Source: Zobellia barbeyronii
GTDB taxonomy: Bacteria > Bacteroidota > Bacteroidia > Flavobacteriales > Flavobacteriaceae
Reading direction: 5' to 3'
DNA: 64,000 bases
NCBI RefSeq assembly: GCF_018603515.1
Contig: NZ_JACATN010000003.1
Span: 372,001-436,000, forward strand
The notes beneath the pieces were generated by a model. It was not told the DNA's origin. It saw only the letters and a program-made list of their open reading frames with translations, and made no database searches. Below are positions 1 through 64,000 of the stretch, in pieces. A program made the position numbers and the translations under genes. Numbering within the stretch: the stretch's first letter is position 1; each line of letters opens with the position of its first letter.

Positions 1-1995
1 GTGTTGGTCAATAGCCACACTTGTAGCCTGCGTTATATTGTAGATGATTTCTTTTTCTGTATCTAGAGGTTTTCTTGAAACGGGAAAATAAATAGCAAAG
101 GTTCCCAACAGTTCCTTATTAGATGAAAATATAGGAAATGACCAACAAGCTTTAATGTTGTCTTTCAACGCCAATTCTCTGAAAGCTTCCCACAACGGAT
201 CATTAAACGTATCTGAAACAATTACCTCTTCTTTTAAATATGCGGTTGTACCAGAAGATCCATTTCCTGGCCCCACAAACATATTTTCTATAGCTTTCGT
301 ATAGATTTCGGACAGGTTTGGAGCTGCCAATATCTCTAATTTTCTAGATAATTTATCTAACAAAAGAATAGAACCTTGGCAGTTAGGAATTGCCGTTTCT
401 ATAGTCTCAATAATCTTATATGCTATACTTTTTAATGGTTCATGCTGAATAATCATATCCATAACATGAGACTGTCCTATTTTAAAGAACTCATTAATCT
501 TGTGAGTGGTAACATCATTTTGTACTCCTACAAAATGAGTCATTATTTTTTTGCTGTTATATATAGGCGTAATACTGATGTCATTCCAGAATAAAGAGCC
601 ATCTTTTCTGTAGTTACGCAAAACCACGCGGCATGCTTCTCCTTTTTCAATGGCAACAGACATTATTTTAATCTCAATTTGCTCCTTATCTTCATCTTGT
701 AAGAAACGGCAATTTTTACCCATGAAATCTACCTTCTCATACCCTGTTATTCTGGTAAAAGCTTCATTACCATATATAATAGGAAAATCTGGCTTTTGGG
801 TATCGCAAATAATAATTCCGCTAGCCGTGGCACCCAATGCACGATTACGGACATACAAAATATCTTCTATTGCCCTCTCTTGCGTGATATCTCTAATGAT
901 GGTCAAAAGCTTATTCTTGCCCATAGGAACAATCCTACCTTCATAAAACTGCCGTCCGTTTTCTCCATCAAAATCATACTCTACAAACTGAAGTTCTCCT
1001 GTTTCAATAGTTTTATCCATTCCCTTACGTACAGCCTCAGCAATATGAGCAGGTAACAATTCATTTATATTCCCGCCTATTAAACCATCTGGTGGAGCAA
1101 AAAGTTTTTCGGGCTCTGGTGTATAGCTATCCAGAAATTTACCTTTATAATCTAGAATAAACGTCATGTCCGGCAATGCGTTTAACAAAGCCTTGTTCTT
1201 AGCTAAATTTTCTTCTAGCCGCTGTTCTATTTCTTTTTGTTCCGTTATATCTTGTATCGTCCCAAACCATTCTAAAGGTTCTCCCATAGCATCATAAGAT
1301 GCTCTACCATGAGCCGTGATATGTCTTACCGTACCATCTGCTCTTACTATTCTTACATTATTTGAAAAAGCCGTGCCGTTTTCAATTGCAAAATCTACAG
1401 ATTCTTTAGTCTCTTGCCGTTCATCTGGGTGAATAAAGTTAAAGGCAGTTTCATTAGTAAGTTGCTCATCACCAGGTGGCAGACCACATATTCTATAAAA
1501 CTCATCAGACCAATTTCTTTCACCTGTCTTCAGATTCCAGAACCAACTACCAACATGAGCCAGACTTTGAGCCTCGTTCATTTTTTCTGTATTGATAGCT
1601 GCTTTTTTCTGAGCTAATAATCGTTCTGTAATATCTATTACAAACGCTACAACTAAATGCTCATCCTTTATATCTGTTGGGCTTAGACTTATTTCTACTG
1701 GAATTTGCACTCCATCTTTTCTAAGTCCCCATAAATCTTCCCCTTTACCCATAGCCCTACTTGAGGGAGATTTCGCAAAACCTTTTCTATGATTTTCATG
1801 AGATTTTTCAAATTGATGCGGGATAAGGTTTTCCACTTTTTTACCCACTAACTCGCCTAGTTCGTAGCCGAACATTTTTTCAACAGAAGGGTTCGCCTTG
1901 ATAATTTGGCCTTGCTCATCTACTACCAAAATACCTTCTACCGAGGATTGAAATATACCCTTGAAGAGTTCGCTATCGTTAAGTTTTTCTACCAT
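1..1995 (-). CDS. Multi-PAS/LOV/GAF sensor protein (3' part cut off by window edge)
   Basis: Open frame with no stop running off the left edge, 665 codons visible. The start is the first ATG after an in-frame stop ten codons upstream. Order of domains read from translation: PAS (about 5-120), PAS_3-type (130-250), PAS (260-375), LOV (about 380-500) and a GAF domain that continues to the edge. The LOV domain carries the flavin-binding hallmark GKNCRFLQ, with the photo-reactive Cys at residue 429 (codon 709-711), followed by NYRKDGSLFWN and FVGVQNDVT. In this family blue light forms a cysteinyl-FMN adduct. No transmembrane segment is seen, so it is probably cytosolic. The output domain (histidine kinase or other) lies outside the window. 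Its promoter shares a motif with the lipid operon at 2238-5144. Confidence 0.9.
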   Translation of the reverse strand, partial: MVEKLNDSELFKGIFQSSVEGILVVDEQGQIIKANPSVEKMFGYELGELVGKKVENLIPHQFEKSHENHRKGFAKSPSSRAMGKGEDLWGLRKDGVQIPVEISLSPTDIKDEHLVVAFVIDITERLLAQKKAAINTEKMNEAQSLAHVGSWFWNLKTGERNWSDEFYRICGLPPGDEQLTNETAFNFIHPDERQETKESVDFAIENGTAFSNNVRIVRADGTVRHITAHGRASYDAMGEPLEWFGTIQDITEQKEIEQRLEENLAKNKALLNALPDMTFILDYKGKFLDSYTPEPEKLFAPPDGLIGGNINELLPAHIAEAVRKGMDKTIETGELQFVEYDFDGENGRQFYEGRIVPMGKNKLLTIIRDITQERAIEDILYVRNRALGATASGIIICDTQKPDFPIIYGNEAFTRITGYEKVDFMGKNCRFLQDEDKEQIEIKIMSVAIEKGEACRVVLRNYRKDGSLFWNDISITPIYNSKKIMTHFVGVQNDVTTHKINEFFKIGQSHVMDMIIQHEPLKSIAYKIIETIETAIPNCQGSILLLDKLSRKLEILAAPNLSEIYTKAIENMFVGPGNGSSGTTAYLKEEVIVSDTFNDPLWEAFRELALKDNIKACWSFPIFSSNKELLGTFAIYFPVSRKPLDTEKEIIYNITQATSVAIDQH

Positions 1996-2168
1996 ATACG
2001 CAGGGTAAGAGTCTTTCTTTACAGACTAAATTAAGGAAAAGAAAAGGACTGTGGTAGAAGTTTAGTCCTAAAAAAACACACCCAGATGCCAAGCCCAAAT
2101 AGTAGAGATTATATACTTTGTTTATTAGTATGGGAAAAAGAGCGTTCATGTAAAGTTTTAACAAATAT

Positions 2169-2207
2169 ATAGTTACCCTTTCTTCAAAAATATGACGCTT
2201 GTCATGT
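2169..2207 (-). promoter_or_regulatory. Putative promoter and upstream motif of the LOV sensor gene
   Basis: On the minus strand ACATGACAAGCGTCA (2207-2193) is followed 23 bp later by TATATTTG (2169-2162), a perfect Bacteroidota -7 element, with TTTTTG 15 bp upstream of it as a short-spaced -33. The same arrangement occurs before the gene starting at 5144. This would give a leader of roughly 160 nt. Confidence 0.5.
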
Positions 2208-2237
2208 TTCTGACTTTATACCCTAGACTACACCGAA

Positions 2238-3014
2238 CTAGTCTGCTTTAACGGGAAACGCACCTCCGTTTTCATCAAGAATTTTCTTTGTGGTCAAGTA
2301 GCCTAAGTCAAATATGGCATCTATACTATTCATGTCAAACGTTCCAAATTCCGATAGGCCTTCTGGCAAGATAATCATATCACACTCATCAAACTTCAAC
2401 ATAGATTCTGAAGCGGATTTTAGTTTATATGCCCGCTCTACTACCGTATAAGAATGTTTTAAATCTTCTATTCTTATTTTTTTTAAAGCATTTACATAGC
2501 TTCCAATAATCCTATCGCATTTCTTTTTAAGTGGTTCTATGGGGAAATTGTTTAAAACGCCACCATCTACATAATAAGCATCCCCTATTTTCATAGGTGT
2601 GAACATCCCTGGAAACGTAGCCGAAGCAAGTACAGGACGAATAACCTGCCCTTTATGAAACACTTTAAGAGTACCTCTTATAATGTCTGTGGCTGTTACA
2701 TAAAGTGGTTTTTTTAATGCACTAAAATCATCCACAGGGAAGAACTCCTTGAAATTTTCATAATACTTTTCAGTATCAAAAAAGCCAGGTTTACTACGGG
2801 CGTAGTTTTGTGTACGAAATAAAGGAATAGTTTTAAAAAAATGTAATATTTCTGACCAACTGGCACCACTTGCATAAAGTGCGCCCACAACGGCTCCGGC
2901 ACTTGTACCTGCAATATGTGTTGGAAAGATGCCGTGCTCTTCCAGAGCTTTTATAGCGCCTATGTGTGCTACACCCCTAATTCCTCCTCCAGAAAGTACA
3001 AGACCTATATTCAT
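2238..3014 (-). CDS. Patatin-like phospholipase family protein
   Basis: 258-aa serine acyl hydrolase of the patatin/RssA type, predicted to cleave acyl chains from (phospho)lipids. The N-terminal oxyanion-hole motif SGGGIRGVAHIGAI starts at residue 8, the nucleophile elbow GTSAG puts the catalytic Ser at 38, and the DGG motif supplying the catalytic Asp is near residue 149, so the Ser-Asp dyad is complete. There is no signal peptide, so it is probably cytosolic. It is last in a minus-strand group after cardiolipin synthase and a DUF6134 protein, with a gap of about 70 bp, which fits a membrane-lipid turnover role. Substrate is not deducible. Confidence 0.93.
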   Translation of the reverse strand: MNIGLVLSGGGIRGVAHIGAIKALEEHGIFPTHIAGTSAGAVVGALYASGASWSEILHFFKTIPLFRTQNYARSKPGFFDTEKYYENFKEFFPVDDFSALKKPLYVTATDIIRGTLKVFHKGQVIRPVLASATFPGMFTPMKIGDAYYVDGGVLNNFPIEPLKKKCDRIIGSYVNALKKIRIEDLKHSYTVVERAYKLKSASESMLKFDECDMIILPEGLSEFGTFDMNSIDAIFDLGYLTTKKILDENGGAFPVKAD

Positions 3015-3081
3015 TTTTATTTTACTTGGTTGTTAGTATACAAGATTCCTGATATGAAAGGTATTGAAAATGGACTCCCCT

Positions 3082-4518
3082 TTACAGGACCGGACTAAAA
3101 ACTTTGGCAAACCCCTCTTTCAAACGGTCTAATTTGGGTCTTTTTTTAAACTCATGATAATCCATTTGCTCGCTTATTTTACAGTCCCTCAAAAAATCGT
3201 GTTTCAGTTGTTCGGTAAGCTCTCTATCGTACGCCAAAATATTTACCTCATAATTCTGTTCAAAGCTTCTAACATCTAAATTTGCGGTACCTATGGTTGT
3301 TAACTGATCATCCGAAAACATGACTTTACTATGTAAAAAACCATCTGGATATAAATAAATTTTAATACCTGCCTCTAGAAAATTTTCAAAATACGATTGC
3401 ACACTCCATTTAACCAAAAAACTATCGGAACTAGAAGAAAGCAAAATCCTCACGTCTACACCGCCCAACGCAGCCACCTGTAAAGCTTCCATAATTGCCT
3501 CACCTGGTATGATATAAGGATTAATAATATACACGTACTTCTTAGCTCTATTTATCAATGAAAAATAAAGTTGATGTACGGACGGAAAGTCAGAATCCGG
3601 TCCACTTGATACCGTTTGCACAATAGATTTTCCTATTTCCGGAATGGCAGTAAAATAGCTTAATGTTAGAATATCGTCCTTACCACTGGCAAAATTCCAA
3701 TCCATAGCAAATACCGCTTGTAAACTATTGACTACGGGACCTCTCAGCCGTAAATGCATATCATGCCATGTTCCCAAAACAGGGTCTCCGTTAAGGTATT
3801 TATCCGATACATTAATACCGCCCGTAAATGCGGTAAGACCATCAACAATAACTATTTTTCTATGGTTTCTGTAGTTGATAGATGAGAGTAACCTCTTAAA
3901 TCGTATGGGTAAAAAGCCGTACACCTCTATACCTGATTTCTTTAAATTATTTATATAAGTTTTGCTTAACGTATTACTTCCCAAGCCGTCATACAAAAAA
4001 CGTACTTCTACACCTTCTTTTCTTTTCTTTTGTAAAATGGAAAGAAACCTATTTGCCAATTCGCCTTCCTCAAAAATATAATATTGAATGTGTATAAATC
4101 TTTGGGCACTTTCCATAGCCTTAAAAATAGCCTCAAAAGTTACCGGGCCATCTTTAAGCACCGTAAGTTCATTACCCTGACTAGGTAAAAAATTGGAGTT
4201 TTTAGCTATAAGCTTCACGAGTTTTATGTGGCTTTTGATGGGAGCAGGAACGGTTAAATCTTCATCGTCATCAATATCATCATAATAGTCTTTGACCGTT
4301 TTGAGGTACGCTGTTATTTCTTCTGTCTTTTTAAGCCTGTAAAACTTGTTTTTACGTCTATTACGACCAAGAACATAGTAAAACAACATTCCACCAACAG
4401 GAATTGTAAAGATGGCCAAAAGCCAGCCTAATGTCTTTGTAGGCCGAATACCGTAAAGCAGTAACCTAACCACTAAGAAAAGGGCCAACGAAAAATAAAT
4501 AATAAGAGCGATGGTCAT
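3082..4518 (-). CDS. cls: Cardiolipin synthase (PLD superfamily)
   Basis: 478 aa, usual for ClsA-type cardiolipin synthases, which condense two phosphatidylglycerols to cardiolipin and glycerol at the inner membrane. Two N-terminal membrane helices (about 3-22 and 30-50, the PLDc_N region) are followed by two phospholipase D domains with complete HKD signatures: HRKIVIVDG with His219 and HSKVMFSDD with His396, the latter followed by GTANLD. It sits between the patatin gene (about 67 bp downstream) and the DUF6134 gene (32 bp upstream), so the three are probably co-transcribed from the promoter near 5180. Confidence 0.95.
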   Translation of the reverse strand: MTIALIIYFSLALFLVVRLLLYGIRPTKTLGWLLAIFTIPVGGMLFYYVLGRNRRKNKFYRLKKTEEITAYLKTVKDYYDDIDDDEDLTVPAPIKSHIKLVKLIAKNSNFLPSQGNELTVLKDGPVTFEAIFKAMESAQRFIHIQYYIFEEGELANRFLSILQKKRKEGVEVRFLYDGLGSNTLSKTYINNLKKSGIEVYGFLPIRFKRLLSSINYRNHRKIVIVDGLTAFTGGINVSDKYLNGDPVLGTWHDMHLRLRGPVVNSLQAVFAMDWNFASGKDDILTLSYFTAIPEIGKSIVQTVSSGPDSDFPSVHQLYFSLINRAKKYVYIINPYIIPGEAIMEALQVAALGGVDVRILLSSSSDSFLVKWSVQSYFENFLEAGIKIYLYPDGFLHSKVMFSDDQLTTIGTANLDVRSFEQNYEVNILAYDRELTEQLKHDFLRDCKISEQMDYHEFKKRPKLDRLKEGFAKVFSPVL

Positions 4519-4550
4519 ATTCTGGGTGTTAATTGAATGCGATATAAGGT

Positions 4551-5144
4551 TTACTCTCGGATACTTATTTTAAAGTTTACCAAGCCACCATCAATATCCG
4601 CTTCATGCAAAATACCATTTTTATAGAAGTAGATATTCTCTTTACCATTAGCATTAATTTTCTTGTACTTATGATTTCCTAATGAAACAATAGTATTCAT
4701 GGTACCATCTTGTTCAGAATAGCATTCTTTGATATTCTTTGGCTCCTTAAAATACATTAATACCGTGGTATATTGAATAGAGTCTTGTAAGGTACTTTCT
4801 TTTTTATCTTTTATAATTTCATATTGAGCATTCTTCCATAAGGTGCTTGTTTCTGCATGTTCTCTACTATTAACAACAATGCTAACCTTGGCCTTTTTGA
4901 GCATGGACTTACTAAAAGTTACATCATATTTATAATCTACCTCTATTGTCCTCAACAGCTTGGTTTTAATACTCGTAAAACTCTGATATGTGGTTATAGT
5001 TCCTTTTGTTTTTTGGTGTGTGTCCAAACTACCAATTACCTTATCCTTCATAACAATGTCATAATGTAGCTCAGTAGAATTAGAAACTGAATCACTACTA
5101 AAACCCATAAATAAGAGAACCCATATTAGATGCTTGATCATCAT
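4551..5144 (-). CDS. Secreted DUF6134-like protein
   Basis: 197 aa with an N-terminal hydrophobic signal (about 3-17), then a beta-rich domain (HYDIVMKDKVIGSLDTH..., VDYKYDVTF...). It resembles the DUF6134 family of small exported Bacteroidota proteins of unknown function, assigned from memory of the family and not by search. No lipobox Cys is visible after the signal. It is first in the group that continues with cls and patatin, and lies directly downstream of the motif-bearing promoter at 5186-5224. A periplasmic role in lipid or light/stress response would be inference from context only. Confidence 0.75.
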   Translation of the reverse strand: MMIKHLIWVLLFMGFSSDSVSNSTELHYDIVMKDKVIGSLDTHQKTKGTITTYQSFTSIKTKLLRTIEVDYKYDVTFSKSMLKKAKVSIVVNSREHAETSTLWKNAQYEIIKDKKESTLQDSIQYTTVLMYFKEPKNIKECYSEQDGTMNTIVSLGNHKYKKINANGKENIYFYKNGILHEADIDGGLVNFKISIRE

Positions 5145-5180
5145 GCTTTTATTTAATTAAAAGAAGCTATGCTACAATGC

Positions 5181-5224
5181 AAATTACTTTTTATTACACA
5201 GTATACCGCTGACATATGTCATGT
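5181..5224 (-). promoter_or_regulatory. Putative promoter and upstream motif of DUF6134-cls-patatin operon
   Basis: On the minus strand ACATGACATATGTCA (5224-5210, containing the 12-bp palindrome TGACATATGTCA) is followed after exactly 23 bp by TAATTTG (5186-5180), one base shorter than the TAnnTTTG consensus. The same 15-bp motif (12 of 15 identical, differences confined to three central bases) with the same 23-bp spacing stands before the LOV gene. Confidence 0.5.
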
Positions 5225-5922
5225 AACCTCAGGAAACCACAAGTGGACATAGATTTAAAAATAACTTAAAACATGGTTGCAAACAAAGTAATAAATCTAT
5301 GTTCTTGTTCCGGTGATATTGCCTATAACTCTGAGAAAATTAGAAATAAGCGTAAGGCGGAGCCTTTAAAAGAAAAAATGCCCTAAAATCTAACTTACCA
5401 TACATGGACGCATATAAGTTTGGATAGAAAGGCATTTCTAATGGTTAGTGCTTGCTAGTTAATCTCTTCTGTCTTTAATGGTAGTTTTTAAATTTCTTAC
5501 GGAAATATTTATACTTCTATTCGTTGTACATTCAACAAAGTTATAGAAGAAGAAGGATCAAAAGAATGATTTAAGTCATAGACTCTAAAAAAAATTAACA
5601 TTACCAAAACAAAATCCCTACTCATCAATACTTGATAAAATTGTCTTCTACCTAAGCGATAGGCATGATTACTTTTTTAAATCTGGACCTGTGGCAGGCA
5701 CAACAACCATATTTATGATTTGAATTTTACTCTTCAAGAACAAACCTAAATTTGAGTTGTTTATGCGTTAGTATAATCTTAATGTTTAAAAACAACCTCT
5801 ATCAGCATTCTATTTAGATAATGCTACGGTAGCTACAAAAGTATAACCGGTCTCTTTGACCGGCCTATTGTATAATAGTAAAGTGTAGTTTAAAATAATC
5901 CCAAACGAAACCATTGGAAAAC
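5225..5922. other. Non-coding stretch without recognisable gene
   Basis: About 700 bp between the lipid operon promoter and the tRNA terminator. I find no ORF with family character and no tRNA fold. The only structure noted is a small hairpin CCGGTC-TCTTT-GACCGG at 5847-5863 without a T-run. A degraded gene or an unrecognised small RNA cannot be excluded. Confidence 0.5.
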
Positions 5923-5958
5923 AAAAAACCTCGTAAATCATGTGATTTACGAGGTTTT
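5923..5958 (-). terminator. Rho-independent terminator of the tRNA transcript
   Basis: Perfect 12-bp stem (5929-5940 with 5943-5954, two-base loop) flanked by A6 and T4. On the minus strand it ends in a T-run, just after the tRNA-Pro gene. Confidence 0.85.
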
Positions 5959-5980
5959 ATTACCATTTGCATGGATTTTG

Positions 5981-6055
5981 TCGGGGTGGCAGGATTCGAA
6001 CCTGCGACCTCCGCGTCCCAAACGCGGCGCGATAACCGGGCTACGCTACACCCCG
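5981..6055 (-). tRNA. tRNA-Pro (TGG anticodon)
   Basis: On the minus strand the sequence folds as a cloverleaf: acceptor CGGGGTG pairing with CACCCCG plus discriminator A, T-loop GGTTCGAATCC, and anticodon loop TTTGGGA with TGG at 6020-6018. CCA is not encoded. It lies 75 bp downstream of tRNA-Ser on the same strand, probably co-transcribed, with the terminator at 5923-5958. Confidence 0.97.
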
Positions 6056-6130
6056 ATAATATGGTTATCTTCTTTTATTCACTACTTGAGAAATATTTTC
6101 TGCCCTCGCAATTTGCTTTGACAGCTATTG

Positions 6131-6219
6131 CGGAGAGACAGGGATTCGAACCCTGGGTAAGTGTTTCCACCTACGACGATTTAGCAAACCGTTCCTTTCG
6201 GCCACTCAGGCACCTCTCC
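6131..6219 (-). tRNA. tRNA-Ser (GCT anticodon)
   Basis: 89-nt class II tRNA on the minus strand with a long variable arm. Acceptor GGAGAGG pairs with TCTCTCC plus discriminator G, the anticodon loop is TTGCTAA (GCT at 6185-6183), and the T-loop is GGTTCGAATCC. It reads AGC/AGT codons. Confidence 0.97.
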
Positions 6220-6403
6220 AATAATCTCTTTAAAGAACTTAATTTTAGCACCGTTAGGTGGTTAAAATTGCGGTTGCAAATGTATATTTTAGTATTCAAT
6301 TTCACAACTATTTCTTTCATTTTTTTCAAGAAATTTAAAACTATTTTAAATCGGCATTTAAAAAAAATAAAATAGGTGACATTTGAACTTTCCTACCACC
6401 TTA

Positions 6404-8452
6404 TCATTCAGGATATTCCACTCGTAAATGGTAAATATTTATCAGTTTTTGTTTGAAAATCTTTTTTATCGCTTCAATCTCTTTAAAGGTAATATTCGCA
6501 TTTAAAAACTGCCCAGCGCTCATTTGTCCCGCTACAATTTTATCTACAAAGTCTTCAATAATTCCAGAAGTTGGATTTTTTAAACTTTTGGAGGCCGCCT
6601 CTACAGAATCTGCCATCATAAGTATTGCCGTTTCTTTTGAAAAAGGTATTGGTCCGGGATATCTGAAATTTGCTTGATCTACGTCCTCATCTATTTCTTG
6701 TTGTTTTTTATAAAAGTAATAGACTAAACTAGTGCCATGGTGAGACCTTATAAAATCTATAACACGATCTGGAAGTTTGTTTTTCCTAGCCAGTTCAATC
6801 CCATCAATAACATGATTGATAATTATTTTAGCGCTCTCCTTAGGAGCCAACTCATCATGCGGGTTCACATTCGTTATCTGGTTCTCAGTAAAATAAGTTG
6901 GGTGATTCATCTTACCAATATCATGATACAGCGCTCCTACCCTCACCAACATAGCATTAGCCCCTATTTCATTGGCTGCTGCTTCCGCAAGATTCGCTAC
7001 TTGCAGGGAATGATGAAAAGTGCCTGGGGCCTTGTTAGAGAGCTCTTTTAATAGTTTGGAGTTGGTATCCGACAATTCCAGTAGAGAGACATCAGAGACC
7101 AGCCCAAAGACCTTCTCGTACACATAGATCAACGGTTGAACAAAGAGCGTAATCATTCCGTTTAATAAGAACAGTCCTAAAGTAAACCATTGTATATTAT
7201 CTAAATTGCCTTCATGTATGATATGAAAAGCCAAATACCCCACCACGTATATCAACGTAATCTGACCGACAGATATAAAAAGGTTCGCCCTTTTATATAA
7301 CTCGGAAACCGTTAATATGGTAACAATACCAACTATTATCTGCAGAAAGATGTATTCGAAACTGTTAGGCACTACAAAACCTAATATGAGCACGGTTAAT
7401 ACGTGAACAAAAAGGCCTAACCTGGCATCAAAAAATGTTTTGAGCACCAAGGGTAAAATGCATATAGGTACTACAAATACAAATGCCTCGTCATATTTAA
7501 CCACCATGGTGGTGACGAACACCATAAAAAGAATATTAAAAAAGATAAATGTAACCTTGGTGTTGTTCTCAAAATCTTCCTTTCTATATCTCTTCAGAAA
7601 AAGAAACAGCATCATCAACACCAATGCTACAAGAACAGTATACCCGAAGAGTATAAAGTAATAGTTCTTGGCTGTCCACAGTTCAGACTCAAACTCCGCT
7701 TTTAAAGAGTTTAAAACAGTAAGGTTCTCTGCCTCAACGACCTCCCCTTTTGCTATTATAAGTTTACCCTCATCTACAGCTCCCCTTGTATGAGATATAC
7801 CTGATAGTGCTTCGTTTAAGGCTCTCTCGGATAAATTTTCATCATAAATGATATTCGGCTTAACAATATCCAGAAAAAGGTCTTGATACTCTCGGGCGTA
7901 AATGACCAGATCTTTTTCTTGAAGTATTTTCTGAAGTGCCTCTCTTAAATTTCTAATTTGAATAAGACTACTTACCTGAACGGTTTCCGCTTGATTATCC
8001 TTTACAAGATAAAGTTGGTCTTTTATGCTTCGCTTATTGGACTGAGCTAAAATCCCGTTTTTATATAATTTCTTAAGAATATCTTTTCCTGCAGAATCTA
8101 GAGCCTCTAAGGCACTTGCACTAAATCTCTCCCCAGTAAATACCTCATAGAATTTCTTTTCGTATTCTTTGCTTACAGTACCTTCTACAGATGGGTCTAG
8201 CCTGTAATAATCTATTTGATTTTCAAGAAATTCTGCCTTTTCTCTTGAAATATCCTCATTATCTTTCTGAATAGAAAAATCAAAGGGAGCATACAAATTT
8301 TCGTATTGCCAAGGTTTCCCTTTTTGAAATTCATATTTAAATTTCCCTCCTTTAGGAAAGAAGAAAACAATACAGGCAACCGAAACCAAGTATAAAAAAT
8401 ACTTATATAGAAGCGATTGGTTTTTAAAAACTTTATCCAAAATATTGCGCAT
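6404..8452 (-). CDS. pgpH: 7TM-HD family phosphohydrolase, probable c-di-AMP phosphodiesterase PgpH
   Basis: 682 aa with the PgpH/YqfF layout: one N-terminal membrane helix (about 17-33), an extracellular 7TMR-HDED domain (about 50-255), a seven-helix membrane block (about 260-450) and a cytosolic HD domain (about 475-680). The HD residues are present: HHSLQVANLAE, ALYHDIGK with the His-Asp pair at 510-511, SHHGTSLVYYFY, and MADSVEAASKSL. The family hydrolyses cyclic di-AMP to pApA. Function is inferred from architecture, since no cyclase gene is in the window. It lies alone on the minus strand, divergent from the thiolase gene. Confidence 0.93.
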   Translation of the reverse strand: MRNILDKVFKNQSLLYKYFLYLVSVACIVFFFPKGGKFKYEFQKGKPWQYENLYAPFDFSIQKDNEDISREKAEFLENQIDYYRLDPSVEGTVSKEYEKKFYEVFTGERFSASALEALDSAGKDILKKLYKNGILAQSNKRSIKDQLYLVKDNQAETVQVSSLIQIRNLREALQKILQEKDLVIYAREYQDLFLDIVKPNIIYDENLSERALNEALSGISHTRGAVDEGKLIIAKGEVVEAENLTVLNSLKAEFESELWTAKNYYFILFGYTVLVALVLMMLFLFLKRYRKEDFENNTKVTFIFFNILFMVFVTTMVVKYDEAFVFVVPICILPLVLKTFFDARLGLFVHVLTVLILGFVVPNSFEYIFLQIIVGIVTILTVSELYKRANLFISVGQITLIYVVGYLAFHIIHEGNLDNIQWFTLGLFLLNGMITLFVQPLIYVYEKVFGLVSDVSLLELSDTNSKLLKELSNKAPGTFHHSLQVANLAEAAANEIGANAMLVRVGALYHDIGKMNHPTYFTENQITNVNPHDELAPKESAKIIINHVIDGIELARKNKLPDRVIDFIRSHHGTSLVYYFYKKQQEIDEDVDQANFRYPGPIPFSKETAILMMADSVEAASKSLKNPTSGIIEDFVDKIVAGQMSAGQFLNANITFKEIEAIKKIFKQKLINIYHLRVEYPE

Positions 8453-8573
8453 GGGCTTGGTATCTCTGTCAAAAATAGAAAATTATAAACTTCCGACAGG
8501 CTTTTATAGAAACAACGAAATGTATTGCCTATTAATTTCTTAGTTTTGCAATACGAGAAACTCTTGCTTTAAT

Positions 8574-9746
8574 ATGAAAAATGTAGTTATAGTATCTGCC
8601 ACAAGAACCCCAATTGGGAGCTTTATGGGAGCTTTATCCACAATTCCAGCCCCAAAACTTGGAGCTGCGGCCATAAAAGCGGCACTTGCAAAAATAAATC
8701 TTGACCCAAAATTAGTTGACGAAGTCATCATGGGCAACGTGGTTCAAGCCGGAACAGGCCAAGCACCTGCCAGACAAGCAGCTATTTTTGCAGGAATACC
8801 GGACAGCGTACCGTGTACTACTATAAATAAAGTTTGTGCTTCGGGCATGAAAGCAGTTATGCAAGCCGCTCAAGCAATAGCTTTAGGAGATATTTCAGTT
8901 GCAGTTGCAGGTGGAATGGAAAATATGAGTCTTATTCCTCATTATGTTCATATGAGAAACGGACAAAAATTTGGCCCTGCTACATTGGAAGATGGCATGC
9001 AAAAAGATGGTCTTGTAGATGTTTATGACCAAGAAGCTATGGGTGTCTGTGCCGATGCATGTGCTACGGAGTATAATTTTAGCCGTGAAGACCAAGATAA
9101 TTATGCTATTCAATCCTATAACCGTTCTGCAGAAGCGTGGAAAAATGGAAAATTTACGAATGAGGTTTCTCCTGTAGAAGTACCTCAACGCCGTGGAGAA
9201 CCTATCATTGTTTCTGAAGACGAAGAATTCAAAAACGTTAGAATGGATAAAATTCCAGCGTTACGCCCAGCATTTTCAAAAGACGGTACGGTTACCGCAG
9301 CAAATGCATCTACTATTAATGATGGTGCAGCTGCGCTAGTATTAATGAGTGCAGAAAAAGCGGAAGAACTAGGTTTAAAACCTTTAGCTACTATAAGAGG
9401 TTATGCTGATGCTGCTCAAGAGCCAAAATGGTTTACCACTGCACCGGCAAAAGCACTTCCTAAAGCAATTGCTAAAGCTGGTATTTCAATAGACGATATA
9501 GACTTTTTTGAATTCAATGAGGCTTTTTCAGTGGTTGGGTTAGCCAATATGAAATTATTAGGATTAACAGACACCAACGTAAATGTAAACGGCGGTGCCG
9601 TTTCATTAGGACACCCTTTGGGTTGTTCAGGTGCACGTATTCTTATTACGCTCCTTAATGTTTTAGAGCAAAATGATGCAAAGATAGGGGCTGCCGCAAT
9701 ATGTAATGGCGGAGGTGGCGCTTCTGCAATAATTGTAGAACGATAA
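8574..9746 (+). CDS. atoB: Acetyl-CoA C-acetyltransferase (thiolase)
   Basis: 390 aa, standard thiolase length. The nucleophilic Cys88 lies in NKVCASGMKAV, the C-terminal catalytic pair is in GGAVSLGHPLGCSGAR (His) and CNGGGGASA (Cys), and FFEFNEAFSVV carries the NEAF motif. It catalyses reversible condensation of two acetyl-CoA or thiolysis of acetoacetyl-CoA in the cytosol. Whether its role is degradative or biosynthetic cannot be decided, since no other beta-oxidation or mevalonate gene is adjacent. A TAGTTTTG element lies at 8541-8548. A C40-family gene follows after 25 bp. Confidence 0.95.
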   Translation: MKNVVIVSATRTPIGSFMGALSTIPAPKLGAAAIKAALAKINLDPKLVDEVIMGNVVQAGTGQAPARQAAIFAGIPDSVPCTTINKVCASGMKAVMQAAQAIALGDISVAVAGGMENMSLIPHYVHMRNGQKFGPATLEDGMQKDGLVDVYDQEAMGVCADACATEYNFSREDQDNYAIQSYNRSAEAWKNGKFTNEVSPVEVPQRRGEPIIVSEDEEFKNVRMDKIPALRPAFSKDGTVTAANASTINDGAAALVLMSAEKAEELGLKPLATIRGYADAAQEPKWFTTAPAKALPKAIAKAGISIDDIDFFEFNEAFSVVGLANMKLLGLTDTNVNVNGGAVSLGHPLGCSGARILITLLNVLEQNDAKIGAAAICNGGGGASAIIVER

Positions 9747-9771
9747 AGAATACCTTCACTCAACCAACCAT

Positions 9772-10524
9772 ATGCAATACGGAATTTGTCCCTTAAGTAT
9801 AGTTTCCGTTCGCGTAAATGCCGATGAAACATCAGAAATGGTTTCACAACTGGTATACGGCGAACACTTTAAAGTCTTGGAGCGCAGGAAAGCTTGGAGT
9901 CGTATTCGCGTTGCTTTTGATAAGTTTGAAGGATGGGTGAGCAATCACCAAATGAACCTAATATCGGAAGAAGCTTATGATTCTATTGAATCTTCTACTG
10001 ATATAGGCTACACATCAGACCTTATTTCTTTTGTTGAAACTGAAAACTCTATACTTTTACCCGTTATCCTAGGATCCTCTACCTGTAACTGTGCTGTGCT
10101 TTCACACACTTTTGATGGTAAGACCAACGGAAACAAGAAAGACAAGACAGAACTTATACAAACCGCTTTACTCTACCTAAACGCCCCCTATTTATGGGGA
10201 GGAAAGACTCCTTTTGGTATTGATGCGGCAGGGTTTACTCAAATGGTATACAAGATAAATGGATATCGTTTATTAAGGAAAGCCGCAGAACAATCTGGCC
10301 AAGGTCATGCTTTGAGTTTTATAGAAGAAACTGAAGCAGGAGACTTAGCTTTTTTTGATAACAATGAAGGCGAGATATACCACGTGGGTATCATTATGGA
10401 AAACAACTACATTATTCATGTAGACGGGAAAGTACGAATAGACCGTATTGACCATACCGGCATATTCAATACTGAAATTGGCAACTACACGCACAAGCTA
10501 AGGGTCATAAAACAAATCGTTTAA
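9772..10524 (+). CDS. SH3b plus NlpC/P60 (C40) family protein with catalytic Cys replaced
   Basis: 250 aa: an N-terminal bacterial SH3 domain (about 8-65, ...WSRIRVAFDKFEGWV) and a C-terminal NlpC/P60 fold (about 120-245). Active members of this family are cysteine peptidases that cut cell-wall peptides, with Cys in a GIDCSGF motif and a His in a HVGI motif. Here the motif reads PFGIDAAGFTQ (codons GCG GCA), so the nucleophile is Ala, while IYHVGIIM keeps the His. No signal peptide is seen. By sequence it should lack peptidase activity and may act as a binding protein; a sequencing error would need two codon changes. Probably co-transcribed with the thiolase. Confidence 0.85.
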   Translation: MQYGICPLSIVSVRVNADETSEMVSQLVYGEHFKVLERRKAWSRIRVAFDKFEGWVSNHQMNLISEEAYDSIESSTDIGYTSDLISFVETENSILLPVILGSSTCNCAVLSHTFDGKTNGNKKDKTELIQTALLYLNAPYLWGGKTPFGIDAAGFTQMVYKINGYRLLRKAAEQSGQGHALSFIEETEAGDLAFFDNNEGEIYHVGIIMENNYIIHVDGKVRIDRIDHTGIFNTEIGNYTHKLRVIKQIV

Positions 10525-10552
10525 CTCCCAACTGACAGAAAATAAAGAAAAT

Positions 10553-10588
10553 AAAAAATCCCCTAGGAAATTCCTAGGGGATTTTTTT
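10553..10588. terminator. Bidirectional rho-independent terminator
   Basis: Perfect 17-bp inverted repeat (10553-10569 with 10571-10587) with an A-run on one side and a T-run on the other. It lies between the convergent C40-family gene and TPR gene and can serve both. Confidence 0.92.
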
Positions 10589-10608
10589 ATGATTATGTTA
10601 TCGGCAAA

Positions 10609-11877
10609 TTACTCGCCTAACAACTTTTTAACTCTCAAAAAGTTATCATTGTCGCCCATTGCGCCATAGATATTTTTTAATTGAGTTAAGATACCTTGGT
10701 TATCAGGATTCAATTTCAACGCATCTTCCAAAACAGTTGCTCCTTCTTTGAAAAGGTTATCTTTCTTTTCTTTTAACTCATCGTAACGAGCAATATCTTT
10801 TTTGGAGTTACCCAAAGAGTTCATCTCATCAATAAGACCGTTACCTTCGTTTACGTAAGTTGTAGAAAGGTTTAATTGTGCATTGGTATACCCAGGATTG
10901 ATTGCTAAAGCTTTCTTGTATGATTCTCTAGCATCTTCCAAATTACCTTGCTCCATGTTGATTACACCAATATTGTAGTGTAAATCTGGATTATCCGGTG
11001 CAACAGATGCAGCCTCAGCCATTAAAACTTTAAACTGGTCTTTATCGCCCATTTTATAGTATAAATTAGCTTCGTTCAAGATTAAGTTAACATCTTTAGG
11101 ATCGTTGGCTCTTGCTGCTTTGTAAGCTTCTAAAGCTTTATCATCCTGACCCAATTGAGTATAGATCAAAGCTGTATTCTTAACAATTTCAGCTTTTTTA
11201 GATGGAGATTTCTCGTCTTTAGGATCTTTATAAGTTCCTGACTTCACCATTAAGTCTCTCTGAGTCTTGTCCATCTCTTCTTCCGTACCAGTCTCTACGT
11301 TAGTAGCTTTATAAACCACACCACTACCGTCATAACCAACTTCTTGAAGCTCGTTATAGTAAGTTAATGCTTCTTCATAATGACCACCATTAACAGCGCT
11401 ACTGGCTGCATAATAAAGGTAAGAAGTATCTTTTGGGCTAATTTTATAGCTTGTATATAACTTCTCAGCAGCTTCTTTAAACTTTTTGTTACCGTTATCC
11501 TCTACTGCAGAGTTTACTAAATCGGCACTTAAAGCAGACATGTGCTGTTGAGTTTCATCAGAATACTTTTTCTTTCCGCTTGCTTCCTCAACTGCAATCA
11601 CTTTTTGATAAGCATCTGCGGCTTTTTGAAAAGCACTTGCATCACCTTTTTTGGCTAAATCGGCATAAGCCTTACCACTTACGAAGTAATATTGTGCCTG
11701 TAACTTTGGATCTGCTCCTGATATAGAACCAGAAACAGCTTCAAGTGCACTACTAGCTGATGCGGCATCGCCGGCTTTCATAGCCTTTTCGGCTGCTTTT
11801 ATTTCGTTCTTCTGTGCGAATCCTACCATGCAAAAACAAAGGCTCGCGACTATTAAAAATCTACGTTTCATTTTCAA
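10609..11877 (-). CDS. Exported tetratricopeptide-repeat protein
   Basis: 422 aa with a signal peptide (MKMKRRFLIVASLCFCMVGF, cleavage probably after AQ) and TPR motifs through most of the chain, clearest in ALIYTQLGQDDKALEAYKAA, LHYNIGVINMEQGNLEDARE and AQLNLSTTYVNEGN. TPRs form helical scaffolds for protein binding, so a periplasmic or envelope scaffold is the reasonable inference. It follows gyrA on the same strand with a 37-bp gap, suggesting co-transcription. No catalytic motif is seen. Two Met codons (residues 1 and 3) are possible starts. Confidence 0.9.
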   Translation of the reverse strand: MKMKRRFLIVASLCFCMVGFAQKNEIKAAEKAMKAGDAASASSALEAVSGSISGADPKLQAQYYFVSGKAYADLAKKGDASAFQKAADAYQKVIAVEEASGKKKYSDETQQHMSALSADLVNSAVEDNGNKKFKEAAEKLYTSYKISPKDTSYLYYAASSAVNGGHYEEALTYYNELQEVGYDGSGVVYKATNVETGTEEEMDKTQRDLMVKSGTYKDPKDEKSPSKKAEIVKNTALIYTQLGQDDKALEAYKAARANDPKDVNLILNEANLYYKMGDKDQFKVLMAEAASVAPDNPDLHYNIGVINMEQGNLEDARESYKKALAINPGYTNAQLNLSTTYVNEGNGLIDEMNSLGNSKKDIARYDELKEKKDNLFKEGATVLEDALKLNPDNQGILTQLKNIYGAMGDNDNFLRVKKLLGE

Positions 11878-11914
11878 ATTAATTAAATATTAGTGTTATA
11901 ATTATGGTTCAAAT

Positions 11915-14455
11915 TTATTCTTCTTCTGTTCCTTCTGCCTCATCAATATCAAGAGCCGTGCCACCTTCTTCAGCATCCACGTCTATATCTAACAGATCAG
12001 CCTCTTCTAATTCATCTTCATCCTTCATAACCTTGGCCACAGCAGCAATAGAATCATTACCCTTAAGGTTGATTAAGCGCACCCCTTGAGTAGCTCTTCC
12101 CATAACACGAAGATCTTCAACACTCATACGAATAGCGATACCTGATTTGTTGATAATCATCAAATCATCTGAATCTGAAACATTTTTTAAAGCAACGAGT
12201 CCACCTGTTTTCTCCGTAATGGAAATAGTCTTAACTCCCTTACCACCTCTGTTCGTAATACGGTAGTCATCTATATTAGATCGCTTACCATATCCATTTT
12301 CAGAAACAACAAGAAGATTTTCTTCCATATCATGAACGGACACCATACCAATAACTTCATCGTTATCGTCGGCTAAAGTAATACCACGCACACCAGAAGC
12401 ATTTCTACCCATAGGTCGTGTCTTACTTTCTTCAAAACGTATGGCTTTACCAGATTTCAAGCCTAAGAATATTTGGCTTGTACCAGTAGTTAATTTTGCT
12501 TCTAGCAACTCATCGTCTTCGCGAATACCAATGGCATTAATACCATTTTGTCTTGGACGAGAATATTGCTCTAGGCTTGTTTTCTTGACCACACCTTTTT
12601 TGGTAGCCATAATAACGTAGTGACTGTTTACGTATTCTTCGTCCTTAAGGTCTTGAGTACAGATAAACGCCTTAACGTTATCATCTTGCTCAATATTAAT
12701 AAGGTTCTGTATAGCCCTACCTTTTGAAGTTCTACTACCTTCCGGTATTTCGTAAACCCGCATCCAGAAACATTTCCCTTTCTGTGTAAAGAAGAGCATG
12801 TACTGGTGGTTGGTTCCTATGAACAAATATTCTAAGAAATCTTCATTTCTAGTGGATGATGCTTTTTGACCAACGCCACCTCTGTTTTGTGTTTTATATT
12901 CGGAAACTGGTGTTCTTTTAATATATCCGGCATGCGAAATAGTAATTACTACTTGCTCATCAGGAATCATATCTTCGATACTTAAATCCCCTCCGGCCAA
13001 ATTAATTACAGAACGACGCTCATCACCATATTTTTCTCTTATCTCTACAAGCTCTTCCTTAATAATATCCATTCTTCGCTCTTTTCTAGCCAAGATGTCT
13101 TTAAGGTCTGCTATGGTCAAAATAACCTCATCATATTCAGCACGTAGTTTGTCTTGTTCAAGACCCGTTAACTGACGAAGTCTCATTTCAACTATTGCTT
13201 TCGCTTGAATTTCGGTAAGCTTAAAGCGCTCCATCAAGTTTTCCCTAGCTTCATCTGCATTAGATGACGCTCTGATGATAGCAATTACCTCATCAATATT
13301 ATCAGAAGCAATAATTAAACCTTCTAAGATGTGGGCGCGAGCCTCAGCTTTCTTAAGTTCAAATTCCGTACGTCTTACAACTACTTCGTGACGGTGTTCC
13401 ACAAAATAGTGAATCATCTCTTTTACGTTCAACAACCTAGGACGGCCATTTACTAACGCAATGTTATTAACACTAAAAGAGTTTTGTAATGCCGTATACT
13501 TATATAAGGTATTAAGAACAATGTTTGGAATAGCATCTCGTTTCAAAATATAAACGATACGCATCCCGTTTCTATCCGATTCGTCCCGAATAGTTGATAT
13601 ACCTTCTATTTTCTTTTCGTTGACAAGATCGGCAGTTTTCTTGATCATATCTGCCTTATTGACCTGGTATGGAATCTCGGTAACAATTATACACTCCCTA
13701 CCTTGAACCTCCTCGATAATTGCCTTAGCTCTTATCTTTACTCTACCTCTACCGGTATGAAAAGCTTCTTTAACGCCTTCATAGCCATAAATGGTACCAC
13801 CTGTTGGAAAATCCGGTGCTTTTATATAGGTTATGATTTCATCAATCTCTATATCATTGTTTTCGATATAAGCAATAGTACCGTTCACCACCTCTGTAAG
13901 GTTGTGCGGCGGCATATTAGTTGCCATACCTACTGCAATACCTGAAGCTCCATTTATCAACAAGTTGGGTACACGGGTAGGAAGAACCGTAGGTTCTTGC
14001 AAAGAATCATCAAAGTTTAATTGATGATCCACTGTATCCTTATCTATATCCGCCAACATGTCATCGGCAATCTTTCGCATCCTTGCCTCAGTATAACGCA
14101 TAGCCGCAGGGCTATCGCCATCTACCGATCCAAAGTTACCTTGCCCATCTACAAGCATGTAGCGTAAACTCCACTCTTGCGCCATACGCACCATAGAATC
14201 ATAAACGGACGTATCACCATGAGGGTGGTACTTACCTAATACCTCACCTACAATACGTGCAGACTTCTTATGAGAGCTACTGGAACGAACTCCAAGCTCA
14301 TGCATTCCGTACAATACCCTTCTGTGAACGGGTTTTAGACCATCCCTGACATCAGGTAAAGCACGTGACACAATGACTGACATCGAATAGTCGATGTAAG
14401 CAGATTTCATTTCGTCTTCGATGTTAATCGGGATCAATTTTTCTCCTTCTGCCAT
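11915..14455 (-). CDS. gyrA: DNA gyrase subunit A
   Basis: 846 aa. The catalytic Tyr121 is in [10 protein letters not shown]. The quinolone-determining region reads [11 protein letters not shown], with Thr82 and Asp86 at the positions of E. coli Ser83 and Asp87; Thr at this position occurs naturally in other bacteria. The C-terminal beta-pinwheel has the GyrA-box QNRGGVG, which distinguishes it from ParC. The last 35 or so residues form a highly acidic tail. With GyrB it introduces negative supercoils. Divergent from clpC across 245 bp; the TPR gene follows downstream. Confidence 0.98.
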
Positions 14456-14700
14456 TTTTAAATCCTAGAATTACTTTAGTTAAAAAACATGCCAATATAC
14501 GTAAAATGATAGCCTTTAAAGCACATACGGCTTTCTTTATTAAACAATTTATCAACACTTTTTTTTACACTAAAAATTGCTGGTTCTCTTTTACACCTAT
14601 TCCTTTTTCATTATTTCAGGATACTTTATCTAATATTAGGTACACTATTTGCGTTAGATTGGTATAGTTTTAGTAATTTTATAGATGAAAGGATAAATTT

Positions 14701-17247
14701 ATGGATGATAATTTTTCACCGAGAGTAAAAGACGTAATTGCTTATAGTAAAGAGGAGGCGCTACGGTTAGGCCATGATTTCATTGGTACCGAGCATCTAA
14801 TGTTGGGGCTTTTACGAGATGGTAATGGCAAAGCAATTAGTATTCTTGACGCTATGGAGGTCGATTTAGATCATCTAAGGCGAAAGGTTGAAATACTTAG
14901 CCCTTCCAATCCAAACCCGAATAGTTTACAAAAAGATAAAAAGAACCTGCATTTGACGAGGCAGGCAGAGCGGGCCCTAAAGACTACGTTTTTAGAAGCC
15001 AAGCTTTTTCAGAGTTCCTCGATCAATACTGCACATTTATTATTATGTATTTTGAGAAATGAAAATGACCCCACCACGAAACTACTTCACAAACTGAAAG
15101 TAGATTATGATGGTGTAAAGGAACAGTTTAAATTTATGATCACAAGCGACGATGATATTGTAGACGCACCAACTTCCGAATCGTTTCCTAGTGAAAACGA
15201 CGATAACGAGGGTAAAGAAGGTAGCTTTGGAACTGCAGCCGGACAAAAAGGCAACAAAAAATCAAAAACACCTGTACTTGACAACTTTGGTCGTGACCTA
15301 ACGCTTATGGCGGAAGAGGACAAACTTGACCCTGTAGTTGGTAGAGACAAAGAAATAGAGCGTGTTTCACAGATTTTAAGTAGAAGAAAGAAAAACAATC
15401 CTTTATTAATAGGTGAACCTGGTGTTGGTAAAAGTGCTATTGCCGAAGGTTTGGCATTACGTATCATAAACAAAAAGGTTTCGCGTATCCTATATAATAA
15501 AAGAGTTGTAACTCTTGATTTAGCTTCTTTGGTTGCCGGCACTAAATATCGTGGCCAGTTTGAAGAGCGCATGAAAGCGGTTATGAACGAGCTTGAAAAG
15601 AATGATGATGTTATTCTTTTTATAGACGAGATTCATACCATTGTAGGTGCCGGTGGCGCTACAGGTAGCTTAGATGCATCAAACATGTTCAAACCTGCCT
15701 TGGCAAGAGGTGAAATTCAATGTATTGGAGCTACTACGCTAGATGAATACCGTCAGTATATAGAAAAAGATGGTGCACTAGAAAGACGTTTCCAAAAAGT
15801 TATTGTAGAACCTACAACAGTTGATGAGACTATTGAGATTCTTCATAACATTAAAGCAAAATATGAAGATCACCACAATGTAACCTATACAGATGAGGCT
15901 ATAATTGCTTGTGTTAAGTTAACCAACCGTTATATGACGGATCGTTTCTTACCAGACAAAGCTATTGATGCCCTTGATGAAGCTGGTTCTCGTGTTCATA
16001 TTGTAAATATGGATGTTCCTAAACAGATTCTAGAGCTTGAAAAGAAGCTTGAAGATGTTCGTGAACTAAAGAACAGCGTTGTTAAAAAGCAGAAATACGA
16101 AGAAGCTGCCAAACTACGCGATGATGAGAAACGTCTTGAGAAAGACCTGGCTTCAGCGCAAGAAAAATGGGAAGAAGACAGCAAATTACATAAAGAAATA
16201 GTTAGCGAAGACAATGTTGCCGATGTTGTTTCTATGATGAGCGGTATACCCGTAAACAGAATAGCACAAACAGAAAGCAATAAATTAGCCGAACTACCTA
16301 ACCTTATTAAAGCCAATGTTATTGGCCAAGATGAAGCGGTTGCAAAGGTTGCTAAAGCTATTCAAAGAAACCGTGCTGGGTTAAAAGATCCAAATAAACC
16401 TATTGGTTCGTTCATTTTCTTAGGTCAGACTGGTGTTGGTAAAACCCAGTTGGCCAAAGTATTGGCACAACAACTCTTTGACTCGGAAGATGCGTTAATA
16501 CGTATTGACATGAGTGAATACATGGAGAAGTTCGCTATTTCTAGACTAGTAGGTGCACCTCCGGGATACGTAGGTTACGAAGAAGGTGGCCAGTTAACTG
16601 AAAAAGTTAGACGCAAGCCTTACTCTGTTATTCTATTGGATGAAGTTGAAAAAGCGCATCCAGATGTATTTAATATGCTGTTGCAAGTTTTAGATGATGG
16701 TTTCCTAACAGATAGTTTAGGACGAAAAATAGACTTTAGAAATTCTATTATCATTATGACTTCTAACATTGGAGCCCGTAAATTGAAAGATTTCGGACAA
16801 GGTGTTGGTTTTGGAACTTCAGCAATGAAATCTCAAGAAGATAGTCATCAAAAAGGAGTTATAGAAGGCGCGCTTAAAAAAGCATTTGCCCCTGAATTTC
16901 TAAATAGAATAGATGACGTTATTGTTTTCAACTCATTAGAAAGAGAAGACATACACAAAATTATTGATATTGAACTTCGCAAGTTGTTCGCAAGAATCAA
17001 GGATATTGGATATGAGCTTAACCTAACGGACAAAGCCAAAGACTATATTGCAGACAAAGGTTTTGATAAACAATATGGTGCTAGACCTTTAAAAAGAGCT
17101 ATTCAAAAGTATATTGAAGACGCTTTAGCCGAAGAGATAGTAAACTCCAAACTTGAAGAAGGAGACACTATCCTAATGGACCTAGACGAGAAGAAAGAAG
17201 AACTTACAATTGAAATTAAAAAAGCAGAAAAATCTTCTAAATCATAA
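14701..17247 (+). CDS. clpC: ATP-dependent Clp protease ATPase subunit ClpC
   Basis: 848 aa, typical of ClpC. A Clp_N double repeat (about 3-145) is followed by AAA-1 with Walker A GEPGVGKSA (about 238-246) and Walker B VILFIDEIHT, a UVR-like coiled middle region (VKKQKYEEAAKLRDDEKRLE), AAA-2 with GQTGVGKTQ, and a D2-small domain. A VGF tripeptide in GQGVGFGTS corresponds to the ClpP-docking loop. The protein unfolds substrates for ClpP, which is not in the window. The middle region identifies ClpC, not ClpA or ClpB. A strong terminator follows at 17271. Confidence 0.97.
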   Translation: MDDNFSPRVKDVIAYSKEEALRLGHDFIGTEHLMLGLLRDGNGKAISILDAMEVDLDHLRRKVEILSPSNPNPNSLQKDKKNLHLTRQAERALKTTFLEAKLFQSSSINTAHLLLCILRNENDPTTKLLHKLKVDYDGVKEQFKFMITSDDDIVDAPTSESFPSENDDNEGKEGSFGTAAGQKGNKKSKTPVLDNFGRDLTLMAEEDKLDPVVGRDKEIERVSQILSRRKKNNPLLIGEPGVGKSAIAEGLALRIINKKVSRILYNKRVVTLDLASLVAGTKYRGQFEERMKAVMNELEKNDDVILFIDEIHTIVGAGGATGSLDASNMFKPALARGEIQCIGATTLDEYRQYIEKDGALERRFQKVIVEPTTVDETIEILHNIKAKYEDHHNVTYTDEAIIACVKLTNRYMTDRFLPDKAIDALDEAGSRVHIVNMDVPKQILELEKKLEDVRELKNSVVKKQKYEEAAKLRDDEKRLEKDLASAQEKWEEDSKLHKEIVSEDNVADVVSMMSGIPVNRIAQTESNKLAELPNLIKANVIGQDEAVAKVAKAIQRNRAGLKDPNKPIGSFIFLGQTGVGKTQLAKVLAQQLFDSEDALIRIDMSEYMEKFAISRLVGAPPGYVGYEEGGQLTEKVRRKPYSVILLDEVEKAHPDVFNMLLQVLDDGFLTDSLGRKIDFRNSIIIMTSNIGARKLKDFGQGVGFGTSAMKSQEDSHQKGVIEGALKKAFAPEFLNRIDDVIVFNSLEREDIHKIIDIELRKLFARIKDIGYELNLTDKAKDYIADKGFDKQYGARPLKRAIQKYIEDALAEEIVNSKLEEGDTILMDLDEKKEELTIEIKKAEKSSKS

Positions 17248-17270
17248 ACTTAACGTAAGAAATGTTAGCA

Positions 17271-17302
17271 AAGGGAGTCAATTAAATTGACTCCCTTTTT
17301 TC
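17271..17302 (+). terminator. Rho-independent terminator after clpC
   Basis: Thirteen-base stem (AAGGGAGTCAATT and its complement) followed by T6, 24 bp after the clpC stop. Confidence 0.92.
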
Positions 17303-17449
17303 TTATGATAAAATTTGAAAGTAAGAAACACTACACAATCCTATTCTAGCAATAGCACTATAAACGATATTTACGCTTTTAATCTATTATTTTTCACAAT
17401 AGATAATGATACATCTACATTCGTCTCAGGACATTATAATATATTTAAA

Positions 17450-17851
17450 ATGAAAGTGAGACGACCAAAGAAGACTATTATAGTCAGGGAGTATCAATTA
17501 GATGTTGGAAAAATACAGGTTTACGAAAACTATATGGTTTCGCTGTTTGATGAAGGGGCAACACTTACATTAGAGAGAGTATACCAAATAATAGGAATTT
17601 CAGAAATTCACTTTAGGGATAAAAACTTTGGCTATATAAGCCTGAGAAAAAATTCTTATGCCGTAGACCCTACTATTTACACCTATTTGAGACAATTAGA
17701 TAACCTTAAAGCATTAGCTATTGTTTCCGTAAAAGAAATAGATATGCATAACTTTAAGATTGAAAAACTTTTCTACAAAAAACCAATGAAATTCTTTATT
17801 GAATTTGATAATGCCGTTACATGGGTTAAAAGACGTGTGAAAGCTAAATAG
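17450..17851 (+). CDS. Small SEC14/STAS-like protein of unknown function
   Basis: I place the start at the ATG at 17450, giving 133 aa; the frame stays open 135 bp upstream without a convincing start, and that part reads as low-complexity sequence. The fold pattern (a strand, YISLRKNSYAVDPTIYTYL, NLKALAIVSVKE, then KLFYKKPMKFFIEFDNAVTWVKR near the end) resembles the SpoIIAA/SEC14-like STAS domain proteins common in flavobacteria. No catalytic residues can be named. It stands alone between two terminators, so it is probably its own transcription unit. Confidence 0.75.
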   Translation: MKVRRPKKTIIVREYQLDVGKIQVYENYMVSLFDEGATLTLERVYQIIGISEIHFRDKNFGYISLRKNSYAVDPTIYTYLRQLDNLKALAIVSVKEIDMHNFKIEKLFYKKPMKFFIEFDNAVTWVKRRVKAK

Positions 17852-17876
17852 AATTACATAACTCTACCAAAAACAA

Positions 17877-17915
17877 AAAACCTCAAGATTTAAAAGTCTT
17901 GAGGTTTTCGTTTTT
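17877..17915. terminator. Bidirectional rho-independent terminator
   Basis: AACCTCAAGA and its complement around an 8-base loop, A6 before and T-rich after. Lies between convergent genes ending at 17851 and 17934. Confidence 0.88.
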
Positions 17916-17933
17916 CTATACCTTATCTAAAGT

Positions 17934-19487
17934 CTATTCCGGCGGCGCTTCATTTTCGTTAACCTCAGGTCTACTTTCTGGCTGCGCGAACAAATCCATA
18001 AAAGCGGATCCAATATCGTCAATAACATTAGTTGCCGTAAGTGCCTGGTAGCCTGTTTTATCAACAGCTATATCTCCTGCTCTACCATGTAAATACACTC
18101 CAAATACAGCAGCATTTAATGGGCTATAGCTCTGAGCAATTAATCCAGTTATCATACCAGTTAAAACATCACCAGTGCCAGCTGTTCCCATTCCTGGATT
18201 ACCAGTTGTATTTACATAGCCCTTTTCATCATAGATTGTAATGGTATGCGAACCTTTTATTACCAGGATACAATCGTATTGTTTTGAAAATTTCTTGGCT
18301 TTATCCAACTTATCAAAATCATCTTTCCACTTCCCTATTAGACGTTCCAATTCTTTTGGATGCGGCGTTAATACACTTTGAGCAGGAATCTTTTTAAGTA
18401 AGTTTTTGTTTTCCGAAAGGATATTAAGCGCATCTGCGTCAATAACCAAAGGCTTTTTGTTTTTATCTAAAAACTCATCTAACGCTTTTACTGTACTCTC
18501 ATCTTTTCCTAATCCAACTCCAACACCTATTACGGTTGGATTAATATCAAAATCAATTTTAGTAATATATTTTTCTTCGGCATCGGTTAAGACCATTGCT
18601 TCTGGAAAACTTGTTTGAAGGGGAATATATCCGCATTTAGGAACATATGCCGTAACCAAACCACTACCCGTTTTTAAACAAGCTTTAGAAGCCAAATTAA
18701 CCGCTCCTATCTTTCCATAGCTACCTCCTATTATTAGACCGTGCCCATGAGTGCCTTTATGCGAGAATTTCTCCCTCGGAATATAAACGGGAAGCATTTC
18801 ATTTTTACTTATTAACTCATACTCCGTTTCCGTAGTTGCTAGAAATTCAGGGTCAAGACCAATATCTAAAGCTTCCCATTGTTGGGTAAAAATTCCAGTT
18901 TCTGGCAAGAAAAAAACCAATTTTGGAACTTGAAAACTTAATGTATGGTTTGCTTTTACTACCGCCTTTTCATCTTTTTGAACCTTATCTGTAAACAATC
19001 CTGATGGAATATCTACAGAAAGCACAAAAGCTTCCGATTTTTGAATATGCTCAAACAAGTTAACAACCCAAGTATCGGGTGCACGATTCAAGCCAATTCC
19101 AAAAATAGCATCTACCACAATATCTTCACGACCTATTTCAGGTAAAACCGAATTTTCTTCAAGAAATTCGGGCCATACCTTTCGCTCTTTTAACCGATCT
19201 AGGTTTACTAAGAAATCGTCTGAACGCTTCTTACTATAGTTTACAACGTATACGGCTATATTGTAGCCATGTTCTTGTAAATGACGAGCCAAGGCAATAC
19301 CATCACCTCCGTTATTACCAATACCACAGAACAAGTGTATTTTTACCGGTCCTCCTTGAATTCTAAAATGTAACCAATTAAAAAGTTGAACGGCAGCACC
19401 TTCCATTAATTCATTACTAGAAATATTATTCTTTTTTATTGTCGCCTTGTCAGCTTCATAAATTTGCTTTGCAGAGAAAATTTTCAT
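17934..19487 (-). CDS. nnr: Bifunctional NAD(P)H-hydrate epimerase / ADP-dependent dehydratase
   Basis: 517 aa fusing YjeF_N (epimerase, about 1-215; GIGNNGGDGIALARH, VDAIFGIGLNR) and YjeF_C/carbohydrate-kinase-like dehydratase (about 230-500; HGHGLIIGGSYGKIGA, VIDADALNIL, LTPHPKELERL, GNPGMGTAGTGDVLTGM). It repairs damaged NADHX and NADPHX: the N-domain interconverts R and S forms, the C-domain dehydrates the S form using ADP or ATP. Both domains keep their glycine-rich and Asp motifs and the length is normal for the fused form. Monocistronic, divergent from the thr operon. A Glu/Pro-rich tail of about 15 residues is the only non-family part. Confidence 0.96.
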   Translation of the reverse strand: MKIFSAKQIYEADKATIKKNNISSNELMEGAAVQLFNWLHFRIQGGPVKIHLFCGIGNNGGDGIALARHLQEHGYNIAVYVVNYSKKRSDDFLVNLDRLKERKVWPEFLEENSVLPEIGREDIVVDAIFGIGLNRAPDTWVVNLFEHIQKSEAFVLSVDIPSGLFTDKVQKDEKAVVKANHTLSFQVPKLVFFLPETGIFTQQWEALDIGLDPEFLATTETEYELISKNEMLPVYIPREKFSHKGTHGHGLIIGGSYGKIGAVNLASKACLKTGSGLVTAYVPKCGYIPLQTSFPEAMVLTDAEEKYITKIDFDINPTVIGVGVGLGKDESTVKALDEFLDKNKKPLVIDADALNILSENKNLLKKIPAQSVLTPHPKELERLIGKWKDDFDKLDKAKKFSKQYDCILVIKGSHTITIYDEKGYVNTTGNPGMGTAGTGDVLTGMITGLIAQSYSPLNAAVFGVYLHGRAGDIAVDKTGYQALTATNVIDDIGSAFMDLFAQPESRPEVNENEAPPE

Positions 19488-19653
19488 GTATAAGATTGTA
19501 GAATTATCTAGTTTTTAAATATGTACCTAGTTGTTAATTGTTACTTCTGTATTAAAATCAAGGGTTTACAACCATAAATCCTTGCATAAATCTCACAAAT
19601 ATTTGAATAATGTAAGTAATTAACATTAACGCTCAATAACTAACAACAAAAAT
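19488..19653. other. Intergenic region upstream of the thr operon
   Basis: 166 bp between the divergent nnr gene and the possible thr leader ORF. AT-rich; I find no exact TTG-N17-19-TAnnTTTG promoter. The thr promoter must nevertheless lie here or inside the leader ORF. Confidence 0.5.
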
Positions 19654-19863
19654 TTGATTAAGAATCCAAAAGTACTACTTTTGATGCTTTCATTTTTACT
19701 ATGTATCAGCATATCGCCAACATATCAACTGAATTTTTCTTCACGACCAATGGTTCAATCAACACGTTTGGCACCACCACCCCTTTGGGGTAGACAAAAA
19801 CATATCAGTTCGCTATTGCGTTATTTCGCATTCAATCTATTTTTAAGAGTTAATTTCATCTAA
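19654..19863 (+). CDS. Possible leader ORF of the threonine operon (unproven)
   Basis: A 69-codon frame from TTG 19654, or 59 codons from ATG 19684. It starts with a hydrophobic stretch (VLLLMLSFLLCISIS) and ends with TAA at 19861-19863, one base before the thrA ATG at 19865, in a different frame. Inside it is a small hairpin ACCCC-TTT-GGGGT (19779-19791) encoding the PPPLWG stretch. There are few Thr or Ile codons, so classical threonine attenuation is not evident, but its stop touching the thrA start would allow translational coupling. It may equally be untranslated leader RNA. Confidence 0.3.
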   Translation: MIKNPKVLLLMLSFLLCISISPTYQLNFSSRPMVQSTRLAPPPLWGRQKHISSLLRYFAFNLFLRVNFI

Positions 19864-19864
19864 C

Positions 19865-22309
19865 ATGAAAGTTTTAAAATTCGGCGGCACCTCTGTTGCT
19901 AACGCCTCCAACATATCATTAGTAAAAAATATTGTAGCCAATACAAATACCAATAAGACCATTGTGGTGGTATCAGCTTTTGGTGGAGTCACAGACCTCT
20001 TATTGAATGCGGCTCATTTGGCTTCAAAACAAAGTGAAGGTTATAAATCAATTTTAAAAGAAATTGAAGACAGACACTTAGAGACTGCCAAGGAACTTAT
20101 TCACGTAAATGCCCAGAGCAAAGTACTTAGCAAGGTCAAAAGTGAACTCAATACTTTGGAGACACTACTGGAAGGTGCGTTTCTAATTGGTGAAATCACT
20201 CCCCGACTTTCCGATAAAATTGTAAGCTACGGCGAGCTTTTATCATCCTATATTATTAGTGAGTATTTTGCCCAAGAAGGATTGAAAGCCGGCTATTTAG
20301 ATAGCAGAGAGCTGATCAAGACCAATGATGTTAACGGCAAAGCCACGGTTAATTTTGATTTAACCAACGCTAATTGCGCAAATTTCTTAGATAAAGACGA
20401 ACACCAAGTTATTGTCATGGGAGGTTTTATCGCTTCCAGTGAAAGTGGTAACTCTACCACTTTAGGACGTGGAGGTTCTGATTATACCGCAGCCATTATA
20501 GCAGCGGCAATCAATGCTGAATTTTTAGAAATCTGGACAGATGTTAGTGGTATGTATACTGCTAATCCTAAATTGGTAAAACAAGCCAAGGCTATCCCAC
20601 ACATATCTTACGAAGAAGCCATGGAGCTTTCTCATTTTGGCGCCAAAGTTTTATACCCTCCAACAATTCAACCGGTGTTGGCTAAGGGAATCTCTATCGT
20701 TATAAAAAATACTTTTGAACCTGAAAATGCAGGTACATTAATTACCAAGAACAAAAACGAAAAAGGCAAGACTGTACGTGGCATAAGCCATGTTGAAAAT
20801 ATTGCACTTTTATCTCTAGAAGGACCTGGAATGGTAGGTATTCCAGGAACTTCAAAACGATTTTTTGAAGTACTTTCTCAATCGGAAATAAGTGTTGTAC
20901 TTATTACTCAAGCGTCTTCTGAACATTCAATCTGTGTAGGTATTTCTGCTGATGACATTGATAAGGCAACAGAAGTTGTGAACGCCGCTTTTGAATATGA
21001 AATTGAAAGAGGAAAAATAAAACCTGTAATAGCCGAAAAAGAATTGGCCATAATTGCTCTAGTTGGCGATAATATGAAAAGCCACCAGGGTTTGAGCGGT
21101 AAAATGTTCAGCACCTTAGGGAAGAACAATGTAAACCTTAGGGTTATTGCACAGGGAGCATCCGAACGAAACATTTCTGCAGTCATAAAAAAAGAAGATG
21201 TCAAAAAAGCTCTGAATGCGCTACATGAAGAATTTTTTGAGGAAAACATAAAACAATTAAACCTATTTGTAATGGGTGTTGGTAATGTAGGTTCAAAATT
21301 TTTGAATCAAGTTTATCAACAAAAGAAGTTTTTGAAGGAGAACTTAAAATTGAACATTCGTGTAATTGGTATGTCCAATTCACGAACCATGGTTTTTGAA
21401 GAGAATGGAATTTCTCTCAAAAACTGGGAAGAGGCTTTGGCCGGTGGTCAAAAAGCGGACAAGGTTGAATTCATGAAAATGGTGAATGAACTCAATTACC
21501 GTAACAGTATTTTTGTTGATAATACGGCTAGTGAAGAGGTTTCTAAAACTTACAATACTTATTTAGGCAATAGTATTTCTGTAGTTACATGTAATAAAAT
21601 TGCATGCTCTTCGGCCTATGAAAATTACCAAGAATTAAAATCTCTTGCTAGAACCTACAATGCTCCATTTTTGTTTGAGACCAATGTAGGCGCAGGATTA
21701 CCTATTATAGACACCTTGAAGCACTTAATTGCTTCCGGTGATAAAATTCTTAAAATTCAAGCGGTACTTTCCGGAAGTCTAAACTTTGTATTCAACAATT
21801 TTAATGATAAGACTACTTTTCATGATGTTGTGAAACAAGCACAACAAGAAGGTTATACTGAGCCAGATCCAAAAATAGATTTAAGTGGTGTTGATGTAAT
21901 GCGGAAAATATTGATTTTAGCCAGAGAAAGTGGAAATCAATTAGAGATTACAGATATCGCGAACAAACCTTTCTTACCACAAGAAAGTTTGGATACCGAT
22001 AATAATGAAGACTTTTTTGCTACACTTATAAAAAATGAAGATGATTTTCAGGCTATGTACAAGGAAGCAAATGATGCTAATAGTAAACTTAAATATGTTG
22101 CTCAGTTTGAGGACGGAAAAGCAAGTGTAGGCCTCCAGGCTATACCAAAAGGTCATGATTTTTATAATTTAGAAGGCAGTGATAATATCGTTTTGTTCTA
22201 CACAGAACGTTATCCTAACCAACCTATGATTATAAAAGGAGCAGGTGCAGGTGCAGATGTTACAGCATCAGGTATTTTTGCCGATATCATCAGAATCGGA
22301 AATTTCTAA
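19865..22309 (+). CDS. thrA: Bifunctional aspartokinase / homoserine dehydrogenase
   Basis: 814 aa. The N-terminal aspartokinase begins KFGGTSVAN, with GRGGSDYTA and a central pair of ACT regulatory domains (about 305-455). The C-terminal homoserine dehydrogenase starts near residue 463 (NLFVMGVGNVGSKFL) with NKIACSS, FETNVGAGLPII and EGYTEPDPKIDLSG. It catalyses the first and third steps from aspartate to threonine, and the ACT domains suggest feedback control by threonine. First gene of a compact thrA-thrB-thrC operon (2 bp to thrB). Confidence 0.98.
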   Translation: MKVLKFGGTSVANASNISLVKNIVANTNTNKTIVVVSAFGGVTDLLLNAAHLASKQSEGYKSILKEIEDRHLETAKELIHVNAQSKVLSKVKSELNTLETLLEGAFLIGEITPRLSDKIVSYGELLSSYIISEYFAQEGLKAGYLDSRELIKTNDVNGKATVNFDLTNANCANFLDKDEHQVIVMGGFIASSESGNSTTLGRGGSDYTAAIIAAAINAEFLEIWTDVSGMYTANPKLVKQAKAIPHISYEEAMELSHFGAKVLYPPTIQPVLAKGISIVIKNTFEPENAGTLITKNKNEKGKTVRGISHVENIALLSLEGPGMVGIPGTSKRFFEVLSQSEISVVLITQASSEHSICVGISADDIDKATEVVNAAFEYEIERGKIKPVIAEKELAIIALVGDNMKSHQGLSGKMFSTLGKNNVNLRVIAQGASERNISAVIKKEDVKKALNALHEEFFEENIKQLNLFVMGVGNVGSKFLNQVYQQKKFLKENLKLNIRVIGMSNSRTMVFEENGISLKNWEEALAGGQKADKVEFMKMVNELNYRNSIFVDNTASEEVSKTYNTYLGNSISVVTCNKIACSSAYENYQELKSLARTYNAPFLFETNVGAGLPIIDTLKHLIASGDKILKIQAVLSGSLNFVFNNFNDKTTFHDVVKQAQQEGYTEPDPKIDLSGVDVMRKILILARESGNQLEITDIANKPFLPQESLDTDNNEDFFATLIKNEDDFQAMYKEANDANSKLKYVAQFEDGKASVGLQAIPKGHDFYNLEGSDNIVLFYTERYPNQPMIIKGAGAGADVTASGIFADIIRIGNF

Positions 22310-22311
22310 TT

Positions 22312-23235
22312 ATGGAGGAAATCAAAGTTTTTTGCCCTGCCACTATAGCAAACGTTTCTTGTGGATTTGACGTCTTAGGTGTTGCCCTTGATAATGTAGG
22401 CGACACAATGGTTGTTCGTAAAACCCAAGAAAAAGGCATACGAATCACCAAACTTGAGGGTCAAGATTTACCAATGGAAACGCTTCAAAATGTTGCAGGC
22501 GTAGCTGGGTTAGCTCTTTTAGAAAAAAGCGATTACACAGGTGGATTTGAAATTGAAATTTACAAAAAAATTAAAGCAGGTAGTGGAATAGGCAGCAGTG
22601 CCGCAAGTTCAACAGGTGCGGTTTGGGCCATGAACGAACTTCTAGACAGGCCGTTTACCACGTTAGAACTCGTTAAATTTTCAATGGAGGGGGAAAGACT
22701 AGCAAGTGGTGTAGCCCATGCAGATAATGTAGCTCCTGCCCTATTTGGTGGTTTTACGTTAGTACGCAGTTATGACCCTTTGGATATCATTCCTATCCAC
22801 ACACCTAGTGATTTGCATGCAACTGTAATTCACCCGCAGATAGAAGTTAAAACATCAGATTCAAGGAAGATACTCAAAACCAATATTACTTTGGCGGACG
22901 GTATTAAACAATGGGGAAATGTAGGCGGACTCATAGCTGGTCTGTTTACTGAAGATTATGATCTTATAGGTCGTTCTTTGGAAGATCACATTGTAGAACC
23001 CGTACGTTCCATTCTTATACCCGGTTTTAACCAAGTAAAAAGTGAAGCTCTAAAAGCCGGCGCTTTAGGTTGTGGCATCTCAGGGTCGGGACCATCTATT
23101 TTTGCTTTCAGCAAAGGAATAGATACCGCAAATAAAGTTGCTACGGCAATGAAAGAAGTATACAAAAACATTGGTATTGATTACGATGTTCATGTATCTA
23201 AAATTAACAGTGAAGGAATTAAGACCATACAGTAA
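22312..23235 (+). CDS. thrB: Homoserine kinase
   Basis: 307 aa GHMP kinase phosphorylating homoserine to O-phosphohomoserine. The signature ATP-binding loop GSGIGSSAASSTGA is at about residue 91, preceded by the N-terminal PATIANVSCGFDVLG, with the C-terminal CGISGSGPSIFAF. Its TAA overlaps the thrC ATG by one base, so translation is likely coupled. Confidence 0.98.
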   Translation: MEEIKVFCPATIANVSCGFDVLGVALDNVGDTMVVRKTQEKGIRITKLEGQDLPMETLQNVAGVAGLALLEKSDYTGGFEIEIYKKIKAGSGIGSSAASSTGAVWAMNELLDRPFTTLELVKFSMEGERLASGVAHADNVAPALFGGFTLVRSYDPLDIIPIHTPSDLHATVIHPQIEVKTSDSRKILKTNITLADGIKQWGNVGGLIAGLFTEDYDLIGRSLEDHIVEPVRSILIPGFNQVKSEALKAGALGCGISGSGPSIFAFSKGIDTANKVATAMKEVYKNIGIDYDVHVSKINSEGIKTIQ

Positions 23236-24530
23236 TGAATTTTTACAGTCTAAATAAAAAAGCACCTGAAGTTTCATTTAAAGACGCAGTGATTAAAGGG
23301 ATTGCACCTGATAAGGGACTCTATTTTCCAGAACAGATTGACCCTCTTCCTGCTAGTTTTTTTGAAAAAATAGAAGATTTAACTGATCATGAAATTGCGT
23401 TTAATGCCATTCATCAGTTTGTAGCAAAGGAAATTCCTAATGACAGACTTCGTGAAATTATCGCCAAGGTTCTTGACTTTGATTTTCCTTTAGTTGAGAT
23501 TGAAGAAAACATTTCAACCCTAGAGCTTTTTCATGGACCAACCATGGCTTTTAAAGACGTAGGCGCCCGTTTTATGGCAAACTGTCTTGGTTATTTTTCG
23601 GAAGGAGAAAAACAAGATGTAACTGTTTTAGTTGCTACTTCTGGTGATACTGGTGGTGCCGTAGCCAATGGATTTCTAGGTGTAGAAGGAGTACGTGTGG
23701 TTATTTTATATCCCAACGGAAAAGTGAGTGATATTCAAGAAAGACAGTTAACTACTTTAGGTCAAAACATTACCGCCCTTAAAGTTGACGGTACTTTTGA
23801 CGACTGTCAAAAAATGGTGAAAACTGCATTTTTAGATGAAGCTCTTCTGGAGAAAATGCAATTAACATCCGCCAATTCCATTAACGTGGCGCGCTGGTTA
23901 CCACAATTGTTCTATTTTCTTTTCGCTTACAAACAGGCAAAATCAAAAGAAAAGGAAATTGTATTTTCCATACCTAGCGGAAATTTTGGAAACGTATGTG
24001 CCGGTATGGTAGCTCAACGTTTGGGTATGCCGGTTAAGCACTTTGTGGCTTCCACAAATGTTAATGATACTGTTCCTCAGTTTATGAAAACCGAGGAGTA
24101 CAAACCAAAACCATCTACAGCAACAATTTCAAATGCTATGGATGTGGGTGACCCTAGCAATTTTGTCCGTATTAGACATTTGTATCAAGACAATTTTGAC
24201 AAACTAAAAGAAAGCCTCTCTTCTTATTCATTTACAGATGCAGAAACTAGAGAGACCATGAAGAAAATATATAACAACAGTGGCTACATTGCAGACCCGC
24301 ATGGTGCTGTTGGTTATTTAGGATTGAAGAAATATCAGGAATCACATCCTGGTACTTATGGAATCTTTTTAGAAACCGCTCATCCCGTGAAATTTTTAGA
24401 CGTGGTGGAAGACACTATAGGCAGGACAGTTGAAATTCCTGAACAAATTAAAAAGGTTATGGATAAGGAAAAGAAATCCATTTCAATAAAGGAGTATGAT
24501 GAATTGAAACAGTATTTGTTAAACAGATAA
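23235..24530 (+). CDS. thrC: Threonine synthase
   Basis: 431 aa PLP enzyme converting O-phosphohomoserine to threonine. The PLP lysine is in GPTMAFKDVGARFM, the phosphate-binding loop is ATSGDTGGAVANGF, and SGNFGN and TAHPVKF motifs are present. Length and the N-terminal segment FYSLNKKAPEVSFKDA match the long (type I) threonine synthases. Last gene of the operon, followed directly by a strong terminator. Confidence 0.98.
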   Translation: MNFYSLNKKAPEVSFKDAVIKGIAPDKGLYFPEQIDPLPASFFEKIEDLTDHEIAFNAIHQFVAKEIPNDRLREIIAKVLDFDFPLVEIEENISTLELFHGPTMAFKDVGARFMANCLGYFSEGEKQDVTVLVATSGDTGGAVANGFLGVEGVRVVILYPNGKVSDIQERQLTTLGQNITALKVDGTFDDCQKMVKTAFLDEALLEKMQLTSANSINVARWLPQLFYFLFAYKQAKSKEKEIVFSIPSGNFGNVCAGMVAQRLGMPVKHFVASTNVNDTVPQFMKTEEYKPKPSTATISNAMDVGDPSNFVRIRHLYQDNFDKLKESLSSYSFTDAETRETMKKIYNNSGYIADPHGAVGYLGLKKYQESHPGTYGIFLETAHPVKFLDVVEDTIGRTVEIPEQIKKVMDKEKKSISIKEYDELKQYLLNR

Positions 24531-24533
24531 AAC

Positions 24534-24573
24534 AAAAAAGCCCCTAAAGAAAAATTTCTTTAGGGGCTTTTTT
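24534..24573. terminator. Bidirectional rho-independent terminator
   Basis: Long nearly perfect inverted repeat (AAAAAAGCCCCTAAAG with its complement) between thrC and the convergent aminopeptidase gene. Confidence 0.93.
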
Positions 24574-24574
24574 A

Positions 24575-26188
24575 TTACTTCAAAATAGGAAGTTCAAACT
24601 TGTCCAGCGGACTTGGCTGCTTCATTACTCTCTCTATTTCTTCCGATTTTCTCGGTGCCATTGCTGATAAATTTATAGGACCTTCTTTTGTTATTAGAAT
24701 ATCATCTTCTATTCGCACCGCAATACCCCACCATTTTTTATCACAATCACTACCTTCTGGAATGTAAATTCCCGGCTCTACTGTAATAACCGTATTTTCT
24801 TGAAAAGGTCTATAAGTACCTTGATCGTGAACATCTAAGCCCAAATAATGTGACGTACCATGGGGGAAGTAAACACGTGCATCTGCCTCTTTTTTAATAA
24901 TTCCCAATGCCATTAGTCCTTCTGTAACTACCTTACTGGCAGCCTGACCTGGAGCTTGAAAAGGAGCTCCTGCCACACTAGCTTCAATACCGGCTTCCTG
25001 TGCATTATACACAATGTCATAAATCAGCTTTTGTTCTTTAGAAAACTTCCCATTGGCAGGAATGGTTCTAGTAACATCTGCAGTATATCCGTGGTATTCA
25101 GCTCCTAAATCCATCAACACCAAATCATTACCTACTTTAGTTTTATTATTTTCTATATAATGTAAAATACAACCGTTGTTCCCTCCTCCTACTATAGACG
25201 GATAGCCTTCGTATTCTGCTCCATATTTTTTATAGACGTACTCATGAACTCCCTGAATTTCAGTTTCAGACATATTTGGATGCATAGCTTTCATTACCTC
25301 AACCTGACCAACAGCAGAAATTTCTACGGCCTTTTTCAAAAGCATCATTTCTTCAGCTGATTTAGTCTCTCGTAGCGTCGCCATAATTTCGTTCAGCATG
25401 GAAGAATTCAAATTATTAGCATCCAATTTCAATGTTACCTTCTGTTTAATTTCACTTCTTAATTTGTCATCCTCAGCATTTACGAAACCGTTTATTAGTT
25501 CGTCTTCTTTTAGTTTTTCATCCCTACTCAAATATCTACCTAATATTTGTGCGACATTGGCGCTATTCTCCACATCCGTAGATGTAATCATAGAATAGAA
25601 CCTATCTTTTGAACTATCATAATCCGCAGGGTAATTGGCTTTAGTTTTAAATGTTTGAACCAAATCGTAAAGATCCGCTTCATCACTTGAGTCACGGAAA
25701 TCATTCTCAAAATCAAAAAACAAAACTTTATCAAACTCCTGAAAATTGAATTCAGCTTGTTTAAATGCACTGCCATTAAATGCCGTATTGAATCCCAAAA
25801 TATTTTTAACCCCTTCTACACCCAAACGTTTTCCATTCCATTGCTCGGCTCGTGGGTCACGCTCTTGAACATATAGTACTTCATTATTACTAACACCTTC
25901 AATTTGTTGTTTTTCAGAAAAAATAACCAAAACTGCATTTGGTTCTTTATAGCCCGTTAGGTAGTAAAAATTAGGGTCTTGATGATAGACATAATCAACA
26001 TCATTTGCGCGGTTCCGTACCGCATTTGCAAAAAATACGGCCACACTATTAGCAGGCATCATTTCTCTAACTGCCTCTCTCCTGCCTTTATGAAAATCTG
26101 ACGAAAGAAAATCCGCAGGTTCATCTTGTGCAATGCTTGTCAAAGGAGCCAATAACAACGCCACTAATAAATAAAGAAGTCTCACCAT
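24575..26188 (-). CDS. pepP: Secreted Xaa-Pro aminopeptidase (M24B)
   Basis: 537 aa. An N-terminal signal peptide (LLYLLVALLLAPLTSIAQ) indicates export. An N-terminal AMP_N domain (about 30-190) precedes the pita-bread M24 domain with all five metal ligands: LMDLGAEYHGYTADVTRT (two Asp), FPHGTSHYLGLDVHD (His), ITVEPGIYI (Glu) and VRIEDDILIT (Glu). It removes N-terminal residues preceding proline. Its role is probably periplasmic peptide breakdown. Monocistronic. Confidence 0.95.
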   Translation of the reverse strand: MVRLLYLLVALLLAPLTSIAQDEPADFLSSDFHKGRREAVREMMPANSVAVFFANAVRNRANDVDYVYHQDPNFYYLTGYKEPNAVLVIFSEKQQIEGVSNNEVLYVQERDPRAEQWNGKRLGVEGVKNILGFNTAFNGSAFKQAEFNFQEFDKVLFFDFENDFRDSSDEADLYDLVQTFKTKANYPADYDSSKDRFYSMITSTDVENSANVAQILGRYLSRDEKLKEDELINGFVNAEDDKLRSEIKQKVTLKLDANNLNSSMLNEIMATLRETKSAEEMMLLKKAVEISAVGQVEVMKAMHPNMSETEIQGVHEYVYKKYGAEYEGYPSIVGGGNNGCILHYIENNKTKVGNDLVLMDLGAEYHGYTADVTRTIPANGKFSKEQKLIYDIVYNAQEAGIEASVAGAPFQAPGQAASKVVTEGLMALGIIKKEADARVYFPHGTSHYLGLDVHDQGTYRPFQENTVITVEPGIYIPEGSDCDKKWWGIAVRIEDDILITKEGPINLSAMAPRKSEEIERVMKQPSPLDKFELPILK

Positions 26189-26510
26189 TATATTTGTTTT
26201 ATGGGATTAATTTAAAGTTTGGTAATTTACAAAGATTGTATAAAACATAATAAAGCGCAATTATACAATAAGCTCATATTTTAATAATATTGAAAGTTAA
26301 ATAAAATTGTCTATCGCTATGCGACCATACAAATATCATCTTCATACACTTCTTTAAAACATCAACTTCCACGTAGAAATTAGAAGTCTTAAAATTGACC
26401 TAGAATACTTACATAAGTCTTTTGCTCCGATACTACTTTTTGTATTTGCGCCTTCATCAACAATAGCATCTTCTTTGCTTTCTTAGTGAAAAGAAATTCC
26501 CTAAATAAGA
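26189..26510. other. Intergenic region, no gene recognised
   Basis: About 320 bp between the aminopeptidase start and the terminator of the alginate lyase gene. AT-rich. On the minus strand a 26-codon frame (MLLLMKAQIQ..., near 26470-26390) looks faintly protein-like but has no start context or family match I can name. It could be the remnant of a gene. Confidence 0.4.
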
Positions 26511-26540
26511 AAAACCCTTGAATATACATTCAAGGGTTTT
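26511..26540 (-). terminator. Rho-independent terminator of the alginate lyase gene
   Basis: Thirteen-bp stem (AAAACCCTTGAAT and complement) with a 4-base loop, 56 bp after the stop of the minus-strand PL7 gene. Confidence 0.85.
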
Positions 26541-26595
26541 AAATGAAAATTATTTCTGTTCTAATAGATTTTCAATAATTCATATTAAGAACTAA

Positions 26596-28326
26596 TTAAT
26601 GTTCTACATAAAAATCATAAACTACCACTTCTCCATAATTATTAGAATTACCTGTTTGGCTGCCTTCTTTTTCAGCATTACTTTGTGTGTAATTACCAAT
26701 TTTAAAATAAGCTTCTCCATAGCTTCTATCCATAACGTAGGAGTTACTGCCATCTTTTACTAAATAACGAGAAGCATTACCACTAGCATAAGCACTTTTT
26801 AAGCCACCATCTTCACTGTAATAGCAATAGTGTTTTCCATTTACTACTTCAAAAATTACTTCATGCTCAGTTCCTAAACTATAATTTGATTTAATAGTTA
26901 GGTCACTTCTTAGCTTACCACCGTTGAAACTTAAGAAAAGTTTTGAACCTTCTAATCTTAAAACCATTGCATCATCAATACCATCTGCTTTATTACCGTG
27001 TATTTGAGTAGCAACTAAATGGTCCTTTACTATGGGTAGATGCGTAATAGCTTGCTTAACATAAACCACATTGGTTCCCGAAGTTGTCCATGAAATATCA
27101 GTTTTACCATCTTCTGTTCTTTCACGAAGTTCAGAACGTACATAATCAGAATTAGGAGTTGTTCCATTACCACTTCTAATTGGTGCTCTAAAAACAATTC
27201 CGTTTTTATTATCATTTACATAGAAATACTCATTGTTACCTTCTCCACATAGTGTTTTATCTTCTCCACCATCTGGATAAGTAATTTTCCATTGGTTACA
27301 ATTATTCATTAAATCCGAAGGAATACTAGCAGTTCCTGTTCCGCCGCCGCCGTTACCATTGTCGTCGCTAGCCCCAAAAACTTGTACTTCTGCTAGAGAT
27401 AATGGGTTGTTCCCTTTTAATTTTATTCTAACTCTTGAACCACTTACACCACCTGTACTAACCGTAACAGAAGGATTTGGCGTAGAAGTAATTGTTGTCT
27501 TAAAAACCTGAGTACCCGCAGAATTATAAACAAAAACGTCAAAATTGCTCAATCTACTTGAACAACAATTTGTTCTGTTCCAAATCTTAATATCGCCTAT
27601 GGTATAGTCATCTCCCAACTGTACTTGCCACCAAGGCTGGTACATATTACTCGTATGGGTAACACTACCTTGGCTCCATACACCAGATGTATTTCCATCA
27701 ACTGCTAAACCAGCAAGACCTGAAGTACTTGAATAGTTTGAAGATTGAGTTGCTGATTTACCAAGTGCAAGATTACTAGAATCAGCATTATTACCGGCAT
27801 CAACGCTAACAGGTGTTATTTTTATCCAGTTAATATTCCAACCATTACCTGTGGCAAGAATTTTAAGAGTACTGCTCCCCGCAGACAAATTCACTGTTTT
27901 TGAAGTGGTTATCCAGTTTTGCCATCCATTAGTTGCAGCTTTATTAACATTAGATAGCTTTGTGTTATCCTGATAAAAATCGAATTTTGAGCTACTATCT
28001 TTAGAAGCAACTCTAAATTCCATTTTATAACTTCCAGAATTTGCTATGTTCAAATCATACTCCAAATAATCTCCAGTAGCTATCCATCCAACATTCTGAC
28101 CTCCTCCAGAATCGGAGGTTGTTTCTGTTCTAACACCATTCATGTTATCATAATCCTCTGCTTGGATTATAGTTGATGAACTTGATGGAACACTGAAAAG
28201 GTTCGCTACAGCAAAGTCTTCTTTCTCCTCTACCTCAGTTTTTGCACAACTTTGAGCAAAAACTAATGCCAGAACAGCACCACTTGCCAAAAGACGAGAT
28301 CTTGAATTTTCAAAAATTGTTTTCAT
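26596..28326 (-). CDS. Lipoprotein alginate lyase, CBM6-CBM32-PL7
   Basis: 576 aa. Signal peptide with lipobox AQSC (Cys about 27) predicts a lipoprotein, probably surface-exposed. Domains: CBM6 (about 52-172, IIQAEDYD... to INWIKI), F5/8C/CBM32 (about 182-318, LGKSATQSSNY... to LAEVQVFGA), a Gly/Asn linker, and a PL7 alginate lyase (about 332-576). All three PL7 signatures are present: VRSELRERTE, QIHG and YFKIGNYTQ, so the catalytic Arg, Gln, His and Tyr are there. PL7 enzymes cleave alginate by beta-elimination; the QIH variant is usually linked to guluronate-containing substrate. No SusCD pair, sugar-acid enzymes or regulator lies nearby. Three palindromes precede the gene (28351-28386). 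Confidence 0.95.
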   Translation of the reverse strand: MKTIFENSRSRLLASGAVLALVFAQSCAKTEVEEKEDFAVANLFSVPSSSSTIIQAEDYDNMNGVRTETTSDSGGGQNVGWIATGDYLEYDLNIANSGSYKMEFRVASKDSSSKFDFYQDNTKLSNVNKAATNGWQNWITTSKTVNLSAGSSTLKILATGNGWNINWIKITPVSVDAGNNADSSNLALGKSATQSSNYSSTSGLAGLAVDGNTSGVWSQGSVTHTSNMYQPWWQVQLGDDYTIGDIKIWNRTNCCSSRLSNFDVFVYNSAGTQVFKTTITSTPNPSVTVSTGGVSGSRVRIKLKGNNPLSLAEVQVFGASDDNGNGGGGTGTASIPSDLMNNCNQWKITYPDGGEDKTLCGEGNNEYFYVNDNKNGIVFRAPIRSGNGTTPNSDYVRSELRERTEDGKTDISWTTSGTNVVYVKQAITHLPIVKDHLVATQIHGNKADGIDDAMVLRLEGSKLFLSFNGGKLRSDLTIKSNYSLGTEHEVIFEVVNGKHYCYYSEDGGLKSAYASGNASRYLVKDGSNSYVMDRSYGEAYFKIGNYTQSNAEKEGSQTGNSNNYGEVVVYDFYVEH

Positions 28327-28350
28327 AATAGTGTATTTAAAATAAGTTCA

Positions 28351-28386
28351 TGGTTAACCAGTATGGTTAACCAATTTGGTTAACCA
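28351..28386. promoter_or_regulatory. Three tandem TGGTTAACCA palindromes (putative operators)
   Basis: The perfect 10-bp palindrome TGGTTAACCA occurs at 28351-28360, 28364-28373 and 28377-28386, an exact 13-bp period with 3-bp spacers. It begins 24 bp upstream of the alginate lyase ATG and overlaps a TAATATTG element (28387-28380 region, minus strand) close to the -7 consensus. An operator array for a dimeric repressor or activator of the lyase gene is the simplest reading. Confidence 0.6.
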
Positions 28387-28432
28387 ATATTAACTAGAAA
28401 ATGTTAAAAAACTAAATAAAACGCCAATTATT

Positions 28433-28452
28433 ACCTAAATAACAATTTAGGT
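28433..28452. promoter_or_regulatory. Perfect 8-bp inverted repeat upstream of the alginate lyase
   Basis: ACCTAAAT-AACA-ATTTAGGT, about 110 bp upstream of the lyase start and about 170 bp upstream of gcvT. No T-run, so more likely a protein-binding site than a terminator. Weak evidence on its own. Confidence 0.35.
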
Positions 28453-28575
28453 GCACAAAAAATACCAATAAAACAAAGACCTCAAATTTGTATCAAAAAC
28501 ATCCTTAAACTTCTATTTTAAAACAAATGGCATTGAAGTTATTTTCTATTTGTCTGATAACCTTAAAAACAACTT

Positions 28576-28604
28576 TTGTATCCTTGATTTATTCAATAGC
28601 TTTG
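28576..28604 (+). promoter_or_regulatory. Promoter of gcvT-glsA operon
   Basis: TTG (28576-28578), 18 bp, TAGCTTTG (28597-28604): exact match to the Bacteroidota -33/-7 consensus, 19 bp before the gcvT start. Confidence 0.75.
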
Positions 28605-28623
28605 TTTACTAAATAGCAAGAAA

Positions 28624-29709
28624 ATGAAAAACACAGCTTTAACATCTACCCATGAAGCTTTAGGAGCTAAAATGGTACCCTTTGCAGGGTATAATATGCC
28701 TGTTTCTTATGAGGGCATAAATGTAGAACATGAGACCGTTCGTAATGGTGTAGGCGTTTTTGACGTTTCGCACATGGGGGAATTTTTAATTGAAGGACCA
28801 AAAGCTCTAGAGCTAATTCAAAAAGTATCTTCCAACGATGCTTCCAAACTCACCATTGGAAAAGCCCAATATAGTTGTCTTCCTAATGAAACAGGTGGCA
28901 TTGTTGATGACCTTATTATATACTACATTAAAGAAGAAACCTACCTTTTAGTAGTAAACGCTTCCAATATTGATAAAGATTGGTCGCATATATCAAAATA
29001 TAATGAAGAGATAGGCGCAACTATGCGTAATATTTCAGAAGGATTCTCACTTTTAGCAATTCAAGGTCCTAAAGCCGTTGAAGCCATGCAAGCCTTAACC
29101 TCAGTAGACTTAGCCAGCATCAAATTTTATAATTTTGTTGTTGCCGATTTTGCTGGAATAGGAAATGTAATCATATCCGCTACAGGATATACTGGTTCCG
29201 GTGGATTTGAAATCTATTGCAAGAACAGTGAAGTTCAGCAAGTATGGGACAATATTTTTGAAGTTGGCGCCGCCTTCGGTATTAAACCAATTGGCCTTGC
29301 TGCACGTGATACCCTTCGTCTTGAAATGGGCTATTGTCTGTATGGAAACGATATTGATGACAGTACATCTCCTTTTGAAGCTGGTTTAGGTTGGATTACC
29401 AAGTTCACTAAAGATTTTGTGAACAGCGAAGCCTTAGCAAAAATAAAAGCACATGACCCAGAGCGCAAACTAATTGGTTTTGAACTAGAAGAAAGAGGTA
29501 TACCCAGACACGGTTATGACATTGTAGACGGCCAAGGAAAAACTATTGGTATTGTAACCTCCGGAACCATGTCTCCTTCATTAGGAAAAGGAATTGGATT
29601 AGGTTATGTACCGCAAGTTTTTTCTGAGGTTGGTTCTAAAATACATATTCAAGTTCGTAAAAAGGCAATACCCGCAACCGTCGTGAAACTCCCATTTTTT
29701 AAAGCCTAA
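28624..29709 (+). CDS. gcvT: Glycine cleavage system aminomethyltransferase (T protein)
   Basis: 361 aa. It starts [23 protein letters not shown] and contains [23 protein letters not shown], and [17 protein letters not shown], the folate and aminomethyl-lipoate binding landmarks of GcvT. It transfers the methylene group of glycine to tetrahydrofolate and releases ammonia in the glycine cleavage complex. gcvH and gcvP are not in the window, as is usual in Bacteroidota where the gcv genes are dispersed. Its stop overlaps the glutaminase ATG by one base, implying a shared transcript. Confidence 0.97.
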
Positions 29710-30623
29710 TGGTAGATTATCAAACCATAATAGATAAAATTGTAGCGAACTCCAAAGAAGCAACAGAAAGAGGTGTTATAGCTTCCTATATTCCTGAATT
29801 AGCCAATATTAGTTTACATAAATTCGGCATTCATATTCTAGATGCGGACAGGAAAACTTATAGTGCCGGAGAAGCATTGGAAGGCTTTTCTATTCAAAGT
29901 ATTTCTAAGGTACTAGCACTTGCTTTCTCTTTTAGTTTAGTAGGAGATGAATTATGGAAAAGAGTTGATGTTGAGCCTTCTGGTGACCCATTCAATCATT
30001 TATCACTATTAGAACTAGAGAATGGTATTCCTAGAAACCCTTTTATAAACGCTGGTGCTTTAGTTATTGCAGATGTATTAGTTTCTCATTTAGAAAATCC
30101 TAAAGAAGAATTCTTGCGTTTTGTTCAAGAGCTAGCAAATGACTCCTCTATTCGTTATAACGAAAAAGTAGCATTGTCAGAAAAAAGGACTGGATTTAAA
30201 AACTACGCAGCGGCTAACTTATTAAAATCTTACGGCAACCTGCGCAATGATGTAGATTCAGTGCTTGATTTGTATTTCTATCAATGTTCATTAGAGATGA
30301 ACTGCAAGCAATTAACCGATGCTTTTTATATTTTCATGAATCACGGTACTTGTCTAAGAGAAAAGAGCTATCTAAATCTAACCCAGGTAAAACGCATAAA
30401 TGCTTTAATGCTAACTTGCGGTTTTTATGATGAAGCTGGAGAGTTTGCTTTTGAAGTTGGCCTTCCCGGAAAAAGTGGTGTTGGCGGCGGAATAGTAGCT
30501 TTACTGCCTAATACATATTGTGTAGCTACCTGGTCTCCTGGTTTAAATCCAAAAGGAAACTCTAAATTAGGAATGGCTGCTTTAGAAGAATTAACAACTA
30601 AAACAGGACACTCAATTTTTTAA
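29709..30623 (+). CDS. glsA: Glutaminase
   Basis: 304 aa glutaminase of the serine beta-lactamase fold, hydrolysing glutamine to glutamate and ammonia. Key motifs: FSIQSISKVLALAF (the Ser-x-x-Lys pair), ELENGIPRNPFINAGALV, YAAANLLKSYGN-like region (KNYAAANLLKS), and PGKSGVGGGIVALLP near the C-terminus. Length is typical. Translationally coupled to gcvT (1-bp overlap) and followed after 3 bp by a reductase gene with a TTG start. Confidence 0.97.
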   Translation: MVDYQTIIDKIVANSKEATERGVIASYIPELANISLHKFGIHILDADRKTYSAGEALEGFSIQSISKVLALAFSFSLVGDELWKRVDVEPSGDPFNHLSLLELENGIPRNPFINAGALVIADVLVSHLENPKEEFLRFVQELANDSSIRYNEKVALSEKRTGFKNYAAANLLKSYGNLRNDVDSVLDLYFYQCSLEMNCKQLTDAFYIFMNHGTCLREKSYLNLTQVKRINALMLTCGFYDEAGEFAFEVGLPGKSGVGGGIVALLPNTYCVATWSPGLNPKGNSKLGMAALEELTTKTGHSIF

Positions 30624-30626
30624 AGA

Positions 30627-31448
30627 TTGGATATAAAAAAAATTTTAATACTTGGTGGAAGTGGTTTTTTAGGTAACGCTATTTACAAGGAACTATGTAA
30701 CTATTTTGATACTTATGGAACGTATAATTCAGCCAGACGGTCGTTTGAAGACAACAAACAATTCTTCAAATACGATATGGAGGAAGATGATGTACATGAG
30801 ATTTTAGAAAAAGTCCGGCCTAAGGTAATCGTTTCAGCCCTTCGCGGTAATTTCGCCGCTCAAATATTGGCACATCAACATATTATTGAATATTTAAAAG
30901 AGAACGATTGTAGACTGTACTTTCTTTCTTCTGCCAATGTCTTTGATGCTTATAGAAAATACCCATCTTACGAGCACGACAAAACTCTTTCCGAGAGTGT
31001 TTATGGAAGGTTAAAGATTAAAATTGAAAACATGCTGCTTAGGCTGCCTCAAGATAAAATGGGAATCCTACGTATTCCCATGGTTTTTGGAAATAGCTCT
31101 CCGCGGATAAAAGATATTAAAAAATATATTTGGGATAATGCCCCTGTTGAAGTTTTTCCTAATCTGGTTTTGAATGTCACCAATGATGATAAACTTACCC
31201 AGCAAATACATTATCTCATTAATAGGGACAAGACAGGAGTCTTTCATTTGGGCAGTAACGACCTTGTTCATCATGAAGATTTTATAAAGGAAGTAGTAGA
31301 ACGTATTGGAGAATTTACTCCAATTTACAAACGGATATTTACAACTAACGACGAGAGATATCTTGCCGTTCTACCAAAAGACAATAAATTGCCTAAAAAT
31401 TTACAATACGGGTATCAAGATATTATTAATCATCATGTGATGCGTTAA
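30627..31448 (+). CDS. NAD-dependent epimerase/reductase (RmlD-like SDR)
   Basis: 273 aa extended SDR fold: the Rossmann motif ILGGSGFLGNAIY begins at residue 8, and the catalytic Tyr-Lys pair is in VYGRLKIKIE. It most resembles dTDP-4-dehydrorhamnose reductase-like proteins. The substrate is not deducible, and no sugar-nucleotide genes are nearby. The start is TTG, three bases after the glutaminase stop; no ATG occurs before the Rossmann motif, which makes the rare start convincing. Third gene of the gcvT-glsA operon. Confidence 0.88.
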   Translation: MDIKKILILGGSGFLGNAIYKELCNYFDTYGTYNSARRSFEDNKQFFKYDMEEDDVHEILEKVRPKVIVSALRGNFAAQILAHQHIIEYLKENDCRLYFLSSANVFDAYRKYPSYEHDKTLSESVYGRLKIKIENMLLRLPQDKMGILRIPMVFGNSSPRIKDIKKYIWDNAPVEVFPNLVLNVTNDDKLTQQIHYLINRDKTGVFHLGSNDLVHHEDFIKEVVERIGEFTPIYKRIFTTNDERYLAVLPKDNKLPKNLQYGYQDIINHHVMR

Positions 31449-31541
31449 TACTAAAATTAGGGGGTTTTCGCAATTAAAGGAATTTGAATTGCGTAATTTA
31501 AGAGTGCTATTAATTACGAACAAAACATTATTTAGAATACT

Positions 31542-31829
31542 ATGAAAAAACTATCGGAACAAGAAATAGAAAGTCAGCTTACCAAATTAAGCGGCTGGGA
31601 GTATGTTGATGGTGCCATTGAAACTTCTTTTGAATTCAAAGATTTTAAAGATGCATTCTCTGTTATGACTCGCATTGCATTTGAATGTGAAGCTCAAGGC
31701 CATCACCCAGATTGGAGCAACGTCTACAATTCTTTACATATTCGACTCAACACTCACGATGCAGAGGGGATTACTGAAAAAGATTTTAAGTTAGCACAAA
31801 GCATAGAAGAGATTATAGAGAGTGAATAA
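31542..31829 (+). CDS. Pterin-4a-carbinolamine dehydratase
   Basis: 95 aa, normal for the PCD/DCoH family. The signature AQGHHPDWSNVYNSLHIRLNT includes the paired His that dehydrate 4a-hydroxytetrahydropterin during recycling after aromatic amino acid hydroxylation. The C-terminal GITEKDFKLAQSIEEI also matches. No hydroxylase gene is in the window, so the physiological partner is unknown. Single gene between the reductase and yebC. Confidence 0.95.
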   Translation: MKKLSEQEIESQLTKLSGWEYVDGAIETSFEFKDFKDAFSVMTRIAFECEAQGHHPDWSNVYNSLHIRLNTHDAEGITEKDFKLAQSIEEIIESE

Positions 31830-31909
31830 AAAATTGACACGCGGTTCTCATTCATTGCTTCAAAAACGACACTAAGTAAAGTTCTTTTGAATTGATGAAG
31901 TTCGGTTAC

Positions 31910-31939
31910 TTGCAACCGTTGCCATTTTTATTAAATTTG
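31910..31939 (+). promoter_or_regulatory. Promoter of yebC-family gene
   Basis: TTG (31910-31912), 19 bp, TAAATTTG (31932-31939): exact consensus, 31 bp before the start. Confidence 0.7.
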
Positions 31940-31970
31940 CTACCTTCAACAAATATATTACACATAGATT

Positions 31971-32681
31971 ATGGGAAGAGCTTTTGAATTCAGGAAAGCA
32001 CGTAAAATGAAGCGATGGTCAGCAATGTCAAAAGCCTTTACGCGTATTGGTAAAGACATTGTTATGGCAGTAAAAGAAGGAGGACCGGATCCGGATTCCA
32101 ACTCTAGACTGCGAGCCGTAATTCAGAACGGAAAGGCCGTTAACATGCCTAAAGACAATATTGAGCGCGCTATTAAAAGAGCCTCAGATAAAAGTCTAGG
32201 TGATTACAAAGAAGTTCTTTTTGAAGGTTACGCGCCGCATGGTATTGCTATTCTAATAGAAACTGCAACAGATAACAATACCCGTACCGTTGCAAATGTT
32301 AGAAGTTACTTTAATAAATGTGATGGTAGTTTGGGTACATCAGGTTCGGTAGAGTTTATGTTTGATCACACCTGTAATTTCAGGATTCCTGCCGAAGGAA
32401 TCGACCCGGAAGAACTAGAATTAGAACTTATAGATTTTGGAGCAGAAGAGGTTTTTGTTGATGATGATGGTATCTTGATTTATGCTCCTTTTGAGAGCTT
32501 TGGAGACATTCAAAAAGAATTGGAAAACAGAGAACTCGAAATTTTGTCTTCTGGCTTTGAGCGTATTCCACAAGTAACCAAAGCACTTTCTGAAGAAGAA
32601 GCTGCCGATGTTGAAAAACTTTTAGAGAAAATTGAAGAAGATGATGATGTACAGAATGTATATCATACAATGCAAGAGTAG
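31971..32681 (+). CDS. yebC: YebC/PmpR-family protein
   Basis: 236 aa. N-terminal MGRAFEFRKARKMKRWSAMS and RLRAVIQNGKAVNMPKDNIERAIKRA are the family signature, followed by YEGYAPHGIAILIETATDN-like sequence (FEGYAPHGIAILIE) and the acidic C-terminal domain. The family includes transcription regulators, and members have also been linked to relief of ribosome stalling, so the exact role here is open. Own promoter (31910-31939) and terminator (32708-32737). Confidence 0.96.
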   Translation: MGRAFEFRKARKMKRWSAMSKAFTRIGKDIVMAVKEGGPDPDSNSRLRAVIQNGKAVNMPKDNIERAIKRASDKSLGDYKEVLFEGYAPHGIAILIETATDNNTRTVANVRSYFNKCDGSLGTSGSVEFMFDHTCNFRIPAEGIDPEELELELIDFGAEEVFVDDDGILIYAPFESFGDIQKELENRELEILSSGFERIPQVTKALSEEEAADVEKLLEKIEEDDDVQNVYHTMQE

Positions 32682-32707
32682 CATTTTGCATCAAATATAT
32701 TTGAATA

Positions 32708-32737
32708 AAAAAAGCGCCCAGAAATGGGCGCTTTTTT
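32708..32737. terminator. Bidirectional terminator, left copy of an inverted pair
   Basis: GCGCCCA-GAAA-TGGGCGC stem-loop with A and T runs, between convergent yebC and the giant T9SS gene. An inverted, nearly identical copy is at 38108-38143. Confidence 0.93.
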
Positions 32738-32748
32738 ATTGTTTTATA

Positions 32749-35700
32749 CTATTTATTTATTACCATCTGTTTTTGATATTGCTCACCTTGAGCATCAAGT
32801 GATCTAATAAAATAAGTTCCTGAAGGAAGTTCTTCTACATTTAACAAGTACGCCCCATCATCAGATACTGCTGATCCACTATATGAATGTACCAATCTTC
32901 CAGAAACATCAAATATATTTATCTCAGTTAATTGAACCGGTTTTTCAAAACTTAATATTGTTTCAGCTATCACAGGATTTGGAGTCAAGGTTGTTGTATT
33001 TATAATCGAACCTTTAGCATTAATACTAGTTAAAGACATATCCGAGTCATCACAACTAATACCACCATCATTAATAGTCCAATCATAGATATCGATTAAT
33101 TGTTGACGTGCATCTTCACTTGCACAATATGTTATATTAGTTGCGTCTAAAGTAATATATTGAGTTAATTCTTCTTGCTGTGCCCAACCAATTAAGGTTT
33201 TATCATAGTTTAAGGAACTTAAACCTGAACCTGAAAACATTTTTGATAAATCCTTAGTATTAGAAATATTAAAAGAAGATAAATCTTGATTGAATGAGTT
33301 AGCATCTAAAAACATATGACTCATACTATTAACATTACTGGTATCCCATGAGCTAATGTCTTGATTAAAAGAATCTGCATTTAAAAACATATATGACATA
33401 TCTAAAACATCATTAGTATCCCATCCACTTATATCTTCGTTCATGCTCGTCGCATTTACAAACATGCGACGGAAAGAAGTTACATCTCTAAGATCCGGAA
33501 TATCACTAGCAAGAATATGAAGGTTCTTACAATCCTGAAATGCTTGAGACATACCAGTCCATATCTGATCGCCCCACTGATCTACAGAAATTAGTTTATA
33601 AGAATCACTTTTGTAACTTTCTTCCATAAAAATTCTTGGGAAAGCACCACTTATTGAAATTTGATATACACCTGGCACTTCATAAGTATGTGTTTTACTG
33701 CCCGTAATCCCTATATCCGAAGTCCCATCTCCCCAATCAACACTATAATTATATATTTCCGGGGCATATATAGGTATCTTAATTTGATTATCCGCTGAGG
33801 CCCCTACATTATCTGTTTTCCATGTTGTAATAAAAGGTCTAATTATTGGATCATTACAATTGCTCTTACCGGCGTCAGTTATGCTCCAACCAAAATCATT
33901 GATTAATTTTTGGCGTGCTTCTTGACCTTGGCAATATTGCGAGTTACCAGCATTAAATATTACTCCATTTTTCAGGGTTTGACTACTCCAACCATTAAGC
34001 AAAGCGTCATAATTTTTATTAGAAAGACTCGCTCCTTGAAACATATTATTCATAGTTGTCACATTACTAATGTTCCAAGATGAAATATCAGAATCAAAGA
34101 AATCAGAATAAGAGAACATATAGTCCATATTAGAAATATTGGAAAAATCCCATGTACTAAGATTAGTTCCAATATTATCTACTCCACTAAACATGTGTGA
34201 AAGAGAAATTACATTCGATAAGTCTGGAGTATCAGTTGCAACAATTTTAAGATCTTTACAATTAGCAAAAGCATACTCCATAGATGACCATTTTATATCA
34301 CCCCAATGATCAATGGATATCAATTTTTCATTGTCTCCAAAAGTACTCCAATTCATTTTCGGGAATATTCCTGTAATACTGATTTGAAATACTCCACCTG
34401 TTCTGTACTTATGAGTGATTTCTCCCGTGACTCCAGAATTTGAAGTATCATCCCCCCAATCTACGTTATAATTATAGTCCATTCCGGATGCAGGTATTCT
34501 TACTTCATTGTATCTTGATACCCCATTATTATTTGTTTTCCATGTAGTAACAAAGGATGAAGAATCAATACAGTCCGCCATTTGACCTGAATCCTTTATA
34601 TGCCAGCCATAATCATTAACCAGTATTTGACGGACCTCTTTTCCCAAGCAGAAAGTCAAATTATTAGCAGAAAAATAAACATCTCGAGGTATTCTTCTTT
34701 CGTCAGCACTCAAAGTACTCCATCCAAGAAGTAATTTATCATAATTTTCAAAAGACATTTCCGTTTGTCCATTGAACATATTCTGAAGTCCAAAAGAACC
34801 CGTTAACCCACTAATATCCCAATCACCTATGTCTTGATTAAAAGCTTTACTGCTATGAAACATTGAAAACATAATTTCTACCTGACTAACATCCCACTTT
34901 CCAATATCCTGATTAAATTTACTAGCGTACTGAAACATTTCAGACATGTTTTGAACATTACCAACATCCCATGAACCAATATTTTGATTAAACTCATAAG
35001 CTGATTTAAACATGTTATTCATTTTGGTAACATTACTCACATCCCATTCGCTAATATCTTGATTGAATTTATAACTGTCATTGAACATGTGGCTCATCTT
35101 AGTCACGCTACCTACATCCCATGCTCCAATAGGTGCATTAAACAAAGTTGTTCCGAAAAACATATATTGCATATTTTCTACTTGAGATACATCCCATTTA
35201 TTGAGGTTTTGATTAAAGCTTTTGGCTGTTGTAAACGTTCTAAACATATCAACAACATTTCCAACATCCCAATTATCAAAAGAAGAATTCCCAACAAGCG
35301 CATCACAACCTTCAAACATAGATGCCAAGGAATAAACCTTTGTTAAATTTGGAATATCGCTAGCTACTACATCAAGATTTCTACAGTCTGTAAAGGCAGA
35401 TTCCATTGAGGTCCATTTAACGTTACCCCATTGGTTAACTGAGATTATTTTTAATTCATCAACATTTTCGGTCTGCTCAAAACCAGCATTGAAATAAATT
35501 CTTGGAAAATCTCCACTAATTGAAACCTCGTAAATGCCTGGTGTCTCATAGGTATGTGTTATATTTCCTCCCACATTTACATTTGTTGAACCATCTCCCC
35601 AATTAACAGAGTAATTATAATTTTCTTCTGGAAAAGTCGGTATCGTAATTTGATTATCTCCTGATATTCCTGGATTATCAGTTTTCCAGGTAGTTACAAA

Positions 35701-37938
35701 AGGCCTGAATTCATTCATTTCGGCCTCATTGATTCTGAACTCCGAAATACTGTTCCAGTTATTGTTCTCCTGTGAATTACCCTGGCCTATATAGCGCAGG
35801 TACCTCACACTTTGCAACGGAAAGCTATAAGCCTCCAAAGATATGGAATTGCCACTGCTCCTTTGGCCTTCCAAAACGTTAGTCCAGTTAGAACCATCAT
35901 CCGATACGGCAAGGTCAAAAAGACTAGTCCTTCGGTTTCCCGAGAAAAAGGCGATCTCCACATCGGACACGTTCTTGGTCTCCCCAAGATCGAATGTCAT
36001 CCATTCTCCCAAACCGTTGGAACTCCATCGGGAATAATAATTGCCGTCCATAACGTTGCAGGGGCCGTTACCGTCGTCCGAACTGACTGAAATCCGAACG
36101 AGAGCGATTCCCGTACTCGGCGAAGAATCCAGACAATCCCTTTCAGGTAAAACAAACTTGTTTATTCGGAATTCCGTAACTCCTTCTAAATCATTATTGT
36201 CCTGGGAATCTTGAGCCGTATAGCGTAAATATTTGGTATTTCGGACGGGAAAATTAAACTTTTCCAAGGCCAGCGAGGCACCGCTGCTAGACCCGTCCTT
36301 TAGTACTGTTGTCCAGTTAGCACCATCATCCGACACCGAAATATCAAACACGCTAGCGCTTATATCACCTGACAAAAAGGCTATTTCAACTTGGTCGACA
36401 TCACTTGAACCATCCATTTCAAAAGTTATGGATTTGCTCGAAAAGTTGGAACTCCAATAGGAGACTAAATCATTGTCCATGACATTACAGGGACCGTTGC
36501 CTTCATCTGAAACAGCCACAATTCTATTTGGAACTAGGCCGGAAGAGGGACTTGAATCAAAGCATTCAATTTCAGGAATTCGTGGTTCGTTTATTCTAAA
36601 TTCGGTAATACTATTCCAATTATTATTTTCCTGTGAATTCCCTTGTCCTACGTATCTAAGGTATCTAATATTTTGTGTTGAGAATTGAATCTCTTCTAAG
36701 TTTGTAGAAGCACCACTACTTGATTGATTCTCCAAAACAGTAGACCAGTTTTCTCCATCAATAGACACTTCTAAATCAAAAATACTAGCTCTATTATTAC
36801 CCGAGAAAAAGGCAATTTCCACACCTCCCACGTTCTTAGGCTCTCCAAAATCAAAAGAAATCCACTCACCTAGACCATTGGAACTCCATCTAGAATAAAA
36901 ATTACCATCCATTACGTTGCATGGACCATTACCGTCATCGGAATTTGCTACAATATTTTCAGGCACTAAACCAAAAGGTGGGTTTATTTCAAGACAGTTA
37001 CTTTCAGGTAAAACAGATTCGTCTATTCGGAATTCCGTAATCCCGTTTAAAGCATTATTGTCTTGGGAATTACCTTGAACAGTATACCGTAAATACTTCG
37101 TGCTTTGGAAAGGAAAATTAAATTTCTCTAAATCCAAAGAGGTTCCACTACTTGATCGGTCCTTTAAAACTGTTGTCCAGTTTACTCCATCAACGGACAC
37201 TAAAATATCGAATACGCTGACCCTTGTCTCTCCATACAAAAAGGCTATTTCAACCTGATCAACATCCTTAAAACCTGTCAATTCAAATGTTATGGATTCG
37301 CCTAGAACATTGGAACTCCAATAGGAGGTTAAATCATTGTCCATCAAATTACAGAGACCATTGCCGTCATCTGAAACAGCCACAATTCTATTTGGAACTA
37401 GACCAGACGAGGGACTTAGATCAAGGCATTCAATTTCAGGTATTCGTGGTTCGTTTATTCTAAATTCCGTAATACTGTTCCAATTATTATTTTCCTGTGA
37501 ATTCCCTTGCCCTACGTATCTAAGGTATCTAATATTTTGTGTGGAGAATTTAAACTCCTCCAAGTTTGTAGAAGCACCACTACTTGATTGACTCTCTAAA
37601 ACAGTAGACCAGTTTTTACCATCGATGGATACTTCTAAACTGAATATACTAGCTCTATTATTACCCGAGAAAAAGGCAATCTCAACCCCCCCAACGTTCA
37701 TAGCCGCCCCTAAATCGAATGAAATCCACTCACCTATACCATTGGAACTCCATCTAGAATAAAAATTACCATCCATTACGTTGCATGGCCCATTACCGTC
37801 ATCGGAATTTGCTACAATATTTTCAGGCACTAAACCAAAAGGTGGATTTAGCTCAAGACAATAGCTTTGAGCACTAGCACTTAAGGATATACCAAGTAAA
37901 AAAAATAAAAACTGGGTTTTAATGTAAAGTTTCTTCAT
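32749..37938 (-). CDS. Giant T9SS-secreted protein with discoidin-like, PKD-like and DUF285 repeats
   Basis: About 1729 aa from the ATG at 37938, chosen because it begins the signal peptide (MKKLYIKTQFLFFLLGISLS); an upstream in-frame ATG at 37977 adds 13 residues. Layout by nucleotide: five F5/8C-like domains of about 430 bp (37.86-35.71 kb), each starting with a Cys-containing segment such as CLELNPPFGLVP; then three modules, each a PKD-like domain (YSVNWGDGST) followed by DUF285/BspA-type repeats (FNQDISSWDVSNV, SHMF); then a type A sorting domain ending in YQKQMVINK. Domains 1-2 and 3-4 are a duplicated two-domain unit. A cell-surface or released adhesin, possibly carbohydrate-binding, is the inference. 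No catalytic domain was seen. Confidence 0.92.
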   Translation of the reverse strand: MKKLYIKTQFLFFLLGISLSASAQSYCLELNPPFGLVPENIVANSDDGNGPCNVMDGNFYSRWSSNGIGEWISFDLGAAMNVGGVEIAFFSGNNRASIFSLEVSIDGKNWSTVLESQSSSGASTNLEEFKFSTQNIRYLRYVGQGNSQENNNWNSITEFRINEPRIPEIECLDLSPSSGLVPNRIVAVSDDGNGLCNLMDNDLTSYWSSNVLGESITFELTGFKDVDQVEIAFLYGETRVSVFDILVSVDGVNWTTVLKDRSSSGTSLDLEKFNFPFQSTKYLRYTVQGNSQDNNALNGITEFRIDESVLPESNCLEINPPFGLVPENIVANSDDGNGPCNVMDGNFYSRWSSNGLGEWISFDFGEPKNVGGVEIAFFSGNNRASIFDLEVSIDGENWSTVLENQSSSGASTNLEEIQFSTQNIRYLRYVGQGNSQENNNWNSITEFRINEPRIPEIECFDSSPSSGLVPNRIVAVSDEGNGPCNVMDNDLVSYWSSNFSSKSITFEMDGSSDVDQVEIAFLSGDISASVFDISVSDDGANWTTVLKDGSSSGASLALEKFNFPVRNTKYLRYTAQDSQDNNDLEGVTEFRINKFVLPERDCLDSSPSTGIALVRISVSSDDGNGPCNVMDGNYYSRWSSNGLGEWMTFDLGETKNVSDVEIAFFSGNRRTSLFDLAVSDDGSNWTNVLEGQRSSGNSISLEAYSFPLQSVRYLRYIGQGNSQENNNWNSISEFRINEAEMNEFRPFVTTWKTDNPGISGDNQITIPTFPEENYNYSVNWGDGSTNVNVGGNITHTYETPGIYEVSISGDFPRIYFNAGFEQTENVDELKIISVNQWGNVKWTSMESAFTDCRNLDVVASDIPNLTKVYSLASMFEGCDALVGNSSFDNWDVGNVVDMFRTFTTAKSFNQNLNKWDVSQVENMQYMFFGTTLFNAPIGAWDVGSVTKMSHMFNDSYKFNQDISEWDVSNVTKMNNMFKSAYEFNQNIGSWDVGNVQNMSEMFQYASKFNQDIGKWDVSQVEIMFSMFHSSKAFNQDIGDWDISGLTGSFGLQNMFNGQTEMSFENYDKLLLGWSTLSADERRIPRDVYFSANNLTFCLGKEVRQILVNDYGWHIKDSGQMADCIDSSSFVTTWKTNNNGVSRYNEVRIPASGMDYNYNVDWGDDTSNSGVTGEITHKYRTGGVFQISITGIFPKMNWSTFGDNEKLISIDHWGDIKWSSMEYAFANCKDLKIVATDTPDLSNVISLSHMFSGVDNIGTNLSTWDFSNISNMDYMFSYSDFFDSDISSWNISNVTTMNNMFQGASLSNKNYDALLNGWSSQTLKNGVIFNAGNSQYCQGQEARQKLINDFGWSITDAGKSNCNDPIIRPFITTWKTDNVGASADNQIKIPIYAPEIYNYSVDWGDGTSDIGITGSKTHTYEVPGVYQISISGAFPRIFMEESYKSDSYKLISVDQWGDQIWTGMSQAFQDCKNLHILASDIPDLRDVTSFRRMFVNATSMNEDISGWDTNDVLDMSYMFLNADSFNQDISSWDTSNVNSMSHMFLDANSFNQDLSSFNISNTKDLSKMFSGSGLSSLNYDKTLIGWAQQEELTQYITLDATNITYCASEDARQQLIDIYDWTINDGGISCDDSDMSLTSINAKGSIINTTTLTPNPVIAETILSFEKPVQLTEINIFDVSGRLVHSYSGSAVSDDGAYLLNVEELPSGTYFIRSLDAQGEQYQKQMVINK
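34640..35400 (-). repeat. DUF285/BspA-type tandem repeats, first module
   Basis: Roughly seven copies of a 23-25-residue unit (core FNQDIGxWDVxxVxxMxxMF) within the giant T9SS protein. Two shorter blocks of the same repeat lie near 33930-34330 and 33120-33560. Confidence 0.85.
35710..37865 (-). repeat. Five discoidin-like domain repeats
   Basis: Units begin near 37860, 37430, 37000, 36570 and 36140. Unit 1 resembles unit 3 and unit 2 resembles unit 4 at DNA level over long stretches (compare 37440-37570 with 36580-36710), showing duplication of an about 860-bp pair. Unit 5 is protein-homologous but GC-richer. Confidence 0.9.
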
Positions 37939-38107
37939 ATAGTTGGTCGGTTTTGATGCTAGAAAAAAATAGTTCAATATTTATAATTTGTCTGGTATAA
38001 GAAAAATAATGCTTGTAAGATATTACTTAGATTCAGACATAGGAGTTAGTAAAGCTGATTATCGATAAAGTGTATATAAACTGTGTTAAAATACACACAG
38101 TTTTTAC
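37939..38107. other. Upstream region of the giant T9SS gene
   Basis: About 170 bp of AT-rich sequence between the start codon and the right-hand terminator copy. It must hold the promoter, but I find no exact consensus. A loose inverted repeat GTGTAT...ATACAC lies at 38070-38096. Confidence 0.4.
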
Positions 38108-38143
38108 AAACAAAAAAAAACGCCCATTTCTGGGCGCTTTTTT
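38108..38143 (-). terminator. Terminator of the acyltransferase gene, right copy of an inverted pair
   Basis: Same stem-loop as 32708-32744 in opposite orientation, matching over about 36 bp with two or three differences. On the minus strand it follows the stop at 38214 by about 70 bp. Confidence 0.85.
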
Positions 38144-38213
38144 GTTAATTATCATAAGAGTAATAATAGAGTGGTTACCTGAGATTAAAACAGTAAGCCT
38201 AACTCAAGAAACA

Positions 38214-38747
38214 CTACCGAGAGATCTTTCCTACTACACCTTTAAAGAATTTTTTATAGACTTTAAAATCAGCTTCTTTATCGTCCGTAGTATACAAAGG
38301 TTCTGAAACCTTGACCTGTTTTTTACCAAAATCAAAAGCTATTAAAACTATGGGGACATTAGCTCCTTTAGCAATGTAGTAAAAACCTGTTTTCCATTTA
38401 TCTACCTTCTTACGGGTACCTTCTGGCGCAATTGTTAACCTGAATTTTTTTCGTTTTTCAAATACCTTTACTGTGGCCGAAACCATATCGTTATTCTTGC
38501 TACGATCAATAGGCTCACCCCCTAATCGTCTAAATATAAACCCGAAAGGAAAAGCAAAAAGACTCTTTTTACCAACAAAATTGATTTCTTCTCCCCATAC
38601 CTTTCTAATAAGGAGTCCGAGGAAAAAATCCATATAACTTGTATGTGGTACTACTGCAATTACAAACTTATCTATATGACCGGGAAATTCGCCCACCATT
38701 TTCCAGCCCATCAACTTGAAATAAATAAAACGAGCTAATTTTTGCAT
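38214..38747 (-). CDS. 1-acyl-glycerol-3-phosphate acyltransferase-like protein
   Basis: 177 aa, a short PlsC-type acyltransferase. The catalytic HX4D motif is in VVPHTSYMDFFLG (His about 33), and the second block APEGTRKKVDKWKTGFYYIA corresponds to the EGTR substrate-binding motif. It is predicted to transfer an acyl chain to a lysolipid or related acceptor at the inner membrane; the acceptor is unknown. It is shorter than PlsC (about 240 aa), as in the small flavobacterial paralogues. Separated by 81 bp from the upstream KdnB-like gene on the same strand. Confidence 0.9.
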   Translation of the reverse strand: MQKLARFIYFKLMGWKMVGEFPGHIDKFVIAVVPHTSYMDFFLGLLIRKVWGEEINFVGKKSLFAFPFGFIFRRLGGEPIDRSKNNDMVSATVKVFEKRKKFRLTIAPEGTRKKVDKWKTGFYYIAKGANVPIVLIAFDFGKKQVKVSEPLYTTDDKEADFKVYKKFFKGVVGKISR

Positions 38748-38828
38748 GAGAGTACGTAGAGATTTAAAAAAGTGAAATTGGCTTTACCATCTAAGGTAAT
38801 CACCTATTTCACCAATAAAAATATAATA

Positions 38829-39959
38829 CTAAATTTTTCTGTAGATGGATTCTAACTTTTCAGGAGTAATGGTGTCCCGCCAGTTTTTACCTAATGCATT
38901 TTCCCATAGCGGAACCATGTTCATTGCTACGGAAATCATAGTCTCAAACTCTGCTTCACTTAGATTAGCACAGATACCAGTTGGTAATTCAATATTATGT
39001 TTTTCCTTCATTTTATTGAAAAGATTTACACCTTCTGGGTAGAACTCTTCAAGATGTTGAAATACTAAACAATTACCAATACCATGTTTGACTCCCAATA
39101 AATAGCCAAGACCATAACTCATAGCATGTGCCACACCTACTTGAGAATAAGCAATGCTCATACCTCCGTGCCATGAGGCCATCATTAGTTTATCTCTTGA
39201 CTCCTCTGCCGGTAAATCTCCTAAGTAAACCTCTTTACACAATTCTAGAGCTTTCTCTCCATAACTTTGGCTAAAGGCATTTAAAAATGTCCCTGTAAGT
39301 GATTCAATACAATGAATAAAACAATCCATACCAGTATAGAACCATTGCTCTTTTGAGACTCCTTGGGTTAAATCTGGATCTAAAAGCACTTGACCAAAAG
39401 TAGTATGGTCTGAATTTATTCCTAATTTTTTATCTGGCCCCAATAAAACCGTAGTTCTAGAAACTTCTGCGCCTGTTCCACTTATTGTAGGTATTCCCAC
39501 GTGAAAAATTGCTGGCTTTTGAACTAAATCCCATCCTTGATATTCTGAAGAACTTCCGTTATTAGTTAGTAAAATTGATACAGCTTTGGCTAAATCTAAT
39601 AGAGTTCCTCCTCCAATACCAACAATTCCCGAAGGCAAATCTTGATATTCTCTCTTAATTTTATCGACTAAAGCATCTACTTGAGCTGTTTTAGGCTCCT
39701 CTTCTGCAGAGATGAATATAATCTGATCATTGAAAATCAGTGGAATTCTTTTTGCCAACTCCGTATTTTCAAAAACATCATCAACTAAAAAAATAAAAGG
39801 AGCATCAGAATGTTTGCGCTTGGGCATTAGTATCTCTCCCAATTGATTAAAACTTCCCTTGCCAAAAACCACTCTAGGCACCATTGGAAAATTTCTAAAT
39901 TCCGTTTGTTTACCTACAGTTGCTTTTTTTACCTGCATTTCTTTTTTTACCTCCATCAT
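38829..39959 (-). CDS. kdnB: Iron-containing dehydrogenase, probable Kdo 8-oxidase (KdnB-like)
   Basis: 376 aa of the Fe-alcohol dehydrogenase superfamily: GIGGGTLLDLAKAVS (NAD site), GIPTISGTGAEVSRT, GMDCFIHCIES and YGLGYLLGVKHGIGNC supply the metal Asp and His ligands. The sequence strongly recalls Shewanella KdnB (FGKGSFNQL, YQGWDL, QWFYTGMDC, GGMSIAYSQVG), which oxidises the C8 hydroxyl of Kdo before transamination by KdnA to 8-amino-Kdo. The nearby kdsB (two genes upstream) supports that role. kdnA is not in this window. The name is from remembered similarity and context; a general Fe-ADH function is the alternative. Confidence 0.8.
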   Translation of the reverse strand: MMEVKKEMQVKKATVGKQTEFRNFPMVPRVVFGKGSFNQLGEILMPKRKHSDAPFIFLVDDVFENTELAKRIPLIFNDQIIFISAEEEPKTAQVDALVDKIKREYQDLPSGIVGIGGGTLLDLAKAVSILLTNNGSSSEYQGWDLVQKPAIFHVGIPTISGTGAEVSRTTVLLGPDKKLGINSDHTTFGQVLLDPDLTQGVSKEQWFYTGMDCFIHCIESLTGTFLNAFSQSYGEKALELCKEVYLGDLPAEESRDKLMMASWHGGMSIAYSQVGVAHAMSYGLGYLLGVKHGIGNCLVFQHLEEFYPEGVNLFNKMKEKHNIELPTGICANLSEAEFETMISVAMNMVPLWENALGKNWRDTITPEKLESIYRKI

Positions 39960-39962
39960 AAC

Positions 39963-40664
39963 CTATTTCAAATACGCTAATATATCTGACAATGTATTAA
40001 TTTTCAGATAATTGTAATCTTCATCATTAATTTTCACTTGTTCATGTTGCCACGTAGTATGAAAGGGTACATGTACCGCTTGCGCACCAATTTCAACCAA
40101 AGGCAGCACATCGGATTTTAATGAATTCCCTATCATTAAAAACTCATTTACATCAATTTGCAAATGGTTCAACAAATGTATATAGTTTTCTTCTTTCTTA
40201 TCACTTAGGACTTCCACATGGTGAAAAAATTCAGAAAGTCCAGACTTTTCTAATTTACGTTCTTGATCTAAAAGATCACCTTTTGTCAAAACAATAAGTC
40301 GGTAATTACCGCTTAATTTACGTAAAACTTCTCTTACACCATCTAATAACTCTACTGGTTGGCGTAACATTTCTTTACCTAGATTCAAAATTTCTTCAAT
40401 CGTTGCTTGTGAAACCCTGTTATTTGAAAGTTTCAATGCAGATTCTACCATAGAGAGCATAAAACCTTTTACACCATAGCCGTAAAGCTCCAGGTTATTG
40501 ATTTCCATTTTAAACAACTCCTGATCTATGGTATTCATAGTCTCGTAACCTTCCAAAAGCTTAGCGAACTTCTCCTCTGCTTCTCTAAAATAGGTTTCGT
40601 TTACCCACAACGTATCATCGGCATCAAAGCCAACTACTGTAATTTTACTATAATCTACTTCCAT
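39963..40664 (-). CDS. HAD-superfamily hydrolase
   Basis: 233 aa. HAD motif I is FDADDTLW (nucleophile Asp at about 14), motif II/III are in LIVLTKGD and the Lys region near SDKKEENY, and motif IV is [11 protein letters not shown]. It is a phosphatase of unknown substrate with an alpha-helical cap. Its start overlaps the kdsB 3' end by 10 bp and its stop is 3 bp from the KdnB-like start, so the three are one operon. A role in Kdo-phosphate handling is possible, but it is not KdsC-like in length. Confidence 0.9.
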
Positions 40665-41383
40665 GCTTGTTGTGCTCTTTTCAAATCTTCGGGAGTATCT
40701 ATTTCTATTCCCGAAACGGTTGTTTCAACCATTTTGATTTTCTTTCCGTACTCTAGGTAACGAATAGCTTCAATTTTTTCAATAGCTTCTAACGGCAGCA
40801 TTGGTAATCTTTGGAAAGCCATTAAAGCACTTTTCCTAAAGGCATAAATACCTTTGTGCTTATAATAAACACTATCAATTTCTTTATTTCTTGGGTAAGG
40901 AATTACAGAACGTGAAAAATACAGGGCAAAATTACGATTATCAACAATGACCTTTACTGTGTTGGAGTTGTTTATTTCTTCTTCATCAGTAATCCTAACC
41001 ATTAAGGACGCTAAGTCTATTTCTTTCTCCGTATCGTTTTTAAACACTTCTAAAACGCTTGCCAAACTTTCTCTATCCGTAAAGGGTTCGTCTCCTTGAA
41101 CGTTCACAATAATATCAACATCCATATCCGTAACTGCCTCAGCAATTCGATCACTACCGCAGTCATGTTCCTTCTGGCTCATAAGTGCTTGACCACCTGC
41201 GCTGGTTATAGCATCAAAAATAACATCACTATCTGTCACTACATAAACCTCGTCAAATAACTTGGTCCCTATTGCTGCTTCGTAAGTACGCAGAATTACA
41301 GGTTTCCCTGATAGGTCCTGCATTAATTTTGCAGGGAATCTAGATGCCGCATAACGGGCCGGTATCATGGCTATTATTTTCAC
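40655..41383 (-). CDS. kdsB: 3-deoxy-manno-octulosonate cytidylyltransferase
   Basis: 242 aa. [23 protein letters not shown] is the CTP-binding signature, followed by VQGDEPF and [14 protein letters not shown]. It activates Kdo (or 8-amino-Kdo) as the CMP-sugar for LPS inner core synthesis in the cytosol. First gene of kdsB-HAD-KdnB. If the downstream KdnB assignment is right, the true substrate may be 8-amino-Kdo, as known for Shewanella KdsB. Confidence 0.97.
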
Positions 41384-41473
41384 TTTATATCCTGATTATC
41401 GTTTACTATTATATTTCTTTTCTCTCTACAGATTACTAAAACTTGAAAATTTCGTAAGCCACTTTAAATGTCT

Positions 41474-42043
41474 TTAGTCCGTTCTTTTGGGCCTTAACTT
41501 TCTATAAATACGAAAGATAAAAACCAAAATGATAATAACTAAAATCACTGCAAGTACTGGCGCAAATATTGATGCCGTGGCTACAACGACCGCTGTACCT
41601 GTTTCTACTGTTGAAACTATAGGATTGGCCAAACCACCTGTTGTTGCTGTAGAAGCCAATCTACCTGTTGCTCCCGCACCTTTTATAGCAGTAGCTGTTC
41701 CTCCTCCTGCAATGATTGCCAAAGACCAAGTTACCACCGGGTCTAAATCTGCCACTGTAGACACCATAACGGCCGTACCGGCTATGGCGGCTAAAGGCAC
41801 TGCAAAGCTATCTAAAAGATTGTCCACCAAGGGTATGAAATAGCCAAAAATTTCAACTAGGGTTGCAACTCCCAGAGCTACCACCGCTGCAAAACTCCCT
41901 ATCCATTGCCAGCTTTCATTAAGCTCCCAAACTCCGGTATATGATGCCAAGCTCAAAGCAAATAGTGGCAAGAATACACGAAAGCCTACAGATGCAGCAA
42001 GGCCAATGCCTAAAAAAATACTGATTATGCTTTCTGAGGTCAT
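41474..42043 (-). CDS. DUF4126 membrane protein
   Basis: 189 aa with about five or six hydrophobic helices rich in Gly/Ala (SIISIFLGIGLAASVGFRVF, VVALGVATLVEIFGY, AVPLAAIAGTAVMVS, IVVIATASIFAP-like). The opening and the GGGTATAIKGAG...TTGGLANPIVSTVETG region match the DUF4126 family of inner-membrane proteins of unknown function. Short cytosolic basic tail RIYRKLRPKRTD. No partner is evident: kdsB lies 90 bp downstream on the same strand. Confidence 0.85.
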   Translation of the reverse strand: MTSESIISIFLGIGLAASVGFRVFLPLFALSLASYTGVWELNESWQWIGSFAAVVALGVATLVEIFGYFIPLVDNLLDSFAVPLAAIAGTAVMVSTVADLDPVVTWSLAIIAGGGTATAIKGAGATGRLASTATTGGLANPIVSTVETGTAVVVATASIFAPVLAVILVIIILVFIFRIYRKLRPKRTD

Positions 42044-42148
42044 ATTATTCCTAAATTATAGTGATTTACATAAGGTTAAATGGAGTACATTCTTCTGTAT
42101 AGAAGCTCAAAACCCATTAATAAACTCTTTGCAAAGACGCAATTTAGC

Positions 42149-43597
42149 CTATTCCTCACCAACAAAAAAATCATCCTTGAATCCTATAAGATACAACTGC
42201 TTTTTTGCCCGTGTAACGGCAGTATACAACCAACGTAGGTATTCTTTATCTACTCCATTTGGCAAATAGGGTTGCTCAACAAAAACAGTATTCCATTGCC
42301 CTCCTTGAGACTTATGACAGGTTATAGCATATGAAAATTTCACTTGCAATGCATTGAAATATTTATTGCTCTTTACACCTAAAAACTTCTTGTATTTAGA
42401 TGATTCATTAGCAAAGTCCTTCATTACTTCTTGATAGAGCCTATTCCCCTCCTCATAAGGTAAAGACGGTGTTTCTGCCTTTATCGTATCTAACAATAAA
42501 ACGGTCTCAAAAGGTTTTTGGTTGGGATAATCTACCATTTGAACTTTAACCTCTGCAAATCTAAAACCATACAATTCTTTTATAGCAAATAATTCAAGGA
42601 CTTCAATAACATCGCCGTTAGCTATAAAACCAGCTTCACTATTAGGAGACAACCAAAAGTAATTGTTCTTTACGACCATCATAAAATCTCCTACGGCTAT
42701 CTCATTTTCTAAAAATAAGATTCGGCTACGAATATTTTCGTTATAGAGATTAGCCCTTTTATTGGACCTGACTATAAATGCGGTCTCTTCTTTCCCATTT
42801 TCGGAATAACTGGTATCAATAGCTTCTTGTATCTCATAACCATCAACAAGCCTAACTATATCTTTAAAATTGCTTAAATGAAATTTAAACTCATCTGTAA
42901 AATTACTTTGCAATTGCTCCCGAAGTAAGGTTGCATTTACCAAAATACCAGAATCCTCGGCCTGCCTAACTACTTCATCCAATTCCAATCGCACCACTTC
43001 CTTATCATAGTTTAGTGCTAACTTATCCGGGTCTAATGCTGGACTGATATTCAAATGCACAGGTGGTAGCTGAGCAGTATCCCCAATTAAAATGAGTTTA
43101 CAATTATGCCCGGAATAGACAAACTGAATTAAATCATCCAAAAGAGATCCATTACCAAATAGCTTAGAATCTGTTGGCGCATCGGGTATCATAGAAGCTT
43201 CATCCACTATAAAAATGGTATTTCTATGTTTATTTGGTGCCAAAACAAATTGAATTCCTCCTCCTCCCTGCTTTTTAGGAAAGTATATCTTTCTGTGAAT
43301 GGTGAAGGATTGCGTGTTCGCGTAATTAGACATTACTTTTGCCGCTCTTCCTGTGGGCGCCATTAAAACAGCCTTCATTGTGGTTTTCCAGAGGCTATTA
43401 ACCACAGTTCCTACCAAAGTTGTTTTACCCGTACCGGCAAAACCTTTAAGTAAGAACACATCGTCCTTTCTGTCAGAAAGTATATACGTAGCTAGCTTTT
43501 GTAATGCTATTGCCTGCTTGAGTGTAGGCTCGTGTGGAAATTTCTCCTTTAGTATTTTATAAAATGATGCATCGTTCAACGTTACCATAGGTATCAA
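42149..43597 (-). CDS. RecD/Pif1-like ATP-dependent DNA helicase
   Basis: 482 aa superfamily 1B helicase without the RecD N-terminal domain. Walker A is GFAGTGKTT (about 52-60), motif II FIVDEASMIPD, motif III GDTAQLPPV, and the C-terminal UvrD_C_2 block is AITCHKSQGGQW followed by WLYTAVTRAKKQLYLIGF. It probably unwinds DNA 5'-3' in recombination or repair. This compact RecD-like form (often annotated AAA family ATPase or exodeoxyribonuclease V alpha-like) is widespread in flavobacteria. Starts at Met1 or Met4. Divergent from the next operon. Confidence 0.9.
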   Translation of the reverse strand: MIPMVTLNDASFYKILKEKFPHEPTLKQAIALQKLATYILSDRKDDVFLLKGFAGTGKTTLVGTVVNSLWKTTMKAVLMAPTGRAAKVMSNYANTQSFTIHRKIYFPKKQGGGGIQFVLAPNKHRNTIFIVDEASMIPDAPTDSKLFGNGSLLDDLIQFVYSGHNCKLILIGDTAQLPPVHLNISPALDPDKLALNYDKEVVRLELDEVVRQAEDSGILVNATLLREQLQSNFTDEFKFHLSNFKDIVRLVDGYEIQEAIDTSYSENGKEETAFIVRSNKRANLYNENIRSRILFLENEIAVGDFMMVVKNNYFWLSPNSEAGFIANGDVIEVLELFAIKELYGFRFAEVKVQMVDYPNQKPFETVLLLDTIKAETPSLPYEEGNRLYQEVMKDFANESSKYKKFLGVKSNKYFNALQVKFSYAITCHKSQGGQWNTVFVEQPYLPNGVDKEYLRWLYTAVTRAKKQLYLIGFKDDFFVGEE

Positions 43598-43627
43598 AGA
43601 TAAACAGGATTTTTACGAGAAAAACTT

Positions 43628-43655
43628 TTGCGATTGAAAAAAAATTGTAGATTTG
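43628..43655 (+). promoter_or_regulatory. Promoter of the 43690-45699 operon
   Basis: TTG (43628-43630), 17 bp, TAGATTTG (43648-43655), exact Bacteroidota consensus, 34 bp before the first start. Confidence 0.75.
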
Positions 43656-43689
43656 TCACAACCACTAAAATATAATTAACACTTAAGAA

Positions 43690-44340
43690 ATGAAGACCAT
43701 AATTCAAATTGTACTGTGGGTAGCATGTGCAGGTTTAGCATACGCTATATACCAATCAGTTACGGGACCAATAGAGTTCAACAAAGTAAAAGAAGAACGT
43801 TACGGGCAGGTTATCGCCAAGTTGAAGGACATTAGAAACGCTCAAGAGGCCTATAAAACTGTAAACAGAAAATACGCCAAAGATTTCAACAGTTTGATCA
43901 AGTTTATCGATACTGCTGAGTACACTATTACTCAACAACGTGATTCATCTTACATGGAATTCGATAAAACATATCAAATTGACCTTTTGAAAGAGGTTAA
44001 AATCATTGATACGTTAGGTGCTGTTTCGGTAAAAGATTCTCTTTTCAAAGGAGATACTCGTTACAAGACTCTTATGGAAGTTCCTTTTGCACAAGGCGGA
44101 GAGAAATTTGAAATGAAATCTGATATTCTTACTAAAGGAAGCTATAAAGCTCCTGTTTTTGAAGCTAAAATAGATAAGTCAGTAGTATTGTACGATCAAC
44201 CGGAAGCACTTCTTAAGAAAGAAAAAGCAGAAATTGGTGTTGAAGAAGTTAATGGAGCATTTATAAAAGTTGGTTCTCTTAACGAAGTAAGTACGGCTGG
44301 AAACTGGCCCCCTGTATATGACAAAAAAGGAGACGAATAA
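43690..44340 (+). CDS. Membrane-anchored protein of unknown function
   Basis: 216 aa with one N-terminal helix (IIQIVLWVACAGLAYAIYQSV, shortened here) that is either an anchor or uncleaved signal, then a helical region (EERYGQVIAKLKDIRNAQEAY) and a beta-rich C-terminal part ending WPPVYDKKGDE. The helix with a type IV pilin-like linker is suggestive, but there is no prepilin peptidase site, so I do not assign it. First in a three-gene operon with DUF3822 and rsmD; its end overlaps the next start by 23 bp. Confidence 0.75.
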   Translation: MKTIIQIVLWVACAGLAYAIYQSVTGPIEFNKVKEERYGQVIAKLKDIRNAQEAYKTVNRKYAKDFNSLIKFIDTAEYTITQQRDSSYMEFDKTYQIDLLKEVKIIDTLGAVSVKDSLFKGDTRYKTLMEVPFAQGGEKFEMKSDILTKGSYKAPVFEAKIDKSVVLYDQPEALLKKEKAEIGVEEVNGAFIKVGSLNEVSTAGNWPPVYDKKGDE

Positions 44341-45151
44341 TAATACTGGAAAACCAGTTGAGAATTTTAAAAAACTGTCCATTCAAGTTAGCTTGAATGG
44401 ACTTTCTTTTTGTGTATTTGACACAGTAGCAAATTCAATCTTAAACTCAGAAAAGGTTGTTTTTGCAAAAGAGCTTACGCCCTATGAAATCTTAAAGCGG
44501 TTAAAACTTCTATTTTCTACGCATCACATAGAAGAAGATCAGTTTTCTGAAATTGTAGTAGTACACAGAAACAACTTGTTCAGTCTTGTACCACAAGTCT
44601 TATTTAACGAAGACGAACTGGCCAACTACCTAAAATTCAATACCAAAATATTGGCCAATGATCACTTAGCCTTTGATGAGCTCGAAAGCTATGAGATTAA
44701 CAATGTTTATGTTCCATTTGTAAACATCAACAACTACATCTACGATCTTTTTGGTGAATTTACCTTTAAGCATAATGGCACCGTAATGGTAGAATCGTTA
44801 TTGAACAACCATTCCGCTAGTAAAGAAGCCGTGTGCTACATACATACTTCGCAACGCCAGATGGATGTTACCGTTATAGCTTCAAAAAAGCTTTTACTGT
44901 TTAACAGCTTTAACTTTGTGACTAAAGAAGATTTTCTCTATTACCTGCTTTTCACGTTAGAACAACTAGAACTTGATACAGAATCGGTTTCCATAAAACT
45001 CTTTGGTGATATTGAAAAAGATGATGATATTTATGACCTTTGCTACAACTATGTAAAGGATGTCTCCATGTTCTACCCTTCATTTACTGAACATCCAGGC
45101 ATAGATCGACCAGAAGAAACTATTGATTTCACCGTAATAAACGCTTTTTAA
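44318..45151 (+). CDS. DUF3822 family protein
   Basis: 277 aa. Opening LSIQVSLNGLSFCVFDT and the following layout match the DUF3822 family, restricted largely to Bacteroidota and believed to have an actin-like ATPase fold, function unknown. It overlaps the upstream gene by 23 bp and rsmD by one base, so all three are translated from one message. Conserved linkage to rsmD hints at ribosome or envelope biology, but that is only inference. Confidence 0.85.
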   Translation: MTKKETNNNTGKPVENFKKLSIQVSLNGLSFCVFDTVANSILNSEKVVFAKELTPYEILKRLKLLFSTHHIEEDQFSEIVVVHRNNLFSLVPQVLFNEDELANYLKFNTKILANDHLAFDELESYEINNVYVPFVNINNYIYDLFGEFTFKHNGTVMVESLLNNHSASKEAVCYIHTSQRQMDVTVIASKKLLLFNSFNFVTKEDFLYYLLFTLEQLELDTESVSIKLFGDIEKDDDIYDLCYNYVKDVSMFYPSFTEHPGIDRPEETIDFTVINAF

Positions 45152-45699
45152 TGCGCATCATTTCAGGTTTACATAAAGGAAAGCGAATAACAGCACCTAA
45201 AAAATTACCCGTTCGTCCAACCACAGACATGGCCAAAGAAGCTTTGTTCAATATTTTGAACAATCGATATTACTTTGATGACCTTGTAGTGCTTGATTTG
45301 TTTGCAGGAACAGGAAATATCAGTTACGAGTTTGCCTCTAGAGGTACGAAGCAAATTAGTGCCGTTGATGCTGACTATGGATGTGTGAGATTTATTAATG
45401 AAACATCTGACGCAATGGAAATGGGTATTGCTGCTTACAAAAGTGATGTTTTCAATTATCTTGAAAAGTCTCGCGAAAAAGCAAACATTATATTTGCCGA
45501 CCCACCTTACGGCTTACCATTGGAATCCTTCGAGAAAATACCAAAACTAGTTTTTGAAAAAGAATTATTACTAGAGAACGGTCTGCTCGTAATAGAGCAT
45601 GCTAACCAAATGGACTTGTCTCATCTGGACAATTTTGTTGAAAAACGAAAATACGGAGGTAGTATTTTTAGCTTATTCGCAAATCCAAGCGAAGACTAA
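45151..45699 (+). CDS. rsmD: 16S rRNA (guanine966-N2)-methyltransferase RsmD family
   Basis: 182 aa. MRIISGLHKGKRITAPK, RPTTDMAKEALFNIL, SAM-binding VLDLFAGTGNISYEF (about 48-62) and the catalytic ADPPYGLP motif (DPPY) are all present. It methylates G966 of 16S rRNA in the assembling 30S subunit. Length is standard. Start overlaps the DUF3822 stop by one base. Confidence 0.96.
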   Translation: MRIISGLHKGKRITAPKKLPVRPTTDMAKEALFNILNNRYYFDDLVVLDLFAGTGNISYEFASRGTKQISAVDADYGCVRFINETSDAMEMGIAAYKSDVFNYLEKSREKANIIFADPPYGLPLESFEKIPKLVFEKELLLENGLLVIEHANQMDLSHLDNFVEKRKYGGSIFSLFANPSED

Positions 45700-45708
45700 A
45701 ACTTGTAA

Positions 45709-45725
45709 TCGGAATAAAAAAAATA
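45709..45725 (-). terminator. T-rich 3' end of rnpB
   Basis: The minus strand reads TTTATTTTTTTTATT directly after the P1 helix of RNase P RNA, consistent with intrinsic termination. Confidence 0.6.
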
Positions 45726-46035
45726 AAGCAGGCCCATAAGCCGGATTCTGTTAAGCCCCTAAGGACTCCCCTATCATTTATCTAGGACTAACATTACTGT
45801 TAATATCAAACCGCCTACCCTTCGGCTCGAGCGTACAGCCCTCAAGCACCGATTTACATGACGTTTCACCGCATAGAGTTTACCTGGTTTCACTACAGCA
45901 TTACCTGTACATACTTTCTGCTGCACTTGTCCTTTCCGTTAAACGGACGACGGGCGTTACCCGCTATGCTGCACTATGGTGTCCGGACTTTCCTCTCCCG
46001 TTTTCACGGCAGCGATAAGGAGACCTGCTTAACGT
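45724..46035 (-). ncRNA. rnpB: RNase P RNA (bacterial class A)
   Basis: Minus-strand RNA of about 310 nt with the universal RNase P blocks: GAGGAAAGTCCGGAC near the 5' end, the central GGGTAACGCCCG and GTGAAACC elements, a GCCGAAGGGTAGGC region and the 3' ACAGAATCCGGCTTA. P1 forms between AAGCAGGTC (46030-46022) and GGCCTGCTT (45734-45726). The catalytic RNA matures tRNA 5' ends with RnpA. Ends are estimated to within a few bases. Confidence 0.97.
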
Positions 46036-46158
46036 GCTAAATTAGTACAATTGTTGATAAATAAAGACTTTATCCTACCGAAATAAAACGCTCTTATCAT
46101 TCCTATATTTATATTTGTATAATTGAGTTGATGTAAATTCTAAAACCCTAAGTTTTTT

Positions 46159-47988
46159 TTGGAACCTTTTATTGTATCGGCACGTAAATATAGACCTCAG
46201 ACATTTAAGGATGTTGTGGGGCAACAGGCCATTACTAATACCCTAACCAATGCCATTGAACATAATCATTTGGCACAGGCCCTTTTATTTTGTGGTCCTA
46301 GGGGAGTTGGTAAGACTACCTGTGCACGTATTCTTGCCAAGCAAATAAATTCCGATGGAACAGAAAGTGAAGATGAGGATTTTGCATTCAATATTTTTGA
46401 GCTAGATGCCGCCTCTAACAACTCTGTAGATGATATTCGTAACCTTATAGACCAGGTACGCATACCACCCCAAGTAGGTAAATACAAAGTATATATTATA
46501 GATGAGGTGCACATGCTCTCACAATCGGCCTTCAATGCTTTTCTAAAAACACTTGAAGAACCGCCAAAGCATGCTATTTTCATCTTAGCAACCACTGAAA
46601 AGCACAAAATTATCCCAACGATACTTTCTCGTTGTCAAATATTTGATTTTAAACGCATTACAGTTAAGGATGCTGCTCAATATTTGAAATACATAGCCGA
46701 AAACCAAGGTATAGTTGCAGATGATGATGCTTTACATATCATTGCTCAAAAAGCTGATGGTGCCATGAGAGACGCCCTTTCTATTTTTGATAGAGTGGTT
46801 AGTTTTTCAGGAAAAGAACTGACAAGAAAGGCCGTAACAGAAAACCTAAATGTTTTAGATTACGACACCTATTTCTCGGCAACAGATTTTATTTTAGAGC
46901 ATAATATTCCACAGCTACTACTTTTATTCAACGAAACCTTGTCATTAGGTTTTGACGGACATCACTTTATAAGTGGCTTAGCTTCGCATTTCAGAGATCT
47001 TATGGTTTGTCAACATCAAGACACCATTAACTTATTGGAAGTAGGTGACGTAGCCAAACAGAACTACTTAGAGCAGTCAAAAAAGACCTCTATGCAGCTT
47101 CTTATGCAAGCTTTAAATATTGCCAATGACTGCGATTTAAAGTATAAAACCAGCAAGAATCAGCGGCTGCTGGTAGAACTTACTTTAATGAAATTAGCTT
47201 CAATTGGATTTGAGGCCGAAAAAAAAAACTCTGAATCTGACGTCTTAGACGGTTCTACTATAGATTTTATTGCGCCTGCATCCTTTTTTAGAGGAAATAG
47301 CTCTGTTAAAAAAGATTCTGCCGAAACCCCTACCCCTCAACAACACACAAAACCAGCTACTCCAGCACCTGCAGAGATAAATAAGCAGGAAGCCCAGCAG
47401 TATCAGGCAGAGGAAACAAAGCAAAAATCAAATTCTTTAGCAGTGGCAGAACCTAAAGTTGAGGAAACTGCACAACCACCTAAACCCGAAGCCGCTCCGG
47501 TAAATAAAATTAATATTGGTGGAGGAAAAAGAGTTTCCGGACTCTCTATTTCTAGCCTAAAAGCAAAGAAAGAGCACGAACTCAGCCGAAAGGACGATAC
47601 AATTGACGAAAGTAAACTCCCTAAAGACCCCTTTACCGAAGAGGCTATGCAAAAACATTGGGCGGATTTTGTTCATAAAATCGATATAGATGGCAAGAAA
47701 ATACTAGCATCTAACCTCAGCGTAGATATACCTAAGCTAGTTCAAGACAAAACCATTTGGATTGAATTGCCTAACGAAACAATGAAAAAGGAAATTGAGC
47801 GGGAGCAATATGGCCTTATGGAGCACCTGAGAAAAAATCTCAACAATTATTTCATTGAACTTAAGATTACTGTTAACGAAAAAATAGCTAAAAAATTCGC
47901 GTTTACTCCTGAGGAAAAGTATGAAAAACTTAGAGAAAAGAACCCAGCTATAGATTTGCTTAGAAAAACTTTTGACTTAGATCTTTAA
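46159..47988 (+). CDS. dnaX: DNA polymerase III subunit gamma/tau
   Basis: 609 aa clamp-loader ATPase. SARKYRPQTFKDVVGQQAI, Walker A GPRGVGKTT (about 45-53), Walker B VYIIDEVHML, LKTLEEPP, and sensor motif ATTEKHKIIPTILSRC are present, followed by a low-complexity Pro/Gln/Ala linker (about 385-455) and a C-terminal tau-like domain. The zinc-binding loop normally holding four Cys is replaced by the short NSDGTESEDEDFAFN without Cys. Start is TTG at 46159, supported by conservation from the second residue and the absence of an earlier ATG. The 3' end overlaps the convergent TMEM220 gene by 12 bp. Confidence 0.96.
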   Translation: MEPFIVSARKYRPQTFKDVVGQQAITNTLTNAIEHNHLAQALLFCGPRGVGKTTCARILAKQINSDGTESEDEDFAFNIFELDAASNNSVDDIRNLIDQVRIPPQVGKYKVYIIDEVHMLSQSAFNAFLKTLEEPPKHAIFILATTEKHKIIPTILSRCQIFDFKRITVKDAAQYLKYIAENQGIVADDDALHIIAQKADGAMRDALSIFDRVVSFSGKELTRKAVTENLNVLDYDTYFSATDFILEHNIPQLLLLFNETLSLGFDGHHFISGLASHFRDLMVCQHQDTINLLEVGDVAKQNYLEQSKKTSMQLLMQALNIANDCDLKYKTSKNQRLLVELTLMKLASIGFEAEKKNSESDVLDGSTIDFIAPASFFRGNSSVKKDSAETPTPQQHTKPATPAPAEINKQEAQQYQAEETKQKSNSLAVAEPKVEETAQPPKPEAAPVNKINIGGGKRVSGLSISSLKAKKEHELSRKDDTIDESKLPKDPFTEEAMQKHWADFVHKIDIDGKKILASNLSVDIPKLVQDKTIWIELPNETMKKEIEREQYGLMEHLRKNLNNYFIELKITVNEKIAKKFAFTPEEKYEKLREKNPAIDLLRKTFDLDL

Positions 47989-48336
47989 CCCTTTTACAAA
48001 GCGAATTCGCAGGGCATATACTAACATTACTAATGCTATAATTAGTAAACCACAAGCCTCTCTACCGCGTTCAATATTTTCTATATCTCCCTCTCCAATA
48101 GCAAAACCTTGAAATTGCACAGGCCATTGCTTATAAGCACCTTTAATTGATATGAGACAAAAAATAGTTGCTATAGTAAACGTCAAACGATTCGCTACAA
48201 AAAGGACTGATGCAAAAGCAGCTAAGCCATAAATTACATACCATATAGTAGCATCTGGATCATTGTATTGTAGATATGCCGCCCAAGTGAAAAGGATTGC
48301 AAATACAGCGCCTACTATTTTAAAGAAAGACTTCAT
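47977..48336 (-). CDS. TMEM220-family small membrane protein, coupled to eboF
   Basis: 119 aa with three to four membrane helices (about 5-20, 32-47, 50-66, 92-110) and the TMEM220 hallmark AAYLQYNDPDATIWYVIYG. The function of the family is unknown. Its start codon lies inside the eboF stop region (4-bp overlap), so it is almost certainly translated from the ebo message. Whether it is a functional part of the ebo system or a passenger is not known. It overlaps the end of convergent dnaX by 12 bp. Confidence 0.88.
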   Translation of the reverse strand: MKSFFKIVGAVFAILFTWAAYLQYNDPDATIWYVIYGLAAFASVLFVANRLTFTIATIFCLISIKGAYKQWPVQFQGFAIGEGDIENIERGREACGLLIIALVMLVYALRIRFVKGLKI

Positions 48337-49712
48337 TCTTCTTCAGTTAGATGTTTCTTTAAGATACCATATACATCGGTCGCTTCAATATCATCATTAA
48401 AAGAGGAGTTTACCTGATCCGTAACCAAAATAGGAAAGTCCGCTTTATCTTCTGGTATTCTACCGTGCGAACCCTTTACTAAGGTTGCATCCAACGGAAT
48501 TATATTCATTACAGTTCTGAATCCCATTTTTTTCTTAAGCAACATAGCAACAACTTTTGCCATTACCAATTTGTCTTTAGGATCCGTCAACATTTCCACT
48601 GGATCATAACCTGGTTTTTTATGAATATCAACCATACGCGCATAATCGGGTGCTTTGGCGTCATCCAACCAGAAATAATATGTGAACCAAGAGTCGGCAT
48701 CGGCAACCACAACTAGGTCACCGCTTCTTTCATGATTCAATTTAGCCTTTTCAAGCTCTTCACCCATAAGTACCATCTCAACTCCTGAAACTGATTCCAG
48801 CAAAGCTTTAACCTCTAACTTAACGGAAGGATCATTCAAATAAATATGTGCTATTTGATGATCTGCCACAGCAAAAGCTCTGCTTTGGCCCGCATCTAAA
48901 AGCTCCAGTCCTCGTTCTTCACGAATAGCTATATAGCCCTTAGAACGTAAAATTCTATTTAAGTGGATAGGATTATTCACATCTGTAATACCATATTCAG
49001 AGAGCAATACAATACGTGCGTTACGCTTTTGAAAATGGTTCACCAATTGCTCTACAACCCCATCTATTTCTTTCAGGTCTTTTTTGATTTTATCAAAATC
49101 AAGTCCGTGACGTTGTAAATTATAGTCTAAATGCGGAAGATAAACCAAAGACAATGTTGGGTTATGCATCTCATCCGTACGTATGGCTGCATCTGCAATC
49201 CATTTACTAGATTTTATTGACGTTTTTGGGCCCCAAAATTGAAAAAGAGGAAAAGTCCCCAACTCATTTTGTAGCGTATCTCTTAACTCAGGTGGATATG
49301 AATATACATCCGGAATTTTTCTACCATCGGCCAAATAATTAGGTCTTGGAGTTAGACTGTAGTCTACATTAGAATACATGTTATACCACCAAAAATGATT
49401 TGCACATGTAAAATGCTCATCTTCTTTTTTTAGCTCATCCCAAATTTTTTCGCTCTGCACCAATTTATTAGACTGGTTCCAAAACTTCACCTCACACAAA
49501 TCTTTAAAATACCATCCATTACCAACAATACCATGTACGTCAGGCGTTTTTCCGGTCAAATATGTAGACTGTGCGCTGCAAGTTACCGCAGGCAAAACCG
49601 GACTTATGTAAGCTGATTTACCTTTTTTTAAAAAAGCTTCAATAAACGGGGTATGCTCCCCAATAAGACGTTGGGTCAAACCCACAACATTAATCACTAG
49701 CGTTTTCTTCAT
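48333..49712 (-). CDS. eboF: EboF: alkaline-phosphatase/NPP-like phosphodiesterase family protein
   Basis: 459 aa of the nucleotide pyrophosphatase/phosphodiesterase fold without signal peptide. The nucleophile Thr44 is in LPAVTCSAQSTYLTG, followed by TPDVHGIVGNGWYF; LPHLDYNLQRHG (Asp, His) and KGSHGRIPED (His) give further metal ligands. Two usual ligand positions look altered: the first Asp loop reads VINVVGLT, and the Asp-His pair reads SEYGIT. Substrate unknown. Last core gene of the ebo cluster, 3 bp after eboE; the TMEM220 gene overlaps its end. Confidence 0.9.
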   Translation of the reverse strand: MKKTLVINVVGLTQRLIGEHTPFIEAFLKKGKSAYISPVLPAVTCSAQSTYLTGKTPDVHGIVGNGWYFKDLCEVKFWNQSNKLVQSEKIWDELKKEDEHFTCANHFWWYNMYSNVDYSLTPRPNYLADGRKIPDVYSYPPELRDTLQNELGTFPLFQFWGPKTSIKSSKWIADAAIRTDEMHNPTLSLVYLPHLDYNLQRHGLDFDKIKKDLKEIDGVVEQLVNHFQKRNARIVLLSEYGITDVNNPIHLNRILRSKGYIAIREERGLELLDAGQSRAFAVADHQIAHIYLNDPSVKLEVKALLESVSGVEMVLMGEELEKAKLNHERSGDLVVVADADSWFTYYFWLDDAKAPDYARMVDIHKKPGYDPVEMLTDPKDKLVMAKVVAMLLKKKMGFRTVMNIIPLDATLVKGSHGRIPEDKADFPILVTDQVNSSFNDDIEATDVYGILKKHLTEEE

Positions 49713-49715
49713 CTT

Positions 49716-50909
49716 CTAAAACTTTTCTACAAACCAATCAATCTCTCTAATAATAGACTCAGAAAGGTCTCTTTTTAAAGCAGACGGAAGAACATCCCAA
49801 GTATAGGTCTCAATTTCCAAATGCTCAGAAACAGGATGGTCCTTTATATATTTCATCACTTTTAGAATATGGTCTTGCGTAGAATCTAACGCACCAAAAC
49901 GTTCTAAAAATATTGGCACATGAAAATGTGCCCGTAACTCTTCAAATTCTCTTTTATTCTCAAGTACAATAGGCAAATCATTGTAAGTTTTTACCTTTCC
50001 ATCTACCTTTTCCGTTACTTGATGAAGGTATGTAGGTTCGTCAAAAAGCGTCAAGGCTTTCCATATCTCATCATTCCCTGACGGGTTAGACAAGATTTTT
50101 AAGGCTGCACTAACTTGAATCTTTCCTATAGCAATGCCTGCTTCTGCAAACTTTTCAAAGGTATCTATGGGTTCTTCATAAGCCAATGAAAAATGACAAA
50201 TATCGTAACAAACCGTAAGGTAACGGCGTATTATTTCATCCGCAGTCTCAGTATTTACTCCAAGTTTTTCACTGATTACAGATGTTCCGATAGGCAATAG
50301 GTAATCTGCAAAAAAATGCAACACCTCATCACTGTTCTCTAACATGCCATCTGGTTCCGGTTCAATATCAAGATGTAGATACTTCCCCGTTTCTTTTTCT
50401 ATATTATGTAGATGGATGGCAACCTCTATCATATTTTTTGCTCCAGTTTCAAAAGCTAATTTTGTAGCCTCTTCTGTAGCATGCCAGTATTTATAACTTA
50501 CGGGAGATGTTGAAATCCCACCTGCAATACCCTCTGGAAGTAAAGCTGCCAACTGATCAAACATACGCTTGGTATAAATCAGCCTTTCCTGGGTGGTCCA
50601 ATCTGGTGCATGAACATCATCTTTAACCCGTTCATTATGAAAATTACCATACGGAAAACCGTTCATGGTAAACACATAAACCTGATTATCACCTAACCAT
50701 TGTTTAAACTCGTTTAGGTTTCCGTTCAGAGCAAGCTCTTCGCTCGCCTTATTGGATAATCGTAAACCAAGTCCAAAAGGGTTATTAGGAGACACCTTTT
50801 CCTTTATCTGCGGAACGTGTTCTTTAAGACTGTCAAAAGTGGTCTTCCAATTAAATCCTGGATGGATATTGGTGCAATATGTAAGTTGAAAATTGTTATC
50901 TATGCGCAA
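49716..50909 (-). CDS. eboE: EboE: TIM-barrel metabolite traffic protein
   Basis: 397 aa. It starts MRIDNNFQLTYCTNIHPGFNW and has the layout of xylose-isomerase-like TIM barrels (LHLDIEPEPDGML, VCYDICHFSLAYEEP, GKIQVSAALKI, FLERFGALDSTQDH), with acidic and His residues at strand ends that could bind a metal. It matches the EboE family, which is thought to act on a small metabolite precursor, although no reaction is proven. One base separates it from eboD, and three from eboF. Confidence 0.92.
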   Translation of the reverse strand: MRIDNNFQLTYCTNIHPGFNWKTTFDSLKEHVPQIKEKVSPNNPFGLGLRLSNKASEELALNGNLNEFKQWLGDNQVYVFTMNGFPYGNFHNERVKDDVHAPDWTTQERLIYTKRMFDQLAALLPEGIAGGISTSPVSYKYWHATEEATKLAFETGAKNMIEVAIHLHNIEKETGKYLHLDIEPEPDGMLENSDEVLHFFADYLLPIGTSVISEKLGVNTETADEIIRRYLTVCYDICHFSLAYEEPIDTFEKFAEAGIAIGKIQVSAALKILSNPSGNDEIWKALTLFDEPTYLHQVTEKVDGKVKTYNDLPIVLENKREFEELRAHFHVPIFLERFGALDSTQDHILKVMKYIKDHPVSEHLEIETYTWDVLPSALKRDLSESIIREIDWFVEKF

Positions 50910-50910
50910 G

Positions 50911-52071
50911 CTACTCTACTTTAAGTTTTGAAATTTCGTTTACCAAATCCAATGCCTTTTTCATGGTCTGCCGGTCAATTTCGTGAACGTCGTGTTTTAC
51001 ACCAATATCTGAAATAAGAGTTATGGTAAGTTCCCCACCTAAGTGTTCCCTAAATTCTTCTATTCCATTAAGTAATTCATCGACTTCTTTTTCTGTAGCC
51101 AACGGAAAACTTAAATCAAAACCGATATTCTGAAAAACACGTACAACACGATTTAAATCGGCCTCATTAATCAAACCAATTAAATGAGTGTATGCCACAT
51201 CTAGAACAATACCCTTTGCTACGGCTTCGCCATGGCGAAGTGCGTAGTTGGTCATATACTCCAATTTATGTGCAGCCCAGTGACCAAAGTCCAATGGCCT
51301 AGAAGAACCACTTTCAAAAGGATCACCGCCTTGTGCAATATGGTACATATGCATTTCTGCACACCTATAAATGGTATACTGCATGGCTTCCATATCTCTA
51401 TCTCTCAATAGATGTGCATTTTTCTCTATATATTCAAAAAAGACAGCGTCCTTAATCAATGCAACCTTTAAGGCTTCAGAAATACCGGAAATCCAATCAC
51501 GTTGTTCCAACGTTTTAAGGAAATCAGTATCATTAATGATAGCATATGGAGGAGCAAAAGTTCCTATAAAGTTCTTCTTCCCGAAGGCGTTGACACTATT
51601 TTTTACACCCACAGCAGAATCATCTTGCGAAAGTACTGTAGTAGGTATGCGTATCAACTTAACACCTCTATGTGCTATTGCCGCAGCGTATCCTGCCATG
51701 TCTATTACAGCGCCTCCACCTATAACGACAACAAATGAATGGCGACAAATCGCATACTCGCTAACTGCCTTAAGGATATCTTCAACTTGACTTTCATTAT
51801 TCTTGCAAGCTTCACCACCTTGCACCACCATACTTTTCATATGAACCAGATTCTCTTGGTAATGTTGACAGTAGGCTTTTATATTTTTAATAAGGTCCGG
51901 GTGAGCAGCAGCTACCCCATCATCAACAACAAAAAGAAGCTTTACGGGCTCATTTTTATATGCCTTAATAATATCCTTGAACAAGGTATTTTCTGTACCG
52001 AACAAATTTTCGGTAAAGTGGAGGCCATATTGATATGAAACCTCAAATTTTTGCTCTATAGTTTTAAACAT
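50911..52071 (-). CDS. eboD: EboD: 3-dehydroquinate synthase-like protein
   Basis: 386 aa of the sugar-phosphate cyclase family. NAD site VVIGGGAVIDMAGYAAA, RIPTTVLSQDDSAVG, and the metal ligands in ISGISEALKVALI (Glu), DFGHWAAHKLE (His) and RHGEAVAKGI (His) are all kept, so it may be catalytically competent. No other shikimate gene is nearby and the gene is embedded in ebo, so it is assigned EboD and not AroB. The product might be a cyclitol; this is inference. 33 bp separate it from eboC. Confidence 0.92.
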   Translation of the reverse strand: MFKTIEQKFEVSYQYGLHFTENLFGTENTLFKDIIKAYKNEPVKLLFVVDDGVAAAHPDLIKNIKAYCQHYQENLVHMKSMVVQGGEACKNNESQVEDILKAVSEYAICRHSFVVVIGGGAVIDMAGYAAAIAHRGVKLIRIPTTVLSQDDSAVGVKNSVNAFGKKNFIGTFAPPYAIINDTDFLKTLEQRDWISGISEALKVALIKDAVFFEYIEKNAHLLRDRDMEAMQYTIYRCAEMHMYHIAQGGDPFESGSSRPLDFGHWAAHKLEYMTNYALRHGEAVAKGIVLDVAYTHLIGLINEADLNRVVRVFQNIGFDLSFPLATEKEVDELLNGIEEFREHLGGELTITLISDIGVKHDVHEIDRQTMKKALDLVNEISKLKVE

Positions 52072-52104
52072 CGTATTTCTTTTGAAGGTCGATAAAAATT
52101 GACC

Positions 52105-53007
52105 TTAGGTAACGGCAAACACTCTAGATAAGCCTTTTGAAACAGGCAGTAATGCCAATATAATTAATCCGTACCACCAGTCAAAAAATGCAACGGCAAT
52201 AGACGAATCCAATAAGATTAATGCTATGACACCTGCCATAACAGCTTTTTTAATATTCTCTGGTGAGTTTACGGAGTGTGCTTTTATTAAAGGTCTAAAA
52301 ACCGTGAACGCAAACAATACTAAAAACAATAACGGAAATAAAAGGGCATCCGTATGTAAAAAGGCCATAGTTGCCACAGCTAAAATAACTGCACCATATA
52401 GTACTCCTGCCAATACAATGTGGTTTTTGTTTTTTCCATGTACTTCCCCTCTGCTTATCAGCGTGATAGCAAAAATATAAACGATTGGAATAATAGCCAT
52501 AAACCAGGAATCGAAATTACCTAAAATGGACATGCCCAACAGCAAATTTACACCTCTACATAAGCCCATACTCAACGGACCGAAAAAATCATATTTTTTG
52601 GCAATCCCATCGTATAAAAGAATTGCCAAGGCAAGTGCAACAGCTACTATGCCAGAAGTTCCCGAAACTAAAAAGGCCAACAACACACCAATAACCAAGG
52701 TGGTTACACCATACATAGCAGCTGCATTAAAAGGAACTACGCCACTAGGAATAGGCCGCTCAGGTCGTTCTACTTGATCAAGCTTAAAGTCAAAAACATC
52801 ATTAAGAATAACTCCTCCGGCATAAAGAAACACCGATGAAAATACTAAGTATACGATATTTAGGAAAAGGTTAGAACCAACAAAACCGGCATCAATCCCA
52901 CCTATGAAAACACCGCCAATAGCTACACCTGCCAAAATATCTGCGGCAGCTGTAGGTAAATTAGCAGGTCTTGCCAATCGCGCATAACCAAGAAATGTGC
53001 GATTCAT
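52105..53007 (-). CDS. eboC: EboC: UbiA-like prenyltransferase
   Basis: 300 aa, eight to nine membrane helices. The first Asp-rich motif is VILNDVFDFKLDQVERPERP (NDxxDxxxD, with the RP signature), and the second region is LLYDGIAKKYDFFGPLSMGL, as in UbiA superfamily enzymes, which attach isoprenoid chains to polar or aromatic acceptors in the membrane. The acceptor here is unknown. Its start overlaps the eboB stop by one base. Confidence 0.94.
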   Translation of the reverse strand: MNRTFLGYARLARPANLPTAAADILAGVAIGGVFIGGIDAGFVGSNLFLNIVYLVFSSVFLYAGGVILNDVFDFKLDQVERPERPIPSGVVPFNAAAMYGVTTLVIGVLLAFLVSGTSGIVAVALALAILLYDGIAKKYDFFGPLSMGLCRGVNLLLGMSILGNFDSWFMAIIPIVYIFAITLISRGEVHGKNKNHIVLAGVLYGAVILAVATMAFLHTDALLFPLLFLVLFAFTVFRPLIKAHSVNSPENIKKAVMAGVIALILLDSSIAVAFFDWWYGLIILALLPVSKGLSRVFAVT

Positions 53008-53915
53008 TATTTAATCTGATCAGAATCTACTCTAGGCTCTTGCCCTCTTAAAACGCTATTATCATTAAAAAGTTGGGCTTGGTTAATACCTTTTGGATTC
53101 AACCAGTGCTCTTCTTTCATCTTACCATTTGTGCCAAAAATATCTAGCGCATTCTGGTAACAGGTTTTTACAACGTCTTCTCTTGCAATCCCTCTTTTTA
53201 GCATAAGGTTTGCGGTTTTTGGCACCGCTAATGGATCACTTACACCCCAATCTGCAGAGCTATCTACAATTATATTATTACTACCATATTTTTTTACAAC
53301 CTCTACCATTCGCTCATTACCCATTTTTGTTTTTGGGTAAATAGTAAATGCAGCAATAAAACCTCTATCAAGAACGTCCTTAACCGTTTCTTCGTTATTA
53401 TGATCAATTACCACTTGCGAAGGGTCTAGACCATGCTCCAGACAAACTTCCATACTTTTTAAAGTACCTGCTTTTTTATCACGGTGAGGCGTGTGTACTT
53501 GGACGACCATACCCAATTCTTTAGCCATTTCTAATTGCATACGGAAATACTTATCTTCCGCTGGGGTTTGGTCATCATAACCTATCTCGCCAATAGCTAC
53601 TACATTCTGCTTGTGAACATATAAAGGTAAAAGCTCTATAACTTGTTCTGCCAAAGCTTCATTGTTTGCCTCCTTAGAGTTTAGACCAATTGTACAATAG
53701 TGGTGAATACCAAATTGACTAGCTCTAAAAGGCTCCCAGCCAACTAAACTACTGTAATAATCTTGAAAAGAACCTACTTGAGTTCTTGGTTGTCCTAACC
53801 AAAAAGAAGGTTCTATTATAGCAACAACCCCGGCCGCAGCCATAGCTTCATAATCGTCTGTGGTTCGCGATGACATATGTACATGCGGGTCGATTATCAT
53901 CATTTTATCTTCCAT
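53007..53915 (-). CDS. eboB: EboB: TatD-family metal-dependent hydrolase
   Basis: 302 aa amidohydrolase barrel. Metal residues: IDPHVHMSS (HxH), GEIGYDD (Glu), VQVHTPHRDK (His), VIDHNNEE (His) and VDSSADWGVSD (Asp). TatD relatives are nucleases or hydrolases, but in ebo clusters the substrate is presumably a small metabolite. Stop and start codons overlap or nearly touch both neighbours (1-bp overlap with eboC, 1-bp gap to eboA). Confidence 0.93.
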   Translation of the reverse strand: MEDKMMIIDPHVHMSSRTTDDYEAMAAAGVVAIIEPSFWLGQPRTQVGSFQDYYSSLVGWEPFRASQFGIHHYCTIGLNSKEANNEALAEQVIELLPLYVHKQNVVAIGEIGYDDQTPAEDKYFRMQLEMAKELGMVVQVHTPHRDKKAGTLKSMEVCLEHGLDPSQVVIDHNNEETVKDVLDRGFIAAFTIYPKTKMGNERMVEVVKKYGSNNIIVDSSADWGVSDPLAVPKTANLMLKRGIAREDVVKTCYQNALDIFGTNGKMKEEHWLNPKGINQAQLFNDNSVLRGQEPRVDSDQIK

Positions 53916-53916
53916 A

Positions 53917-54774
53917 CTAATCTTTTATATTTTTCCAGGTAATGTTTTTGTTCTCTACTTGAGCTTTCAACTCGGGATGCTTTGCCAATAATTCTTTAGC
54001 CATTGGCTCTTCAGAAGTATAACAGCATAAGGCCGCTACTTTATTTTCAATAGGATTATCGCTAGCAAACAAGCGCACCATATCTTTCAATAGGTTTTCA
54101 TCCAAAAATGCGGCTACTGGCCTCCAGAATAAGGGTTCTATTTCTCGTGAAGCTGCCCATCTCTCATGTGCGTAATCAGATATAATACGCGTCAAATCCT
54201 TATTCGCTCGTTCATCAATACTTAAAATGGTCGAAAGGTCTAACTGCATAAATGCAGCCTTAAGGAACATTTGGTTCCATTGCTGATCATTAAAGTATTT
54301 TGCGGGATACGGATTCTGCATACTTATCGCCTCGAATATTGTGGCAATGTTCGTACGCAATGCTTCTACTGCAGTTTGCTTATAATTTTCGGCATCGGGC
54401 AATAGAATAAGATACTTCAGGAAAGTTTCAAGTTCTCCGGTATCCGCCACCTGAATTAGGTTGGCAACTTTAGGCACAAAGAAATCGCCGTTTGCCTTCA
54501 ATACCTTTATTAAAAGATAAATTCTGGCTATCTGAAGCGTTGTGGCATTCTGCGTTCTTAAATATTGGGTTACTTCATCTGTATCTGAGCTCAGATTCAA
54601 AACGGTGTCTGAATCAATCTTACTAGCCAACAAGCTGTAAGTCATATACAGGTCCTTTGTAGAACTAGAGCTAGTGATTTGCTCCAATTTTGATTGCAAC
54701 CATGAATCTGTAGCAGCATCTAAATTGCTATTCAATAAAGACTGAAGCTCTTGGTCTAATTTGGTTAATTCCAT
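53917..54774 (-). CDS. eboA: EboA domain-containing protein
   Basis: 285 aa, mostly helical, no signal peptide or membrane helix. Sequence such as LIKVLKANGDFFVPKVANL, LRTNIATIFEAISMQNPYPAKYF and DNPIENKVAALCCYTSEEPM fits the EboA family, which has no assigned activity. The repeat-like alpha-helical character suggests a scaffold or adaptor. First gene of the cluster, with a consensus promoter at 54855-54882. Confidence 0.92.
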   Translation of the reverse strand: MELTKLDQELQSLLNSNLDAATDSWLQSKLEQITSSSSTKDLYMTYSLLASKIDSDTVLNLSSDTDEVTQYLRTQNATTLQIARIYLLIKVLKANGDFFVPKVANLIQVADTGELETFLKYLILLPDAENYKQTAVEALRTNIATIFEAISMQNPYPAKYFNDQQWNQMFLKAAFMQLDLSTILSIDERANKDLTRIISDYAHERWAASREIEPLFWRPVAAFLDENLLKDMVRLFASDNPIENKVAALCCYTSEEPMAKELLAKHPELKAQVENKNITWKNIKD

Positions 54775-54854
54775 AATCTGTTATTCGGGTTTCTTGACAA
54801 GTGGTAACAACCCTATTTTTAGTGCCTTTCGGCATAATAAAAAACAACTATTCA

Positions 54855-54882
54855 CAAAACTAATTATTCTTTGGAGAAACAA
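54855..54882 (-). promoter_or_regulatory. Promoter of the ebo operon
   Basis: On the minus strand TTG (54882-54880), 17 bp, TAGTTTTG (54862-54855): exact consensus. The predicted leader is about 75 nt and contains a small TGCC-TTTC-GGCA hairpin near 54823. Confidence 0.75.
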
Positions 54883-54951
54883 GATATATTAGATGCTAAA
54901 TTCTAGTTATAGTTTACAAAGATTCTTGCTAATTTTACGAAAAACATAATT

Positions 54952-55533
54952 ATGCTAGGCCTGAAGTTACCAACTGACCCAAGATGGGTGAATATTGTTG
55001 AGAAAAACATAGATGAAATTTTAACGGACCATGCGTACTGTGAGCAAAAAGCAGCAAGCACAGCCATATCATTAATTATAAGTTTTCCGGAATATACAGC
55101 GCTCGTAGAGGAAATGATTGCTCTTTCTAGAGAAGAGATGGCACATTTTAAAATGGTACATGACCGAATTACAGCAAGAGGGCAAACTTTAGGGCGTGAT
55201 AGAAAGGACGAATATGTACTTCAATTGATAAAATTTTTTCCAAAAGGTGGAAGCCGAACGACCCAATTAGTTCATCGTCTTTTATATGCCGCATTAATTG
55301 AAGCGCGAAGTTGCGAGCGCTTTAGATTACTTTCAGAAGAACTAGAAGACAAAGAACTTGCAGAGTTCTACCACAAGCTTATGGTAAGTGAAGCCGGACA
55401 TTACACCATGTTTTTACAATTTGCAAGACAATATGGTGACCGTACCGAGGTGGACAAAAAATGGCAAGCACTACTAGATTTCGAATCTGGAATAATGAAA
55501 AACCTAGGAAATAAAGAAAGTATTCACGGATAA
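54952..55533 (+). CDS. miaE: tRNA 2-methylthio-N6-isopentenyladenosine-37 hydroxylase
   Basis: 193 aa ferritin-like di-iron enzyme. The ligands are visible as SREEMAHFKMVHDR (ExxH), an IEARSCERF helix and a SEAGHYTMFLQFAR (ExxH) helix, with DHAYCEQKAAS at the N-terminus. It hydroxylates ms2i6A37 in tRNAs reading U-starting codons, using O2, so the host respires or tolerates oxygen. Monocistronic; divergent from the ebo operon with which it shares a 177-bp intergenic region. Confidence 0.96.
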   Translation: MLGLKLPTDPRWVNIVEKNIDEILTDHAYCEQKAASTAISLIISFPEYTALVEEMIALSREEMAHFKMVHDRITARGQTLGRDRKDEYVLQLIKFFPKGGSRTTQLVHRLLYAALIEARSCERFRLLSEELEDKELAEFYHKLMVSEAGHYTMFLQFARQYGDRTEVDKKWQALLDFESGIMKNLGNKESIHG

Positions 55534-55593
55534 GAATTTCAAATTTTAGGTAAACAAATAGCATTACCTAAAACTTGAAGTCTTCAATTATTT

Positions 55594-57696
55594 TTACTCC
55601 GGAATAGGAGTATCTGCATCTAATTTATTTTTATAATAATCATACGTAGCAAACTGAGACCGTAGTTTTGGCTTGTCATTTATACGATACGCATTATCCT
55701 GCTCTTCGTTGAACACTCTGGCCTTAACATTATCGTTCCAAGAGATTTCATAGGTATCTAGCAATTCCTTTTTCACATCTTCATCATAAATAGGACAACC
55801 AACCTCTACTCTATTCTCCAAGTTACGGGTCATGAAATCTGCCGATGAAATAAATACGCTTGTATCTCCATCATTACAGAAAATGAATATACGTGGATGT
55901 TCTAGAAATTTATCTACAATACTGATTGCTTCAATATTCTCGCTCATACCTTCTATACCTGGAATCAAGCAGCAGATACCGCGTACAATCAATTGTATCT
56001 TAACGCCGGCATTACTGGCCTCATACAATTTATCGATCATCTTATATGAAGTAAAGCTATTCATCTTTATTTTGATGAAAGCCTCTTTACCTGCCTTAGC
56101 ATTCAAAATTTCTTTATCGATCAGTTTAATAAAGAACGATTTAGTATAGTGCGGAGATACTATTAAATGTTTGTATTTATTGATTTTATACGTGGTTTCA
56201 AAGAAATCAAAAACCTTGTTCAATTCTTTTAAAATAGGCTCGTTTGCCGTGAACAATGTATAATCTGTATAAATTTTTGCTGTTGATTCGTTAAAGTTAC
56301 CCGTACTTATAAAACCATAACGTTTTATAATTCCGTTCTCTTCACGTTCAATCATACATATTTTACTATGCACTTTTAGACCAGGTACACCAAAAATAAG
56401 CTTCACTCCTTCCGCCTGAAGTTCTTCTGCATATCTAATATTGGCTTGCTCATCAAAACGTGCTCGTAGCTCAATCTGCAAGGTTACCTGTTTCCCATTT
56501 TTTACGGCATTTGAAAGGCATGCCGCTACTTGAGAATCATTGGCAAGACGATAAACCGTAATCTTAATCGCTTTTACTTTTGGATCAAGAGCTGCTTCCC
56601 TTAAGAATTTCAATACATAAGCAAACGATTGATAAGGCGTGTACTGCAAGTAATCTTTCTCTGCTATTTTCTCTAACAGACTACCTTCTAGACTTAGTCC
56701 TTTTACCGGTAGCGGCACTATCTTATCATACATAAGATCTTGTCTTCCCAAGCTAGGAAAGCTCATGTAATCTCTCTTGTTATGATATCTTCCTCCGGGA
56801 ATGACACTATCCGCATCTTCAATTCCCATTTTATCTTTTAGAAAATCTAATGTATCCGATTCTATATTTTTGTCATAAACAAAACGTACCGGATCACTAA
56901 TTTTTCTATGCTCTACGCTAGAGTAAATTTTCTCTATAAAACTCTTACTTAAATCATTATCTATATCAAGTTCTGCATCTCGCGTAATCTTGATCATATG
57001 AGAAGAAATGGACTTGTAATCAAACATTGGGAAAACGCTATCCATACAATACCTAATTACATCATCTAGAATAATGATATAATTCTTATCACCTTCTTTA
57101 GGAAGCACAACAAAACGATCTATGCCTTTTGGAATTTCAATTAAAGCATATCTTTTCTCTCTTTTCTCATACGTAAGCTTAGTGTGATCATCACTTTTCA
57201 ACACCATTTTTACAGCCAAGTAAGCAGCAGTATCTTTTAACATAGGGAACTCTGCCAAATCATTCAAGATAATGGTCATGAGTTGTGGACTCACCTTTTG
57301 GTTAAAGTAGCTTCTAGCAAACTCACCTTGCTTTTCTGAAAGTTCATTTTCATTAAGCAAGTAAATATTTTGTTCTTCTAGTTCGTTTTCAATATTCCTT
57401 AGTATTTCAACGCTTTTACGCTGTTGCTCAATAACGAACTTGGTAATCTCTACTAGTAAATCTTTAGCCTTTTCACCACCTAAAACACTTTTCCCAGATT
57501 TTCCTGCTTCAAAAATACGTTTCACAGTGGCATAACGAACCTTAAAAAACTCATCTAAGTTGTTCGAAAAAATACCTAAAAAACGAAGACGTTCAATTAA
57601 CGGTACGTTTTCATCCTCGCACTCTTGAAGTACCCTTTCATTAAAACGTAACCAACTTATTTCTCTGTTTATATATCTAGTTTTAGTCTTTATCAT
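55594..57696 (-). CDS. ppk1: Polyphosphate kinase
   Basis: 700 aa. INREISWLRFNERVLQE is the N-domain signature; the catalytic domain has ITVYRLANDSQVAACL, ELRARFDEQANIRYAE, LKVHSKICMIERE (phosphohistidine) and GFISTGNFNESTAKIYTD, and the C-terminal repeat RIFIFCNDGDTSVFISSADFM. It reversibly polymerises the ATP gamma-phosphate into polyphosphate. It sits directly after a SixA-like phosphatase gene with no intergenic gap. Confidence 0.97.
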   Translation of the reverse strand: MIKTKTRYINREISWLRFNERVLQECEDENVPLIERLRFLGIFSNNLDEFFKVRYATVKRIFEAGKSGKSVLGGEKAKDLLVEITKFVIEQQRKSVEILRNIENELEEQNIYLLNENELSEKQGEFARSYFNQKVSPQLMTIILNDLAEFPMLKDTAAYLAVKMVLKSDDHTKLTYEKREKRYALIEIPKGIDRFVVLPKEGDKNYIIILDDVIRYCMDSVFPMFDYKSISSHMIKITRDAELDIDNDLSKSFIEKIYSSVEHRKISDPVRFVYDKNIESDTLDFLKDKMGIEDADSVIPGGRYHNKRDYMSFPSLGRQDLMYDKIVPLPVKGLSLEGSLLEKIAEKDYLQYTPYQSFAYVLKFLREAALDPKVKAIKITVYRLANDSQVAACLSNAVKNGKQVTLQIELRARFDEQANIRYAEELQAEGVKLIFGVPGLKVHSKICMIEREENGIIKRYGFISTGNFNESTAKIYTDYTLFTANEPILKELNKVFDFFETTYKINKYKHLIVSPHYTKSFFIKLIDKEILNAKAGKEAFIKIKMNSFTSYKMIDKLYEASNAGVKIQLIVRGICCLIPGIEGMSENIEAISIVDKFLEHPRIFIFCNDGDTSVFISSADFMTRNLENRVEVGCPIYDEDVKKELLDTYEISWNDNVKARVFNEEQDNAYRINDKPKLRSQFATYDYYKNKLDADTPIPE

Positions 57697-58182
57697 TTAT
57701 CTAAGGTCTTTCGGGAAAATTGTCTGTTTTGTTATTCCTTTTTCAACTGAATTCCAATTATCAACATTGAAATTAAGATGCACCAGTCCACTGGTAGAAA
57801 CGTTGTCAATATAGGAATTTCCCAAAGAATTGGCAACATGTGTAAAAGCATGATTATGCCCAAAAATCATTACAGAATCTAAGGAATCATCAAGATTTGC
57901 TATAAAGTCGAAAACCGATTCTCCCGAAAAATCATACAACTCGTTCTTTATCTGTACTGAAGATAATGGTAGGTTTAGTTGTCTGACAAAAATCATACAG
58001 GTATGCAAAGCCCTATTAGCAGGACTTGAGAAAATAGCATCTACTTTTTGAGCTTGAGATTTAAATTCTGAAGATACCAAAAGAGCGTCGTTTACCCCTC
58101 TTTCCTGAAGCGGCCGATCTTTATCACTCACCGAATAATCCCAAGAAGATTTGCCATGCCTGACCATCACCAATGTTTTCAT
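57697..58182 (-). CDS. SixA-like histidine phosphatase
   Basis: 161 aa. The RHG motif at VMVRHGKSSWD carries the phospho-accepting His9; SSPANRALHTC and IFGHNHAFTHVA hold the other catalytic residues of the histidine phosphatase superfamily. SixA dephosphorylates phosphohistidine in phosphorelays in E. coli; the target here is unknown. It abuts ppk1 (stop and start adjoin), pointing to a shared phosphate-related role. Confidence 0.92.
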   Translation of the reverse strand: MKTLVMVRHGKSSWDYSVSDKDRPLQERGVNDALLVSSEFKSQAQKVDAIFSSPANRALHTCMIFVRQLNLPLSSVQIKNELYDFSGESVFDFIANLDDSLDSVMIFGHNHAFTHVANSLGNSYIDNVSTSGLVHLNFNVDNWNSVEKGITKQTIFPKDLR

Positions 58183-58245
58183 TTAACTAAAATTTAAAGT
58201 TTTAAAAATGTTTTGATAGCCCTTCACCTGACTTAAGCCAAACGA

Positions 58246-58893
58246 TTAAGGTGCCAACCGTTCCATTTTCCAATCTAAATTATCTATTAAGGCGTATCTA
58301 ATGCGATCATGCAAGCGATTAGGCCTGCCCTGCCAAAACTCCATAGATTGCGGCTTAACAATGTAACCGCCCCAATTATCTGGCCGTAGAATCTCTTTAT
58401 TCTCGTATTTGTTCTCTAATCTTTTTAAATTATCCTCTAAAGTCTCTCTTGAAGGAATAACCGAACTTTGCGGAGAAACCAAAGCACCCAACTTACTGCC
58501 CTCTGGACGTGATTCAAAATAACCGTCAGATAAATTTTCTGCTATTTTTTCGGCCTTACCCTTTATAATAATCTGCCTTTCCATGTTGGGCCAAAAGAAA
58601 GAAATACAGACATTAGGGTTAGCTGCAATAGCTCTACCCTTTTCACTATGGTAGTTTGTATAAAAGATAAATCCTTCGTGGGTAAACTTTTTCAATAACA
58701 CTACCCTACTTTTGGGATAGCCATCTAAACCAATAGTAGAAACAGTCATTGCATTAGGTTCGTCTACTCCATCCGATGCCTCGGTTTCATAGAACCATTT
58801 CTGAAATAGCTCCATTGGATTGTCTGAAATAGAACCCTCTAGAAGGGCGCTTTTTTCATATGATTTTCGGTAATCGCCTAAATCTTTTTGCAT
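58246..58893 (-). CDS. pdxH: Pyridoxamine 5'-phosphate oxidase
   Basis: I take the ATG at 58893 (MQKDLGDYRKSYEK), giving 215 aa, which fits the family; an upstream ATG at 58923 adds 10 residues. NAMTVSTIGLDGYPKSRVVLLKKF, YTNYHSEKGRAIAANP, PQSSVIPSRE and the C-terminal WQGRPNRLHDRIRY with GRLAP-like ending are conserved FMN/PLP contacts. It makes pyridoxal phosphate by O2-dependent oxidation. 63 bp upstream of the SixA-like gene on the same strand. Confidence 0.96.
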   Translation of the reverse strand: MQKDLGDYRKSYEKSALLEGSISDNPMELFQKWFYETEASDGVDEPNAMTVSTIGLDGYPKSRVVLLKKFTHEGFIFYTNYHSEKGRAIAANPNVCISFFWPNMERQIIIKGKAEKIAENLSDGYFESRPEGSKLGALVSPQSSVIPSRETLEDNLKRLENKYENKEILRPDNWGGYIVKPQSMEFWQGRPNRLHDRIRYALIDNLDWKMERLAP

Positions 58894-58963
58894 AATCTTC
58901 TTTGCTAAAATCCTTTTACCCAAAGTTCAGCAAAAGATTGGTAACGAAGAAGTAGGAAGGAGA

Positions 58964-59869
58964 CTAAAACTCAAAAAACTTACCATCATCGGCAAGCTCA
59001 ACATTTGGGAAGATTTCCATAGCTTCTTCTTTAAAAAGCTCAATGGATTTATAACGCGTAGAATAATGTCCTAAAATAAGCATTCCCACGTTGGCAGCTT
59101 TAGCAATAGATGCTGCCTGCATTGCTGTGGAATGTTTTGTTTTTACCGCTAAATGAGCCTCAGATTCTAAAAATGTAGATTCGTGATACAATGCTGTTGC
59201 ACCTTTAATTTGGTCAACGATATCTGGCTTGTAGCCGGTATCACTGCAATACGCATAACTTTTAGGAACTGGCGGATCAAAACTTAATTCTGTATTTGAA
59301 ACTATAGTACCATCATCCAGCACCACATCTCTGCCATTTTTAATGTTTTGAAAATAAGCTTTGTCAATCTTATGCTTCTCAACAGCTTCTACATTAAGTT
59401 TGCGCTCACCTGCTTTCTCCTTAAAAAGAAAACCGTTGGTATACACCCTATGACTTAAACGAATGGTCTCTACCGTAACTTTATCATCCTCAAAAATAAC
59501 CTCAGGCTCCTTACTGGTAAGCTCATGAAAATATAGTTGATAATTGGTCCATGAATCTCCGAGCTTTAACAAAAGTGTAATAGCCTCTTTAATTCCTTTT
59601 GGACCGTAAATATGTAATTCCTTATCTCTTCCCAACAAGCGAAAAGTTGAAACAAGACCAGGCAAACCAAAAAAATGGTCGCCATGTAAGTGAGAAATAA
59701 AAATATGGTTGATACGCGAAAACTTAATCTTATGTTTCCGTAATTGTACTTGCGATCCTTCACCACAATCAATCAAAAACATATGATTCTTAACTTCCAA
59801 CACCTGAGAAGTAGGGTTGGTCATCGTTCGTGGTGTTGCTGCATAACAACCTAGAATTTGAAGCTTCAT
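58964..59869 (-). CDS. rnz: Ribonuclease Z
   Basis: 301 aa metallo-beta-lactamase. The zinc motif is IFISHLHGDHFFGLPGL, with YCSDTGY and LILGHYSTRYKS (exosite/His) motifs. It removes the 3' trailer of pre-tRNAs that lack an encoded CCA, which fits the two window tRNAs, neither of which encodes CCA. Last of a gene string from pyrR; 4 bp gap to the DUF3291 gene. Confidence 0.96.
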   Translation of the reverse strand: MKLQILGCYAATPRTMTNPTSQVLEVKNHMFLIDCGEGSQVQLRKHKIKFSRINHIFISHLHGDHFFGLPGLVSTFRLLGRDKELHIYGPKGIKEAITLLLKLGDSWTNYQLYFHELTSKEPEVIFEDDKVTVETIRLSHRVYTNGFLFKEKAGERKLNVEAVEKHKIDKAYFQNIKNGRDVVLDDGTIVSNTELSFDPPVPKSYAYCSDTGYKPDIVDQIKGATALYHESTFLESEAHLAVKTKHSTAMQAASIAKAANVGMLILGHYSTRYKSIELFKEEAMEIFPNVELADDGKFFEF

Positions 59870-59873
59870 TTTT

Positions 59874-60347
59874 CTAGTTCTTGGGCGAATATATTAAAGC
59901 ATCTTCAGCTGTAAATTGCCCTTTAAAACTAAAAGCATAAGGAGATTCTCCATGGTCATTTAGATACTGAAGACGTTCTTTAGCCTCCTCCGGAGTGGGC
60001 ACATGACCTTCCTTAGTATACCACAAACACATGTGCATGTCAGACATGTTATGAAACCATTCTTTCTTTCTTTTCATGACTCCAGCATGCTGTGAGGCAT
60101 ATGTAAAATTGAACAAGGCCTCTTTAGATTCCCAAACCGACATATTTATAATAAGGAAATTATCCTCAAAAACACGTAGCGCGGTGGCATCGTTTTCTTC
60201 ACCTTTTAATCTCCAAACAAACCCTGTACTATTATCTGCAATGGCATTTATACGATCTAGATCCTTTACAAAATCAGCCATCACAGGGCTGTCTATTGGG
60301 GCTAGCATTTTAGCAATGTTTACTTGAGATAGGTGGTAGTTACTCAT
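59874..60347 (-). CDS. DUF3291 family protein
   Basis: 157 aa. SNYHLSQVNIAKMLAPIDSP..., VWESKEALFNFTYASQHAGVM and MCLWYTKEGHVPTPEEAKERL are typical of DUF3291, a dimeric ferredoxin-like (antibiotic monooxygenase-like) family. No activity is established. Its start overlaps the previous gene's stop by 4 bp, in the pyr-rnz string. Confidence 0.88.
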   Translation of the reverse strand: MSNYHLSQVNIAKMLAPIDSPVMADFVKDLDRINAIADNSTGFVWRLKGEENDATALRVFEDNFLIINMSVWESKEALFNFTYASQHAGVMKRKKEWFHNMSDMHMCLWYTKEGHVPTPEEAKERLQYLNDHGESPYAFSFKGQFTAEDALIYSPKN

Positions 60348-60676
60348 AAATCTAAATCGCGTTCTATTTCTTCCATTTCAATAACATCTTGTGCTTCTTT
60401 AATTGTTGGCACAACCATTATAGCATCTGGCACCTCATCATAAGAGACTTTATTGGTAACCAAAACAAAAGATTTCTTAGACTTTTTATGCAAATCGGAA
60501 ATTTGCAAAAATTCAAGAACATCATCTGCCTTTAGCTTTGAAAAGGAAAAAAGGTTTATGACAATATTGTCATTTTTAATTTTTGGATAAGCGTCATTTA
60601 AGTTTTTCAAGAAAATAGAAAGCGTGGCATTTTCTTGAGAAACGATAGTTGTAGAACCGTCTGAATCGAAAATCAT
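60344..60676 (-). CDS. Small STAS-like conserved protein
   Basis: 110 aa, no signal or membrane helix. Alternating strands and helices (STTIVSQENATLSIFLKNL, NIVINLFSFSKLKADDVLEFL, KSFVLVTN, DAIMVVPTIKEAQDVIEMEEIERD) suggest a STAS/anti-sigma-antagonist-like fold. It is often annotated only as hypothetical, always beside RNase Z in flavobacteria as far as I recall. 7 bp after pyrB. Confidence 0.75.
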   Translation of the reverse strand: MIFDSDGSTTIVSQENATLSIFLKNLNDAYPKIKNDNIVINLFSFSKLKADDVLEFLQISDLHKKSKKSFVLVTNKVSYDEVPDAIMVVPTIKEAQDVIEMEEIERDLDL

Positions 60677-60683
60677 ACTTTTA

Positions 60684-61610
60684 TTATTTTATTTTTGAAG
60701 CTAATAAATAAATCACTGCCATACGAATGGCAACACCATTTTCTACTTGATTTAATATGATGGACTGCTTTGAATCTGCCACATCACTTGTAATTTCTAC
60801 ACCTCTGTTTATTGGTCCGGGGTGCATAATTACTATTTCTTTATCTAAACTATTTAGTAATTTTTTATTAACACCAAACTGCTGGGTGTACTCCCTAGTC
60901 GTGGGAAAATAACTAATATCTAATCTCTCATTCTGAATACGCAACATATTAGCTACATCGCACCAATTTAAAGCCTTCCTTAAATTCGTCTCTACGGTTA
61001 CCCCTAAAGATTCTATATGTTTTGGCAGCAAGGTCTTAGGTCCGCAAACCTTTACATTTGCCCCTTGTAATTTTAAAGCGAAAATATTGGATAACGCTAC
61101 CCGGGAATGCAGAATATCACCAACAATAACCACGTTTTTACCTGCTACGTCTCCTAACTTTTCTCTAATGGAATATGAATCCAAAAGTGCCTGTGTAGGA
61201 TGCTCATGTGCCCCGTCTCCTGCATTTACGATAGATGCATTAACATGTTTTGAAAGAAATATGCCGGCACCAGGATTGGGATGGCGCATAACCACCATAT
61301 CTACCTTCATAGAAAGGATGTTATTGACCGTATCTATTAAAGTCTCCCCTTTTTTTACCGATGATTGTGCAGCCGAAAAATTAATGACATCCGCAGAAAG
61401 TCGTTTTTCAGCAAGCTCAAAAGATAATTTGGTTCGGGTACTGTTTTCAAAAAAGATATTGGCAATAGTAATATCTCTTAAAGAAGGAACCTTTTTAATA
61501 GAACGATTGATTACTTCCTTAAAATGGTCTGCGGTCTCGAAAATGAGTTGAATATCATTTTCATTTAAGTATTTGATTCCTAATAAGTGTTTTACACTCA
61601 GTTCAGCCAT
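60684..61610 (-). CDS. pyrB: Aspartate carbamoyltransferase, catalytic subunit
   Basis: 308 aa. The carbamoyl-phosphate site FFENSTRTKLSFE (residues about 55-67), the GDGAHEHPTQALLD motif (about 132) and HPGPINRGVEI are intact. It condenses carbamoyl phosphate with aspartate in pyrimidine synthesis. Two bases separate it from pyrR. pyrI is absent here. Confidence 0.98.
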   Translation of the reverse strand: MAELSVKHLLGIKYLNENDIQLIFETADHFKEVINRSIKKVPSLRDITIANIFFENSTRTKLSFELAEKRLSADVINFSAAQSSVKKGETLIDTVNNILSMKVDMVVMRHPNPGAGIFLSKHVNASIVNAGDGAHEHPTQALLDSYSIREKLGDVAGKNVVIVGDILHSRVALSNIFALKLQGANVKVCGPKTLLPKHIESLGVTVETNLRKALNWCDVANMLRIQNERLDISYFPTTREYTQQFGVNKKLLNSLDKEIVIMHPGPINRGVEITSDVADSKQSIILNQVENGVAIRMAVIYLLASKIK

Positions 61611-61612
61611 TG

Positions 61613-62152
61613 TTATTTATTTATCAAATATATCGCGTCTTCACCGTCATTCTCTTTCCAAAGAACCTTAACTTTTTCTCCGTTTATAGCATCTACTTGC
61701 CGCCCACGGTAATTAGGCTGAATAGGCAAATGCCTACTAAATCGTCTATCAATTAGTGCCAGCAACTCTATCTCAGAAGGTCTCCCAAATGATTGTATAG
61801 CCGTTAAGGCAGATCGGATACTACGGCCCGTATAAAGCACATCGTCTATAAGCACCACTTTTTTATCCTCAATTAAAAAATCTATCTTAGTTTTGGTTGC
61901 TTCTAGCGTCTTATCTCCTCTTCTAAAATCATCTCTATAAAAAGTGATATCTAGAAAACCTAGCTTAATTTCCTTTACGCCATAATCTTCTTGCAATATT
62001 CTCTTTAATCTTTCTGCCACAAAAATACCCCTAGGCTGAAGGCCTATGAGGACGGTATCTTTAAAGTCTAGATGATTTTCAAGGAGTTGACATGCCAAAC
62101 GATGGAGTATGATGTTTATTTCTTTTTCAGAAAGAAGTACTTTTTGACCCAT
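61613..62152 (-). CDS. pyrR: PyrR pyrimidine operon regulator / uracil phosphoribosyltransferase
   Basis: 179 aa. The PRPP loop is KVVLIDDVLYTGRSIRSAL (about 95-113), with IGLQPRGIFVAERL and LALIDRRFSRHLPI. In Gram-positives PyrR binds pyr leader RNA and also makes UMP from uracil. Here the promoter lies so close that no attenuator leader precedes pyrR itself. First in the pyrR-pyrB string. Confidence 0.97.
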   Translation of the reverse strand: MGQKVLLSEKEINIILHRLACQLLENHLDFKDTVLIGLQPRGIFVAERLKRILQEDYGVKEIKLGFLDITFYRDDFRRGDKTLEATKTKIDFLIEDKKVVLIDDVLYTGRSIRSALTAIQSFGRPSEIELLALIDRRFSRHLPIQPNYRGRQVDAINGEKVKVLWKENDGEDAIYLINK

Positions 62153-62175
62153 ACTGCTTTATTGCTTTAGCTACA

Positions 62176-62204
62176 CAAAAATAGGGAATTCTGCTTATAA
62201 ACAA
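62176..62204 (-). promoter_or_regulatory. Promoter of pyrR-pyrB operon
   Basis: On the minus strand TTG (62204-62202), 18 bp, TATTTTTG (62183-62176): exact consensus, about 24 bp before the pyrR ATG. Confidence 0.75.
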
Positions 62205-62341
62205 AGTTACTTTACAAATGTATGCGGTTTTCTTCTAATCTAATGAAAATTTTGTAGGGTACCCTGTGGTTCCAAATCCTACCTATCACAATAAACAACA
62301 GGAAAAACACGTTTTTACTTCTCATTAAAACCGAATCTAAA

Positions 62342-63547
62342 ATGATGAAAAGAATTCAATTATTGAGTGTCTTATTTATTCTAATAATGACATCTTGCTC
62401 AGACTCTGAAGAAGCCGCTACCCTATCCTCTGAAAAACAAATAATTAGTTTTGAAATAACAGGATACAGAACTGAAATGCAAGGCTCAAAGATAACAATT
62501 TACGTAAACCCCTCTAGCGATGTACAAGGTAAGGTAACTCCAATAGTTGAGGTTTCAAAGAATGCTAATTTCAGCATGGACTTTGGAAATATAAGCATTG
62601 AGAATGAAGATAAAATAATAGTGACCGCAGAAGATGGTTCAACCGCAGAATACATTACTACCCCTGTTTTTGAAAACGGAATTAAAGAAATCAACGTTCT
62701 TTATACTCAAGAAATGGACGGAGAGACTATTACTGGACGATACCCTGGGAAAATTAACTTAAACGATAAAGAAATCACATTTGATGTATCAAAAGAGTTC
62801 TTACTACAAGACAATGTAATTTCACAAATAGAATTAGAAACAATCGGAGAAATAAGTACTCAGCCCAATAATAATGATTTTATAGACCTTTCCCTAGAGT
62901 CAATTTCAACTACAATAGATGGAACTAATACTGATTATACCGTGAGATTTTTAAACATAGGTAAGACTTTAGGACAATTCTATTTAGATATGACAGGATT
63001 TAAAACCGGAGGATCTCCATCAAGACAAGCCCCAGAAGAAGATAGAGTGGATTTACCAAGTGGAAATTTAATATACTATACCTTAGAGAACCAAGACTTG
63101 ACTAATATAAATGTAAGTACAAGTTTTTTTCCTATGGGCGCTACTATTAGCCCTAGTATAGATGAACCTATAGATTTTACAAATGATGTAACATTCACAG
63201 TTACATCTGAATCTGGACATACCGATTCATTCATTGTTCGTGTTGTAAAAAAGAAAATATTCTTTAGTGGAGAAATTCTTGGAAACTCATCAACCATAGA
63301 TAATGATGCTTTTAATCGCTACTTTTCTAACAGCAAAATAAGTAAGCTCTACTTAGTAAATTACGATACCAATCGCAGAATTGCTTGTAATATCAATTCA
63401 GATAATTTTGAACCAGGTGTTTCTACATATATAACATATCAGCTAACTGACGAAGTTGAAGATGGAGAAAGATTCGTTCTTGAAGTAGAATTAGAAAATG
63501 GAGAGGTGGTAACCACCAATGAAAAAGTTGTTATTAATAAAAAATAA
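62342..63547 (+). CDS. Lipoprotein of unknown function
   Basis: 401 aa with a lipoprotein signal (LLSVLFILIMTSC, lipobox TSC, Cys about 19). It continues as beta-rich sequence resembling DUF5018/cadherin-like Bacteroidota surface lipoproteins: repeated strands such as IISFEITGYRTEMQGSKI, VTAEDGSTAEYITTPVF and FTVTSESGHTDSFIVRVVKK. The last of these, with a valine-rich end, recurs twice and suggests at least two immunoglobulin-like domains. No catalytic motif. Own unit before the rpsA terminator. Confidence 0.75.
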   Translation: MMKRIQLLSVLFILIMTSCSDSEEAATLSSEKQIISFEITGYRTEMQGSKITIYVNPSSDVQGKVTPIVEVSKNANFSMDFGNISIENEDKIIVTAEDGSTAEYITTPVFENGIKEINVLYTQEMDGETITGRYPGKINLNDKEITFDVSKEFLLQDNVISQIELETIGEISTQPNNNDFIDLSLESISTTIDGTNTDYTVRFLNIGKTLGQFYLDMTGFKTGGSPSRQAPEEDRVDLPSGNLIYYTLENQDLTNINVSTSFFPMGATISPSIDEPIDFTNDVTFTVTSESGHTDSFIVRVVKKKIFFSGEILGNSSTIDNDAFNRYFSNSKISKLYLVNYDTNRRIACNINSDNFEPGVSTYITYQLTDEVEDGERFVLEVELENGEVVTTNEKVVINKK

Positions 63548-63562
63548 CATTCAACCTCATAA

Positions 63563-63603
63563 ATAAAAAAAATCCCCATAACCAAAAGGCTATGGGGATT
63601 TCT
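63563..63603. terminator. Bidirectional rho-independent terminator
   Basis: AATCCCCATA stem with a 10-base loop, A8 on the left (T8 for the minus strand) and T-rich on the right, between the lipoprotein gene and rpsA. Confidence 0.85.
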
Positions 63604-63622
63604 ATATAGATTAATGTGAGGC

Positions 63623-64000
63623 TTAACTCTTACCTTCCATCTTATCTTTCAACGCTTGCAATGCTTCGTTAGCATCACCTAATGTTGGCTTAGCTTCGTC
63701 TGCAGATGCTGCAGATTTCTTCTGCTGTGCTTTAACGTTACGCTGCTCTTCCTCACGGAAAATAGCAGTGTGACTTGCAACAACACGTTTGAAATCTTTA
63801 TTGAATTCAATGATCTTAAATTCAGCTTCGTCTCCTTTGCCTAATTTCTTACCATCTTCCTTCTCTAAATGACGTTGCGGAACGAAAGCAGTGATATCTT
63901 CATTAAAGTCTATTGTAGCACCTTTATCAACGATATCGGTAATAGCAGCTTTATGAATAGTATCTACAGCAAATTCAGCCTCGTATTTATCCCAAGGGTT
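63623..64000 (-). CDS. rpsA: 30S ribosomal protein S1, C-terminal part (truncated by window edge)
   Basis: 125 codons plus stop, running off the right edge in frame. It reads as an S1/OB-fold motif (GATIDFNEDITAFVPQRHL, GKGDEAEFKIIEFNKDFKRVVASHTAIF) followed by an Ala/Lys/Glu-rich tail ending LKDKMEGKS. This is the characteristic C-terminus of Bacteroidota S1, which helps recruit mRNA in a group that lacks Shine-Dalgarno sequences. Confidence 0.94.
   Translation of the reverse strand, partial: NPWDKYEAEFAVDTIHKAAITDIVDKGATIDFNEDITAFVPQRHLEKEDGKKLGKGDEAEFKIIEFNKDFKRVVASHTAIFREEEQRNVKAQQKKSAASADEAKPTLGDANEALQALKDKMEGKS

Follow-up and report, generated by a model that had tools for sequence, protein, structure and literature searches.

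What does the ebo gene cluster of Zobellia barbeyronii produce, and do its six canonical genes constitute the entire functional unit? We approached these questions through a window of 64,000 nucleotides (the whole stretch of DNA that was analyzed; contig NZ_JACATN010000003.1, positions 372,001 to 436,000), in which the cluster occupies positions 48333-54774 of the minus strand and encodes EboA to EboF in the canonical order. Its identity as an ebo cluster is virtually beyond doubt. The intergenic gaps from eboA to eboF measure 1, -1, 33, 1 and 3 bp, and the A-F order recurs in 44 of 50 Flavobacteriaceae loci, the remainder comprising 3 with no A nearby and 3 with eboE alone; this gene order is far above chance. 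The original prediction had described a six-gene eboA-F set and had asked for such a comparison with other Flavobacteriaceae; the genes, their order and the gaps all held up, but the range it gave, starting at 47977, already contained a seventh gene (47977-48336) that it overlooked. On the other side of the cluster, the divergent miaE family gene (54952-55533, plus strand; PF06175) flanks the site and lies outside the system, while for two further neighbors we adopt the names dnaX and ppk, assigned by us from the sequence. Bacteroidota promoters follow the consensus TTG-N17-23-TAnnTTTG, and the promoter claimed in front of eboA at 54855-54882 (minus strand) was recovered by motif search as TTG-N17-TAGTTTTG. 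Motifs of this type total 20 in the window on both strands, with about 0.03 expected in the eboA promoter stretch, and the motif is found in 8 of 40 miaE-eboA spacers of relatives versus 18 of 800 control stretches. It was not among the sites of a sigma-70-type scan, which themselves showed no excess (26 vs 30.8 in shuffles).

Both the occurrence of ebo clusters in Bacteroidota, Zobellia included, and the idea of a prenylated cyclitol are already published, the carrier version of the latter having been proposed by Yurchenko 2016 (PMC5133447) and Klicki 2018 (PMC6282210). The ebo operon described from Vischeria/Monodopsis plastids and Bacteroidetes likewise comprises six genes in the ABCDEF order, from the same families and with the same isoprenoid-cyclitol proposal, and ebo is known from plastids and several phyla (PMC5133447). 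The Nostoc punctiforme cluster shares homologous genes and the carrier-lipid idea with the present one, but is tied to scytonemin export and has eboD outside the cluster proper; there, the scytonemin monomer remained cytoplasmic in each ebo deletion tested (eboD was not among them), and within the literature covered a need for ebo in metabolite export has been demonstrated only in Nostoc (PMC6282210). The Ubi-297 operons of Maribacter, Zobellia uliginosa and Algoriphagus represent the same cluster, including one from the same genus, in a study centered on eboC and aromatic acceptors (Amiri Moghaddam 2022, PMC9235831). A complete ebo cluster also forms part of the EDB cluster of Pseudomonas fluorescens NZI7 (PMC6282210), which differs in that a review reports indole compounds from its expression in E. 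coli (primary work by Zhou, Vergis and Mahmud). Three elements described below, namely the TMEM220 companion, the exchange of EboD for another synthase and the altered zinc-ligand positions of EboF, lie beyond the literature searched: the main text of PMC5133447 has no mention of TMEM220, "inositol" or "active site", and neither TMEM220 nor inositol is mentioned in the main text of PMC6282210 or the text of PMC9235831.

The seventh gene (T220, 47977-48336, minus strand) encodes a 119-residue protein of the TMEM220 family (PF15071, E 2.4e-22; 80 bits, cut-off 27), which also has members in humans. It overlaps eboF by 4 bp, and converges with dnaX with a 12-bp overlap. The AlphaFold model displays four membrane helices (mean pLDDT 92.7), with conserved polar residues predicted to face the periplasm; fold searches with it retrieved no match pointing to a function. 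Among 299 sampled Flavobacteriaceae, TMEM220 is present in 46 of 51 genomes with eboE versus 24 of 248 others (P 1.4e-30, kinship ignored). Of the five exceptions, three (G334, G560 and G566) retain eboE alone between miaE and dnaX, indicating that ebo itself was lost in them, and when these three are moved to the ebo-negative side the figures for the same sample become 46 of 48 versus 24 of 251; by genus the corresponding figures are 40 of 42 versus 20 of 194. One of the 70 Flavobacteriaceae TMEM220 matches (G392), counted as ebo-negative, falls below the Pfam cut-off, and with a TMEM220 profile (A1) G188 and G505 gave no match, while G535 gave only one at chance level (E 0.16). The association recurs in a class-wide sample, with TMEM220 in 13 of 14 ebo genomes versus 20 of 281 others (P 4.8e-13, kinship ignored), though only 5 of the 13 genes lie near ebo on the same contig. 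Further, all 19 genomes behind individually picked ebo loci, mostly picked for having no adjacent TMEM220, turned out to encode it. The co-occurrence and genus tallies, like that for MiaE below, were entered by hand from search listings.

That TMEM220 might be a mere passenger of the miaE-dnaX site, with no functional tie to ebo, is suggested by its placement: in the 46 Flavobacteriaceae ebo genomes it is linked behind eboF in 36, before eboA in 5 and unlinked in 5, one site being common to most of the 41 linked cases. It is also kept at the site in 2 of 5 ebo-negative Flavobacteriaceae loci inspected (G439 and G350), and 24 of the 251 genomes of the family without an ebo cluster encode it. 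However, the co-occurrence extends to unlinked genes, to further families and to the opposite end of the cluster, and MiaE, the true site neighbor, is not associated with ebo (12 of 14 ebo genomes vs 194 of 281 others, P 0.15). This control led us to reject TMEM220 as a mere site neighbor, and we regard the passenger explanation as highly improbable. TMEM220 lies between miaE and dnaX, with ebo elsewhere, in the genomes of L007, L008, L010, L011, L012, L014 and L050; no TMEM220 turned up next to ebo in the 11 plasmid loci profiled (one being that of a Bacteroidota species) or in the other phyla sampled. It is also found in 44 sampled genomes that lack EboE; 25 of these, for which a locus was fetched, enter a TMEM220 tree of 113 rows (identical sequences once), on which the ebo-negative label changes at least 9 times. 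An equation of TMEM220 with EboG, whose gene stands in the place of eboA, was ruled out: eboA is present here, TMEM220 co-occurs with eboA, and the TMEM220 profile had no match (E up to 10) in two Deinococcus clusters with a short hypothetical gene at the expected eboG place. TMEM220 is very likely to be functionally tied to ebo in Bacteroidota, and we propose its gene as the seventh of the ebo unit.

With regard to the product, EboD (386 aa; 50911-52071, minus strand) is a DHQS-like sugar-phosphate cyclase that scores 558 bits (cut-off 333) against NF004852, a model with the NCBI name 3-dehydroquinate synthase. Its zinc triad E199, H264 and H280 and the GGGxxxD NAD motif are invariant in 20 aligned rows, and the zinc residues E, H and H are kept in 10 of 10 rows of a second comparison, the equivalence being set by alignment to solved DHQS. 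In the same alignment H241, S257 and D261 occupy the positions of what we take to be the DHQS substrate-pocket residues K250, R264 and N268 (Aspergillus numbering), although S257 itself varies, with Ala in 6 of the 9 rows taken from other records. A separate, true AroB is encoded elsewhere in the genome (G000:C33:232150-233166, 328 bits), and EboD is therefore unlikely to be the shikimate enzyme; this candidate role was ruled out by AroB together with the altered pocket, in line with the earlier inference that EboD could instead help to make a cyclitol or sugar-like head group.

Streptomyces SCO3242-type clusters possess EboA, EboB, EboE, EboF and an EboC homologue, as in Zobellia, but an inositol-phosphate-synthase homologue replaces EboD and a second TIM barrel is present (five stretches read). 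A myo-inositol-phosphate-synthase homologue of this kind and eboE are 4.4-5.2 kb apart in 29 of 32 plasmid eboE records from Actinomycetota and Gemmatimonadota (Gemmatirosa), counting many near-copies among the 28 actinomycete records and with distances computed from coordinates entered by hand from search listings. Of the three records with no nearby synthase, two have only B, E and F within 7 kb and one has eboE alone. The three swapped synthases scanned carry PF07994/PF01658, and the EboD profile had zero matches in the nine synthase-bearing stretches read. The two synthases scanned with the mycothiol INO1 model score 44-48 bits (cut-off 638), and being so distant from it the swapped enzymes may make something other than plain inositol phosphate. 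The presence of this homologue in EboD's place supports a cyclitol, which we consider the rather probable head group of the ebo product. The prenyl-cyclitol carrier of the original prediction, although already published as an idea, thereby gains new support. As a side observation, a Leeuwenhoekiella metagenome bin (n=1, not counted) has ebo without eboD at L044, and its genome, G609, encodes an inositol-phosphate-synthase homologue, a protein found in only 2 of 299 Flavobacteriaceae genomes. The gene in question is part of a different cluster (with genes for YcaO, PIG-L, glycosyltransferase and methyltransferase proteins), and its product shares only 32-36% identity with the ebo-linked synthases.

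Four of the remaining proteins, all encoded on the minus strand, offer possible partners for such a cyclase. EboA (285 aa; 53917-54774) scores 150 bits (cut-off 50) against an NCBIfam domain model and 167 against a longer family model, below its cut-off of 320, and matched no Pfam family; it is predicted to form a HEAT/ARM-like alpha-solenoid and is a likely scaffold. TatD proteins bind metals through a set of His, Glu and Asp residues. In the TatD/amidohydrolase-like EboB (302 aa; 53007-53915; PF01026, E 1.4e-18, 68 bits, cut-off 27; 40 bits with an NCBIfam model, far below its cut-off of 206) the metal-type residues H11, H13, E110, H141, H172 and D222 are intact and kept in 12 of 12 rows, including that of the window; the nearest solved chain is 3guw, the uncharacterised AF_1765. 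EboE (397 aa; 49716-50909; TTG start; NF035939, 482 bits, cut-off 250) belongs to a xylose-isomerase-like TIM-barrel family, and a profile search of solved structures found no sequence relative for it at E up to 1. EboC (300 aa; 52105-53007; NF035940, 364 bits, cut-off 250) is a UbiA-superfamily prenyltransferase with the Asp-rich NDxxDxxxD motif present in 12 of 12 rows, and the sole solved relative found for it by sequence is 6m31, digeranylgeranylglyceryl phosphate synthase (E 2.8e-14).

An activity has been assayed for EboC. The window's EboC is 85% identical to that of Zobellia uliginosa DSM 2061 (L002), which farnesylates 8-hydroxyquinoline-2-carboxylic acid (8-HQA), a finding that the earlier description of the cargo as unknown had left out (PMC9235831). 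Hence ebo might make an aromatic meroterpenoid, with EboC C-farnesylating a quinoline such as 8-HQA, the other proteins building or tailoring it, and no cyclitol carrier. Such activity, which speaks against a cyclitol acceptor, was seen in vitro with EboC membranes of Maribacter, Zobellia uliginosa and Algoriphagus, the products being backed by MS/MS and, for Maribacter, by 1H NMR; of 14 aromatic acceptors, 8, including phenols and catechols, were not farnesylated by the EboC homologues (PMC9235831). But the substrates were supplied, all being described as aromatic. Moreover, no other cluster protein matched a quinoline-forming family in the NCBIfam and Pfam scans, and the inositol-phosphate-synthase homologue in EboD's place is left unexplained, as is the fact that all Nostoc mutants tested accumulated the same scytonemin monomer (PMC6282210). 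We therefore find a meroterpenoid product unlikely.

EboF (459 aa; 48333-49712, minus strand) is a member of the PF01663 superfamily (E 4.5e-64). The two-zinc site of NPP/type I phosphodiesterases is formed by D, D-H, D-H and H ligands along with a Thr nucleophile. EboF displays instead an invariant non-canonical site (V10, T44, N65, D196, Q200, E239, Y240 and H416). Among the 90 rows with 380 aa or more, V10 occurs in 87 of 87 ungapped rows and Q200, E239 and Y240 in 90 of 90, while T44, D196 and H416 are kept; a comparison spanning five phyla gives the same result in 12 of 12 rows. Four zinc-ligand positions are thus changed relative to the NPP set, as mapped by low-scoring pairwise alignments to NPP and phosphonoacetate hydrolase, with V10 coming from one alignment, Q200, E239 and Y240 from two, and H416 placed by eye on the GxHG motif. 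These changes make the label of NPP hydrolase doubtful: superfamily membership stands from the earlier NPP-like assignment, and the residues caution against calling EboF a routine phosphodiesterase.

The altered EboF positions, along with the predicted solenoid of EboA and the failure of the Nostoc mutants to accumulate a gene-specific intermediate (PMC6282210), could also indicate that the Ebo proteins form a translocation complex, with EboA as scaffold, EboC as a channel-like component and the rest regulatory, and that no small molecule is made. Yet in the rows compared from five phyla EboB, EboC and EboD all retain their catalytic-type residues, and the replacement of EboD by another ring-forming enzyme is hard to explain without catalysis; such a complex is accordingly very unlikely.

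We tentatively prefer the explanation that the putative seven-gene operon generates a prenylated cyclitol at the inner membrane, which, together with TMEM220, delivers a small metabolite to that membrane's periplasmic face. EboD would cyclise a sugar phosphate to a six-membered cyclitol or inosose, and EboE and EboB, the latter with its intact TatD-type metal site, might modify the ring. The membrane-embedded EboC, with an archaeal ether-lipid enzyme as its nearest solved relative, would attach the prenyl chain, a transfer known in vitro for close homologues on quinolines (PMC9235831). The EboA solenoid could gather the soluble enzymes; EboF, judging from its residues, may bind or remodel a phosphate-bearing intermediate by a route other than the usual two-zinc hydrolysis; and TMEM220 might handle the lipid or the cargo across the membrane. 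That the product is a prenyl-cyclitol lipid has, in our estimate, a little less than an even chance. The same enzymes would also suit Yurchenko's proposal of a soluble or cell-surface protective isoprenoid-cyclitol as the end product, with the Nostoc transport defects being indirect. The spread of ebo over plastids and several phyla is in line with it, as is the lack of an evident cargo biosynthesis cluster among the window proteins scanned by family (20 others plus MiaE, a part of the 44 frames of at least 170 aa), which also agrees with the earlier remark that none adjoins ebo. Against it, the Nostoc localisation data indicate translocation (PMC6282210), and the near-constant small membrane companion in the sampled Bacteroidota suits a membrane process better, making an end product of this kind improbable. 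Taken by itself, an export role of ebo in Zobellia barbeyronii is possible. A more specific version, which we put forward as doubtful, would have TMEM220 as the dedicated flippase subunit or lipid-binding partner of new prenyl-cyclitol ether lipids that shuttle metabolites over the inner membrane, the ring being supplied by EboD or the inositol-phosphate-synthase homologue, and EboF being a new kind of enzyme in the alkaline-phosphatase superfamily that lacks the usual zinc pair.

The exchange of EboD for an inositol-phosphate-synthase homologue focuses the search for the ebo product on a cyclitol lipid and guides the choice of first substrates. The association with TMEM220 brings a small, testable membrane component to a question about the ebo product that dates from 2016, and at the same time offers a clue to the function of a protein family that humans possess too.

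The six genes that run from 54774 down to 48333 on the minus strand of the window represent eboA to eboF in the order ABCDEF, as the original prediction held, and their open frames, separated by gaps of 1, -1, 33, 1 and 3 bp, and family models both bear this out. Curated models for EboE, EboC and the EboA domain were matched above their cut-offs, and a longer EboA family model gave 167 bits, below its 320-bit cut-off. EboD, the dehydroquinate synthase (DHQS)-like sugar-phosphate cyclase, matches NF004852 with 558 bits (cut-off 333), EboF is a match to the PF01663 family, and EboB lies above the Pfam TatD cut-off and far below the NCBIfam one. The count of six was correct in that EboA to EboF are all present, but it overlooked a seventh gene of the TMEM220 family (PF15071; 47977-48336), which overlaps eboF by 4 bp. 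The neighbour names dnaX and ppk were assigned by us from sequence. The divergent neighbour at 54952-55533 encodes a member of the MiaE family, whose 94 bits fall below the NCBIfam MiaE cut-off of 320 bits; it is one of two such matches in this genome, the other lying elsewhere (G000:C34).

Ahead of eboA, at 54855-54882, where a promoter had been claimed, a Bacteroidota-type promoter motif is indeed present, as judged against the consensus for this phylum. The exact motif occurs in 8 of 40 spacers from relatives versus 18 of 800 control stretches. Inspection by eye also showed a short stretch resembling a hairpin (TGCCGAAAGGCA) between this motif and eboA (54800-54860). Elsewhere in the window lie an alginate lyase with CBM6 and F5/8C domains (26596-28326), which fits a seaweed-associated lifestyle, and a 1742-aa frame with DUF285 repeats, five F5/8C stretches, a PKD domain and a Por secretion tail (32749-37977).

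The finding as originally worded is mostly known, because three publications already cover it. Yurchenko 2016 (PMC5133447) named the operon, described the ABCDEF arrangement in Bacteroidetes and proposed an isoprenoid-cyclitol; Klicki 2018 (PMC6282210) found that the scytonemin monomer stays cytoplasmic in each Nostoc ebo deletion tested and proposed a lipid carrier, so that the carrier hypothesis too was in print; and Amiri Moghaddam 2022 (PMC9235831) reported farnesylation of 8-hydroxyquinoline-2-carboxylic acid by EboC of Maribacter, Zobellia uliginosa and Algoriphagus. According to a review (PMC9655573), the EDB cluster expressed in E. coli yields indoles. The cluster is thus of an already described type, and what is new is the overlooked companion gene together with two clues to the chemistry. 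Neither "TMEM220" nor "inositol" occurs in the main text of the three ebo papers (PMC5133447, PMC6282210, PMC9235831), and the matches listed from open-licence PubMed Central include no study of bacterial TMEM220 by title and none that places TMEM220 beside any ebo term.

Among the 299 Flavobacteriaceae genomes sampled, eboE was detected in 51 (ebo loci being read in 50, with the window as the 51st), TMEM220 in 70 (69 above cut-off) and both in 46. In three of these genomes (G334, G560 and G566; loci L269, L270 and L271) eboE is the sole ebo gene in the stretch read, flanked by miaE and dnaX, and a genome-wide profile search found no TMEM220 match in them. When they are counted as ebo-negative, TMEM220 is present in 46 of 48 ebo genomes versus 24 of 251 others, and by genus in 40/42 versus 20/194, the samples having been drawn evenly and the counts not corrected for phylogeny. 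Across the class, 295 sampled genomes give, with the same qualification, 13 of 14 versus 20 of 281; MiaE, a neighbour at the same site used as a control, displays no such association (12/14 versus 194/281).

TMEM220 follows eboF in 36 of the family genomes, precedes eboA in 5 and lies elsewhere in the remaining 5. The genomes behind loci L007, L008, L010, L011, L012, L014 and L050, seven in all, have ebo elsewhere and keep TMEM220 at the miaE-dnaX site. It was found somewhere in all 19 genomes that were chosen from 60 loci, mostly because TMEM220 did not adjoin ebo there. Outside Flavobacteriaceae it adjoins ebo in further arrangements (L049, L052, L053, L155, L156, L158) or lies nearby (L157). 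Genome G030 (L128), with no EboE match, retains eboA together with eboB and eboF fragments beside TMEM220, and reads as bearing a probable decayed ebo cluster. At L260 (G551) two tandem TMEM220 copies, one a shorter match, stand ahead of eboA.

The link has its limits. Complete clusters in G188 and G505, and a B-F set in G535, lack TMEM220, for which the search profile gave no hit in G188 or G505 and a match no better than E 0.16 in G535. Of the 13 genomes in the class-wide sample that carry both, only 5 have TMEM220 near ebo on one contig. It was not found in any of the 11 plasmid ebo stretches profiled, from five phyla, Bacteroidota among them with one record (Aureibacter), the search covering the stretches only. 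Conversely, 44 sampled genomes have TMEM220 and no EboE, and none of them has EboC above cut-off; therefore TMEM220 has a life without ebo. The ebo-negative label, which covers 25 of the 44 genomes, needs 11 changes on a TMEM220 tree built from 113 rows, at least 9 of them forced by well-supported branches. A recurrent TMEM220 neighbour is shared by L131, L132, L134, L137, L138, L140, L143, L146 and L151, mostly in ebo-negative genomes of one family (f10).

The AlphaFold model of TMEM220 has four helices (mean pLDDT 92.7). Eleven residues are invariant across 37 rows (Q23, N25, D26, D28, W32, P72, G77, E89, R92, E93 and G96) and map to the first and third of the turns that join the hydrophobic stretches, or to positions next to them; in the model, E89-G96 start helix 4. 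By the positive-inside rule this conserved side is predicted to be periplasmic, the charge bias being modest. Comparisons with solved structures gave no hint of function.

One clue to the chemistry comes from EboF. Its designation as NPP-like holds for PF01663 membership, but positions that presumably bind metal are altered in pairwise alignments with the nucleotide pyrophosphatase 2gsn and phosphonoacetate hydrolases: Val replaces the first metal Asp, Gln replaces a metal His and Glu-Tyr replaces an Asp-His pair, these equivalences being provisional as the alignments are low-scoring. Within the family V10 is found in 87/87 ungapped rows, and Q200, E239 and Y240 in 90/90, while T44, D196 and H416 are kept; the residue set is identical in all 12 rows compared across five phyla. 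The predicted EboF active site is conserved but unlike the usual one.

A Leeuwenhoekiella bin (L222, 4679-14644) carries a cluster of genes for an inositol-phosphate-synthase homologue, a methyltransferase, Gfo/Idh, YcaO, a TIM barrel, a glycosyltransferase and a PIG-L deacetylase. In Ketogulonicigenium (L204) two Gfo/Idh/MocA oxidoreductases and an additional TIM barrel border the ebo genes (5786-7832 and 14223-15134); both these families include inositol-converting enzymes. On a plasmid of Streptomyces sp. NBC_01244 (L275, 6986-8164) an orphan eboE lies within an annotated aromatic-polyketide-like cluster.

The other clue concerns EboD, which in alignment keeps the zinc and NAD residues and has the DHQS pocket residues, identified by the Aspergillus numbering, replaced. 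Plasmid records carrying eboE number 47, of which 32 belong to Actinomycetota and Gemmatimonadota, and in 29 of these 32, many of the Streptomyces records being near-copies, a myo-inositol-1-phosphate-synthase homologue lies 4.4-5.2 kb from eboE. Divergent lineages agree on the synthase, namely Streptomyces (about 50-57% to the query), Embleya, Nonomuraea and Gemmatirosa (46%). Of the 18 stretches read among the 47, nine contain EboD, six contain the synthase homologue and three contain neither; none has both, as judged from annotation and profiles, with absence of the synthase from the nine EboD stretches taken from annotation only. In five Streptomyces stretches the homologue heads the ebo gene row, adjoining an EboC homologue. 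The three copies of the synthase homologue that were scanned match Pfam clearly, but two scored against the mycothiol INO1 model reached only 44-48 bits (cut-off 638), which places it, as judged by sequence, in a distinct branch. That EboD is replaced by a ring-forming enzyme from another family supports a cyclitol as a candidate product, and makes a C6 precursor worth testing alongside the published C7 idea.
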